DNA from: Tilletiaria anomala UBC 951
Taxonomy: Eukaryota; Basidiomycota; Exobasidiomycetes; Georgefischeriales; Tilletiariaceae
Reading direction: 5' to 3'
DNA length: 64,000 nucleotides
NCBI RefSeq assembly: GCF_000711695.1
Contig: NW_013547020.1
Coordinates: forward strand, 248,001-312,000
The notes beneath the pieces are model-generated. The model worked only from the letters and a program-made list of their open reading frames with translations, ran no database searches and was not told the DNA's origin. Positions within the stretch are counted from its first letter, which is position 1. Every line of letters starts with the position of its first letter. Both the position numbers and the translations under genes were made by a program. Below, piece after piece: positions 1-64,000 of this stretch.

Positions 1-412
1 CCATATAGAGCTCCTGGCGTTTCTGCGCGGTCATCTCATGCGTAATAACTCGCAGCCCTGGTCGGCGGACGCCAAGCGTAGTCAGCTCTTCACCGATTCC
101 TTCCTCCTCCTCCGAGGTGGCGTTAATCACGACGATCAGATTGGTTGGGGCATCATAGATCTTCAGAATGGTGGAGATGATGCGGCGCATGCCGAGGCCT
201 TTTGCAAGGATGACGAGCGAATTTCCGTCATCTTCTTCCTCATCGTCTTCTTCATTCTCGACTCTTCGATCACCATTTGCCGCACCGCCTTCCCCTTGTG
301 CGAAGTCGGCGGAGTCTTTAGGGATGAGAGAGGCAATGATGGCACGATGAAAGGGTAGGAGGAAGGGCCCGCTGAGGTGGCGGACGACCTCTCCTCTCTC
401 TGCGGAAGCCAT
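1..412 (-). CDS. rad1: XPF/Rad1 DNA repair endonuclease, N-terminal part (cut by window edge)
   Basis: Reading the minus strand from the ATG at 412 gives an open frame that runs off the left edge. It begins MASAERGEVV and carries the XPF N-terminal helicase-like signature: LPFHRAIIASL near residue 19, then VILAKGLGMRRI, LIVVINATSEEEEGIGEEL and RVITHEMTAQKRQELY. Human XPF has the same order (ARGLGADRLL, LVLVLNTQPAEEE, RVTNEITSNSRYEVY). XPF/Rad1 pairs with ERCC1/Rad10 and cuts DNA 5' of bulky lesions in nucleotide excision repair. An acidic insert (about residues 50-62) separates the first helix from the first strand. No stop or intron appears in this piece. The nuclease domain lies outside the window. 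It is divergent from the SAP-kinase gene. Confidence 0.85.
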   Translation of the reverse strand, partial: MASAERGEVVRHLSGPFLLPFHRAIIASLIPKDSADFAQGEGGAANGDRRVENEEDDEEEDDGNSLVILAKGLGMRRIISTILKIYDAPTNLIVVINATSEEEEGIGEELTTLGVRRPGLRVITHEMTAQKRQELYM

Positions 413-941
413 TGCGACTACCTTCCATCGCTTGCACGGCTGCACCTGACGCTCGCACGCCTCGCCTCTCACCAGCGACTCAGGTTCAATTCGAACTCGT
501 ACGGTCAACCTTCGATGGCCATGATGAAGTAGTCGCACAAGATGAGCGATTGCGAAGCCATCTCGGCCGATAGAAAGACACCCACTATCTGGAGAGATCG
601 TTTGCGAGGCGTCGCGCCATGCTGGAAGTGTAAGTGATAGCGCATAATGCGCGAATCGCAGTCACGTGGTCCAGTGTTTGTTTTCGAGTAGAGACTGCGA
701 CTGCGCTTCTATCAATCAATTCCAGGTTGACCAGCAACATGCGCCTGCACCGTGCAGATCCATATAATTAGAGAAATGCCTTGTGCGTCAAAGAGCGCGG
801 AGGAGTCGAAGCTGCCACGCACATAGGCTCAGCGAATCCCATCCTAACCCAAAGCTCATGCATCCCGACTAGGAGAATCGTTGCAGTATTGGGGGCAGTA
901 CAGCGAGAGCTGCTCCTCCTGCCGACGGCTTCCCCTCCGCC
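413..941. promoter_or_regulatory. Shared upstream region of rad1 (minus) and the SAP-kinase gene (plus)
   Basis: These 529 bases separate two divergent start codons, so they must hold both promoters. No clear TATA element or known factor site can be named. Several short open frames on both strands show no protein-family features. Confidence 0.5.
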
Positions 942-3900
942 ATGCCGCACCAGATCCTGGCTCCTCTCCCTACCAACATTCCTCGGCGACCACATCGGCA
1001 GCTGGGCGTCGAAGCAGCGGTCGCTTTGAAAGGATCCAAAACAGGGAAGATGAAGGGCACTGGCGCAAGCTTGATCGGTAAACGTAAGGCGTCTGCGGCA
1101 GCGGCGGCCGCAGATATAGATCCTGCGGAGGAAGGGGCGCCTCCCAGGGAAGGCGGAGGAACTTGCGATTCTTCGGCATCCACCCAGTTTTCGTCAGCGG
1201 CCGTTCCGGATGCGGTGCTTGCCATGGCATCTTCTCAAGTTGTCATGGACACATCGACCCGTGCAAAAGTAGGGATCAAGCGAAAGAAGAGTGGGAAAGG
1301 CAGTGCCGGCTTTACTCAGACTTACAACTCCAACATGACAGCTGATGCTTCCGCTGCAAACCGTAATGATGCAGCTCTTTATAAACGAACCAGTTTCAAG
1401 GATATTTCCACCTCGGCGACGAACGCAAGTACAAGAGCCAGCAGCGGCAAACGTCTGATCATCACCCGCAAGCGCCTTTCGTTGGACGGCAGTCCAATGA
1501 GTCGCTCAGCACTCGGGCACGGCTTTGGCCATCTCAATCCTGACACCGAGCAGGCGCACTGCAAAAGCCGTGGAGAAGACTCTAGCCGACGCACGTCGCG
1601 TTCGTCACAGCATTCACTGATGCAACTCCCAAAGCAGAAAGTGAATGTCCAAGACACCGAGCCTACATCTGAAGGCCACACAAGCGATGAAGTTGTCGAG
1701 GCGGTGGAAGAAAATGCTGAAGATCGTGGTGAGCAGCCTGTGCGGCAATGTTGTTTGTCTGGTGGCTGCGCTGATGTTTCTTCTCTGGTTGCAGACACCC
1801 GTCTCCTCAATTCGGCGCCGTCCTGGGAGCTTAATAGACTCAGGAAAAGCGATCTCGTTCGACTACTTGTCCGTCTCGGAACCTGGGGAAGTACGAGCCC
1901 AGAGAATGCAAGCACATACAAGAAGCAAGAATTAATCGATGCCGTCGTCATGGCGCGCGATACCACATCCGCTAGGACTTCGCCAGCTGGCAGCGAATCA
2001 GGTGCAGATGCGGACGAGAGGCTCGACGGCAGCAGCACGAGTGCGCATGGAAATCTCAAGCACAGCGGATCTTCTCGTTTGCGTCAACGCAAGCTGACAG
2101 ACATGTCCAAAGGAGCCTTACACACAGGGGCACAGTCGCAACCGCAGCCCACAGAGCTCATTCTCGGTGGTCTGGACGGGCGTAGGACGAGCTATCAACT
2201 GCGTCAGTGCAAGACATCTAGCGCATCTCAGCCTCAGCCTGATGGTGAGTCCGATTCGTCTGCAAACTCGGACGACTCAAAAGCGTCGACGGATGCAGGT
2301 GATGCTGGCGCGGAGGAGACGGATACAGGCTCCATCTCTCGCGCTGTTAAAGCGACCATGCGGCAGGGCACGAAGAACCAAGACTCAGCCTTGATCCATA
2401 CTAGCCAAGTCCACCAAAAGGAAGGCATCACGCGCGCAGCCAAAGCCGCCGCAACACTCCGTGCGACGCGTACGAAGAATCGAGCACCTCTGACAGGCTC
2501 TCCCACTCCGCTGCCTTCGTCTCCATATACGTTAGGCATCAATAAGAGGCGTCTCAAGAAGCAGGTTGGGGGTAGGATGGGCGTCGCGTTCGCCGCATCC
2601 TCACCAATTCGCACGCGTGCGCGTCGTTCACGCGTAGTTGCCGCGGCGAGCGGGAGCGCGTTGAGATATAGCACGTCCAGCCTTGGTGAGGGCAGCGTCG
2701 GCGCTAGGCGTGGGTTGCGGCAGTCATCGTCGCTTTCGCGCTCGCAGCGCAATCAGATGTGGGACGCAGAAGAGGATGCACAGGAGGAGGAGGAAGTCGA
2801 GGAATTTATGGACCATGATACCTCTGCTGGCAGCCATGGGGCGAGGCAGAACATTCTGGAACGCGACGAATGCATTGAAGCAAAGCCGCCTTTACGTCAG
2901 CGTCAAGCCAAACTGAACGCCACCAACCTCATCCGCGATCATTCGCGCCACCATGATACCGAGCAATCGCAGCAGCGGACACGGGCTTCTCCCCACTCAA
3001 CATCCCGTTCTGATGAAGATGATTCCGGTGATGGAGGTGATGAAGCGTCCAGCGTCGTTTGCTCTCAGCGGGCGGCGCTTGGCCTGCGGCCTAGGACACG
3101 CTCAGTATCTACACAGCTGCTCTCAAGGCCCAGCCCCGCCTCGAGTCTCACCAGTCTTGATGATCTTGACGCCGGCGACGACGATGGTGACCAAGCCGCT
3201 GACAAGCTGCTGACGCGAGCTTCACAGCGGGTAAGACTTCAGGATGGAGGGGATAGCGAGCGTGCCACGGACTCCTCGGAGGATGATCAAAGCCGACAGG
3301 GCATGCCACCGAGCGCGAAAAAGATTCGTAGGCTACGCAATGGGAAACTCAGATTGCCGAGCACGCTGCTTCCAGAGGCCAAGACCTTGGAGGAGGATGT
3401 GAGCAGCAGTGACGAGTCAATGCCCGAGCCTGAAGATGCGGGCGACACTACCTTCAAGCCTTCGTCGGACTTCGACATGGCAGACGTTTCTATTTCCTCT
3501 GCAGCTGAGACATTTGCAAACGCGGAAGTCGAAATGGACGAAGCAGTAGACATCGATGAGGGCGAAGGTCACGTTGATCGCGATAACGACCCCATGACGA
3601 ATCCCAGCACAGCGTCTTTATCGCGCCTTTTGAAGGCGCAGCTGCTTCAGCTGTGCGAGGAACGCGGACTGCATGTAGATGCGGACCTCAAGAAAGCTGA
3701 CTTAGTGCAAACGCTGATCAGCTCGGTGAGCATATAAGTTTTGCAATTTCATCAAATATGCACGCTCACTTTCTTCTTGCAGGTTGATGCCCGAGAGGCC
3801 ATTGACAGCACATCATCCGTCGCGTCGCAATTCACAGCAAAAGGGTCTTCTACATTTTCGGGGGATCGATGGGGCCGCCATAGCAACGGTGCAACGATGC

Positions 3901-5029
3901 CTCTACTCCGCTCGCATGAGAAGCTGATTCAAGATATTCAGCCGCCAACGCCGGCGTTGACGCCGACCAATGCGCAAGCCCAGCCTGCCGAGGCGGTCGA
4001 CGAATTGAATGGCCTGGACCTCGAATCACTCAATTTGGTCGACAAGGAGATCGCGGCGAGCAAATTAGAGAAGTTGGAGAAGATCGGATCAGGCGGATTC
4101 AAAGATGTCTATGTTGGCAAGTATAAGGTCTCCAAAGCGCGCAGCATGAAAGTCGCTATCGCGGACCTCCGCGACCAGCTTACGGAGATGGACATCAAGG
4201 AACTTTCGCTGCTAAGAGACCTCAAGCACGAGAACATTGTTCGCTTCATCGGTGTCAGCATTCCAGATGACCCCAGGAACGTGCCTTGCATGATTGTCAG
4301 CGAGTTGTGCTCAAACGGAGACCTGTTCGATTACATTCGGAATGTCCCGGCTCCAAGTGACAGTGAGATCGTGAGTCTCTTTGTGCACGCAACCGTCGGA
4401 GATTCGGCTTACAAGCTTGACATGACTCCTACCCAACAGTACCGCATTCTACTCGAGATTGCGCGGGGTCTCGAGTATCTGCACCTTCGCAAACCCGCCA
4501 TCATTCACCGAGATGTCAAGTCCACAAACGTGTTGATCACGCGCGACCGCACCGCTAAGATCAACGACTTTGGACTTGCGCGAGTCAAGAACACGACGCG
4601 TTCGATGGTTCGCTCGCTGGTAGGCACGGTGAATTGGCAAGCGGTTGAGCTCTGGGTTCCCAAGCCTCATTACAACGAGAAGGTCGATGTGTGGAGCGCA
4701 GCCATGACGTTTTGGGAGGTGCTGCAGTGGCATCAGCCGGAGAAGCGATATCCTTTCCAAGGCATGAACGAGCACCAGATCTACCAGGATGTCGGCCAGA
4801 AGCGGCAGAGGTGCGTCGCCATACTCCTTTGGCCCATGAGCATACAACTTACATATCTGCGCGCATGTGCAGACCGTATACTGGCAGCACGCGCCGTCAG
4901 TTTGGAGGGGAGATCGTCCATTTGCTCGATCGCATGTGGGATCAGAATCCCAAGGAGCGGCCATCGATGGGCGAAGTTTGCGCCGCTCTTGAGGAGCTCA
5001 TCGAGTTGAACAGACGAACAAAGTCGTAG
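942..5029 (+). CDS. Two-SAP-domain protein kinase, WNK-like lysine arrangement
   Basis: Four exons: 942-3725, 3783-4370, 4440-4810 and 4873-5029, giving 1299 residues. The introns (57, 69 and 62 nt) are GT-AG and phase-consistent. The N-terminal 1020 residues are mostly disordered, Ser-rich and charged, with two SAP-like DNA-binding motifs: about 294-339 (LNRLRKSDLVRLLVRLG) and 892-928 (LLKAQLLQLCEERGL). The kinase domain starts near 1025: glycine loop GSGGFKDVYVG (1030-1040), HRD at 1147-1149, DFG at 1167-1169, and AVE (1192) in place of APE. The usual beta-3 lysine is missing (KVAIAD, alanine at 1055). A lysine sits in the glycine loop (1035), as in WNK kinases. The subdomain text resembles a TKL-like kinase family I recall from other basidiomycetes. 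A chromatin or nuclear role is inferred from the SAP motifs. A later start at 1050 is also possible. Confidence 0.8.
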
Positions 5030-8000
5030 CCCTCTATATGTCCAGCACGTCTGCTATCCAGGTTGCACCAGCCGGCCGCTGCCTCGAAGCTCCTCGCTGA
5101 TCTTCGGGGTTCTCGATTCTGCTCTCCTTCCGCGCACTTCATTCTCTTTTTCATCGACCATTGGCTTCAACCGCGCGTCAATGGGTCGCCAATCAGTCCC
5201 AACATCATATTTTTCTGCTGCGCGGATTCTTTCGCGCCTACCCTGCAATTCCCGGATCTGCACCTTTCAACCGACTGTATCAAAGAAAAGCAACCACTGT
5301 GACTTTAGAAAGCATCGCAACCAGAACACCAAAGCAAGAGCAACAAGCAGCGACAGTTTTTCAGCATCGCGATTCGCGGCTCACCTGATCAAATTATCGA
5401 ACGAGTCTACTGATTCCCCGGTCCCTCGTCTAACCAGCGCCAGCGGACCTGTACTGTAGGCTCTTCTTGCTGAAGGGAATGTACCACAACGCCTTCCTTT
5501 CGGTCTGTCTTTTGAGCCCTGTGTACTTGATGACCATCAGAGGGCAGGACCAAGCCAAGTGCAGTGTACGAGAGAAGTGAGCGCTTCCAGCTTCACAATT
5601 CCCCATTGAAGCACCAGACGAGCATCAAGTGCAAGCCTATGAAACTGTTTGCGGCAGCTGTGCCACCACGCGTTCCGACACTTTTGGAGTCTCGAGCCTC
5701 GCCAGGCCGTGCCTTGGGAAGCGTCTCGAACTCTCGTGACCACACGAGGTGGCGACCTATCACAAGCCCAACGGCGTCGAGTATCGAGGGCATCAGCGTT
5801 CTGGCAATGTATAACGTGATGAACCTTTTTGTTCAACTGTCAACGTGTTAATATCATTAACGAAACTCTTCCAGATTACCGCAGCTTTTATGCGCTTGAG
5901 CATCACTACATGTACATGTAGATATTGCATGTGTGCCTATACTTCCCAGCTCTACCTGGCTCAGCGTTGTCAATGAACCAATGGGAATCAACTCGGACCC
6001 ATCAAGCGACAACTAGATTTCTGCGTCGTGGGACGAGAAAAGGCCTGGGAGAGTAAGGGCAAGGGTATGATCCTTCGGAGGTTGTCTCTGGGTTTATCAC
6101 ATCTTACCCTTTGCGACAGGCGCGTTCTGCGAAGCCTCGCGTCTTCCCACTCGTGGTAGGTTGTGATCTGCTGGTTGCTGGGATCCGAGCGCAGGATGCG
6201 CGGCCCATTGCCTATCATTGTTTGCTGCCTTGTTGGCTACTGTTTCAAAAGTGTTTCATGTGACCAAAGTGGATCAGAATGTCTTGTACATAGCCATTTA
6301 TGTAGGACCTATTTTAGCAAGATGCTTGCTGTATACATTGTAGGACTTCCAAGTTGAAGCTTTGAGCTTGACCAGGTGTACGCTTATGCAGCCGATGAAC
6401 AGGTGTGTGGGTGCCCCGCCTGTGTGGCCTTTAGATGACACGTGACCTTAATCTGCCTGGACGCGACTTCCCGACGCGTTATTCGAAGTTACCCAAACAC
6501 ATCACACACAAACCACACAAACACGCGAGCTCGTGCGCGTGATAGTAAATAAGTGCTACAAAAGTACAAAGGGCTTGCAGCGAGGATGTGAAGATGAGGA
6601 AAGCGAGCGCGTCACTGAGCAGAGTGTAAGATGATGGAGCCGGAAAGCCCCCGGAAATCGCAAGACCTCCCTCATCGCCTCCTGTGGGCAGTGAGGGGCA
6701 GTGAGAAGCGCCCGATGAAGTGTCACACGGGACGGACGATCACAAGTCACATATCACATCACACGCGCTTGCGCCCCGCCTGTGTATCCCACACACACAC
6801 ACACAGTAGGGAGAGAAAGAGCTACATGGCCTGGAGAGTGGAGGCTGGAGAGCCAGGCCAATGGCGGCGGTGTCCTGTGGTGGGTGCAGCAGCCGTTGCA
6901 TCCCACCTGGGAGACGTTCACGAGAGGCTGAATTCCATCGCAATGCCATTAATACATCCTCTATCCTTCACTCAACTTTGTTCAGCCTTCCCCTGTTCTT
7001 TGTTTGCTTGCACGGAGCAACGATATAGTCGCTGGTGCTGTCTGTCCTCCTTGCAAGTCTGCTCATCTGTGCGGCTTGAGGGAATCTGCGCTGCTAGCTC
7101 GCGGCCACTATATACATAGTTGTAGTTACTTCTGCACGGCCGCGCGTCTCCCCCTTTTCAGCAGCCTGCCACTCCGCGCCAATCCTCCGACTTCGTTCGA
7201 CCGTTGGTCCCTGCAGCGCTTACGCCTTCGCTCAGCTCCAGGACTGCATCAGTGGACGCTTGCATTCGATTGCAACAGCAAGTCACTGTCAGCAACCAAC
7301 CGTCCATCTACCAAACAACTCGCCGACCCCACATTCGTCTACATCCGACGCACCAGTGACGAGCGCGTGCCCCCTCTGCCCTGCGTCCGGCCGCTCGCTC
7401 GCCATTCTTCGCCCACCACCCTCCATAGCACGTCGACAATTCGACATCTTCCTCTCCATCTGCCCCTCAGCAGCCCTCCGCCTTCCAAGTCACACTGTCG
7501 GACGCATGTGCTGATACATATGGGGTCTGCTGGGTCGGCATTCCAACGGCTCCTCCTATATCCCCGGCACCGCCCTAAGGACCTTTTTTCCGTGACGCTG
7601 ACGCGCTGCACGCATACATAGAAGGGTGAGATTGCACCAGAAGCATATTACCTGCATTGAGGCACAGGAGACGAGGCAAGCGCTAATAAGACCTTGATTG
7701 CGCTGCCGGCCAACAGGTCACAGTTCACGTTTACACCTCCCACAGGCCACTCAGCTGACGCGAGGCAGAGTGCGCAAGCTTCCGCAGCCTCTGTCCATCA
7801 AAGTAAGGTGCGGCCCCTCTTCACTCTCCGTCAAGTTTTGTCATCTAGAGTGAGTTCCCTGACTCGGCCGCCCGGTAGCCACGCCGCATCAGACCGCGCA
7901 CGGGGAGTTGTGTTGTTCCAGAGGGGAAGCATGTGGCATGGATGATGACAATCCTCCTAGTCTCGAGTTTAAAGCCCTTAGAGCGCTCCTGACCCCGATC

Positions 8001-8928
8001 GGAGTATCAACGATCGAGAGAAGGTCCGCAAGACGTTCCACTGCTCGGAGCCCCTCCCTCTCCCGATTGGCACAGAGCTTGGCTGTTGGATAGACATCGG
8101 CGCATTTTAAGGTATATTGCATAGCTGCTTGACGACCGCTGCACACAGGTTCCCAGCCGGTGAAGCAGGTCGCCCAGTAGATGCACAGCGGGCGGTTCTG
8201 GTGGGTCTACTCAGTGGGTCGCTGCAGGAGGTTTTCTTGCGCCTCTTGCGCATTTGGACTTGTGGAGTTGAACGTCGGTGAGCAGGCGAGGAGTGTTCAT
8301 TTGCATTTCCTTTTGAGATCACCGCACCCACAACGAGAACGACCTTGTCGTGCTTGTTTCGATTAAAAGTGCTTGGGCAGATCTTATCCCCCCTCGTCGA
8401 GATCATCACCGTCGTTCTCGTCTCTGGCGATTGGAGACGTCCGGGTCTCGTCCGGGTCTGCTCCCATCGCCATTAAACGCTGTTGCTTGTCACCAGCGAC
8501 CGGTAGGACCTACTGACGTCAGGTGTGTCTTCTACCAACCGGCGTCAGGAGAGACCTCCACAACCCGACTGACATATCAAGGTTTGGCGGGTTAGACATA
8601 AGCTCTATCTGGTTTACAAGGTCTTCGCCTTTCTGTGGTTCATCCTATCTGCCTTGTCTATTCCCTTGTCATCACTTTTATGTTCGCCATAACCTCCATC
8701 GCTTTCATTGGAGGACCACCCAGCTGACCCACCCTCGTTTCATCTCTCCTCGCCCTTCACCTCATCGACCGTACTCAATCCCTTTCCACACTCTTTTTCA
8801 ACCCTCCATCTTTCACTCGGATTTATGCTGGAACCTTGATTGCAGCAGCAGCCAGCTCCACACTTTTGAAACAAGGTGCGGTATCATCAAAGCGCGGCGA
8901 ACACCCACTGTGCTTAGGCATCTTTACC
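5030..8928. other. 3.9 kb without a recognisable gene, upstream of the cyclin gene
   Basis: No open frame here resembles a known protein. The longest (7004-7621) has no ATG start and reads as biased Pro/Ser/Leu/Arg-rich sequence from pyrimidine-rich DNA. The part from about 6950 to 8928 is rich in C/T blocks (for example 7380-7500 and 8620-8830) and contains short upstream ATGs, such as the one at about 7931 that closes after four codons. It may be a long promoter and leader of the cyclin gene or may include a non-coding transcript. Nothing decides this from sequence alone. Confidence 0.5.
6790..6805. repeat. (CA)8 microsatellite
   Basis: Eight CA units in the gene-free stretch upstream of the cyclin gene. 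No function is implied. Confidence 0.9.
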
Positions 8929-11365
8929 ATGGCGTCCAGAGTGAGCTTCGGTGTCAACCAGAACCGTGTGACTGCCGACCGTGACTGACATGCACCGCTT
9001 GACTGTGTTCCAGGTCACTGCTTCTCGCTCGAGCCGCGCGCGAGGGCTGGGTTCAAGCCGTAGCAACGATCACCTCGATGGTGGAAAAATTGGATCGACC
9101 TCGACCGCCGCCTCCAGCGGCACCTCTGCAAAAGTACGAGCCTCCCGAGTCCCAGTCTCATCAGCCGCAGCAGCTGCTGCCGGTGGCACCCTATGCAAGG
9201 CTCCACGGTCAGGTCTCGCATCCTTGCGCAATGCTCCGCTTCACGAAGTCACCAATCGCAGTTCACGGGCTCCTTCTGCTATCAACGGAAACAGCAGTGT
9301 TAAGGATGGCTTTGAGAAGCAACCGCCAGCCAAAACCGGTTCTGCCACCGCAACTGTCACCAAGGTCCGGACATCTCGCGTACCGACGAGCAGCTCACAT
9401 CCAGACTCCATCGCCCATCACCGCAAACGCAGCGGGTCCGGCTCAACTACCGCCGTCGCGGCCTCCTCTTCTTCATCCAATCTCGCCAGCATCAGAGACA
9501 CCGCAGCCCGGATGAATGCTGCGATGGAGATCGACGAAGAAAAGGAGGAGGGAAAGGGAGCGCGGAGTCGAACGACTCGTTTGATTCGTCAGCCACCTGC
9601 GAAGCGAGTAGTCCGGAAAGCGACAAGTGCCATCACAGTCAGGTGCCATCCCACAACCGTCTCTTCCGACGCGACCGTGCATGCACAATCAGATAGTATT
9701 ACAGGATCCATGGACGTGGATGCTGCTGCTGCCAGGCCATCATCGCTACATGCCGACATAAAGGAGGCGAAGCTGCACGATGAGGAGGAGGAGGACAACG
9801 AGCAGTTGGAGGGAGGGGAAGAGGATGATGATCTACACGACTCAGAGCTGGAAGAGCTGGAGGGAGTACCGAGCGATACAGAAGATGAGGACGCAGCCAT
9901 GCACGGTCTGACAGATCTGAAGAGTATCCCTCAAGGGCAGCAATTGCGAGCACCTTCTAGCAGTGCTGGCAGTGCAAGCGATATTTCATCCGCAGTCCCA
10001 ACTGCGGCAGGTACGGCGGAAACGACACCGTGGATGAACTCGAACGAGAAGTTTGACGACCAGGCTGACGTATTCGCCGAAGAAGTTGAAGTCAACTTTG
10101 ATCCCGAGTGCATCATCCACATTCGGCCCGAGTTTGTCGACGCCGCTGAGCACAAGAAGGCGCACATCATACGTAAGTATGATGAGACGGTCATCCGGCC
10201 ACAGGCCGAGGAGGCGAGGCAGCAGCGACAGGCGCTACTGCTGAACGGACAGATTTCGCAGGAGACGGCGGCTCTTGATGATGAGTTGGCATTGATGGGC
10301 CTTGATCCAGACGAGGTGCGCGATACTACCATGGTGGCGGAGTACTCAGAAGAGATCTTTGCGTACATGAGCGAATGCGAGATGAGTACCATGGCCAAGC
10401 CAAATTACATGGACTTTCAAACCGAAATCCAGTGGTAAGTCGACAATTGGTCGGTTTTAAAGAAGGCTCAACTGACACGTTTCTACATTAGGTACATGCG
10501 GCAAACACTCGTCGACTGGCTTCTGCAAGTTCACGTGCGCTACCACATGTTACCCGAGACCCTTTGGATCGCGGTCAACATCATCGACCGATTCCTCAGC
10601 ATGCGTGTCGTTGCTCTGCAGAAGCTCCAACTGGTCGGTGTGACGTCGATGTTCATCGCGGCCAAATACGAGGAAATTCTCGCACCCAGCGTGGAAGAAT
10701 TTGTCTTCATGACCGAGAATGGATACTCGAAGGAAGAGATCCTTAAAGGAGAGCGCATTATCCTCTCGGTAAGTTTAATCCCTCGCGCTGCATAGCTTGT
10801 TCCGCAGTGTATTGAATGCCCTGCTTATCTTTCCTGCAGACCCTCGACTTCAACATTTCGAAATATTGCACACCATACTCATGGCTTCGCCGGATCTCGA
10901 AGGCTGACGACTACGATATTCACAGCCGCACGCTCGCCAAGTTCTTGATGGAGGTCACTCTCACAGACCATCGGTTCTTGCGTGCAAAGCCGTCAATGAT
11001 TGCAGCGATGAGCATGCTTCTGGCAAAGAAGATGCTTGGACTCGAATGGGTGAGTGCCCACCCGGTCCTTCGTTCGCCTGCTCTCCTTCACACTGATTCA
11101 CGAACCTGTTCCCAATCTTGTCCAGAATGACGCTTTCGTCTACTATTCCAAATTTACAGAGCAGGAGCTCGTACCCGGTGCCAACCTTATGCTTGAGAAG
11201 CTCATTGATCCGTCATTCGAGGAGCAATTTGTCTGCAAGAAGTACAGCAACCGAAAGTTCCTCAAGGCCAGTATCTATGCACGCGAATGGGCGCTACAGA
11301 ACCATAGAAGCGTCGCTGCAGCCGCTGCGGCCGAGGCCGGCGAGGAGTACGACACCTCAGTTTAG
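8929..11365 (+). CDS. clb1: B-type mitotic cyclin (Clb-like)
   Basis: Five exons: 8929-8940, 9014-10434, 10492-10768, 10840-11049 and 11126-11365, giving 719 residues. All introns (58-76 nt) are GT-AG and phase-consistent. The first exon holds only MASR. A classical destruction box RSGLASLRN lies at 69-77, marking APC/C-dependent degradation. A long disordered and acidic region follows to about 410. The cyclin box opens at about 477 with QWYMRQTLVDWLLQVHVRYHM and continues with NIIDRFLSMR, FIAAKYEEI, and the second fold LDFNISKYCTPYSWLRRISK. Cyclin B binds Cdk1 and drives entry into mitosis. At 719 residues it is longer than the roughly 400-500 of yeast B cyclins, through the N-terminal extension. 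The symbol follows the smut B-cyclin family; assignment to Clb1 rather than Clb2 is not certain. Confidence 0.88.
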
Positions 11366-12053
11366 GCGCCGTTCGCCCCGCAATCCGACCTATTCGATCA
11401 ATCTTCCTTGCGCTGCATCGAATCCACGATCAATTCCCCCTTCTCCCGCGGCATCCATAGCATCTCACCCGGTCACGTCTAATCACAGCAATCTCGGTTC
11501 TTTCACAATTACGTTCATCACTCATATGCCACCAGTGGGATACCCGGCTGCCAGACCAAGGTATTCGGCGCCACACCAATGGTCACCGTCACTTTCATAC
11601 ATCCCAAAAGGCATCGCGCAAAGCTTTTTAAGTCAAGATTCGAGCGATTCCTTCGCCTCTCGACCGCTCCGAATCATGAACCACGCGCTGAACGAGCGAG
11701 CTGATATGATCCATCGCCAAACGCCTCATCTTCTCTGCCCATTCTCACTTCTGCCACCCTTTCGATCGCGCTGCCGCTGTCGGACACTGGACATCATCCT
11801 CGTTGAGACGCGCACTCTCCCCCTTCGTGACAAATATGCTTTTCCAATCTCTTCTTTCCCCTTCTGTGCATCCTTGACACAGTACGATAGTCGGCCGTGG
11901 CGTCGCATGAAGCATAAGCAATTGAATCTTTTACACTATCCAAACCCGTCTTGTTGAGGTGTACGGTATAAAAGGCATGGCCTTGATTAGGATACAGTGG
12001 GATGGATATGATACAGCCCAGGGCGGCGAGCGCCACGGTGTGAGGGTGGCGAT
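11366..12053. other. Convergent 3' region between cyclin and prp18
   Basis: The 688 bases lie between two converging stop codons. A 279-codon frame overlapping the last cyclin exon (11118-11957) is out of frame with the cyclin and shows no family features. I read the region as two 3' untranslated regions. Confidence 0.5.
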
Positions 12054-13421
12054 TCACCCCATGAGCATGCTAACGTCCTCCGGTGGATACTGACCACGCA
12101 CAAAGCACGATCGTGAATATGACAGGAACGATGCAGAGTCCAGCACAAGGAAGAACGTTGAGCTCACCTTTGTCTGGGCGAACGTCATGAGACGTTTCAA
12201 ACTCTGAATATACTTGCGTGTCTCCTCATCGTTGAGCACATGCGCGATTTTGGAGCTGAAGATCTTTTCTCGTCCCGAGCGCGCGTGGATGCCGACCGAG
12301 GTGGCGCCGATTGGCCAAGGGGCGTTTCCGATGCTGAGCTGCAAATACGAGTCGTTGGCTTTGCGGTACTCGCGTTTTTGCATGTAATGCACAATTTCAG
12401 CTATCCGAATAAGCATGTCAGACGGTAGGTCCCGATGGCGCAACTGTTTGAACAGCGGCTTGAGGTAGCTCGCAGTCTGCACCTGGGTCGCTGCTGCGAG
12501 CTTTCCTTGTGTTGATCGCCGCACTTCGTCTGTGATGCCCAAATGTGCGTCAGTAGCGGATCGGTGTAACGACAAAAAGTTTCCCTTTGCACGACTCACC
12601 AGGGCGTTTTGCGAGATACTCTTCCCAGTCCTTCAGAAGCCCTTTGAGCGTGTAATAGATGATCGGATGCACCTTGGACTCGTCTGTACGAATGAGGTTC
12701 AGATCCAACAAGCTATCCATGCCAACTCCCTCTCGTCCTTTGCCTTTGTCCTCGTTGTCTGCCTGCGGAACGGCATCTTTCGCTTCTTGCTGCTCCTCCT
12801 TGCCCTTGTCGCTAGCATGCATCCTTTCGATTGCGTTCTTCGCTTCGCTGCTTTCGGCACCTTGCAAGGCTTTCATAAAGTCATTCTGCCCGACCTTGGC
12901 GCCGCGCTCCTCGATGAGCTCCAGCGCCCGAACGCGCAAGCGGCGCTCCTTGTCGCTCTCGCCAAATAGTCGGATCGGCTCGCCGCGAGCACGAAGACGG
13001 CGTACAGCTTCTTCGGGGGATATGTTGAAGCTCTCCTTTTTTGCATCTTTCACTGCAATATCAGCGGAATCCCTTGACACTGAACCACCCTCGCCTGTTC
13101 GTTCTGGCGTCTAGTGGTGCGAGCGAGGACAGTGAAGGTCAATGAAAGTAACGCGACAGCGCGCTCGTCCAGCTGGAGAAAGCGCACCTTGCTCTTTGAC
13201 CGATGCTCTTTTCCCTGCCTTTTCAGCCTTTCTGCTGCTGCTTTTGCCTTGGCCTTCTCCTCTTGCTCCCTCTTGTACTCCTCCTCCTGCTGTTTGAGTA
13301 GATCGCCACGTCGCGTCCATTTCTTGTAGACAGGCTCAGCGCTCCCGCTGCCTCCTTCAGCGGGGGGCGGCGCTTCCTTGGCCTTGCGTTTGGCAGCCAG
13401 CTCGGCTTTGAGGGCATCCAT
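12054..13421 (-). CDS. prp18: Pre-mRNA splicing factor Prp18
   Basis: Four exons on the minus strand: 13421-13188, 13110-12600, 12529-12168 and 12089-12054, giving 380 residues. The introns are 77, 70 and 78 nt, all GT-AG with matching phases. The N-terminal third is a charged, Lys/Glu-rich helix ([16 protein letters not shown]). The splicing-factor motif follows ([23 protein letters not shown]). The C-terminal Prp18 domain begins with [20 protein letters not shown] and includes the conserved loop text [20 protein letters not shown] and [14 protein letters not shown]. Prp18 works in the second step of splicing with Slu7. The last exon encodes only [11 protein letters not shown] and the stop. 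The start is the first ATG and fits the family. Confidence 0.92.
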
Positions 13422-13760
13422 GACTGCTAGCTACTGCATCCGGAAGTTGCGTTGTGCACTCTCGGTGACGGTAGAGCCGCTGCTGAAGCCCACTCTCAAT
13501 GAGCTCCATCCATAGGAAGGCACGATGATGGATTTCGACACGGTAAGGCGGAACGACAGTGCTTGACTTGGTGCGGCAGGCGGCGAGGAAAAGCGACAGG
13601 AGCGGGCATCTCATCACCCTTCAGCCGACCCATTGGCTATGCCCAGGCTGCCAACCAACTGAAGCAAGGCTTCTTCTCATCGTGAGCATCATCATCCATC
13701 TGCACCTTCACCGGCCCCACAGCATCAGTGGTCAACAAGCATCACATAGACTCGCCCATT
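13422..13760. promoter_or_regulatory. Shared promoter of prp18 (minus) and cox12 (plus)
   Basis: The 339 bases lie between divergent ATGs. No specific factor site is recognised. Confidence 0.45.
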
Positions 13761-14799
13761 ATGTCTGAAGAATCAGGAGCAAAGTTCACCCTGCAGAGTG
13801 AGTCCGCGACCTCGAGCCAAAGGCAAGCGCCACCTTCGCGCGCCGTTGCTGAGGAGCGCCGGGCGAATGAGATAGATACCCTCGTTCGGGCACCCCTTTC
13901 GACTTGATCTGACCTTCTGACCCTTGGGCACGGGCGTTCACTTTGAACCTTGCAGCCGCATCGTTTGATGCTCGGTTCCCCAACCAGGTGAATATATTGA
14001 GAGATCATGCCGGTCGAATGGTTAAGCTCTTGCACTGACCCCCCCCCCAAACTTCGTACCAGAACCAAACCAAGCACTGGTAAGGATGGTGCTCGATTTT
14101 GTCTCTTTGAGAAGACTTTCTCACATGCTTAATTGCCTATGCTCGGCCATCTCGCGATGCTGTAGCTGGCAAAAGTGAGTGCTTTTCGCGGTCAATTATC
14201 TTGTTCGTGCGATGCGGCAACTAACGCCAAGGGTATGTTCGCAGCTACGTCGACTACTACAAGTGCATCAACGCCAAGGGCGAGGAGTTCACCCCCTGCA
14301 AGCAGTTCTTCAGAACGTACCACTCGTTGTGCCCGAGTGAGTATCTGTTCGCATGCACGCAAAATGCACTTCATATGATAAGGTTTACGAATCCGACACT
14401 GACCATGAATTGCCTAAACTTGGCAACCTGCCCTTCAGACGAATGGGTAAGTTATGACACACTTGAGCCAACCCTTACTCCGTTTATGACGGCGGGACAC
14501 GCCGGCGCTTTCCCGCGCTCGAGTCAAGCGGTTTTGTAGGGCGAGGTGGCGGATGCCCGTACGAGTGAAGTTCAGGGTCCACAGGCACAGGACAAAATCG
14601 CCGCTCTAGCTGGGTTGATGAATGGATAGGCGAGCAGATCGATAGGAGGAGATGATCACACCCATTCACTATACCTTGTTCGTCACCATTCTTAGGTATG
14701 CTGACCACGATTACCCGTACCCGTCAATGATTTTCGCAGATCGCAAAATGGGACGAACAGCGCGAGAACGGCACCTTCCCAGCTTCGCTTGACCCGTAA
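13761..14799 (+). CDS. cox12: Cytochrome c oxidase subunit VIb (Cox12), seven exons with two micro-exons
   Basis: Seven exons: 13761-13797, 13956-13987, 14063-14079, 14166-14174, 14245-14336, 14439-14446 and 14740-14799. Together they encode 84 residues, against 83 in yeast Cox12. The protein reads MSEESGAKFTLQ, then TASFDARFPNQNQTKHCWQ and onward to the end EWIAKWDEQRENGTFP. It has the twin-cysteine pattern of the family: C-X9-C (HCWQ to YYKC) and C-X10-C (PCKQ to SLCP). Cox12 sits on the intermembrane-space face of complex IV and is imported through the Mia40 disulfide relay. Exons 4 and 6 are only 9 and 8 nt long, yet every junction keeps phase and the result matches the family residue by residue. 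Intron 6 is 293 nt, long for this window. Intron 2 carries a run of ten C about 13 nt before its acceptor. Confidence 0.93.
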
Positions 14800-15080
14800 T
14801 ATCAGACTGCCTTACCAAAGCGCGCACAACAAGCCAAGCTGTAAGAATTAGCATCGCAACAAGTTACGTCGCACCTTACCGGCGATAGTCACGATGGCTT
14901 TTGCCCGAGCCAGCGTTGCGGAATTGAATAGCCTTGGTCCTTGGAGCAGCTCAGATGCCGGACCCGCGACATGGTATCATATTTCCCCTGTCCCCAGTTG
15001 CTGCAGAGGGCGAACACCCGAAACGTGTTCATCTAATTTGCTCCTCCAATCTAGCTTTATGGTGTATATGCGGGACAGAC

Positions 15081-16175
15081 TTAGGCGCCATCTACCCTGA
15101 AACGCTCGCTGTCTTCGATGAACGTCTTCACTTTGAGGTCTTTCTGATCTGGGTATCCGAAGACCAGCTCGGCTTGAACGATCCAGCCGGAGGGCACTGC
15201 CCATTCGTGAGGCGGAAGGAAGGGGGAAGAAAAGCACGGTGCAGAGCAACGGAGAGGGGGGCGCTGACTGTCAGCGCATACAAAGTTTACCTGCTTTCCT
15301 GGAGAGTGCGGTGGTACTCACCCTTGAGGGCAGCATTGAACATTGGCTTGAACCCTTCGCCGGCCATGGCTAGTGCAGCAAATGGGAGAAAATGGTGGTG
15401 TCAGATTTAATTCTCGCCCCACACATCTTCCTCCAAATCGTTGAAGTCTCACGGGCGACTGTTTGATCGTGATATGTGAGCACGAAAACTGGGATGTCAG
15501 TCAGATGAAAGGGACAACGGTACGAGATCGACCATGGACGCACCATGCTGCAGGTTCACGCCGTATCCTTCGGCCTCCAGGGCGGTCCAGAGGTTAATTT
15601 GAGCCATACCGCTAGCTTGGTTACTCCACTATTAAAAAGGCAAGCAGCACCAGATTTGCAAGTCACCATTCTGCAGAACGTGGGTGGCATAATGAGGGGC
15701 AAGCGCATCTTGGGGAACGATCACGTACATCGTCCCAAAGGTGAGAGAATGCGGAAGCACCGCCGCGGTATTCGTCGATGACCTTCTTGTCTTCAAAGAA
15801 AATGACTGTTCCCTGCGCCGCAGCGAACCATGGAAGACGCTTCTGGACTGCCTTGAGCTGGTTCTCGCCGAGGTTTTGGGGGACAAACTCGTTCCAGTAG
15901 TTCTTGTGCGCTTTGCCCAGCAGGATGATGGCGCGCGAAGACTGGCTATTGAATGCGCTTGGAGAGTACTTGATGGTGTCCTTGATCAGTCTGCATTTCG
16001 GTTCGCGAACGGAGACGGCGTCAGTACGATTTACCGCCTAAAGAGGGAGCACACTATGGCCAGCGACAGAGACTGGCGTGATCAGCTCATCTTGGCCAAG
16101 GATTTCCTTGTCTGTGTTCTGGTGAATGCTGCGACGCGCCTTGACACCATCAAGGAATGCCTGGCTGGTAGCCAT
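15081..16175 (-). CDS. Nitroreductase-family protein (Frm2/Hbn1-like)
   Basis: Six exons on the minus strand: 16175-16078, 15990-15761, 15708-15667, 15615-15544, 15369-15322 and 15196-15081, giving 201 residues (yeast Frm2 and Hbn1 have 193). Family landmarks in order: VKARRSIHQ near the start, KYSPSAFNSQSSRAIILLG with the FMN-contact SAFNSQ, TVIFFEDKKVID, GMAQINLWTALEAEGYGVNLQH, and AELVFGYPD near the end. The family binds FMN and reduces nitro compounds, with roles in lipid signalling and stress in yeast. Intron 1 (16077-15991) needs a GC donor (GCCAGT) to join in phase; the other introns are GT-AG. An in-frame ATG at 16292 would add 39 residues with a hydrophobic stretch; the start at 16175 matches the family. 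Confidence is highest for exons 2, 4 and 6, and lower for exon 5. Confidence 0.82.
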
Positions 16176-17521
16176 GTCGCTGGTTGTATTTGGAGGTCCA
16201 AGGCAAAAGATGGCGAGGAGCAGAAGCAGGAGCGGCAGGAACACAAAAATATCAACAGTCTTGATTATCTTTGTGATGGGATCAGAATACATGCGTCCAC
16301 TGAATGCCTTTTCTTCATATCGCTTTCCCAGGCTTTCTCATCGGGCTTCGGTCCTTCACCAGAGGCAGGATGGTCAGCCGAGTATGTCAATTATCTCATC
16401 AGACAGTCTGTCATCAGAGGTTCACGACTCCGCGCGATAGCTATTACCTGCAATAAGTACACTTGTGGCAAATGATGGCACACGATCCAACCACACAGTG
16501 CAAATTGCACCACATCAAAAAGAGACTTCTCGGAGGAGGGAGGCCTTTGAATTGACTTTTGCGGGGTGGCCGTCTGATCGTGCGCTCGGTGCTACCACTT
16601 GCACCATGGCGTGGTTGAGGCGTCAAGGAGAGCCGAGATCCGAGATATATATGAATCTGTCTGTACTCTTGTGGTTGGAGTCTGGTGCTTGGGCTTGTTG
16701 TGTCCGTCGGCGCTCCCATTAGACCAATGCGTAAAGGTGCAGAGTTACTCAACGAAGGTTGGGAGGGATACTGGTTATATTCAGATAAGTCTGGGGAGCA
16801 TATGCGTACATATAGGATGCTTAAGTGCTCTTTTCCGTCTTTCACAAATGGCTAATGCGCGTATGTTTCACCAGTGTTACTCTCGACATCGATAGGACAG
16901 GACTGGCGCACAGCGCTTATAGCCGCCTCGGCTTTAATTATCTGTCACCCAAGGACGAGCAGGCGAGCATAACGCACAAGGACCTCTGGAATTCGCATCG
17001 AGCATACACGTATGTAGAGTGAACGCTCCAGGTGCATCAAACAATCGGCAAAATGTTGCGACCACATCTCGACCTGAGAAAGCAAAGCGCTGTGGATGAA
17101 GGGTTGAGAAGGGACGATCGCCAAGGGTTGTGGACTGCGAAGTTCGGTAGCATGAATCTGTTCATGAAAGGAACAGAGATACTTTTCCGTTTCTGCAATA
17201 ACCCTAACAAAACCCTCGACTTCCTCCAGGCTTCTAACCCTAGTACAGGTTGAATCATCAATGCAATGCAACGCATGTATGCATGGCATTGGCTCGATGT
17301 GTCAGCCTCGCGGCTCGCGACCATCACATTCTCCAGCGCGGTTGAACTTGTTGGACCTAGTCCGTGACCTGGCACACAATGAGGTAGCTGCCTATGTGCT
17401 CGGCGCTGCTTTTTCCACGCCATTATTTATTGTTGGCCGTAGCTATGGGCAGAGCGGAGTCCGGACAGAGAAGTAGCCGCGCGTGTAAATTTCATTGCGA
17501 GGAGCTGCAGCCTCGAGAAAG
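16176..17521. other. Gene-free interval between nitroreductase and SET gene
   Basis: About 1.3 kb between divergent genes. Short frames on both strands show no recognisable motif. It must hold the two promoters. The in-frame ATG at 16292 on the minus strand could extend the nitroreductase into this interval. Confidence 0.4.
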
Positions 17522-18526
17522 ATGGACAAGATGTCTGCTTCGGCAGCAATTCCGAATACAGCGTCCACGAGCGCGTCAAAAGGGCAGCTCTTTGAGATCC
17601 GAGACACGCCAGGAAAAGGCAAGGGAGGCTTCGCACTCGTCGAGTTTGCGCCTGGAGACCTGATCATGAGCGAGCGCCCCTTTTTCACCTACTCTACTGG
17701 CCTGTCGAGAGGAGCAATCATCGCAGCGGTCAATAGGTTGCCGACTTCGAAGCGGCGCTTGTACGATTCTTTCAGCAAGAGTATCGGGCTGAGCACGGAA
17801 GGCATCGCGCTTACGAACTCGCTCCCCATGCCGGAACAAGGCAAGGTCGGTATGTTCGAAAACATCTGTCGCTTGAATCACGCGTGCCAGCCGAATGCGC
17901 AATACTTTTGGAACGATGCAGAGCAACGCGAAGGTGCGCAACGTCGCAGAGGGTCGTTCGCCGGCGTTGCTAATAGCTCCTTTTGACTTGCAGTATGTCA
18001 CTGTATCCGCCCCATCCCTTCGGGCTCAGAAATCCTAGTCTCATACACGACAACCATCGATAGCCGCAGCAGACGCGCCGAGCTGAAGGAGGAATTCGGA
18101 TTCGCTTGTCTGTGCGGGCTCTGTGGCATGCCGGCGCAGCAGCTCAGCGCCTCGGACGCGTCGTGGTCAGAATTGTCCGACATTTTCAATAGTGTGGTGG
18201 AGGTTGACAGCGACGCGGACAATGAGGTGTCTGACGACGATAACTCGCCGGCACAGACTATGCGGCTAGTGCAACGCGCACTCCAGATTATCGAAGAAGA
18301 GCAAGCGCCGCGATCCCTCGTGCCACGACTGTGTTACGCTGCATTCAAGGCCTGCGCTGCCTGCTCAGACGAAAAGAACGCGAGGGTATGGGCTGCACGG
18401 GCACAGGAAGGCTATCGGATCACCAAGGGCGAGATGAGTGCCACGAGGAGGATGAGAGAGCTGCACGAAGAGCCCAGGCGCTGGCGAAGATTCGGTACCC
18501 GGCAAAAGGAAATCCTTACCAGCTAA
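17522..18526 (+). CDS. SET-domain protein, SMYD/SET5-like without MYND finger
   Basis: Two exons, 17522-17933 and 17994-18526, with a 60-nt GT-AG intron, encode 314 residues. The SET parts are clear: an opening glycine loop (DTPGKGKGGFAL, about residues 28-39), the catalytic-site motif NHACQPNA after a short helical insert, GSEILVSYTT, and the post-SET cysteines FACLCGLC. An acidic segment (VEVDSDADNEVSDDDN) and a helical tail follow, as in SMYD-like proteins. Such proteins methylate lysines on histones or other proteins. No MYND zinc finger interrupts the SET domain. A decayed relative lies just downstream on the same strand. The ATG used is the first in the frame. The substrate is unknown. 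Confidence 0.8.
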
Positions 18527-19139
18527 TAAGAGCGCAATTGTATTTGCAGCACTTGGATGAAGCTCTTGCATGAGAGCCCGAGACTGCAAGTATCCTGGGA
18601 CAAGTCGGCTACGTCATCGTCCCAAAAGATGTTTTCTGGCCCTATTGCGCGTGGAATCGACACCGACTGATCTAGGTGTGAATTTACATCAAAAGGCGCC
18701 CTGATGGCTGATCTCTGATACCGGGTATCCCTCCTCTATTTCGCACAGATATTTTACCTATTGCCTCTTCCTCTGAGATTGACCCGGCTTTTGTGGCTCG
18801 ATACTTCGCATGCTTTCGCCCGGCCGCGGCGCAACTGTCCAACCCTGCGTTGTCTGAGCGTGTGATTGTATGGTTGGTTACAAAGATGAACGAGAGATAC
18901 TGTCTCATCCAGCATGCTCTAGGGGACGTGCACGGGCCGCTGCGTCGCTCTAGAAGATCAACCAGCAAACTCTGGCCCAAGAAGTCTTTCGGCGCAAATT
19001 TAATTGACGATACAGACGGTCTTCAACTGTTCAGAACACATTCAGTACCCAGCTCCCTCGATCTCTTCAAGTGAAAGTACGACGATACAATTCACCACGA
19101 TGGCTAGCTTACCTGCTACTTTTCGCTCGCAACCCTCGT
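18527..19139. other. Interval between SET gene and its decayed relative
   Basis: Contains no recognisable coding motif; short frames are not supported. It would hold the 3' end of the SET gene. Confidence 0.4.
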
Positions 19140-19660
19140 CCCAAGGCGGATGGGCTCATCCATGACAGAACTGGAACGGGCCAGAGAGTCTTTGCTACCA
19201 AATACTTCTCCACAGAAGGTCTCATCGTCAGGGAGACACCGTTTGTTGACTTTCCAGCAGCCTCGACCCCAGCTTCCATACTCGCTTACGTACGCCACCT
19301 TATACCCGCTCAACGACGCCTGTATTTGTCATTCGGAAAGCAAGGTGCAGGTATCGAGGACATTGCGCTGATTAATAGTATCCCTATGGCGGCGGCCTTT
19401 GTGGTTGGTCTATTCAACCCTATTTTAGATCAATCACAGCTGCGTTCCCAATGCACTGTTGTACTCTTGGGATTGAGAGCTGGGTCGCGAAGATGCGCTT
19501 ACATGTGGGATTCCCTAAATGCTAATCTGGCGCTGGCTATCTTCGAAGTCTGTCATTGCATGCGGCCGATCGTAGCGAAGTCAGAAATCTTCGCATCCTA
19601 CAGCGTTCAATTAAATTCGAGGCCGCAAAGTAGAGCTGTGCGCAAGCCATGGGTTCACCT
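19140..19660 (+). pseudogene. Decayed SET-domain (SMYD-like) relative of the upstream gene
   Basis: An open frame without an ATG at its head reads as a diverged copy of the SET gene at 17522-18526. Matching stretches in order are GLIHDRTGTGQRVFAT, IVRETPFVDFP, AQRRLYLSFGKQGAGIEDIA, LINSIPM and VCHCMRPIVAKSEIFASY, against DTPGKGKGGFAL, IMSERPFFTY, SKRRLYDSFSKSIGLSTEGI, LTNSLPM and VCHCIRPIPSGSEILVSY. The catalytic NHxCxPN motif is not present; unrelated sequence stands in its place. The post-SET cysteines are absent. The intron that the intact gene has just before VCHC is missing here. I infer an old duplicate that has lost methyltransferase function. It could still be transcribed. Confidence 0.65.
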
Positions 19661-20269
19661 ACTCTTGTGCAGTGTGCAATTTGCTGTCGTCGCAGCTAAA
19701 TGAATCGGATGCACAATCACATGGACTGAGCCTGATCGTGGGTCCAATTATGAGAATCCTAACGCAGGATCCGCGATACTTGCTTTAACTCGTCCAGAAG
19801 GTGCATCCAACTAGTCGAGACGCTCCAGACAGGCGTCTTCCACGGTGCATCCCTGTGCTACGGCGCCTTTCAAGTCAGTGCCGCCTATTGAGACGTGGAA
19901 AGTACGAAAGTCTGGGCGGAATGGGTTGAGGAAGAATATACAGCATCTGCAGAGGGTTAAACTGCGCAGATGCAAGAAAAGTGAGATGCTTTGCAACTGA
20001 TCCGCGTAAAAATCAGACGTTTAGCACACTGCGCAGGCAGACGTTGCGGTCTTGAGGAGCGCGGCCTCGCAATGCGGTATAGAAGATGGCGACAGAGGGC
20101 GACGAGCCTCTGTGGTGAGAGCCGGGACGACCCGTGATTCAGTCGTGATATGCAATCATATCCTTTCCATCGCTCCCACCCTTGCTGGGTAAACAATATA
20201 TTCAACATTGCAATTGAAGTATGCCGCATGAATCGAATTGCATGAATCATACTCTTTTGTAATATATGT
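19661..20269. other. Interval between SET relic and rim20
   Basis: No coding motif recognised on either strand. It probably includes the 3' untranslated region of rim20, which ends at 20270 on the minus strand. Confidence 0.4.
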
Positions 20270-23200
20270 TTAATCGTCAAATTGTATTGACGAACCCTTC
20301 CACTTCCCCCACTGAGGTTGTTGCTGCTCTTGAGCAGATGAAGCTTGCTGCTGAGCCCCGGCGCCTGTCTTCTGGTCCTGCCCTTTCCGTTGTGAGCTCC
20401 GCGTTCTTGTGGCTGAACCTTCACCTGAAGCCGATGCGGGCTGGGCTCCTCGGTTGTTTGCACCGGCGCGGGATGACAGAGAGGTTCCAGCCTGTGTCAC
20501 CACGAAGCAACAAACAGTCAGTAGAGCGCGCCTCTGAGATTCCAATCCCAACACTCACAAAGCTGACCGTCAGTTGTGCGACATCGAATTGGCGCGCGTG
20601 ATGCCACTCCTTTAGACTTTGTCTAAAATCATTCAGCAGCTTGGCCAAGGAATTATAGAACTGAAGGGTGCTGTATGTCAGCCTTGGTGAGTTACCGCAG
20701 TGACCATTCTACACCTTACATTCAATCCCTCCACGAGGTTGCTGGACAGCTCTTTGTATTTGGCATGCGCAAGGTCGAGATTCTGCAGGGCTTTTTCGCG
20801 CCGTTTCGTGCTTGTATCAACGCTTCGAGATGTGTTGAAGTCATTGTTGAGTTGCTGTGAGCCAAAAGGAGCAAGTCAGCTATGATCACGAGCCTTCCGT
20901 GTCATTCAAATCCCTACCGTGATCTCCTCCAGCTTCTTCTCCTGGGCTGCTGCGCTGTGATTGATCTCCTTCAAGTATTTGTCGTACTTGCGTATCTCTT
21001 GATGGAATAGCGATTCGAAGTGTGATGTCTGCACGACGAGCGAGGTGACTCCGGAAGACGACGTTGCGGTTAGCTTAGCTGCTTCTTTCATCGCCAGAGA
21101 CCGAATATCATCGGAGCGTCCGAGTGCTTTCGCCTCAGCTACTGCTGCAGCGCGAGAGTCTCGTAAATCGTCCAATTCCTCTAAAGCAGCTCGGAGTGAT
21201 TGAGCCACTGGATTCTGAGCACTTGAGCTGGCGCTCGACGACGCTTTCGGTATGAAAGCATCAAGGGCAGCCTAGGTCACAGATGTGTTGGTCAATACTT
21301 GTTTGCTTTGCATTTCTTTTCCTGACTCACTTCACCACTGGAAAGCACGTCTATCGTGTCGGCCCAGTCGGCAAGCTTTTCTTTGACGATCCCATCACTC
21401 TTCTGAGCTTGCTCAAGAGTGTACTGAAATTGTGTAATGTGGCTCCGATACTGCTGTGCCGCCTCTTCACTAGCTGGCCGAGTCCATGGCCTGCCGGCAA
21501 CGCTCCTTCGCACCTTTTCATCTTCAACAGCCTCCTGGTCCAGAATGGCAACTGAATCCTCCAAGATTCCCACGTCTGCGTTGGCGATTTTTGACACGTC
21601 GTTGATAAGGCGTTGCAGCTTGCTGACTCCTCCATCAAGGCGGATCTCTTCTCCTTTTCGAAGCAATGAAGGCGGGATAGGAAGATTCTGGTCCTGCGCT
21701 TGGAGGGCGCCAGGTAGACCGAGCGACTGGAGGGAGCTGCTCGCCACTGCGTCGAGGTCTATCTGTCGAGATGTAAGTTCTTCCCGGATCAATGTTTCTT
21801 TGCGGTCTTCGTAAATACTGATGGCTACGTGCACCCCATATGGGACGAGAGCTTGGAACAGTGGGACCCCATATGCAGGAGATGGTGAAATGCGAAGAAA
21901 CGTGAATGGGTCTTCTACCTCTTTCGGTAATACGCTCTTGACCATCAATGCCGGCGCGATCTTCGACAGATTGGCCACGGTTGTCACAGGCTGCAAGTAG
22001 ATCAGATCGTTATCTTTCGTCGCTCGGGAAAGATTTGCCACTATTGTCCCATGAAGCGACCTCAGATCCGACACGATTGTGTCAGAAACATTGCGTTTCG
22101 AGGCGTCGAGTGCCTTCTTGACATCGACTTCTGCTGCTTGAAGACGGCCAAGTTCATCTCCGTATCTATTTAAGCCTCAGACGGGCTTGTCAGTGAATAT
22201 CTGCAATCAATCGGGAGTTCCGGCGCACCTGTTGCTCTCCATGTCATCTCGGCTTTTCCTATATTGTGCCGCCGCCCTAAAGTGAAGCCTTTTGACAGTC
22301 AAATGAGATACCCAGTCCTGAAAGAGACGCAAGGGGAGATGAGCAAGCAATTGGGTGCGCTGTGGAAGCATGCTACTCACCCGAGGAAGATCGCACCTTG
22401 CTTGCTCGTCAGTTTTCATTGACATTGACGGGCCTGAGCGCTCCGTTACTGCCAGGGCTGCCTCGTACAGCGCGGAGACCTGCATTGACAACTTAGCAAT
22501 CGTCGCGTTTTTGAGGCCATCTGCGACGGACAAGAGGACTCAGTGATGGAATTTTTAAGTGGCCGAAGGTGTGTAGACTCACCCATGACGGATTGTTGCC
22601 AGAAACATTCTTGTGCCTGAGCGAGCATCAGTTGCTCCAAAGCTTCGAGCATTGCCGGAGTTAGGTCCGGACAGGGCGGGACCAGATGCTCGATTTGAGG
22701 GCAAATCTTGGTTCGTATGTGACACAGAAGACCAGCAGCAGTCTGAAAGACTTTGGGATTTTAGCAGGCATGCATCTAGTCTGATTACCGAAACGAAATG
22801 TACCTGAAAGTAGCCAATGCATCGTTTGATACTATCTTTGTCACTCCGGGACTCGCTCGCGCCTAGACTCGAATTCAGCGCAGCCAAAGAGAAGAGAAGG
22901 TTTGCGCACTCGAAGTTCAAGTCCGGATGAGAGACAATGGTATTACTTGCCGAGGACGAAGATGGGGGCGTACCGTCGTCATCGTTAAATGCCGCTGGGA
23001 AGGACGTCCAGAGGGGCATGGACGGCGAAAATGAGAGCGTCCATGAAAAGGCAATGTTGATCTGGAAGGAATTGGTACGGGTGAGCACTTTGTAAGCAAG
23101 CCTCATGATGTCCATGAACGCACATTCGTGGGGAACTTCGTCTGGAAGAAACGTAGTTGTGAGTGATATCTACATGCTCGGAAGATGGTGAGCAGCGACG

Positions 23201-23437
23201 GGATGACGTGAAGCACCGTTTTTTTCCTCACCTCAATGCCAGATCCAGGCAGCTTCTGTGTGTTTCTAGCTTGTAGCATTCATCTCGAAACCTGACAAAA
23301 GTTGCAATATCCTCCGCGAATGCATCGGGGTGGGTGTCGGTGTAGTGTTCCGCAATGTGATTCTTGATGGCCTCGACGAGATGGGACGATACTGGGTGCG
23401 AATACTTGAGGGGCAGCGCAAGTATGTTTGCAGTCAT
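20270..23437 (-). CDS. rim20: BRO1-domain pH-response/ESCRT protein Rim20 (PalA)
   Basis: Eleven exons on the minus strand: 23437-23232, 23169-23124, 23061-22804, 22742-22583, 22520-22381, 22317-22229, 22165-21331, 21271-20918, 20854-20720, 20660-20559 and 20491-20270, giving 848 residues. All introns are 59-63 nt or close to it and GT-AG, and every phase agrees. The BRO1 domain spans about residues 1-390, starting NILALPLKYSHPV and including KFPTNINIAFSWTLSF and CANLLFSLAALNSSLGAS. A coiled V-shaped region (about 400-770) follows, as in ALIX. The tail is Gln/Ser-rich and ends WGKWKGSSIQFDD. Rim20/PalA binds ESCRT-III Snf7 and the transcription factor Rim101/PacC during alkaline-pH signalling. 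The N-terminal text favours PalA/Rim20 over the vacuolar-sorting paralogue Bro1, but this is a judgement. Confidence 0.85.
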
Positions 23438-23937
23438 TGTGTCTTCCTCTGCTGGGACCTGTGCTGAACGCCCGCAATGTCGGCAGCAAGCTCGAGTGGA
23501 ATGAAGAAATTGATGAAATGCGAATGTGTTGGAAATGACGTCGACTGAACGATGTGGAGTGTGCCAGATGCCAGTCGACGCGCTGATAGATTTGTGCGAC
23601 TTCATAATTCTACCACTCTATTGTGGCGTTATGCGTACCTGTTGATCTCATACATCATTTCGACGGACTCGCCCTGTGCCTTTGTCTTCCCTCATTCTTC
23701 GATGGTTTCAGAATGCTTTCAGCTCGTGCTTGATTGGTTGAACCAGTGTTGTCGGCCATACTCTCGCAAAAATAAAGGTGCAAGGCAAGAGGATCGCGTG
23801 AGCGTGCGCACATTCATAACCGCAAGGCGAATGAATTACGTTTGAGGTCCCACGTTGCACATCTATCTATTCTTGCAACGGGATGTGATAAAAATACAGT
23901 CTCATTCCATTTATGACGTGCTCCCTGCAATTGCAAG
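23438..23937. promoter_or_regulatory. Upstream region of rim20, downstream of the unknown gene
   Basis: 500 bases between two minus-strand genes. It holds the rim20 promoter and the end of the preceding transcript. No specific site recognised. Confidence 0.4.
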
Positions 23938-25027
23938 CTATCGCCCTTCACTCTCCCATCTCCCAATCTCAACTGCGCAGATATCTTCAAAGTATCTCTC
24001 GCTTCCAGGCCCACTCTTCTCCAGAAAGGGTAGCATCGCCCAAGCCTCTGTCAGGCGTTCCCGCTTGCGTACTTTCAATGCCTCCTTTTCCCTCGGGCTC
24101 ATCTTGGTTAGTTCTGTGCCCGTCAGACCTTCCGGCGTGCGCTTTGAATTTGATAAAAGAGCTTCGACGAGCATCTCGAGATGAGCTGTGCTCATGACAT
24201 ATTGCGAGGTCAAATTGCTGACGCTTTCACCTGCGGAACGCAAGGCCGCCGACTCGTCAATTGACAATTCGATTGCCAGTCCGTGTGAGTCTCAACTCAC
24301 AAAGCATGCCCATGGTCCATGTTCCCCACATTGCGGCCTCGAATGCGAACTCGAGGCCTTTTGCGGAGCTTGCGTCCAACAGTAGAGCATGGCATTGAGC
24401 TTGGATTGTAGTCATTCGTGAGAGGATGGTATTCTGTTCACCGTATAAGCAAAGTATTCGCTTGTATCTCTTTGACAACGCAGCCATTTCATCGACACAC
24501 CAGAGATTTCACTGTGTTACGCAGATCGGACAGAGCTCCTTCGCGATCAAAGAGTACTGATGCGAGTTGCTGCTGCTTCGAGAGTTGGGTTTTCCGAAAA
24601 GATAGGCCTTCTTCTTCCGGATGAGCAGAGCCTTTCTCAACGGTCCCGAGGGCAGCATCCAAGCGACTGCATATGATAAGCGCATCAGCTGGCACGCTTG
24701 AGGGAGGCTCACTCAAGCAAGAAACACATACTCAGTATCCTCGTCGGCTTGAGTATATGCCGCTACGGCTTCAAGGCCTTCGTACGTGACCTGCTCTTCC
24801 CAAGCAGATCGCGCCTTCTTGTGGTCCAAGAGCAATGATCTCAGTTGTCGATGAAATGTAGTCTCCTCATGACGACCGAGCAAGCCAGGCTCTTGGGCTG
24901 CTTTCGTGTCCTTGCCGACACCACTAACTTTTCTGGATGGTGAGGATCGCGCCAGGGGAGATGAAGGTGCACTACCTGAGCCTGGCTTGAATGAGAATGG
25001 CTTGGGTGTTGCTGGAGACGAAGTCAT
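23938..25027 (-). CDS. Unrecognised 295-residue helical protein
   Basis: Four exons on the minus strand: 25027-24732, 24666-24501, 24433-24301 and 24230-23938. The introns (65, 67 and 70 nt) are GT-AG and keep phase throughout. I do not recognise the family. The first 45 residues are Ser/Pro-rich and basic (MTSSPATPKPFSFKPGSG). The rest is strongly helical and charged: TTFHRQLRSLLLDHKKARSAWEEQV, SFRKTQLSKQQQLASVLFDREG, and near the end KMSPREKEALKVRKRERLTEAW. No membrane segment, zinc finger or catalytic motif is visible. The look suggests a coiled-coil or adaptor protein. It lies head-to-tail upstream of rim20 with about 500 bases between them. The consistent exon phases and good start make it a likely real gene. 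Confidence 0.72.
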
Positions 25028-26468
25028 TGCAGACCTATTCGTGCTTTACACACAGTTTGCATGACGATTCGTGCATTCCCTACCGCATCGCCCAGGGGCC
25101 GCGCATTGACTTGCGGTCGGAATGCCGAAACTAGCGGTGGAATGGATGGAGCCTCAGGAATTGGACACGAGCCACAGATTCCCATGCGACTTTTGCAAGT
25201 TATGCGAGTCTTGCAATGACGCTGTGAATGAGAAGCACTTCGCCCGACTTTATATTGTGGGGGAAGAGAACCTATATAAATATATATATGCACATGGCTG
25301 GCTGTACTCGTGGAAGCGATTAGTATTAATTAGGGAACGTGTGAACCGCCCGCGAACCGACCATCCCGACAAGAACTCTAAGTGAAACAGATGCAAAAAA
25401 ATACGCTTCGCGCAAAGCCATGCCAAGGGGAGCTCTCGGGTGGCGGCAAGAAACTTCTGCGAAAAGCCGAATTACCGCACAGGCACGAAGCAGACACAAA
25501 AGAACGTGACACCTTAGACACTGCCTACTTCTCTTTTTCGCAGCAACAGAACGCATGAGTCGCGTGACCAGAACAAGCAAGCCAGACAAAAGAATCCAGC
25601 CAGCCCCAGTCCTCTTGCTGTTTGTTGGGTGAGTGGACAAGCAGTGGCTGGCACAAATGTGCTCCACACGCAGGCTATAAAGTTCTGCTTTTCGTCAAAG
25701 TATCGCTATGAACTCATATAATTTTTTGAGTGAAATGCTGGATATGGGGCTCCCTTCTTTCCATGCTCGCAGGTGATTTGAATGGATTTGGTGATACTGT
25801 TGGTGACTGGTGACAGACTGAGACATGAGAATTGCTTGGTGACGCCTGACATGTTGTCAGGCACTGAAGCTCTGGGTGACTCTCCTCGGTCATTTTACAT
25901 ATGGTAACACCTTGACGCTTTCCATCTTTTCTTTTCGGGGCTCAGTGGAGCGCGTCACACGCAGCAACCAGCGTGACCGTCAATCATGCTGCATTCCGTC
26001 GACTACAACTCACCACACCAGCCTGTACGCCGAACGGCCGGTGGACGGGACGTCCGGCTTTTGCGCCGGGTGAAGGAGCTGGCATGGCGAGTGCTGGTAA
26101 GCCTTCGTTCGGGTGCAATCGTCATTCGTCGCAGATAAAAGATGGCGTGTCTATGTATGAAGAGCGGTTCCGCTTATTTGCACTCGACGTTCCCCCGCCT
26201 GCGGGGACGAGTATTGGTAATCAACTCTCGGAAATTGTTGGTTCGCACAGGTAGCGAGACAAGCGTTTCACGATGTTGCATGGCATTGCGTTTCCAGCAG
26301 CGAGCTACACACTGCTGCGCCCAAGAATACGCCCGTGCCGTTTGCGCAAAGGAAGGGGACACGCTCTTGAGACCACCTTGTGCCTGGCGCCTGCAGCCGG
26401 ACGAAGGCCATGACAAAGAACATGGTGCCTGCCCAATGGTTCGTTCAATGCATTCAGAATATACAATG
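25028..26468. other. Gene-free interval, 1.4 kb
   Basis: Lies between the unknown helical gene and the 3' end of uba4. Only short frames without family features occur. It includes an AT-rich patch near 25270-25330 just upstream of the helical gene, possibly promoter sequence for it. Confidence 0.4.
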
Positions 26469-28277
26469 TCAGTACACCGGGAATTGAGCATCAACATCAT
26501 GAGAATAAGCGGTCAGACCGCCTCTGACATCCACAAAATCCAGTTTGACTCGCTCTCTGGCTTGTGGCCCTTCCCCGCCCTTGTGCCCCTGACGGATCGT
26601 CTCCTCGCGTCGCAGGAGTCTGGCAGCCTCTAGCGAGTCGTTTCCACGCCTGCACAGAAGCCTTATTTGGACCGGCACTGCCGAATGTGCGTGCGAACCA
26701 GATGCAACCAAATTGTGGATATCTGCGAGCGCGGCAGAAGGCGCGCGGCGGATCCTATCAATCGGCATGTCTTAAGCAAGAAGAAGCCAAGTAGACACGT
26801 GTATGAACCAAATGTCAGATTGAGAAAAACGGGCGAGCGGGCCGAACAAGCACTCACTACAAGTATCACCCAGCTGGACGATACCGTACTCCACGGCGGG
26901 CCGTACGTCGATGGTGATTCCTCCAGCCCCCGGTTCGTTCTCTTCGGCTCTTATTGCGACGCGTTTGAGCACGATCGGCTCGAGCCTTTGCCCACCATTC
27001 ACGTCGCATTGCGCCCTGTCGGCTCCTGGTGCGGCTTTGAGACCGCAGAATGAGACATAGTCTTCACTTTGCAAGTCCTCGATCATTGAAGATACCTCTT
27101 GCCCCGGTTCGCTTGCCTCTTCGGCTCCTTCAGCGCCGGCTTTCTTGTGCAGATGGGCTCGCACGAGCAACGGATCACCACAAGCTCTGCATGTGCCTAG
27201 TCGCCTGGGCCGCAGCTTGATAGTTCTGAATGGTTGCATAGGCGATGTGATAGGAGAGATGAGGGTCATGACGCCTGCCGGTGCTGCCTTTCGTCCAAGT
27301 GGAGTTTCTGTGCATGCCTGTGCTGTCTCCCTTTCCGCGTTCGCAGCATGCTCTAAAGCGTCTTCGCTAAACTCATCCCCAATTCGGGCGATGAGGCGCA
27401 CTGCTTCCGTTGCTTGCAGCGTGCCAACAAGCCCGGTGATGACGCCGAGCACGCCGCTATCCGCGCAGTCTGTCACATGTTGCGGAGATGGTGCAACAGG
27501 GAAGATGCATCGATAGCACGGTCCACGGGGGTGTGTGAGGCGCCGTGAGCGCGTTGACGCGCCTCCTGTCCTTTGCTCTTCTAAGCTTGGTTCTCCTGCT
27601 TTGCCCTTATCCGCTAGCTGATGGCTTGGGACCACCTCCTCCCTTGGATCTAGCCACCGGTTCCAGACACCCAGCTGGCCTTCATAACCCTGTGCCGCAG
27701 CAGACACCAACATCCTATCCGCAAGCACAGCCGCGTCGTTGAGTAAGTACCTCGTCAGCGGATTGTCTGTGCAATCGAGCACAATATCGTGCCCCTGGAC
27801 CAGCTGTAGGGCATTAGCGGGAGATAGCGGTTCAACGAGAGGATCCACATTGATGTGAGGGTTGATCTGCAAGGCGGACAGAGAAGCGGAGGACGCTTTG
27901 GGTTGCCCAATACGCGCGTCACTGTGCAGAATCTGGCGTGCAAGATTGGACCTCTCGACAACATCGTGGTCAATGATGGTAATATTTCCTATAGCGTCAT
28001 GGTAAGCGCCACAAATTGCTTCCATCAGCTTGTCTCATTCCCAGCACTCGCCCTCGGAGCTCCCTTGCTCCAGCTCACCAACACCAGCGGCAGCAAGATA
28101 CTGTATGGCCGGACACCCGAGTCCACCGGCGCCGACGACAAGTACGCGTGCGTTCTTGAGCCGAAGCTGCGCTTGCAGGCCAAAGTCAGGCAAGATCATC
28201 TGCCGACCATAGCGAGTGTACTCAGGTAGCGTCAGCGGGTAGCTTGCGCTCGAAGTAGATATGCTTGACGGATCCAT
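26469..28277 (-). CDS. uba4: Sulfur-carrier adenylyltransferase/sulfurtransferase Uba4 (MOCS3)
   Basis: Three exons on the minus strand: 28277-28079, 27988-26858 and 26770-26469, giving 543 residues. Introns of 90 and 87 nt are GT-AG with matching phase. The E1-like half has the nucleotide loop [10 protein letters not shown] (residues 45-54), LDCTDN and YEGQLGVWN. Two zinc-binding pairs are seen, CYRC (224-227) and CRAC further on. The adenylation-domain cysteine is in TDCADSG at about 240. The C-terminal rhodanese domain carries the active-site cysteine in LLCRRGND at about 483 and ends [17 protein letters not shown]. Uba4 activates Urm1 for tRNA thiolation and protein urmylation, and in many fungi also the molybdopterin synthase small subunit. 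The acidic and low-complexity inserts in the middle are longer than in yeast (440 residues). The ATG at 28277 is the first in frame. Confidence 0.93.
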
Positions 28278-29453
28278 GGCGCGACGCTCGTTGCCTTGCG
28301 CCAGGACGCGCTTCTTCACGGAGCCTCCTCAAGTTGGAGCGTGCAAGTAACAGTGAAGGAAGCCCCTGAAGCTCGCTTCGTTACGACAAATGTGTACACA
28401 GCTCATATTCACAGCAGGCGGCAGCTAGGGAACTTCGCAGGTTACACTTGGCGCATACTGGCAGGCCCTGGGGGATATGTTTAAAAATAAATGAAAATGA
28501 TACAAATCATTTGTATACTTTAATCCCCGTATAACAGGAAAACCCCTGGATATTATGAGCAGCCCTGGCAGAAAGGCGACATTCTTGGGGGATTCAATAT
28601 CGCCTGGGCTCTTCCCCATGCAATGCTGCCGACCGTGCTGCAGCTGCACGGTTACCAATTCAATACGGAGTCCAGCCACCTGCTGTGCAGCGTGTCTGTG
28701 ACGCCGAGCCTCGCGTGCCGGCCAGCTAGTGCCGACAGTGCTGGGGCACACGCATCATGTGCGGATCATCAGATGACCCCCCGACCTGAAAAAAAACGCG
28801 AGGAACAAGGTCAGGGCGCCCTCTATGCTCTCCTGGCTCTCGCCCCGCATTCGTCTAAAATGCCTCACTCTTCTGCACCCTTGGCCTCGTCCTTGCACTT
28901 CGTCGAGTCTTGACCCTGTCACATCAGTCGCCGCTCGCCAAAAGCATGTCGTGAAAAGTCTTTGGTGGTTGAAAGTGTACTTGTACTTGTGGGACGCACG
29001 GCGGGCATTTCGCATGTGTTAGTAAGGACTGTGGATGGCGCTACACGGTACCACGGCATCACCGGCAGGACCAGCGCACAGGCCCACATGTCACGCAGCG
29101 GAGAGCCACTCTTCTCTTCGGGCAGTTCTTTCGTGCGAGTGATATTGTGTGTGTCTGGCATGGCCCGAAACACTGCTGACCCCAGTGAGGTACACTGTCA
29201 TCTCATCCTCCTCATCACCCCGCACTTTCGCCTTCATCGCCTCATCAGCGTCATTGTCTATCCGAATTCGGGTGCTTCGTCTCCATCATCACGCCTTCTT
29301 CTTCCCAGACACGTCAGCTCAGTCCGACGGCCCTTGCCAGCGTGCCGTGTGCTGTCCGAGCCCTGTTCCTGAACTCAGCCGACCAGGCCGATGATCTTTC
29401 CTACTGCAACTCCCCCATATCATCTCTTGATTCATTTGAGACGTCGTCTCGGA
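28278..29453. promoter_or_regulatory. Divergent upstream region of uba4 and the GPI-type protein gene
   Basis: 1.2 kb between divergent starts. An AT-rich patch lies at about 28478-28530. The last 250 bases before 29454 are C/T-rich, as is common just ahead of fungal starts. No gene recognised. Confidence 0.4.
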
Positions 29454-30116
29454 ATGACGAGTCGCTCTTGCACTTCTGCTGGCCGCCTCTTCGTTCTGGC
29501 CGTCGTCGCTGTCCTCTCCCTTTCGGTATCTGCTTCGTTTACCAGCCCCAGTCGACTTTCACCCTCGCCCAACAAAGATTTACACGCACTGCTTGCACGA
29601 CAGGCCACCAATGCGACGAGCACTTCTGTGACAAGGACATCGTCAGCTTCGGCGTCACCTGCAAGCGCATCTTCCCCCGCTGCTAGCTCAAATAGCAGCA
29701 GCGGAACGGGTGGCCCTAGCTGCAGCATGACGGCTCCCTCTGACGATCCAAATCAAAGCACCTCTTGGTCCAGCGCGTTCGTCTCCACCTGCTGCGTGCA
29801 AGGCAAGGGCGCGATATGCTACACGCGCACCTCCACTTCCAGTTCCAGCTGCGCCATCCCGTCATGTTCCGACTTGGCGTCAGGCAACAGCACGCAGATG
29901 AACGGCTTTGTCCCCCTCGCGCCCGCCGCCACCGCCGACAATCCGGATCCGATGGGTAACGGCGCCGCGGGCAGCGGCAGAAACCTGACGTACTCGAATT
30001 ATGCACCGGACGGCGCTGGCGGCAATGCTGAACGGAGGTCGCACGAAGTGGCACACACCAAATTTGTCGCCCTCGGTGCCGCTCTTTTCATGATCGTTGG
30101 GACATGCTTGCTCTGA
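29454..30116 (+). CDS. Secreted Ser/Thr-rich protein with GPI-type C-terminus
   Basis: Single exon, 220 residues from the ATG at 29454. Residues 1-30 form a signal peptide with the hydrophobic core LFVLAVVAVLSLSVSA. A Ser/Thr/Ala-rich stretch follows (about 45-85), likely O-mannosylated. Next comes a cysteine cluster of the form C-X(n)-CC-X7-C-X10-C-X4-C (CSMTAP, STCCVQGKGAIC, SSSSCAIPSC). The C-terminus ends in a hydrophobic run FVALGAALFMIVGTCLL after a polar spacer, as expected for a GPI-attachment signal. This predicts a cell-wall or plasma-membrane mannoprotein. No enzyme domain is visible and I cannot name a family. An in-frame ATG at 29391 would spoil the signal peptide, so the later start is preferred. 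Confidence 0.75.
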   Translation: MTSRSCTSAGRLFVLAVVAVLSLSVSASFTSPSRLSPSPNKDLHALLARQATNATSTSVTRTSSASASPASASSPAASSNSSSGTGGPSCSMTAPSDDPNQSTSWSSAFVSTCCVQGKGAICYTRTSTSSSSCAIPSCSDLASGNSTQMNGFVPLAPAATADNPDPMGNGAAGSGRNLTYSNYAPDGAGGNAERRSHEVAHTKFVALGAALFMIVGTCLL

Positions 30117-30755
30117 GATGTGTCAGCACTACATGTGGCGCACTGTCTCGTCTCAGTCTGGTGCTGGCACTGCTTGTCTGGCTCCAAGAAAATGTTCTTT
30201 GCAATACCTGCATTTTCATTGTCGTACACCCGCACCCTCATCCAGCACGGCCTTTGCAAGCACCGGTTTTTACTCCTTCAGCATTTAGCCAGTCTTCAGT
30301 CCTTCCGACTTTCCCTCCCGGATCACAAGGGTCACACCGTCCCACCCATCAGCACCCTACTTGAATTATTTCCCTGTCCCTCGTCTTCTCTAGCATTCGC
30401 ACGACACGACCTCGTCAAGGAGATCTCGTCGCATTCGAAACGGCCTACAACTCGTGCTTCCTCAGGAACAGCATAGGAAGCACCTGTACGTTTGTAACAT
30501 ATTCGCTTCGCTTTGGGTCACACGTGCAATGGGAATGTCGCTTGCATAGACACTTCGCCCCTTTCACATTGGTGCTGTGAAGCGCGACGACGGCGCGTAG
30601 ACGGATACACAACGCCCCCACTGGGGCGCACCGCTTTGTTGGCCAAATACCCACCACTTCTGCAGTGTTACGATACATGCGTTCATATTGTAATGTGCAA
30701 AGAGGCGCTATTCCGAGAAAGTCTGGGACGTGATGTATGATACCTTTGATGCAGA
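30117..30755. other. Interval between GPI-type gene and dead transporter
   Basis: No coding motif recognised on either strand. Presumably includes the 3' untranslated region of the GPI-type gene. Confidence 0.4.
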
Positions 30756-31740
30756 CTAAAGCGTACGCCTTCCGCGCGTGTCGAACCGCAGCAGGACAAG
30801 CGCGATGGGGAAGGGCAGCGCGACGCATCAGCCGATGTACAGGACGCCGTCGATGCTGCGCGCATACAGCCACTTGCCCGAGATGGGTGCGCGGATGCTC
30901 ACGAGCCTGCACGCGGCGCCGCACACCCTGCTGGGTAAGCCTAGGGCACAAAGGAGTACAAGATGGCGTTGAGCACCCTCTAGAAGAATTCCATCGCATG
31001 CGGACCGACGGAGCCGGTGCCCGCCGTGACGAACGCGCAAGCAAGATGACCGTCAGCACCGAGGACAGAACCTTGACCCATTGGGGGCCCAGCCGCAGGA
31101 CCCGCTCATGCATGCCACTAGCGGGCACGCGGCGATCTCAGGACGTTGATGGCCACAGCGTGAGCAAGCCGAGGCGGTTCTGGTGAGAGTGCAATCGTCG
31201 AGCGGCGTCAGCCACGTCTTCGCAAGGGATCCATGCCGCGCCGCCCCCGCTTCAAGAGTTAAGAGATAGAAACAATCACTGTGGGCGGAAACTTGAGCGT
31301 GATGATGGTATCGATGGGGATGTTGCCGCCAACGAAAGCGACGAGGGTGCAGAGGCCTGCATATGTGGTGGGAGCCCCGGAGGCAAAGCGGAGCGGACGT
31401 TGCTGGAGACGAGGCAGTCCAAGTCGAAGCTTCACATGCGGCCGAGGATGTTGAGGAGGAAGCCTCAGGTGAAGGCGCCGACCGTGAGGCCGACAGACAA
31501 GGCTTTGGAGCAAGCGCCGCCGCGGCGGCGGCCGCGATCATCCTTCTTGAGCGGCTCGCCGGGCGACGAACGCGTCTTGGCGGCTGCCGGTGCGGGTGTC
31601 GAGGCGCTCCATCATGACAGCGGGCGTGGCGGAAAGGAGCGGTGGCGGTGGGAGGCGGCCGTTGACGAAGCCCATGTCGCCCGCGTCGGATCCGCTGTCG
31701 GGCGCCGGTGGCAGTGGGGATTGCTCTGGTTCTGAGGGGT
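30756..31740 (-). pseudogene. Decayed MFS transporter (SV2/SVOP-like fungal type)
   Basis: Transporter-like fragments lie in order on the minus strand but in more than one frame and with in-frame stops. Seen are GDMGFVNGRLPPPPLLSATP near the N-terminal side, ALSVGLTVGAFT and GFLLNILGRM (the first MFS signature), GLCTLVAFVGGNIPIDTII, then CGAACRLVSIRAPISGKWLY and CVALPFPIALVLLRFDTRGR. The known order in fungal sugar-porter-like MFS proteins is the same (GVGGN.P.D motif and a late RGTACG-like motif). Large parts of the twelve membrane helices are missing: under 1 kb remains where about 1.6 kb would be expected. At least three stops and several frame changes are present, so this gene is dead. 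Its substrate cannot be told. Confidence 0.7.
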
Positions 31741-32610
31741 GTGGGTGCGCCGCCGCGACTCTGGCATAGGGACTTGCGATATGAGTGGGAGAGAGATGTA
31801 CGCGCTCTCCATTAATTTAGATGCGTCCCTGTCGACTCCTTCCTCAGCGCGATACCAATATAACTCACTCTCAATTACATTACATGACGAGCAACCATTC
31901 TCCGAGAAGTGTGCCAGCACCCCTCCCATCTGTCTCTGCCTGGCTATATATGGCACCGGGCCGGGTCATGCTCCCCAGTCCCCTCCTTGGATGCATGTAC
32001 AATGCAGCATGGTTGCTCTGCTTCGTGAGATGAAGGATGGATTAACACTCACAATCCCGCGATCTCCCACCTTGCCTATGAGCTCTTCTTCCTTCGTTCG
32101 GGCGGATCGGATGCTAATACATGGTAAATACCCACTGGTACTGGACCCGACCCGACCCTACCCAGCCCAGCCCAGTCTCAGTCGCTACATGTACAGCTAG
32201 GACGGCACTGCCCTCCTCTCACCCGCCGATCATATCATCATTCACCGGTTCAATCCGCAGTGATTCATTACGTGCAGCTCTGTGCAGCACCCATGTTCAT
32301 CGACCAAGACACCCCCGAGGTGGAGGATTACAATTACGTTGCACATATGGAAGACCAACCAAATGCATGGCAACCTAGGTGACACGTGCTCAACCAATGC
32401 CCAGTGATCGTGACATCGAGTATAGAAGAAGGCGAAGGGAGACTGCGAATGGCGTAGGTGGTGGTGAGATACGGAGGCGACGCAAAGGAGAGCGAGGTGG
32501 GACAAGGACGGGGTACGCTGCTAGTCTGGGCGGGGGAGCACGGAGGGCGAGAGAAGTTGCCGTCTGAAGTACCGGCAACAGGCGCGGCGGCGCTGCATGC
32601 ACTCGACTCC
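31741..32610. other. Interval downstream of the secreted Cys-rich gene
   Basis: 870 bases without recognisable coding sequence. It contains a short CCCGACC/CCCAGCC-type repeated stretch around 32143-32185. No mobile-element ends seen. Confidence 0.4.
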
Positions 32611-33674
32611 TCAGCGTGTATAGCCCGAGACGAGATACAGCGGCGAGTCATTCTGAGAGCTGGGATTGTCCAGCAGCCACGAGGAGTACTTTCCGTCCTG
32701 TGAGGGCGACGCGAAGCCTTTGGCATTCTGCCCAAAGTGCGGGTCGCTGGATCCCTTGGGGACGACTGGCTGCACAAACGGCGCAGAGTGGTCATTGTAG
32801 GGGTATGGGTTGCTGCCCATGTTCGACAGGCCGCGTTTCTTCTTGGTAGAGCTCGACGATGCACCCGTCCCAACGGCAAAGTACTGCGGCCCAATCGAAT
32901 ACTGCTGGTCGTCAAACACGCACGGAGCTGCGAACAGCGGCGACGTGCCCCCGTAGTAGCCATAGTACAACGCCGTCAGGCACTGCTGCGGCCCAACGCT
33001 CGGTAGGCGGATCTGTCCATAGCTGTATCCGTTGCCGTTCTCGTAACGCATCGACTGCGATGTGCACTTCCAGAACTCCGCCGGGATGCGGTGGCTCGGG
33101 CCTGACGTCGTCAGCACCTCGTGGTTGGCCCCGTCATAGTGCTTGTTGAACGTCAGGTATGGCTGCGCTGGCGGCTGCCCAAGCGCACTGTACACGTCCG
33201 CGTCCAGGCGACCCAGGTACATTGTCGTCGCCGTCATCTTGGTGCACGTAATCTGCGGTTGCGATGGCGCCAGGGCGCCACACTTGCCCGAGACGCAGTG
33301 CCCGCTCATGCAGCCGCTGTCCTGCACGCGTGCGAATCAAGTAGACCAAGCGAGGCAGACAGTCGGAATCGTGGTCTGGTTAGCCTTGCGACCTCGGCGT
33401 TTACGATATCCTCGCCTTCGAGTGCGTCACTCACCGCGTAGCAGACATTGCCATTGGCCTTCTTGGCGTCGCACGTGCCCGTCGGGCTGCCCGCCGCGCG
33501 CTGCGCGGGCGTCTGCCGGCAGTAGTTGCTGCTGCATTCGCTGTCGTACCGGCACACCTGACCATTACCCATCGTCAGCGGAGTCACCGCCCGGCTCTGC
33601 TTGCCCAACGGTGTCGCGAGCACCGACAGCGACAGCGTTAAAAGCGATGCAAGTGTGGCAAGCTTGACCGTCAT
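32611..33674 (-). CDS. Secreted cysteine-rich protein, candidate effector or wall protein
   Basis: Two exons on the minus strand, 33674-33435 and 33321-32611, with a 113-nt GT-AG intron at phase 0; 316 residues. The N-terminus is a clear signal peptide (MTVKLATLASLLTLSLSVLA), cut probably after LATPL. Two spaced cysteine units follow: VCRYDSECSSNYC with GTCDAKKANGNVCYA, then DSGCMSGHCVSGKCG. This resembles the CxxDxxCxSxxC repeats of secreted fungal and animal proteins. The rest (about 100-316) is Tyr/Gly/Pro-rich with few cysteines. A possible Kex2 site KKKR lies before GLSNMGSNPYPYND. No enzyme domain or GPI signal is visible. Secretion and processing are inferred; function is unknown. It sits in the most accessory-looking part of the window. 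Confidence 0.78.
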
Positions 33675-36268
33675 CTTGAGGGAGATTGCTTCTTCTGGGA
33701 GAGAGGTTGGCCAAGGGAAGCGGCTTCTGGAGACCGAATGCGGTTGTGAAGAGAAGGGAAGCAATAGGGGCCAGTCTGTTCCACAGTGGTCTTCTTTATA
33801 TACCTCATCATCCTTGCTGCTGCGTGGCGGGTCCTAGCAAGTCCTATTAGGAAAGTCCTAGCTACATGCAGGAGCTCCGCCCCAGCGAACATCCTAGCCT
33901 TGGTGCAGGGTTGCCAGTGACACCAGCATTGAACCTCTCATCCAGATGCATTCAATGTCTTCCCCTGCTTCACACCTTTCCCTCGCATCGTTCCGCTTGA
34001 ATGAAGATGTCTCGATGGCTTGCAGCTTGGGAGCGAAAAGCGATCGAGTGACCTGTGGTGAGCGCGCAAACCTTACCATCCCTCTTCGAAGGCCGCAAAG
34101 CCCGCATACGCAAGACGACGGGACAGCGGCTCATTGCTCACGGGACAGGTCAGTTGACAGGTAGAATGTGCGCAGTGGGTGGTTTGTAACTCGTAAAACG
34201 GATGTTTACTTTAACATTTCGCGCCTCGCATGTGCGGGAAGCCTGTGGAGCCGCCTACTTAGCGACCCGCACCAGCCCGCACCCCGCAGAAAGCCAAAGC
34301 AAAAATGCAGAGATCAGTCTTCCATACATGAGCGATCGACAGTTCGACGGTTTCTACAGTCAGCTCAGCAAGTGTTCCGTCCGCTATAGCAGCGCAAATC
34401 TTCAAGATATCTGCCACTGCAGGTAGCAAGAGAGGGCCCGTCGGACCAGGTCGGAGCTCGAGCCCTCAGCTGCCAGGCGGTGCCAAGGGATGATGGCTGG
34501 AATCACAAACATGGTGGTGGCTTGATGGATGGATTCGTTGGTGTTCGCCTTTTCTGGGACCTGTGCAGCTCTCGTGGTGCCCATGCATTGTTGATTGGTA
34601 TTGGGTGTTCCACGCGGCACGGACTTGCACAGTCCACATTGGAAGCGTGAGCGTTGAGCTTGAAAGTTGAGCGGTGCGTAGAAGCCAGCATGGCCCGATC
34701 GGAGTTCAAGACAGGCATTTGAGAAGATTCGAGGCGATGGAAGTGTGTGGAGATGCAGCTGTGGAGGAGGGTGAGGGAGGGGACTGCGATATCACAGTGA
34801 TCTGGTTCACCGCTCAGGTTACGACAAAATCTCAGCCATCTCAACCTCAGCGCTGAGGATCTCATCAGTGCCTTAGCCATCGGTCCTGTCAGTAAAGTGT
34901 ACCTCTTGGAGCCTGCACAGCGCCGAGCGCCACCTTTCTGACAGAATGTGCGTGCAGTCAGCAATGGCGGGACACAGCAATTGGACAGTCAAGCCACCAT
35001 GCTACAAGAGGACCGACCGTACGGGCAGGAAGGGGCCGTTCGGCAGATCCAGACCTATGCACACTGCACTGGTGCGCAGGCTGTGGTCCAGGCGGGTGCT
35101 GTCCCTTTGAAACTGAAACAGTGGCGTTTAAATTGCAACAACAGTGGGCTTTTTCTACACGCTTCGCTCCCTTCATACTTGGGGCGAAAGGGGTGTCACG
35201 TGATGCTTCATTGATGTTGCCTTTCAAAGTCAGATTACTGACTGTCCAGTCACGGCGCGCTGCCAATAACGGCAACTCTCGTTAGAATAACAGCTTTAAC
35301 AGCCGTCCTCTACTTCCACCCTTCGCCATCTCCGCCAGGATCAAGCAGCGAGCTGGAATTTGGAAACGATTGAAGAGATGAAAATAAGTAGAAAGACCAA
35401 TGTAGTGAGAAAGAGAGCTGGAAAAATCAAGTTCAGTTCCGTTTTGGCACATTCCTGTGCATACACACTCTGTTACACGAATTGCTCCAGGTAAGCATTT
35501 ACAGGGCCACTGGGTGACGACATTGACTTCAACTGCGTGCCCTGCATGTCTCCATACATGCACGCTCACGTACTTGCCTACGATTCTCTCCAATGCTCAT
35601 CCGAAAAGTCTTCGCAGGCGTTAGGCGTTATTACGTCAGGCTGCAGGCATACAAAGTAACATTGTGAGCCGGGGTGACTCAACGGTATAAGCCAGCAGGC
35701 GTCCCAACGGAGGTCATCGCAGCCAGCTCGGCTCGTGGGACTTGACCAAAGCAGAGGATGCCAGCTCGTTTTCCTTGTGCCTTACTGATTGGCTCGTCCT
35801 GATCTGAAGACATCGGTATGGATATACGTTAAAGTTGCTTTGCATCTTGCTGCCTGCATCTTAATGAACTGTTTACATGACACCAAAGATGACGCGAGTC
35901 AAATACTCCATCGGATCGTCCCGTGCAAGTCGATCTTTTTAAAATACAGTGAGCTGAGAATGAATGGAGAGCCGCACATATGTATAGGAATGTAAGAGTC
36001 ATGAGCCGACACCGTGCAAGCAATTGGAGCCCCACAAGCAGAACACGAACACTTTCACTTGCGGGCAAGGGATGAGGAGACCGAAATGCATCGGGTCTTG
36101 CAAGAGGAAGGAGATGTTGCGAGTCTTCGTACCAGTGGAACCACATAGCCCCGCCCACGCCCTCTGCTTTCGGCCAGCGTGACCGCCTTTGATATTGCTG
36201 CTTGCGTCTCGCATTTAATGTCAAATTTGCCCTTTAATCTGTGGGGAAGAGTGGAGAACGAATGTCAA
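33675..36268. other. 2.6 kb without a recognisable gene
   Basis: This is the second longest gap in the window. It holds the promoter of the secreted Cys-rich gene at its left end and the 3' end of the SAC3 gene at its right. Short frames on both strands lack family features or consistent splice structure. No repeat ends, tRNA or transposon features were found. Confidence 0.45.
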
Positions 36269-38243
36269 TTATACCGAACTGAATTGACCACGAATGCTGG
36301 GACAGGCACGCACATCAACCTTCCGATGTTGCGCAGCTGCTGCTGTCAAAGCCGGAAGCGCAGCCTTGGCATCCCATTTGCGCTGATTAAGTGGAATGCG
36401 CGCCGCAGCAGCAGCTTTCTTGCCTTTTGTGAATCCGCCTTGCGCCTTGGTTGAACTGGCTGCGGCGATGGCAGCTTCAACCTCGGCTGGTGTGGGTTCG
36501 ACGAGCAGGTCTGCGGAGAGAGCCTTAAGAAAGTTGAGTGCTTCTTGGGAATCTGTAAAGGCAAGCTCAGAGGTAATGAAGGATAAGGGACAATGGGGAC
36601 GGAGGCTGGATGGCGAAACAGAAGGAGCCGAAGGCTTTTAGCGTCCGCATTTCGAGCGTGGGTAAGGCAAAGCAAGGCAGCCAAAAACGGCTGTACGTAC
36701 CAGGTAGCCATGACGAGCAAGGCTCGGACCCGTTCCCGTTCGATAAAGTGGTCCATGATGTAAGAATTCATGTTTGGCGCATCGATGTAAAGCGCAAAGA
36801 ACTTGTGGTGGTTGCCCGTGACGAGTGCGCTCCTAACGCTCAGCGCATGTTTGACCGCAACGTCTTGCTTGTGCTTTTCTTCCAACTCCGTCATGAGCGA
36901 GTTGACTTCTCGTCTGTTGCGCGTATGCAGGAGGTAGAGGATGCGATAAGCTAGAAACTCCATCAAGCAGCCGGGAAGTTTGTACGCGTAGAGAAGCCGG
37001 AGCTGCGATTGACACTGATTGTACTCTCCCAGATCACCCTTCTCTAGCGCGATGCGGGCGTGGATTTCATATACCTTGACCGTGAATGGGTTCTTAATTC
37101 GCTGCACCTGAAATAGCAGTACGTAGGTTGTTTGCGTCAGCCCACCTATCCAGCTGTCGAGCGCATACGCTTTAAAATTAGAAGACTCGACTCACTGTGA
37201 GATCTTGTCGCATGCTCTTGAACTGATCGCAGATGTATGCGTAATTCTGCTCCCTTCGCCATTTCTTCTTGAGCAGCTCGAGAGTTTGTTCCAGCACAGG
37301 AAGTGGCCGTACAGTTTTTGGATCGGGTGCTGAAGTAAGTCTCAGATACGGCTTCTCTAGCTTGGTCGAGGTCCCCACAACTGTATGCTCGTCCCAGTCG
37401 ATCACATTCGGATCGGCAACGTCTGGATCACTAAAGGTTGGCATCCCTGCCCCCATGGAAATCCCTGCAGGTGCACGCTTGTTGTTTGCCAGTGGCACGG
37501 GCGGCGGGGCAGGTGAGCCTCGAATCCCCGGAGTTAGACAGATCCTATTGCCAAGCAGAGGGGGCCCAAGTAGTGGAGGTGGCATCGGCGCCGCGCCTGC
37601 TGACCAAACCCACGGCTGTGGTGGGCCAACAGGTGACGGTGGTACATGCTGACCTAGTAAAGCCGAAGGGCCGGCCAAAGACGACGCATATGGTTGGGCA
37701 TGCCCAATGGCAACACGTGCAGTTGCCCTCAGTGCCATTTCCTCTTCTCTCTGTCGTTGCAATTCATCATTCTCAAAACGTCTCGCTCGCTTTTCCCTTC
37801 GACTCTGCTCCTCCAAGCTCAGTCCGTTGCTCGACGAGGCTGCTGGCGACGCCGCAGCTGAGCGCTTCTTGACCTGCGTTAGCTTTTTCTTTTTCAGGCT
37901 AAGCCAAGTAGGATGATTGTATGTATCGGTCATCAAGCTCGCTGGGTATGGTCAAGCAAGATATGCGCATACTCACCTGGAAAGCTCTACACGGCCCCAG
38001 TCGGTGGTGTGGATTGTCCCTTCTTGAAAGGATTTAAAGATCAGCGCTTTCAGCTCCTCACTGACAACCGCCCGGTTCGAGTCTGTACATGCTGCAAATG
38101 TTCGATTGGCAAAGTCTCTGCGGGGGGTACGCAGGGCGCGTTTCACTTGAAGTCAGCACAACATATTGCATCCAAGGATGAGGCTGTTGGTTCAGAGCGT
38201 GATCTCACTTGAGACTTTGCGGCCATTCAGAGCGGCTGCCCAT
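36269..38243 (-). CDS. thp3: SAC3/GANP-family protein, Thp3/LENG8-like
   Basis: Five exons on the minus strand: 38243-38209, 38117-37977, 37898-37196, 37107-36701 and 36605-36269, giving 540 residues. Introns of 78-95 nt are GT-AG with matching phase. The N-terminus reads MGSRSEWPQSLKDFANRTFAAC, like LENG8-type proteins. A basic linker (LKKKKLTQVKKR) and a Pro/Gly-rich region (about 100-200) lead to the SAC3/PCI domain: EQNYAYICDQFKSMRQDLTV, IKNPFTVKVYEIHARIALEKG, YNQCQSQLRLLY, and SYIMDHFIERERVRALLVMAT. The domain finishes with PLSFITSELAF and LNFLKAL. Yeast Thp3 pairs with Csn12 and acts in transcription elongation and mRNA maturation. It is divergent from the homoserine kinase gene. The symbol is assigned by family resemblance. 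Confidence 0.88.
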
Positions 38244-38723
38244 GGTGATTGTGTGCCTACCGATCTGGTACACCTGGAGGCTTTGTTCTGCGTCCTAACT
38301 ATGGATGCTGGGTGCTGCTCCTTGGCGATCTACTCGTGACGAAAGAAAGATCGGAACATCGCCGTGTACATCACTTCGTAATGCATCCGTCCATGAATAA
38401 GATGGCAAGAGGGTCAAAGCCAGCAAGCAGAGCTATGATGCTACGCACATACCCGAGGCTGGCTTTGCTATGCGCTGTCGCTTACTCGCTCCACCGACGG
38501 CGGAACCGGGAACCAAAGACGAAGAGGCAAAGTCAGCGTTGAACGGACAAAAGCCAACCCGAGACTTGACCGTACGAATACACACCTCTGCATCTCCACC
38601 ATCCGAAAGCTTTGCAGCACGACACACGAGGAGAGGATCGCCAGGGCAATCATCCCAGTCACAGGCACAGGCTGCGCTTCCCCCACTGCATTGCAGAGGA
38701 GCGCGGAACAAAACGTCGACGCG
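38244..38723. promoter_or_regulatory. Shared promoter of the SAC3 gene (minus) and thr1 (plus)
   Basis: 480 bases between divergent ATGs. No TATA or factor site can be named. An upstream in-frame ATG for thr1 lies at 38691. Confidence 0.45.
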
Positions 38724-39794
38724 ATGAGTGCATCGTCATCGGCGCGGAAGTTCAAGGTCATTGTGCCATGTACCTCCTCAAACATCGGGCCCGGCTTTGA
38801 CGTCGTTGGCCTATCCCTGTCACTCTACCTGACCCTGTCGGTCACCGTAGATCCATCAGCATCGAACCGAGCGCCAACATTGGCATACACAGGGGAAGGC
38901 GCCGCGGAAGCACCTCTAGATCCATATAAGAACCTCACCACGCGGACGGCACTATACGTCCTCCGGTGCAACGGCGTGGGTAGCTTCCCACATGGTGTCT
39001 CGATACAGGTCCACAATGAAGTGCCTTTTGGACGAGGATTGGGAAGCTCCGGTGCGGCTGTCATCGCTGGAATTCTGCTCGGTGACGCGCTAGGGAAGTT
39101 GGAGCTCCCCAAGGAGAGACTGCTCGACCACGCGCTCATGATCGAGCGCCATCCGGACAACGTCACCGCGGCTCTGATTGGCGGATTCGTTGGATCGTAC
39201 CTGCTCGAGTTGTCGCCAGAAGAAACAGAGGCAAAGGACGTGCCGCTTTCCGAAGTTCTGCCCGAGTACCCACCGGACGCCGGGGAAGAATGGGGCAAAG
39301 ACCCACCCACACCGCCGCATGGCATCGGGCACTTCATCCGCTTCGGCTGGGCAAAAGAGATCAAGGTCATCGCCATCATTCCGCAATTCGAAGTCAGCAC
39401 TGCTAAAGCAAGAAGCGCACTGCCGAAGCAGTACTCGCTCAAGGACCTCGTGTTCAACCTGCAACGCTTGGCAGTGCTCACAACGGCGCTGGCACGCTCG
39501 CCACCGGACGAATACCTCATCTTCCAGGCCATGCAAGACCGCGTCCACCAGCCGTACCGCAAGCACCTCATCCCGGGCCTTCCACGCATCCTTGCATCCG
39601 TCACGCCGCAGTCACACCCCGGCCTTCTCGGCATCTGTCTCTCAGGAGCAGGCCCTACCATCCTGGCGCTGTCGCTCAACAACCAAGAAGCTATCGCTGA
39701 GACCATTTGCGACGAGTTCAAGAAGGAGAACATCGATTGCAAAGTGCGCTTCCTAGAAGTGTCCACCGAGGGTGCGCAGGTTGTGGAAGAGTAA
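38724..39794 (+). CDS. thr1: Homoserine kinase (Thr1)
   Basis: Single exon, 356 residues (yeast Thr1 has 357). It phosphorylates homoserine with ATP, the step before threonine synthase. GHMP-kinase motifs are intact: VIVPCTSSNIGPGFDVVGLS (12-31), the phosphate-binding glycine-rich motif PFGRGLGSSGAAVIAG (101-116), ERHPDNVTAALIGG, and the C-terminal motif GICLSGAGPTILAL. No intron is present, unusual beside its neighbours. The ATG at 38724 gives MSASSSARKFKV and fits the family length; an ATG at 38691 would add eleven residues. It converges with the CUE-Smr gene. A plus-strand AATAAA lies 190 bases past the stop. Confidence 0.95.
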   Translation: MSASSSARKFKVIVPCTSSNIGPGFDVVGLSLSLYLTLSVTVDPSASNRAPTLAYTGEGAAEAPLDPYKNLTTRTALYVLRCNGVGSFPHGVSIQVHNEVPFGRGLGSSGAAVIAGILLGDALGKLELPKERLLDHALMIERHPDNVTAALIGGFVGSYLLELSPEETEAKDVPLSEVLPEYPPDAGEEWGKDPPTPPHGIGHFIRFGWAKEIKVIAIIPQFEVSTAKARSALPKQYSLKDLVFNLQRLAVLTTALARSPPDEYLIFQAMQDRVHQPYRKHLIPGLPRILASVTPQSHPGLLGICLSGAGPTILALSLNNQEAIAETICDEFKKENIDCKVRFLEVSTEGAQVVEE

Positions 39795-39984
39795 ACATGG
39801 GCACCGCAGCTCGACTCTGCAAGAAAAGAACAGCGAATCGCTGATGAAAGGGCAAATGTGTGGGGGCAAAGGGCTTGCAGCACCAAATGTGTTCTACTCC
39901 GCTGCAGGAAGAAAGGATTCCTGGTGAATGGGTATGAGTGTATGCATGCGTATTACAATTAATGTGATTATAACTTGGGCGTGC

Positions 39985-39990
39985 AATAAA
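39985..39990 (+). terminator. AATAAA polyadenylation signal candidate for thr1
   Basis: An AATAAA hexamer lies about 190 bases after the thr1 stop, in the 236-base convergent gap before the CUE-Smr gene. Fungal signals are degenerate, so this is only suggestive. Confidence 0.4.
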
Positions 39991-40030
39991 AAGCCGGCCG
40001 TGGCCATTCCAAAGCATACTCATTTACCTC

Positions 40031-42841
40031 TCACTTGACCCCACGAACGGTGATGACACCTCTATGATGATCCACGTCGTACTTCCACCCTTCTCTGTCG
40101 AGCATCTTGATCACGGCAGGTTTGATAACCGCGATATTCCGCGGCGAGTGCCGTCCCACGCCCGTGATGACGTGCAGCGGACCGAGGTATGCCAAGCCTG
40201 AGCTGACATGCGAAGGGCGCGAGTACCACTCGTTAACGCATTCCTTGGTCACGCTGAGCGCTTCATGCACCGTCAAGTCGTGCAGATCGATCGTGTTGTC
40301 CCTTGCACGCCCCGCCGCGAATCCTCCATCTGCATCTGCTGCTGATCGATGGCGGCCAGACTCCACACCGAGGCGGTGGGCGCGCCGCTCCTCTACAAGC
40401 GCCTGAGCTGCGCGCATGCTCCATGCGCGCGCTTTCGCATCAAGGCGCCGCGCTTCGTCTGCATAGTACCACGCCACACCGCTCCGCGCCTGCGCGCCGA
40501 TGCCGGATCGCCACGCAGCAGCGGCGCTCCGCAGTGCCTCTGCGCGGCGCGCGCGATACTCGTTGGCCATGAGCCGGGAATCACTGTACGCTAAGCCAGT
40601 GCCCGCATTCGAGCTCTTGCCAGCCCTCGAGGACGCCAGACGCCATTCGGCTTCCTCCTCCGCTGCGGTGCACACGCGCGCGGCGGAGGCGGGTAGGACG
40701 ACGGCATCGCTGGCAAGTTTCGCAGCAGCCTGCGCGGCAGCTCGCTGTCGCACCGAAAGCGGCCGACTCGCGGCGCCTGCGTAGCCTGATCCTGATCCTC
40801 CGCTCCATGCAGCGTGTCCACCTGCACCGCTCTCGCCTGGCTTGAGGTAATATTGCTCGCCGCGCGAGAAGCGCCCTTCGCTCGACGCAGCGACAGCCGT
40901 GTAACCAGTGACGCCAGAGGAGGCATCACTTCTGATAGTGAGCCTGCCAAGCGGGTCCATCACGTCCAGCAGCGAAGAAGAGTTGTCCAGCATTGCACTC
41001 TGGACGACAGCCTGCAGCTGGATCAGATCGATCGCCGCGTCCTGCCTACCTTTGGTCGCGCAGAATGCTTTGGAAGCATGTGCGAACGACGTCCCCGTCA
41101 AGGTCGCGATGCCCTCTGCGATTGAGATGGAATGATTCGCCGCCTCGACCGGGGCTCCCTTGGAGGGAGGGGCAGCATCCAGGCTCGCGAGGCCGAGCGG
41201 CGCGTTCTGCTCAGCGGTGGCGTGCACGAGGCGATTGAAAGCGTGTACAAGGTTGAAATCTGCGCTGTTGTACGCTGCCGTGACCTTGGACATGTCCATG
41301 TTGAGCAAGGTTGACAGCTGCGCAAGGACAGAAGATGCAAGGAGCCACCGGTTGTCGTTCACTGCCTTGTCATCGTCTGGATCGCGTGTGCGTTCGCGCT
41401 CGATCTGCGCCAGCCTTCGCGCATACTCTTCGTCCGTCTCGCCGAAGAGCGCCTCGTCACCTCTCTCTCCTTCAGCAACGCCTCCATTGATTGCAAATTT
41501 TGATTGACGTCCATTGACCAGCGGGGAGGATGTGCTGTTACTTGACACTTTTTTGAAGCGCTGGTCTTTGACTGCCCCGCCGTGGCGCACGTCAGTAAGG
41601 TTGATCTTGACTTGCTGTGCGCGTCTAGATGCTGCGTGTTGCCCACCGGCATGACCACCACCATGATTCTTAACAGAGACATTTGTCATGGCAGGTGTCG
41701 CGCCAATGCCACGTCCAAGTGCCGGCAGCCCCGCTTTGAGCCTTCTCTGGTCTTCCTGCAGTCTCTTTCGAGCCGCTTTGCTCTTTTTGCCTTTGAGTGA
41801 TGCCTTCTCGTCTCCAAACTGGAGGACATCGTCTTTCAGCCCGCCATCCTGCACGTCTTCCGCCCTCGTGGAGCCAGTCAGGTCACTGAGGTCGCCAATG
41901 GACGAGGACAAAATACTGCTCCCCGTCCCTGCCGCCACATTTAGATGCAATTCGGATCTGCTGAGTATAGTGGCAGAGGATGCGAATTCAGCCTCCTCGG
42001 CTTCTGCCAGGTCGATGGTTATAAGCGTGTCAAGTGCAAGAGAGATGTTGCCATCGCAATCGCCGAAGAGGATCCCGGTGAGGAACTCTGGCGTTCGTGC
42101 TGGGAATGCATGTTGAAGGAATGTCAGCGGCGCCACGTCTTCATCCAAGCCAGAGACCACCAAATCGGACGGGTCTGCCTTGGCTGGCTTTCCAACATCT
42201 TCTTCCTCATCGGTCAGGTTCAAAAGCTCATTGTCGAGATGCGAATGGGCGTCGCGACCTTGCGCTGAACGCCCTTGCGACTGCTGGCGGGCCCATTCGT
42301 CTAGCACCTGCTTGACACAAAGTTCGGATGCACTCGATTCCTCGGATGCCAAGTGCAATGAAACAGTCTCTTTTGGTGTATTTGACGCGTCCTTGACTTC
42401 CCGCGGCGGTTGTGCAGCGACCTTAAGCTTGTCCGACAAGGCCGCCTTGCCTCTTCTTTGGCGATGGTGGCCTTTTGCGCAGGTATTCGGTGAATCGGGC
42501 GTGAGGTGATGCTCAGTGGGCGTAATATTAGCTGCACTCGAATCTGATGAATAACCTTGTCTATCTGGCGCTGGAAGTGATGAGTGCAAGTATGATTGTG
42601 GCTGCCGTCTGGCCTCCTCGGCCAGTGTGTTTAGGACCTCGGTTGCAGATTGCAGTGTTTGATCCGAATCACTGCATATAGCCGCGGCCAGAGCTTCGTA
42701 GAGTGGCGGGCAGAATTTCGACTGAGTTTTGGGTAATACAGTCGGAGTCGTGTCAAAGCCAGGAAATAGTGGAACTGTCTCGCCGTGAGAAGGCATGCAT
42801 GCTGCAGGACTCACTCTTAGCTGATCGTAGAGGTCAGTCAT
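40031..42841 (-). CDS. CUE-DUF1771-Smr domain protein (Cue2/N4BP2-type)
   Basis: Single exon of 936 residues. A CUE-like ubiquitin-binding segment lies at about 230-275 (LTFLQHAFPARTPEFLTGIL, then GNISLALDTLI). A long low-complexity middle part follows. A DUF1771 helical pair occupies about 755-815 (ANEYRARRAEALRSAAAAW, ADEARRLDAKARAWS). The C-terminal Smr domain begins TIDLHDLTVHEALSV and contains HVITGVGRHSPRN, so both Smr motifs (DLH and TGxGxHS) are intact. Yeast Cue2 has CUE and Smr parts and cleaves mRNA at collided ribosomes in no-go decay. This protein is twice as long. The role in mRNA cleavage is inferred from the intact Smr motifs. It converges with thr1. Confidence 0.85.
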   Translation of the reverse strand: MTDLYDQLRVSPAACMPSHGETVPLFPGFDTTPTVLPKTQSKFCPPLYEALAAAICSDSDQTLQSATEVLNTLAEEARRQPQSYLHSSLPAPDRQGYSSDSSAANITPTEHHLTPDSPNTCAKGHHRQRRGKAALSDKLKVAAQPPREVKDASNTPKETVSLHLASEESSASELCVKQVLDEWARQQSQGRSAQGRDAHSHLDNELLNLTDEEEDVGKPAKADPSDLVVSGLDEDVAPLTFLQHAFPARTPEFLTGILFGDCDGNISLALDTLITIDLAEAEEAEFASSATILSRSELHLNVAAGTGSSILSSSIGDLSDLTGSTRAEDVQDGGLKDDVLQFGDEKASLKGKKSKAARKRLQEDQRRLKAGLPALGRGIGATPAMTNVSVKNHGGGHAGGQHAASRRAQQVKINLTDVRHGGAVKDQRFKKVSSNSTSSPLVNGRQSKFAINGGVAEGERGDEALFGETDEEYARRLAQIERERTRDPDDDKAVNDNRWLLASSVLAQLSTLLNMDMSKVTAAYNSADFNLVHAFNRLVHATAEQNAPLGLASLDAAPPSKGAPVEAANHSISIAEGIATLTGTSFAHASKAFCATKGRQDAAIDLIQLQAVVQSAMLDNSSSLLDVMDPLGRLTIRSDASSGVTGYTAVAASSEGRFSRGEQYYLKPGESGAGGHAAWSGGSGSGYAGAASRPLSVRQRAAAQAAAKLASDAVVLPASAARVCTAAEEEAEWRLASSRAGKSSNAGTGLAYSDSRLMANEYRARRAEALRSAAAAWRSGIGAQARSGVAWYYADEARRLDAKARAWSMRAAQALVEERRAHRLGVESGRHRSAADADGGFAAGRARDNTIDLHDLTVHEALSVTKECVNEWYSRPSHVSSGLAYLGPLHVITGVGRHSPRNIAVIKPAVIKMLDREGWKYDVDHHRGVITVRGVK

Positions 42842-44918
42842 GTGGATTTTCGCATCTCCGACGAGAGGCTCTGATTGAGAGCGACCCGCCGCGACCTAAG
42901 CGATAGAACAGCCAGTCGCCCTCGACAGGACGTACAGGTGTCCTTCGTTAAAGATGTCTGCACGCAGGCGAAGCTATCGAAATCCGCGATAGGCGTCACT
43001 CATACGGGTGGGGGAGGTACAGTCATTTTTGTGTCGAATTTTGTCGAAGCAGTGGCTAGCTGTGCATGCTGGATATGGCCTTGAAGACGGTAACTAGGAC
43101 CCTCTGAACACTCTACCTTGACCCTTACGGAGGAGGTTATCTGACGTTCGAAGGGTGAGCCGCATCGCTCACAGTTGCGCAACCCTAAAGCCCACACCAA
43201 ATGTTATGATGGGCCACCCAAGAGTCGAGATGAGTGAAGAACCCCCCAAAGGCATCATATCTTTGTTGCGACCATCGGCGCTCACAGTGAATCAATCGTC
43301 AGAGGTGCAGAATCACTCTACAAAGGCAGGGATGATGACTCGGTTCATAGAGGTGCATATACCACAGGCGAACACGAATGATCAGAGGTGGGAGCTGTTG
43401 GATATGCCAATGGCGGAGCCCATGCCGCGGCAGGACTGAATGTCGTACCCCGGGTCTCGAGAATGCTTTCCAAAAGCAATTCGCCAAAAGAAAGTGCGGT
43501 TAGAATGCGTTTGAGCAAACTCGGCCGTTCCCCATTCGGTGGAGTAAATTACATGCAATGCTCTTCCATTTGTTCCCATTCCATTCCCTTGCTTGGGTCG
43601 GCCGGCACAGCTTTCATCACTACGCCGGATTGCGGCGAATCAGGGTCCAATGGCCAAAGTTTTTCTTCTATCAATATCAAGGAGTCTACATGACATGGTG
43701 CTACCGAAGCAGGGAATGTAGATGTTGTCTACGAGATGTTACCAGTCAAGGCTATAGGAAAGAGAGCCAAGCAGCGAGGGTGAGGGTGATGACTGGTGGA
43801 AATGCTAGCTCGATGCTACTCAGAAGGATGTGGCGAAAACATGCATGGTTGTCGTCACCCAACGACATGAATGCATGGTCACGCGATCCTTTCCATCATT
43901 GATAACAGCTTTACCCACAATATAGGTTTGCGTGGTGCGCTGCACTTGGTGCAGGCGCGGGGGGTTAGGGGGATCCGCAGTTGGCCAACATCACAACGTC
44001 CTGTCGAAAGTCGGCAGAGACTTTGGGAAGCAGCACTAGCTTTCCAAGTAAAGAGACGGAATTTGCATTCTGCACTGATGGAGGAGCTGTGCTTTCAGAA
44101 ACTGTAACATAAAGGCAAGGCGCGATGATCCATCCGTGGGGCGAAATGCATTAATTAGGTGGGGCACAATTTGCTGCTTCAGCTCAAGGATGCGCCTGAA
44201 TCCAACTGGATGGCTCTATGAAAGTAGATCAGTACAACCTATGGGCCCCTGCCATGGCTTCGATGAGCTTCCACGTCCCAAAGTAGTGACAATGTCGAGC
44301 CTTGGAACCTTGTAGAAAGCTGGAACCTGACAGACGTGCGGCTTTGGGATCAATGAAGAAGACGAATAGTCAATAAGACTCGCATCGGTGCCACTCCGAG
44401 AAAGTCCTTGCCAAGCCGTCCAAATCGCGTGTGTTACACAATAGGAGCAGGCGAGGAAGGGCTATCGTAGAGTGCAAAGGCCAAATAGGCAATATGAACC
44501 TTGTACAAGGTGAAGGCAGGGAAGTTGGAAGTGAAGCAGTGAAGCCGTAAGTGCAAGGTTGCTGGGGCGCGTACTCTGTGAGGAGGCGCCACAGGTTCGA
44601 GCGGAACGGGGCTGTAGCCTTTTCCAAGTGCCACCAGAGGCGCACCACACAAACCTATATTGTGGGCAAATCAACAACCTCACTCCCTCCGTCTCGCCTC
44701 TGCTTGATACCCCCCGACGAGATCGACATAAGGATTGGGTGACCATTACACATAGCTCATACGTGTCACTTTCGCATTTCTAACGGCTGCAGAAAGGAGC
44801 AAGCCCTTGGCTGGGAAAGACGGGACGGACGCTCACGCCAACCTACACGCCCCATCGGACGACAGACAGGCCTACCACACTACAAAGCATCGCTGCCTCG
44901 CGTGATCCCTTTGCCGCC
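42842..44918. other. 2.1 kb gap, divergent promoters of the CUE-Smr gene and ypt6
   Basis: Bounded by divergent starts. Frames in between are short and lack family features. The last 100 bases before ypt6 are C/A-rich. Nothing else recognised. Confidence 0.45.
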
Positions 44919-45933
<1,015 letters not shown>

Positions 45934-46302
45934 TGTTGCTGCATCTCCACAGTTGCCCGTTCTACAGAGGCGCAGTTCTCGGATCGCTAGAGGGGAAGGG
46001 AGGCGTGTTTTTCTGTGCTGTAATACCATATTCTTCCTTGTTTGTTTTGCAACGAATCGCAAGCCAGGCCCGAACCTTCCCAGCATTCCCAGGCGCATAC
46101 ATCCCTTCCCAACGCACCGCATCGCATCTCTCCCCTGTGCCCTCTGGCCGTGCTGTGATCTCAATTGCGTTGATTTGCTCTGCTACTATGATACAGCTGA
46201 TAGGGAAGATGCAAATGCAGCATATGTAAATGGCTCTACTACGGTCTCTAAGGATGCACGAGAGTTGCTTGGAATGTGGTGACGCGGGGTGGAGCAGCAT
46301 GC

Positions 46303-46308
46303 AATAAA
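46303..46308 (+). terminator. AATAAA polyadenylation signal candidate for ypt6
   Basis: A plus-strand AATAAA lies about 370 bases after the ypt6 stop and 27 bases before the convergent ZIP gene's stop. Suggestive only. Confidence 0.3.
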
Positions 46309-46334
46309 CAGTAGGCTCGCAGCCAAGATAAAGA

Positions 46335-48390
46335 TCAATGCGAATGACTGCCGATCAAGATCTGTAGCGTCTTGGGTATCACGGCACCCAGCAGAAGAAC
46401 GACGATGCGCAAGCGCTTGGGCACCCAGTCGCGTTCGTCTCTTTCGTCGCCTTCATTGTCGCCGATGTTGTTCGCGTCGCCATCTTCATCGTCTCCCAGC
46501 GCGAGAGCCCGCGTGCTGGCGTACTCATGCTCGCCGTGCGAGCCACTGCGATCCACATGTGGCATGGCTGCATCCCGCTGCCGCAGCCGCCGCGGCCGCA
46601 GTCCTTCACGACGCGCGTGCCGATGCGTGGGAGGAGCAGAAGAGGATGAAGCACCGCCTTCGCCCGCATCCGGCCCGGGAAAATCGGTGACATCTTCGAG
46701 CGCGTGCATGACCACGTACAGAAATGTGCCTCCCGAGAAAGTGAGCGCTGCGCCAATGTAGATACCCGAGACTGCGCTGCTGGTGGTGCCGGCAATGCTC
46801 TGCACCCCTTCCATCATGGCTGCCGCCGGATCGCTACCAGCGACCACTATTTGTGTGACGCGGAAGAACAGCGAGAGGATGAGGTAGGCTTCGGGATAAG
46901 TGTGTGAGCGTTCACCGAAGAGTCAGCAAGAAGCCACGCGATGCAGTGCTTTCGTCGCACTCACTGAGAACGGCTCCAAAAGGCGTGCACAGGCTGAAGA
47001 TGGCAACTGCCTTGCGTATGTCCGTCCTGTGCAGGCGCCGCGCGAGCAGCACGCTGCACAGCCCGAAGCTCGCGGGCGCCTTGTGGATCATGAGTGCCGC
47101 GAACACGATCCACGTCAGGCTCGCATCGGCGGACGCGACGGATGCGCCCATCGCAATGCCGTCGGCGACGGCATGAATCATCAGCCCCACGATCGATGCC
47201 AGCGCCGCTTTCAACCCCTCAGATGAGTCCGAAGGGCGCAGCAGCGACGGGATGCGCCGCGAGTGCCCCAAAAGCGCCGAGGACGGCACAGCGCGCAACG
47301 TTCGCCCATGTGCATGCACATGCGGCTGTGAGGTGGATTGGGGCAGCTGCCGCTGGCCATGGCCATGGCCATGGTCAAGGATATGATCTGCCGAGTATCC
47401 TCCACTTTCGAGGTCTTTCCAAACATGACGCTCGCCGTCGCGAAGGGAAGGAGCGTCGTGATATGCAGCAGAAGTAGCGTCTCTCCCCGTTTCGTTCCCT
47501 TGCACCTCTTCATCTGCTTCTAATGAGCCGCACTCCCCGCTGCTGATGCTTCCGCCCGCCTCGGAGTGGCGAAGCGTTGCAAACGAGTGCACATGTTTCC
47601 GACCAGCAGGAACAGCTGTGACGGAGGCGGGGTCGATAAGCTCCGCGTCGCCGTTCCTTTCACCACTGTGCGATGCGTCGTTGTAGATCGAATACTGCCT
47701 GTGCATCCGGACGCTGCCTTTGGGCGTGCCAGATCGGTGGATATATGTTGCACTTCCTGACGAAGAATTTGCACATCCACCTGCACCCGCTTCTTCAGCG
47801 GGCTCATCACCCAAGGCGAGCGCCTCGTACTGCCACCGTGTCGATTGCCGCCCGCAGGGCGGGCTCGGGTCGCTGGCTTTCGACGAACATTGTTCGAGGC
47901 TTCCGGTGAGCAGTGAGAGGAAATTTCAAACGTCCGCGTGGCACAGTGTCAGATAAAGATGGTATATGGACTGTGCATCCACTCACAGGAACATGAGAAA
48001 AAAGCCTGCGAGAAGGCAAAACCCGATGATGCTCTCTCCCCCACTGAGCGCATCCAGGAACCTCTTCCCGATCGGCACGTCCGCCGCATTCGAAGGAGCA
48101 TGGCGCCGATGGTGACGACCCCATGACACGGAGTGTCCCAATCCGGTATCAAGAGTCCGATGTAGCTGCTCCTGTTCTTCCTGCATCTGTATTTCAGCGC
48201 GAAGTACTGCGCCGACCCCCTCGGGTATGACGAGCGTCAAGCAACTACCGAGCAGCAGGCCAGCGCCTAGAAGCTCAACGTAGCGGAGGCTCTTGCGCGA
48301 GAGCGGCAGGATGAGGGGCATTTGGCCAAAAATGAAGGTGCCAATGGCAAGGGACGAGACGAGCAGGATCAGCTGGATGAAAGACTGCAT
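46335..48390 (-). CDS. ZIP-family metal transporter, ZIP9/Atx2-like, with His-rich loop
   Basis: Three exons on the minus strand: 48390-47987, 47899-46965 and 46888-46335, giving 630 residues. Introns (87 and 76 nt) are GT-AG and in phase. Membrane segments begin at once (MQSFIQLILLVSSLAIGTFI), then VELLGAGLLLGSCLTLVIPEGV. The signature helices IVGLMIHAVADGIAMG (HxxxDG) and FAALMIHKAPASFGL carry the metal-site histidines and aspartate. TYLILSLFF and GIYIGAALTFSGGTFLYVV follow. Between helices 3 and 4 lies a loop of over 200 residues with HGHGHG and HVHAHG clusters, probably cytosolic or lumenal zinc-binding sequence. ZIP9/Atx2 proteins move Zn or Mn across Golgi membranes. A second acidic insert (about 545-600) precedes the last helix. 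Family length is usually 300-450. Confidence 0.9.
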
Positions 48391-49308
48391 CTTGAGTTCC
48401 CTTGGGCTTGTTGTGTCACGCCGAGCCACACCTTGCCGTGCTGCGCCTCAGTGACCGATTACCTTCACGACAAAGCGAGTAGAATGGGACAGTGCATCGT
48501 GGTCCTGCATTCAACGCACTTCGAGGCGAGTTCGGCCGAACTCCAATTCAGCGCTTGGGCGCTCCCTTTGTTAGTTTCCGGAGCTGCCAGGGCAGAAGGG
48601 TTGGCGAATCAGACCGTGTCGCTTTCTCAAGCACCCCTGGCTCCCAAACACACAAGCCGCCAAGGTTCGCGTCGAGGATAGATCAGGGCAACTTGAAGGT
48701 GTGCATGGATACGGGCAGGCCGCTGGCGGCGTCTCGCTTTGGACTTATCCAAAGGTTGTTTGGAACGAGATGCCAGAGATGGTGTGAAGGAACAGGTCAC
48801 GTGACCATGGATTCAGCACTGTTGAGGCATGGCCTCTTCAGCCCATCCACCAGCGTCCTCGCCCCTCTTATCACTCATCATCGGCTATGCTGTATGTGCA
48901 CACCCGTATGCTCCTCAGCCTTTAAAGGATTTAACCAATATCCTTGCCTTTGTAGTATGCTTCTGCACCTCTGCGGATGGGCCCTCTGGTAGACCACTGT
49001 CGCAACAAGGCAACAGCCAGTGAGAGACGAGGCGAGCGCAGACTACAGTTAGCCTTGTAATGCAAATAGGCGCAGTGCCATCCTTCCCAGCCAACACCCC
49101 CCCCCAAAATGGTCCGAGTAGGGTTGCACCCCCCTTCCCAAAATATAAAGAATCTGCTGATTGTGTGATCGAGACACTTCCAGCCGTCGTCTGTGGTTGT
49201 GCACATGCAACAAGGTCGTTGTGCGGATCGATGGGCGTAGCATACGCAAGCAAGGACAGGAGCAAAGAGGCTAGCTAAGCAGAGGAGACGCTGGACAGCC
49301 GGAGAATC
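48391..49308. promoter_or_regulatory. Divergent promoters of the ZIP gene and tap42
   Basis: 918 bases between divergent starts. A run of ten C occurs near 49087. No gene recognised; short frames lack features. Confidence 0.4.
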
Positions 49309-50921
49309 ATGGAGGGTACTGCAGATCTCACTTTTAATCAGCTGCTGCAGCGATGCTTTGCGCTCGCGGCCGGCGATACCGGCGCCGGCAGCTTCGTTGC
49401 AGCATCAGCAGCAGGAATGAGGAGCAGCACAGCCCAGGACCCAGCGCTGCCGCTTGTCTCGCTGCTCGAGCTGGCCGCCCGGCGCGCTGCACAGCTTGCG
49501 CTGGTCAACCCGGCCGAAGAGACACTGCGCGAGGTGTCGACCGGCGCGCTGCGCTCACTCCTGATCCATAGCCTGCGAGGCGAGGCTGAGGCCAACGTCC
49601 GCACCGCCTTTGACGCTAGGGCCGAGCGGCGGCGCAGGCTGGCGAACAGCAAGGTGAGTGCATGGGGATAGGCTGTGGCTTGCCCCGGGCGTGGCAAGCG
49701 TCATTGCTGATGTAACGTGTTTATTTTTGGTCGCTGCGATGCACTCAACAGGCGCACTACAACGTCTTCCTTCACTCTCTTCAAGCGCTCAAGATCATCC
49801 CGCCCATCACAGACTCGCTGCTCAAGGCGCATGCGCAGCTCTACGCGTCAGACGACGGCGAAGACGGCGGAGAAGCATCGTCAGCATCACGCACCGCGCT
49901 CCCTCCGAACGCAGCGCTCGCCGCTTCTGCGCGGCGGCGTGAGCTCAAGATTGCGCTGTTCAAAACCGAGCGCAGCCTCAAGTCCTCCCTCGAGCTGTTC
50001 CGCAGCGCCTTTTCTACAAGCAACAGGCTGTGGAGCGGCTCAGCGGCGCTGTCGTCACCTGAAGATGTGTTTTATGACGCCATGTTCCCACGGCGGCCGC
50101 GCAGGAAGGGCGGCGAAGGCGGAGAGGAAACGAACAGCGACGGGGACCAAGAGGAAGCGGACAGCGATGATGATGATGAGGACAAGGACGATGAAGAAGA
50201 AGATCGAAGCGCAGACGGCCAAGTGGTAGCAGGAGCAAGCAGCGACTCAAACACCGGCGTACCACGTACCGTTCGCGCATATATCCTGCTCTTGCTCAAC
50301 CTTCACGCAGTGAAAGCGTCGCAGCAGCTCGAGTCGGCACAGCAAGAGCTCCAGCTGCTCGCATCCATGCCAGAAGCAGCAGCCGTATCAGAAAACGGAT
50401 CTGGGCTGTCAGGGGCCGACCTCCGTCAGCGCGCACGCCACGCCGGCAACCCCGACTGGAGGCTCGATCGCGGTCCCGGAGGCAGCGGCGCGCTGTCCGG
50501 GCCGTTGCTCGACGACAAGGGTAAGCCGCTGCGCCCCTTTGTCATTACCGATGGTACCGATAACACCGGCAGCGGCGCTGCAGAAGCTGCTGTGCCAGCG
50601 GAGATGAGCGCACGAGAGCGCGCGCACGCCGAGGTCTTCCGGCCCTCGCACCGGCTGCCGACCATGTCGATCGACGACTACCTCGCCGAGGAGCGGCGGC
50701 GCGGCAATATCATCGAGGGTGGCGGCGCGGCGGCCGCGGCGCAGCCGACGCCGCGCGAGGCGCGCGCTCTGCGTGCAGAGGGACACGGCCCGGGCGGTGC
50801 CACCACCAGCACGACTCAGGCCGAGGAGGCGGACGAGGAGCGCCGAAGGGAGCAGATCGAATGGGACGAGTTCAAGGAGGCCAATCCAAAAGGCGCAGGT
50901 AACACGATGAATAGGGGCTAA
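49309..50921 (+). CDS. tap42: PP2A regulatory subunit Tap42 (alpha4/IGBP1 family)
   Basis: Two exons, 49309-49653 and 49752-50921, with a 98-nt GT-AG intron; 504 residues (yeast Tap42 has 366). The TPR-like helical N-terminal domain covers about 1-330: LRSLLIHSLRGEAE, then AHYNVFLHSLQALKIIPP, RRRELKIALFKTERSL, and TVRAYILLLLNLHAVKASQQL. The C-terminal landmark of the family is clear: RPFVITDG, EVFRPSHRLPTMSIDDYLAEE, RRGNIIEGGG, and the invariant end NPKGAGNTMNRG. Tap42 binds PP2A-type catalytic subunits and acts downstream of TORC1. An acidic insert of about 40 residues (from about 263) in the helical domain makes the protein longer than usual. It is divergent from the ZIP gene. Confidence 0.93.
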
Positions 50922-51328
50922 AGACTGTGTACTGCGGCGTCTATGGGACTAAGCGTTAGAAGACGACGTGCGGCTGTGAGCATGAGGGTGCCAACGTGCG
51001 GATGAGTGAAGGAGTGAATGAATGAATGAATGAATGAATGTGGCAGCTTCGCTTCGAAGCAGATGTCCAAATGTTCGTGCTTGTCGGACTGGCCCGGTTG
51101 AGGAGGCCAGGGGTATCGATGATGAACGCAATCGCGGAAGTACAGGGGCTCGAATGGAGACGAAAGAAACAGTTTGTTAAGAGCGTGCGAAAGCCTGCTT
51201 CGCCGCGTCGGATATTGGAAGATCACGGCCTACGAAGGGAGCAGGAAAGGGGTTCTGTCAGTGGACTTCAGCGGAAATGCGTCAGCAGTGGTTCCCTCAC
51301 CTGTGTTTTAAGAGGAAAATTCTGCAGG
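50922..51328. other. Convergent gap between tap42 and the membrane-protein gene
   Basis: 407 bases of presumed 3' untranslated sequence. Contains a (GAAT)n repeat at 51016-51040. Confidence 0.5.
51016..51040. repeat. (GAAT)6 tetranucleotide repeat
   Basis: Six perfect GAAT units plus one base, in the convergent gap after tap42. Confidence 0.9.
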
Positions 51329-54300
51329 CTACTCGCCGACCACACTCTGGCGGTGAGGGTCGATATAGAAGCGGAAAACCTGCATGGTCGGCGACATGTA
51401 CTCGCTGTATTGCCTGTGCAGCGCTCGCTTCGCCAATTTCCGTTGTGGTTTCTCGCTACTCGCACTGATGCTGTTGTGGCTGTTAGGCAGGCGTATGATC
51501 ATCGCAGGTTCGTATTCTGCCGGAGACGAAGGAGCACTGTTCGTCGACGCCGAATTCGACAGCGCTTCTATGCTCTCGTTCGGGTGTAAGTACAGCGGCG
51601 AAGAAGGTGCGTCGATCTCGACCGTCCGTGGTGACGGCGGTGGTGATGAACTTCGGCCCAGCAACCGGGGGCGAAGGCCGGGATCGGATGACGGTGATCT
51701 CGTCCGGCCTTGGAGGGAACGTCGCGACGATGATGATGAAGGCGACTGCAGCGTATTTCTGCTCGAGCTGGAAGGACCTCGTTCCAGTACCTCTCGTGTT
51801 GCAAAGAACGACCAGGCGTCGATGTCTGCCTCATTGGAGATCAGACTGCGCCCGCGCGGGTTCGACTCGGATTTCGACAAGGATGGCCCGGGATGGTGGT
51901 GGACAATGCCCGAGGCGCTTGTCGCCAAACCAGAGGCAAGGCTGGGGCGCCAGAGCATGCGCGGAAGCTCAGACATATCCTCATCGGACCCTGTAGTGTC
52001 ATCGAGGAACAGCCCCAACCCGGAGCTTATCTTAGCACCAGCCCGGAAGCGCCTCTTGGTCGAGCTGGACGTGGACGTGCGACAAGGCGTACCCGGCGAA
52101 GAGTGGCGCGCGTGTGCGGCATCGTACTGCGCCGTACCATGCGCCACTCTGTGAGACATGCGCTGCGGCAGGTGATAGCCCAGGCCTCGGACATTGCTGG
52201 GCGCCTTCCTGCTGCCGTTCGCCCCTTGCTGCTCTGGATGCAGCGTGACAGCTTCGAAGCGCATTCCATCGGACCCGCTCGCCATAGACATCACTTCCTC
52301 ATGGTCGTCGTTGCTCGCTGCCATCGATGATGGCGACGGGTTGATCTCCATGCCGAAGAATTCGTGCAACGCAGAGGCCGCATCGTATGGCACAGTGGAA
52401 GAAACCCATGAACGAGTAGGGATCCTCGGTGCGAGTGAGTTTGGTCGACTTGCAACCGAGTATGCGCTTCCTGTCGATGCTGTGGACACGGGCCGGAAGA
52501 GATGATCATGTTGCATTGAGGTGCGAGCGTCCTGATGACCATGAGAGGAATTGCGCAGTGTGTGTCGCTTGTCAGTCTGATCGACGTCCAATAAAAATCT
52601 TACTTGTCCTTTTGTCTTGGTAATCGATCTGGCGAGCTGAGCTTTCGCTTCTGGCGGACCGTTCAGCAGCAATTGCTGACGCACACTGTGCAGCATTGCA
52701 TTCTCCGCACTGGACTCGGTGCCGCGCCGCGGGCGCGTCTTGATGGGCACAATAGGTCTGCTCTCCTGCGTCGGCAGCGTCCCAGCGCGCCTTCTGCGGG
52801 GAGATGGCCTGCTAGGCACCACGAGCAGCTGTGCAATCAGACGAAGGGCTTCCTCGATCGCATCGAGGCCATCCATGTCTGCAATAGCATCGATTGTGCG
52901 CCGGTAGCGCTCGCGTGAGGGCGCTGGCATTATTCGAGCACGAGTTGGCGTCACGGTCATGGCTTGCGCATGGGTCTTGATCATGTGCATGCTTGGAATG
53001 CGGCTGGGTTTCGAATTGATGCCTTCTTCATGAGTCGCAGGTTCCGGGCGGGACTGGGGCGTGATACTAGAGTGTCCCACCGGCTTTTCGGAGAAGTCAG
53101 ATACATCTTCCTGTACGCTTTCGGTGGTGTCCAAGAAGTTCATAGTAGTGGCGCCGGCTGTCATTGAATGTTCTGAGCTACTCGGGCTGATCGCGGCCAG
53201 AATATCACAGCTGCCTAGTCTCTGAGGGATAGATTGCCCAGCTGCTGCAGATTGCCAATCGGCAATCGTTTCTGCCATGTAGTGAAGCAAGTCAGAACTT
53301 GCGTGTTGGTATAGCTCTCAGTTTTACTGCACAACTCACCATTCAACGTATTGATGAGCTTTGCCGCCGGCTGCCTTGAGTCCGAAGCCGCATTTGTATC
53401 GAGGCTAACGCCGAGACCTTGCACAGGCGTCGGCAGAGAGACAGACTGGAAAGAAGAGCTGCCAACGAGAGTCTCCTCGCTTGAGTCCCTCCTGACGAAG
53501 GGGGGGCGTGTCGGCTTCGGGTCACATGTTAGCCCGGCAGGAGCAAGCATGTCTTGATCAAATGGCCGAGCAGCAGAATCGATGTCCGAGTTGACACGTG
53601 GGACTTGTGAAGAGGCTGCCCAGGAGGTTTGAGTATCGTGCTTTGGCGCGGAAGAGTGCCAGTCCCCATGTTGTCTGTTTGGGCTCGCGAGGATCTCCAT
53701 GCTTTCACGATCTAGGGCAGGAGAGGGTGCCGAGATGAGCGGAGAGTCGACATTGCGCCAGGCAGTCGGAGAGTATAGGTATACTGCGGCTGAGAGGGGT
53801 GAAGCGCTTGCTTGGTGAATTTGACCATTCGTGGCGCCGCGCGACGTCGAGCTGATTTGTCTGGGGTGGGCAGCGGATTGCAAGGACACAGACACCTGCT
53901 GCGCACCGCCAGGAGGTCTTTCCGAAGGATACGATCCTTCAGCCGAGCCTGTAGCGTTCGGGCCTCCAGCGTTCGCTTGTGTGGCGTGATTGGCAGAACC
54001 CTCGTAGAGGTCGACCTTGAAGTCCGCAAAGCGAGGTGTGTTCGGAAGGCTGACGGAAGTCGGCAAGTCTCCATAATCCTTGGTTCTGTATCGAAATAAG
54101 CCTCCCGTCTTGACGCTACCGCTGCCAGGCAGACGGGACCAGAGGGAAGCTCCCTGTGCCTGCGCCACAGGTGTCTCGTAGGGTGAAACGAGTCGTTGCA
54201 CATGTCCATCGATTATCACACTCGGGGCGCTCTGTACCTTGCGAGATTTCGGTCCGGAGCGATTGCCGCTCCACCAGCGTTTCAGCCTACCACCTGTTGT

Positions 54301-55158
54301 CGAGCCGCCTTTTCGATTGCGTCGAGAGTTTGGCCAGTTCAACGACCCGTCAGCGGAAGAACGGTCAGAGACGAACGACGTGGAGCCACCGAGCTTTGTG
54401 GCATCGTCATCGGAGCCATCGTGATACCGAGAGCGAGCCTGCCGGTCCAGGCTATCGATGCTAGCTTGGAGTTCTGTTGCTTTGCGCTCGAGGTTACGGA
54501 CGCCATGGCGATAGACGCATATGCCGACGACAGACATAGCAAGTATCAGGACAATGATTCCGAAGACAGACATGCCTAGATACGCAGCGAAATGAGGCGG
54601 CGGGGGCTGCCAAGCAGAGGGCAGGTATGCACTGCTGCTTGCGTCAGAGTCTGCATTAGAGCCCGAAAACGAGGCCTCAGCGGAAGGGCTGCCAGCACTG
54701 AGCGATGGATGTGCAGCCGCCACCGCCGCAGTCGAGAAAGCAACTGCCGCTGGTGATGTGTAGACGAAGCCGTATGGGTCCGTCAGAGTGAGCGCGCTTG
54801 TGTATGCGATCCGCGGCTGGATACCGGTTGTGCCCGCAAGTACGAAGGAACCGGCATTGATGATGCGTTTGCTACCTGCGGGGTCAGGACCGTACTCAAC
54901 CTTGTTGCTCCCCTTATCGGTGCTATAGGGTCTTGTGTGGGCTGGACTCCTACTACCGCCACCATTTCTGGCTCCATTACCCTTGGTATCACCATTGACG
55001 TCTGCTACATCTCGTGGGGCTTGCCGATGTTGTTGGGCCCTCCCTCTTGGTGTAGACGGCATGCGGGAATAGCGCCGGGCAGGGCGGCCGGCAGCTCGAG
55101 TAGGAAGCGCTGGGTCATAAGCGAGTACCCCGAATGGTGCCAGGTCCCGCTGGTCCAT
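51329..55158 (-). CDS. Large single-pass membrane protein of unknown function
   Basis: Two exons on the minus strand, 55158-53340 and 53271-51329, with a 68-nt GT-AG intron in phase 1; 1253 residues. I do not recognise the family. Residues 1-190 are polar, Ser/Ala-rich and contain basic patches. One membrane helix is clear at about 192-215 (MSVFGIIVLILAMSVVGICVY), followed by a short coiled coil (RNLERKATELQASIDSLDRQ). The remaining 1000 residues are disordered and Ser/Pro-rich with scattered Arg-rich patches. There is no cleavable signal peptide, so the helix probably acts as a signal anchor. The C-terminal 45 residues are more ordered (RKLAKRALHRQYSEYMSPTM then VFRFYIDPHRQSV) and may be the conserved functional part. 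The layout recalls fungal wall-stress or polarity scaffold proteins, but this is only a loose resemblance. Confidence 0.75.
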
Positions 55159-56246
55159 CTTGACCGTGCGTCCGCTCAAGTATATGCTGATAGCACCTCC
55201 TGCGCCGCGTGGAGGGTCAGCAAAGCATGCGTGAATGAGTACGATGATACGGCGACGACCGTGAGCTTGCTGCCAGCGCTTGCTTCTTGACAAGGCGATG
55301 AAGCACACAGACTCTAGTGGATGGTGTTGATGGTTAGAAGTACAGAATTGAATGCATTCACACAAGCCATCACACCTACATCCAGAGCTCAAAGGGCGAC
55401 GAGGACTCGGTCAAACGGCGAGAAACACGAGGATTGAACAAACCCTTTCCGAGTCCGTGCTCATCGGTCATTCAGATGTCCGAGTGAGGTTGTGAAGACT
55501 GCACAGCCAAACGGATGTTCATGTAGAGGATCGTGGCAAGAGGCTTCCGGCGTTTCAGGCACATTTGCAGCACACCTATGAGTCTCTTGCTGTCATTGTT
55601 TCAAGCGTCGGATGCTCGGAGCGGCACTAGCAAGTTAGCCGTTGGCTAAGGCACATCGAAAGGTCATCCATGTGAGGACTTCAGAGAGCGAGGCTGCGAA
55701 GAGTCTGCTCGTAGAGAACGCAGGATACGAATATGAATTACCGGAGCGAGGAGGGCGAGGGGCGAAGAGGCTTGCGAAGTCCGGGTGTTGACGCATTGTT
55801 GGTGTCGTCATCGATAGGCGCGCTCTATCAATATTCAGTAGACCGATCTCGAGATACCAAGGGGGAGTGTGCCTGGATTGCCTAGTCCATTGATATGATG
55901 CTGAATGCATCGATGCAGACAACTCACGTTCTTCCGCGGAGAGAGAGTGTCTGTGTGTCTCGCAACTTGTTGAAGCTTGGAACGAGTAAAATGGGGAAGA
56001 TGGATGCGATCCTAGCCGTTGATGGGTTAATGGTGTTGACGCTGTCCGTTGTGCTGGGCGGGCGCGACCATGTAGGCCAATGCAGATCACGTGACATTCC
56101 AAGTTCCTCGATTCCTCTCTCTTTCTAGTCTTCACTTTCAAGAGCAAGTCACCTTTCGCCAGTCTTCCGACCTTTTAGAAAGTCTGAGGGCATCAAGCAA
56201 GAATCCGCCTCGAACAGGTAGACGCTGTTAGCCGAAACTATTTACC
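55159..56246. promoter_or_regulatory. Divergent promoters of the membrane-protein gene and mrpl51
   Basis: 1.1 kb between divergent starts. The open frame upstream of 55158 on the minus strand has no ATG. Nothing else recognised. Confidence 0.4.
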
Positions 56247-56861
56247 ATGACAGCAGCGGCCTCCTCGTCCTCCGCAGTGACCCGGCATGTCCGCTCGCGC
56301 CTGCTGCGCGGCACCCTCTTTTCGAGGCCCGGGCCTGCTGGCCAACCAGCAGGCTCATACGTTCTTCCCTGCCGCAAGATCGTCCTCGAATACTGCCCGC
56401 GCGGGGCCAGCAGCGTTGGTACGAGAGACTTTCTCACCACACCTACGCACAAGGCGCCAAGAGTCGCGGCGGCGGCTATTGCGGCCCAGTCGCGGATCGT
56501 GCAACTCGCACAAGAGTTTCCCAGCGTAGAGGTCGTCATCAAGGAGGCGCCGCATAAGCACCCGCTCGCACGAGGTTTCTACAGTGAGCAAAGAACTAAA
56601 GCATACCTGAATCTGTCTTGAGTAATTCTCTGATTCGTTCTTTTGGGCGAACGTTTGTCAACTTGGTCGACAGTGAATGGCCGCACGAAGGAAATCTCTC
56701 TCCGGAACCTACCTCGCAACTCTGTTTCGAAAACGCTGGAGTTGCTGCTCAACTCCTCAGGCAAGAAAATTGTCAGCCTCAAACGCAAGCCGGTGGAGAG
56801 CATCACGGAGTCAGCAAGAGGGATATGGAGCGCACTACACGCCCCACCGAAGCAACTGTGA
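56247..56861 (+). CDS. mrpl51: Mitochondrial large-subunit ribosomal protein mL43 (yeast L51 family)
   Basis: Two exons, 56247-56583 and 56674-56861, with a 90-nt GT-AG intron in phase 1; 174 residues (yeast Mrpl51 has 140). The first 40 residues are basic and Ser/Ala-rich (VTRHVRSRLLRGTLFSRPG), as for a mitochondrial targeting sequence. The L51/S25/CI-B8 thioredoxin-like domain follows: RKIVLEYCPRGASSVGTRDFL, VEVVIKEAPHKHPLARGFY, NGRTKEISLRNLP, and the helix TLELLLNSSGKKI. In the family this domain sits in the mitochondrial large ribosomal subunit. The exon junction falls between GFY and NGR; most relatives have V or I there and this one has M. It converges with luc7. Confidence 0.93.
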
Positions 56862-57151
56862 TCCGCGCACACATGCTGCGTGCACACCCTGCTCCCCCGC
56901 TCCTGCATGCTGGGCACCCATCCTCCTACGACGGCCGTTTGCCTTCTTTTTGTGCCACAGAGCATGCGCCAACTGTATTTGTACCACTCAACCAGCATGC
57001 AGGCTTTCACTGGCCTATTGTGTGAAGACTAAGCGAAAGTTACGGGTGTCTCGCATACAACGAGCAAAAGTTAAATGCGTTTCTCCTCGTACCTATCGTA
57101 CACTGCTAATCGAAGCCGACCGCATATAGGTGTTGCGCTATTTATACACGC

Positions 57152-58529
57152 TCATTCATCCATCCCCCTTCTTCTCATGCTCCGAGCCCCGTCCTCGGCC
57201 GCTGCAGCCGGTGAGCGGGAGCGTTTCCTGAACTCCCTCTCCCGGTCGTCTCTTCGGTAATCGTCGGCGCGCCGGTCCCTGTACCCGTCGCGCTCGTCAT
57301 ACCGCCGGCGCTCTTGGTCCCGATCTCGATCTCGCGGATCGCTGCGCATCGACCGGTCCCAATCTCGCTCCCGGTCGTCGTAGCGATCGCGCGGCCCCGT
57401 CGGAGCGCCAGACAACCCTATGCCGCCAGCGAGGGGGGGGCGACCGTTCGGGACGTAAGAGCCCACACTATTCTGGTTCAGGTGATACCCATTTCCTGCA
57501 CCGGGACCGCCTGCAGCGTTCGGAAGAGACGTGCCGATGCCGGCTGCGATGGCTGCTGCGGGGCCAGTGCCATCTGCGCGCTTTTGCTCGAACTCGGTTA
57601 TCATCTGGCGCAGTTTAAGATAGCCCAAGTGCATCTAAGGTGGGAGTAGATGGCATGCATGCCGGGGTCAGCTCTGCGGCGGTTCAGCGTCCTAGCTCGA
57701 ATGTGATTGTGAACGCACCTTGCCTCCAAAGTGATCTGCAAGCCGTCTGTCAGAGTCCAGGATGGAAAGATATGCACCACAGACATCGCAGACTCTGAGC
57801 TTCTGATGCCCACTTGCGCCAGCGCTCTCATTAAGCTGCTGCAATTCCCTCTCCTTCTGGGCCTTCTCCTCCTTGAGTGCCTCCGCCTTTGCCAGCTCTT
57901 GCAGCGAAGCCTCGACCTCGCCTTCTTCACCCAGACGCTCGACCTCTGCCATAGCAGCTTGTACTGCGCTCTCCACCTCGCCGATTTCACGCATCAGATT
58001 CGAGAACTTGGCCGTCTCCTCAGGCGTCTGATCCAAGCGTCGTTTGTTGGCGGCGATTTTGCGATCGATGTCCGCCATGAAGGAGATGACGTTCTGCTCA
58101 TGTTCGAGCTCGAAGGTCGGGTAGCGCTCTTTCTTAGCCAGCGCTGCATTGTACTCGTCTTTCAGGCGCGGATTATGCGACTTTGGACATGGGCCCAGGT
58201 CGACTTTCTGCAGATGCAGAGCACACATGATGGCGGGCATTAAGATTAAAGAGGATATGAGAGGAGCATGCGGTCAAGGATTGGGCGCTCACTGTATTTG
58301 AGAATAAGTCATGCGGGCAGACTCCGCACAGAAAGTTCTTGCACACCTTGACGTCTGTAAAGTGCAAGTTCTCCGTCGCTGTGCCCATGGCTGATAGAGT
58401 GAGAAGACAATGAGGAATGGTCAGCACTACACATGCGTCGAATGCCGCGCAGCTGAAGTACGGGCACACACCCTCCGGTCCCATGAGCTTCTCAAGCATG
58501 ATACGCTGGATTTCGGCTTTCCTCCCCAT
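57152..58529 (-). CDS. luc7: U1 snRNP-associated protein Luc7
   Basis: Four exons on the minus strand: 58529-58472, 58390-58293, 58207-57719 and 57634-57152, giving 375 residues. Introns of 81-85 nt are GT-AG with matching phases. The start MGRKAEIQRIMLEKLMG is the family's N-terminal helix. The first zinc finger is CKNFLCGVCPHDLFSNT then LGPCPKSHN (CCCH type). A long coiled coil follows (about 75-180). The second finger is CDVCGAYLSILDSDRRLADH, completed by MHLGYLKLRQ. The C-terminal 100 residues are rich in RD/RE/RS dipeptides, as in metazoan LUC7L. Luc7 stabilises U1 on 5' splice sites. Such an RS-like tail is missing from yeast Luc7. It converges with mrpl51. Confidence 0.94.
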
Positions 58530-59385
58530 CTTGGCGAATCTGAATCTAGAAGAGTTCCACTTATGTTGTTTCGTTGTTGAACGCACAAAAGCCTCAAAGT
58601 CTTCGTGCGCGATGAGCCGGTTGCAGTCGTGCAAGCGCTCAGGCGCAGTTCGACTTGGGCTCTGTCAATTTCGACCAACACTTGTTGCTTGCTATTCTGC
58701 TGCTCTGGACTGCTCTGGATGCCTGTTCAATGCTCGACTGCATCCCGGGCAGGTCATGCAGTGATGGAAAGCGCTCACATCAATCTGAGCTTGTGAAGAA
58801 ATGCTCTCGGATCATCCATTAATCGCATGCCAGTTGCCTGTTGGAAGCATTTCTGGTGTGAGGAACGCATATTCCCCGGAGCTCGGAAGAGCCAGGCCGG
58901 AACCCAGGGTAATTTTGGTAGAACTGCGCAAAAATGGAAACAAACCTGAACATTTGGGAATTACCCGATCTAGGTGACGTTTGCTGGTAATTCTCGAGAG
59001 TCGGCGGAAGTCTCTCGTAGGCACTTCGTCAGAGGGTAGATGGCGCAACGAGGGAATCTCCGCAGAAGCCAGAATAGGGCAGTGAAGTCTAGTCTGTCAT
59101 AGCAGAGGGACAAGAGGGAGAGAGATGCAGTCCGACGTCAATTGCTCCCTTTAAGCGTTACTATGCTTGGCACCTTCGACAGCCTTTGTGTCTCCTCCGT
59201 CAAGCTCAGGATAGAGGTGCGAAAGAAAGGTCAGACGAGGGCCCCTCCTGGCCCATCCGACCTGTTCGGCGAGAGGGACCCGGGTTGGCGACGTCAGGTT
59301 ACGCGGTGAGGCCAGGCAAGGGCACGTCGAACCTCTTCAGGTCTTGGGTCTTCTAGCCATCATCGTAGCGCTGATCAACGCAGAG
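58530..59385. promoter_or_regulatory. Divergent promoters of luc7 and the arrestin gene
   Basis: 856 bases between divergent starts. No specific site recognised; short frames lack features. Confidence 0.4.
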
Positions 59386-62300
59386 ATGGCACCTCAAACT
59401 GCCGTCACTATTACGCGTGAGCATTTATTTCGCTCGTAGCAATCGCAGGAGATGTGGTGAGAAGGAGAGCTGACGGTTTACTCTCGCACCATGTTCTGCA
59501 GGGCTCGAGCCCGCCGTCTTTCTGCGAGGACAGTCTGCTTCTGGTGAAGGTGCGTTGAATTTTGGCGCCTATTTATTTGTCGGCCCCGTATACCTACGGT
59601 GGAGAGAGAGCGCACTCAGGTTCGAGATCTGCTCCAAGCTGAGGCGGCCAGGGCTGACCCATGATTATGGCTTCGCCTTGTATTCGCCTCGCCCTCAGAT
59701 GGACGAGGCCGACGCCGTCACGTCAACCTGGACGCTCCACCCTCTCAACTGCGAGCGCTTCTGTCTTTGACATTGCTAAAGCCCTCAAAGATCAAAGACA
59801 TTTCCATTAGCTTGACTGGAATCGCTCGCACGGATTGGCCTGAGGGAATCGGTCCCAATCGACTCGAATTGAGCGAAGAGTCCGTCATCATCAAACAGGT
59901 GGTCTCACTTTTCAATGCCAAGAGGGAGCGACATATGGAAAACAGGCTCGAGGCTGGCGGCAACGGCCGAAGGAGATGCACAAGTGAGGGCGAGTTGAAT
60001 CACGGTGGTGAAGCCTCCCAAGACGAGTACCGTTCTGATGGTGCAAGCGAACACCGTCCATCGTCCTCTAACGAGCCGGACCGGCACTTCCCTGGCTCCA
60101 ACTTTAGGCGCGAGCAGACCTCCTTGACCCCAAATGGATCCAGCTTCAAAGACAGCCTAGCATCTGCGATGGTGCTGATCCCTCCTTCGCTTCGCGGTGT
60201 TGACATGGGTGCCGTGAACCGTGCACGGCAACGCGAGAGGGAGAGAGGTAATGAATTGCATCAAGGGAAGCAATTGCAATTGTCCAATTTTCGCACTTTC
60301 TCTGAAGCGCCAGAACAACTCTCCCTTGGTCAGAACGGCGTCGGAAGGCTCGGAACGGCCAGAGGCTTCAACGTCTCGGCGGCAGCGCCTGTGGTGGACA
60401 GTCTGGGAGCGATGACTCGCTCTTGTTCCTCCGGTGGTCTCCCGCCGAGCTCGGCATCGGGTGTAGCCAAGAGCACGGATCCATATTTGAGCCCAGCTAA
60501 CGACCGGGTGCTTAGCCCTCTGGAAAAAGGCTTGCTTAAGCTCAGTAAGGTCAAAGCCGGCTCCAGCGGTAGTGGACCCAAAGGCAAGGACAAGGGCAAA
60601 GGAAAAAGCAAAGATGGCATTGAAAACTTTGATCCTGGGTATGGATGCGTTTCAACGCCACCCAGAGGTGGAAGCCAAAGTCTGCCCGTCTCCCGCGTGC
60701 AGACGCCTGTTGCCACCGCTCCTCTCCTCACCGAGGACGCTCAAGCTTCCGGCCTGGCCGCGGATGGCGACAACGAAGGGCCAGCAGGGGACTATTTTGG
60801 GGCGAGCGCACCAGGTGTTTCTTCATTCGCGGCTGGTGACAGTGGCGGCTCTTCAGCCGTACCTTGGGACGACCCGCCTATGTACACTTACTACAATTCG
60901 TTACCGCCATGGCCTGCGACTGAAACTGCAGGCACAGCGAAGATGGACGAGGAGAGGCAATCGCCGGGGGCAACAACAGAGACAGCGACCATGTCGACAG
61001 CACTTGAGCCTATTTCCTCTTCGATGACCGGCGTGCAAAGCTCGAGCACGGAAAGGGAGTCGACGGCCGCCAGCTCTGTATCTGAGAGTGGCAGCAAACC
61101 ACTGTCGCCTTTCCGAAATTCCTCCTCCCCGTCTCTACCAGCCAACGCTCATGCATGGCGTGGCGCGCCGGCACCGGAGACAGTCTGGGCCGCGGGACCT
61201 AGCGGCAAGGGCATCTTACAGCACAGCGGACAATCAAAAGGCAAAGGCAGAGTTGCGCCGCGTAACGAGCAGGTCAGATTCGATGCTGCTGCCTTAGCTT
61301 GCGCGGCACTCATCGACGCCGACATTCAGAACGAAGGTGGTGCTCAGCAAGCGCCTGTGCCCAGCTCGCCGAAAGTGCCATCAGCTTCAGCTTCCACTGT
61401 GGCCCTCAATGAGCCCATTCCACATCGCGTGGACTCTCATTCTTCGGCAACAAGCAGCCGAACGACGCTGGAGAGGCGCTCCTGTAGTGCCACGTCTAGT
61501 CCAGAGCATCCTATCAATGGTTCAAGTGCTTCATCCCCGCTGCTTCTTACCGGCACGGGCGATAAACCGAAAGACAAGAGTCCAATCCGGTCCAATTCTG
61601 TGCCAGGCTCAGGCGTGGCGTGGACCGTGCAGTCTGCTAGTCCGGGAGCAGGTGCAGTAAAAGGCAAGGAAAAAGGCGGTCTGAAAGGCTTGCTTAGCGG
61701 GCTGAACCATGATCACAAGAGCAAGGAGCGCGAAAGGGACAAAGATAAGTCGGAAAAGAAGAGCTTCACGCCTAGTCGTGAGCGCGAGAGGGAGCGCGAT
61801 AAAAAGGAACTCAAGGAGCTCGCGAAAGGGGAAAAACAGGACTCAAATTCGGAGTGGCAAGAGTTCAAAGCAGGTGAGTTCAAGAACTTGTTTGCATGGC
61901 CCAGCTGCAGGCTTATCGATCCTGATCTCGCCTCTCGAGTCTCTTTCAGGTGCGTACACGTTCCCTATCTGCATTCCGCTGCCCAGCAATCTTCCGCCCA
62001 CCCTGCATGCCGATTTCGGTTCGAACCAATATACACTCAAAGCTCTTGTGCAGCGAGCAGGCGCTTTGACGCCGAACTTAACAACTGAACGCGAGGTTAC
62101 CTTCATTCACGCGCCAGACGAAGATGAAATGGAAGGTTCAGATGCCATCGTCGTCCAGCGCACTTGGGAGGACGCGCTTTCGTATGTCGTGGTCATCAGC
62201 GGCAAGAGCTTTCCGCTTGGAAGCAAAATTCCCATGTGGCTGAAGTTCGTTCCCCTGACCAAGGTCAAGATTCACCGGATCGTGGCAACGATGGAGGAGA

Positions 62301-63181
62301 AGACAGACTACTACGCGAAAAACAAGCGCGTCGCGCGACACGAGGTGCCAAGGCGATGGAATTTGCTCAAGCTTGCCAACTCCAATCACGAACCGCTGTT
62401 GCCTTTGCTTGACGATTCTCCGGACGCGCTGGCCACTTCCGTGCTTGGTCCCTTTGTCGCAGCCGCCGCCGAAGATTCATCGGATGCACTGCCGACCATG
62501 TTGGACCCAAATGGTCCATGGGAACTGGTTGCAGACCTGGAACTCTCGAAGAAGCTGCACAGAATCAACTTATCATCGAACCACAAGCGCTCGAACATCG
62601 CTGTGCACCATATGCTACGCCTCACAATCCGTGTCGAGCGCGAGGAGGACAATCGCGATGTCCCTGCCGACGGAAAACGTAGGCTGTTCGATATTGTCAT
62701 TGAGGCGCCTATCGCACTCAATCACTCGTACACAAACGAAGATTGGATCAAGTTGCCTAACTATGACCTTGCAAGAGATGACGTCTCACCGGGGAGCGCG
62801 AATCCGCCTCCCCCACCACCACCCATCGACCAGCAGGACCGGTCCCCACCGCCGGCCGTTCTCCGAGCGTTCAGTCCGACAGTCGCCAGAAAGCTCTCCG
62901 AACAGCGCCACCAGCCTGCGCCACGCATGGAGGCCGCCGCGAGTCTGGGCACGACGGCGAGCAGCAGCAGTCGGCAATTGACGCGGCGCTGGCTCGCACT
63001 CAGTGAAACGGCCGGCCGCTTCGGCGCGCGGCTCGAGTTGCCGGGCGAGAGGCGCGTAGAGAGCGCAGACGACCCTCTGCCTCCACTCGAGCCGCCGCCA
63101 CCATCGTACCAAACCGCGGTGTTCTCGCGGCCGGTCTTGATGCATGCCGGCAGCGAGGACGCCGTTGCGCAGGTTGACTAG
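59386..63181 (+). CDS. Giant alpha-arrestin (ART-type) with PY motif and split arrestin fold
   Basis: Four exons: 59386-59416, 59502-59549, 59699-61873 and 61950-63181, giving 1161 residues. Introns of 85, 149 and 76 nt are GT-AG and phase-consistent. The arrestin N domain starts at once (TRLEPAVFLRG, residues 10-20), then LTLLKPSKIKDISISLTG (50-67) and ARTDWPEG. From about 100 to 750 it is interrupted by low-complexity Ser/Pro/Lys-rich sequence. The fold resumes with GAYTFPICIPLPSNLPPTL (752-770) and HADFGSNQYTLKALVQRAG, and continues through an arrestin C domain (SFPLGSKIPMWLKFVPL, then KIHRIVATMEEKTDYYAKNK). A PPSY motif at 1135-1138 fits binding of the Rsp5/Nedd4 ubiquitin ligase. ART proteins recruit that ligase to plasma-membrane transporters for endocytosis. 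The particular transporter client is unknown. A more 5' start is possible since exon 1 is short. Confidence 0.86.
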
Positions 63182-63421
63182 CCTATCGATATTTTAATAC
63201 CTACCCACAGGTCATTTGTATAGTAGAGAGCATTATCGCAGTCAAACGGGGCTTATTTTGTGGACGGTCGTATCATAATACAAAAAGACGATTCGTATTC
63301 ATTACATTTTGCGCGTTGTGCGGTGCTTTACATTGCGCGCTCCTTATCACCATCCGTGCTTGCGTTGGTGCAAATATGCATGCAGATGCAAGCCGTCTTG
63401 TTTTGCCTGCTGCCTTCCCCG

Positions 63422-64000
63422 TCACTCGCGCCGCGGCGGCCCCGTCTCCCATTCCAAATCATCATCATCGCTGTCGTCTTCATCCACGTAAACATCGTGG
63501 CGTCCATGTGGTTTGGTCTCGTCCGGTGCGTTGCTGTACGACACAGCACCGTGCAAACCTGGGACAGGATGACTAGGTGCACGGCGTGCGTTGTCATCGC
63601 CGCCGACGATGAACTGCTGCGCCTCGTGCGCCTCGTCCGCTTCTGAACCGGAATCCGTACGGCCGTGCCATCTCCTGCTATTGCCACTGTTTCCGCCACC
63701 CTTGCCGGGCTGATGAGCGTGATCGATTGGCGATGACAAGCTACCGATGCTGGCGAGGGAAATAAGAGAGGGGCCAAGGCCCTATTGCTCGTCACGCGAG
63801 AGGCTCTCGTACAGCCTCCTGTCCGGCGCTTGCGCGTTGCTGCCGAACAGCCTGCCGAGCCGGCTAGGAAGGCGGCTGGGGCGTGCTCGCTCCGCTGCAG
63901 CAACTTTGCTAGCTGCGGCGCGCGCCGCGCGCTCCTCCTCGCTCTGGAAGCGAGGATGGGAGGAAATGGAGCGGCGGATCGGGCGCGCTTGCAGCTCCTC
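63422..64000 (-). CDS. Unknown protein, C-terminal part (cut by window edge)
   Basis: The minus strand is open from the right edge (EELQARPIRRSISSHPRFQ) through an Ala/Arg-rich helix (EEERAARAAASKVAAAERA) and RPSRLPSRLGRLFGS. Two endings are possible. Read straight on, it stops at 63784-63782 after RRLYESLSRDEQ. A 63-nt GT-AG intron (donor GTACGA inside RRLYES, acceptor CTCGCCAG) would instead join in phase to SSPIDHAHQPGKGGG and end at 63422 with the acidic VDEDDSDDDDLEWE. The acidic ending looks coding, so I prefer the spliced form. No domain is recognised. Confidence 0.5.

Follow-up and report, generated by a model that had tools for sequence, protein, structure and literature searches.

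A stretch of 64,000 nucleotides from contig NW_013547020.1 of Tilletiaria anomala UBC 951 (the window) carries a four-exon gene for a protein of 1299 amino acids that ends in a protein kinase domain (Table 1). The introns of the splice model have GT..AG ends, the frame is open, and the kinase part of the model is continuous in homologues. The putative start is the first in-frame ATG past an upstream stop. An earlier note on this DNA had described positions 4081..5029; this span is the kinase end of the larger gene, and its residue numbers agree with the splice model, in which the sequence KVAIAD begins at residue 1051. The public T. anomala UBC 951 protein P0172 (376 aa) is 100% identical across 84% of the query. 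Compared with the splice model over 3726-5029, P0172 starts late, is missing part of exon 2, and has a tail that is read on from 4811. Removing 4811-4872 as an intron restores the C-terminal kinase part that is found in homologues.

Table 1. Position, strand and supporting evidence of the kinase gene and its features in the window
Feature	Position	Residues	Strand	Evidence
Whole gene	942..5029	1299 aa	+	exons 942-3725, 3783-4370, 4440-4810, 4873-5029
SAP-like motif	3612..3719	891-926	+	profile of 26 early-fungal SAP segments, i-E 4.8e-6
Protein kinase domain	4068..4987, exon by exon	1024-1286	+	Pfam: PF07714 E 2.4e-46 (1024-1286), PF00069 E 2.5e-43
Glycine loop GSGGFKDVY	4086..4112	1030-1038	+	gene model and homologue alignment
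Candidate relocated lysine (AAA), third-glycine position / beta2 start	4101..4103	K1035	+	K in 293/294; aligns with WNK1 K233; first beta2 residue in the P0121 model
beta3 (VAIK) position without lysine (GCG)	4161..4163	A1055	+	A119 G111 S34 C29 T1, K 0/294; aligns with WNK1 C250
alphaC glutamate, expected partner of the lysine	4200..4202	E1068	+	E in 293/294; aligns with WNK1 E268
HRD	4506..4514	1147-1149	+	D in 286/288 rows with a residue
DFG (WNK: DLG)	4566..4574	1167-1169	+	D and F in 292/292 rows with a residue
AVE instead of APE	4641..4649	1192-1194	+	middle residue P81 V35 A4 S1; E in 121/121

A scan with NCBIfam models matched only distant kinase models, all far below their cut-offs. 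The T. anomala genome has one member of the family; the next matches are other kinase-like places with 24-43% identity. Other long frames in the window match a ThiF-family protein (26775-28034, minus strand) and, on the plus strand, a GHMP kinase (38439-39791), TAP42 (49716-50918) and an arrestin (61706-63178). The long frames 8972-10435, 40034-42895, 51332-53317, 53218-55410 and 59665-62085 gave no Pfam match at E 1e-5.

The kinase had been described as SAP-fused. A SAP-like motif is indeed recognized in the window protein by the profile built from its early-fungal relatives (Table 1), but Pfam reports no SAP domain there, so that the description stands only in this weaker form. Among 54 aligned family members, 27 have a Pfam SAP match at E<=0.05. 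At a cut-off of 1e-3, the early-fungal profile finds 101 of 121 sequences in the basidiomycete set, and none of the 121 when these are reversed or shuffled. A second SAP-like stretch around residues 290-345 found no support, since the profile gave one match only in the window protein. The early-fungal members are short proteins made of SAP and kinase, e.g., of 363 and 370 aa. SAP domains in general are linked to DNA or chromatin, and a nuclear or chromatin role of the kinase may be proposed by analogy.

Conservation of the lysine position in the family

The earlier note had read HRD and DFG as intact, VAIK as KVAIAD with its lysine gone, and the glycine loop as GSGGFKDVYVG with a lysine inside it; each of these readings holds in the splice model. 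Homologues were collected in three protein searches, from which the best 120 of 1355, of 2029 and of 903 matches were taken, giving 354 distinct proteins. Family members among the matches listed come from Basidiomycota, Mucoromycota, Glomeromycota, Zoopagomycota, Basidiobolus and an aphelid. The second and third searches reach Glomus, Rhizophagus, Mortierella, Mucor, Coemansia, Dimargaris, Basidiobolus and the aphelid Amoeboaphelidium. No ascomycete name was seen among the matches listed, which come from searches not targeted at ascomycetes. The trait had been suspected to be common to other basidiomycetes; this is the case, and it extends well beyond them.

In the query and its first 120 homologues, the loop position is lysine in 121 of 121 sequences and the beta3 position is Ala (76), Cys (23) or Ser (22), never Lys. 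Across all 354 proteins, the loop column holds K in 300 and Q in six, and has no residue in 48. We also counted only the rows that are ungapped from the loop to beta3 (n = 294, from the best 120 of each search), which leaves out the 60 proteins with a gap in this region. A single Q breaks the run of lysines at position 1035 in these rows, and the beta3 position, where Ala and Gly are by far the commonest residues, holds no lysine (counts in Table 1). The omitted rows include the fragments P0180, P0189, P0191, P0201 and P0202, which enter the alignment with a Q in the lysine column, as well as P0333, P0324 and P0276, which have K, D and T in the beta3 column, respectively, and a missing stretch in the alignment. 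Two exceptions were kept, P0192 with Q at the place of the loop lysine and P0337 with T at beta3. A reliable lysine at position 1055 was thus seen in no row. A member with the usual beta3 lysine might lie lower down, as the rows are the best 120 of each search.

The Q of fragment P0192 and of the five Q-starting fragments is probably an intron-end CAG read in frame, since more complete gene models of this red-yeast type show K there. The six fragments suggest an intron adjoining the lysine codon in red-yeast or rust-like relatives.

The residue at beta3 follows lineage. Rows on the basidiomycete side have A, S or C, with G in only three of 183, and early-branching rows mostly have G (108 of 111). 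Across the family rows there is hardly any variation at the HRD Asp, the HRDxK Lys, the Asn, the DFG Asp or the alphaC Glu. The APE motif had been noted to read AVE. This is correct, but it is a minor lineage variant in which only Pro is replaced by Val (35 of 121). It does not mark the kinase as dead, because the Glu is kept in all 121.

Several members deserve separate mention. The aphelid-clade proteins P0347, P0349 and P0351 read AKGG[FY]KDVY, in which the first loop glycine is gone and the loop lysine is kept. Divergent mushroom members from Mycena and Favolaschia (P0196, P0204 and P0211), perhaps extra copies, keep the lysine shift; P0196 and P0204 form long branches in a tree of 51 rows. 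In the same tree, P0023, which carries the name of the fern Adiantum nelumboides, falls among the smut relatives of the query; the plant assembly may have been contaminated by a fungus.

As a control, we looked at the other kinases of the same genome. The control is small: it drew on 59 unspliced six-frame loci, in which some places occur twice, and nine separate kinases among them had a readable N-lobe. The beta3 lysine is present in all nine and the loop lysine in none. Chance or a sequencing slip can be ruled out as the origin of the unusual arrangement, since the same swap is common to hundreds of homologues. In the aligned rows seen, the lysine swap is confirmed as genuine and near-absolutely conserved. 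The trait would have arisen before the split of fungi and aphelids.

Kinship with TKL and WNK kinases

The swap resembles that of WNK1, as the earlier note had pointed out. In our alignment, K1035, A1055 and E1068 fall on K233, C250 and E268 of WNK1; the WNK1 sequence used is identical to PDB 5w7t over the domain. The rest of the domain had been judged TKL-like rather than WNK-like, which would make the move of the lysine independent. We built trees with the two trait columns removed. In the 51-row tree, the family forms one clade (98) beside TKL/TK (94). A 30-row tree recovers the family at 100/99 and places it with the TKL/TK kinases B-Raf, CTR1, TNNI3K and EGFR at 92/94 (not starred). When DLK and ZAK were added and EGFR was taken out, the family again stood at 100/99 and joined B-Raf, CTR1, TNNI3K, DLK and ZAK at 95/95, with WNK outside. 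The best reading of the trees is that the family branches with TKL kinases and that WNK lies outside this group, which bears out the TKL-like description.

Searches with predicted or known structures point in the same direction. A PDB profile search with early-fungal members returned an EGFR chain first, followed by CTR1, TNNI3K and B-Raf. The fold searches were led by TK/TKL kinases such as MerTK, RON and CTR1, with TNNI3K at rank 5 in one of them; the 50 rows shown of either fold search contain no WNK, which carries no weight on kinship. When WNK1 was searched against the T. anomala genome, 50 matches were returned, the best of which (C40, 30% identity) is a kinase with the VAIK lysine. The window kinase ranks 13th, with 42% identity over 106 residues. 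These matches were inspected in part only, and the search says nothing on the absence of WNK from T. anomala.

The alternative is that the family represents fungal relatives of WNK, in which a single move of the lysine predates the split from WNK and the resemblance to TKL was acquired secondarily. The same two positions are changed in both groups, and mean identity does not separate them, being as high to WNK1 (31.1%) as to the TKLs (30.5-33.6%). Forcing the family and WNK into one clade costs 8.4 log-likelihood units in the 30-row tree (AU p 0.052) and 10.0 in the tree with DLK and ZAK (AU p 0.125), so that the joint clade is not rejected; WNK is represented here by two rows, one of them a provisional plant sequence, and the program warned of long branches. 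Nevertheless, the best trees without the trait columns keep WNK outside, the family has DFG and not DLG in every row with a residue, and the leaders of the PDB profile search are TK/TKL kinases. We regard common descent with WNK as unlikely, although it has to be weighed. The claim of an independent move therefore survives as the best reading of the trees, short of a rejection of the joint clade: independence from WNK is likely but not proven, and a shared origin is disfavoured (AU p 0.05-0.125).

The predicted active site

We consider it probable that the gene encodes an active TKL-group kinase, single-copy in the T. anomala genome and bearing a SAP-like motif, whose ATP-anchoring lysine is supplied by K1035 and not by beta3. 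An AlphaFold model of the relative P0121, made from 54 sequences (mean pLDDT 83.3), has a TK/TKL fold. The loop lysine is the first residue of beta2 (78-86), the old lysine site lies within beta3 (92-100), and the Glu is in helix C (106-116). In the proposed mechanism, K1035 would reach the ATP phosphates from the third-glycine/beta2 site and form a pair with the helix C residue E1068, just as K233 does in WNK1, and the small residue (Ala, Gly, Ser or Cys) at the old beta3 site would leave room. Phosphotransfer would then likely be ordinary, with the lysine coming from beta2.

By a residue-based rule, the T. anomala kinase would be classed as a pseudokinase, as its VAIK lysine is lost. It would then bind nucleotide weakly or not at all and serve as a scaffold, the loop lysine being kept for some other reason. 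However, the near-invariance of the HRD Asp, the HRDxK Lys, the Asn, the DFG Asp and the alphaC Glu speaks against decay, which would be expected to hit some of these residues somewhere between smuts and an aphelid, and the family has its lysine exactly where the working lysine of WNK stands. A pseudokinase is accordingly a very improbable outcome.

The kinase could also be a chloride or osmotic sensor like WNK, acting through the vacated beta3 site, as the earlier note had hinted. The small beta3 residue and the loop lysine are as in WNK, and two further places agree, with F at the place of WNK1 F283 in 21 of 22 family rows and L at the place of L371 in 22 of 22. Other places do not. The residue at the place of L299 is I in 20 of 22 rows, that of E388 is N in 21 of 22, and that of L369, which belongs to the DLG motif of WNK1, is F wherever a residue is present (292/292). 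We take F283 and L299 to belong to the chloride pocket of WNK1. According to a 2026 paper, WNK1 L369F and WNK3 L295F are chloride-insensitive, and mutants of E388 are less sensitive to chloride (PMC13397483). Chloride sensing should therefore not be assumed for the family, because its DFG matches a chloride-insensitive mutation of WNK1. Judging from these columns, the family does not preserve the chloride site of WNK as a whole; the hint is weakened, sensing by the WNK route is unlikely, and we regard a WNK-like chloride or osmotic sensor as very unlikely.

A broader version can be put forward as speculation. The WNK active site may have evolved independently in fungi and aphelids, in a TKL kinase that bears SAP, and the beta3 pocket left vacant beside DFG (Ala, Gly, Ser or Cys) might bind a regulatory ligand or ion other than the chloride of WNK. 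The kinase could then act as a nuclear sensor of ions, osmotic state or metabolites in many fungal phyla. We hold this to be quite unlikely as a whole.

Another basic residue of the N-lobe could take over the role instead. K1051, which the earlier note had named as an alternative, is not conserved (K 53, R 33, T 31 and other residues 4 in 121 rows) and is ruled out as the substitute. K1067, the neighbour of the alphaC Glu, is lysine in 198 of 294 rows and is likewise ruled out. R1058, three residues past the old lysine site, is R in 288 of 293; it is nearly ruled out by the aphelid clade, where P0349, P0347 and P0351 have N, D or S and keep the loop lysine. A takeover of the beta3 lysine's role by R1058, K1051 or K1067 is extremely unlikely, for even the highly conserved R1058 is dispensed with in those three sequences and would be expected, by strand alternation, to face away from ATP, and the two lysines vary. 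Of the basic residues of the N-lobe, only K1035 is retained throughout the family as sampled. With K1051 variable and R1058 missing from the aphelid clade, it is the best candidate for the replacement lysine.

Comparison with known kinases

Loss of the VAIK lysine is commonly taken as loss of activity. According to a 2007 survey, WNK is the only functional family of eukaryotic protein kinases without the VAIK lysine, and its loop lysine is needed for catalysis (PMC1821047). Our literature search, with most subscription journals outside its coverage, found no account of a lysine shift in this fungal family. The present data confirm an observation stronger than that first made from the window, namely a TKL family that has a WNK-type lysine and ranges from smuts to an aphelid, and suggest that a group of kinases other than WNK has acquired the unusual active site. 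With the relocation repeated in another widespread family, nature provides a replicate that separates what the move of the lysine needs (a loop lysine, a small beta3 residue and the alphaC Glu) from the specialities of WNK (DLG and the chloride pocket). In addition, a fungal protein that would be presumed a pseudokinase becomes an enzyme open to testing, and the site might interest those who seek fungus-selective kinase inhibitors.

Another fungal kinase lineage related to tyrosine kinases, FslK, was described in 2014. It is reported as lost in Ustilaginomycotina and Pucciniomycotina and missing from two Cryptococcus species (PMC3937382). In contrast, the loop-lysine family occurs in Ustilaginomycotina, Pucciniomycotina and Tremellomycetes. 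The two appear to be different lineages, because the family is present where FslK is reported missing. Family members P0058, P0060 and P0096 carry the source label 'TKL/TKL-ccin', which is a class name only and occurs in four papers of the literature searched. One of these, on the conserved fruiting-body circuitry of three mushrooms, includes in a table a TKL-ccin gene that is not necessarily a member of the loop-lysine family (PMC4082614).

Replacement of the missing lysine from beta2 is also described for POMK (SGK196) in a 2023 review (PMC10211241). POMK differs from the family in that it also lacks canonical HRD and DFG motifs and its substrate is a sugar. CAK-chloro, of the choline/aminoglycoside-kinase-like group, resembles the family in that the positive charge has moved from position 72 to 55, according to the 2007 survey (PMC1821047). 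Unlike the family, however, it does not belong to the eukaryotic protein kinases, has Met at 72 and Arg at 55, and has Phe in place of the alphaC Glu.

The TKL kinases CTR1, TNNI3K, ZAK (MAP3K20), DLK (MAP3K12) and B-Raf are among the nearest in the tree and in the PDB searches. All five keep the beta3 lysine and the loop glycine, whereas none of the 294 family rows has the beta3 lysine. WNK1 shares with the family the absence of that lysine, the lysine at the third-glycine/beta2 position and the conserved alphaC Glu. The two are told apart by DLG in WNK and DFG in the family, and by the SAP-like motif, which is a feature of the family. At beta3 the family has Ala, Gly, Ser or Cys, and WNK1 has Cys; the plant WNK used for comparison presumably has Asn.
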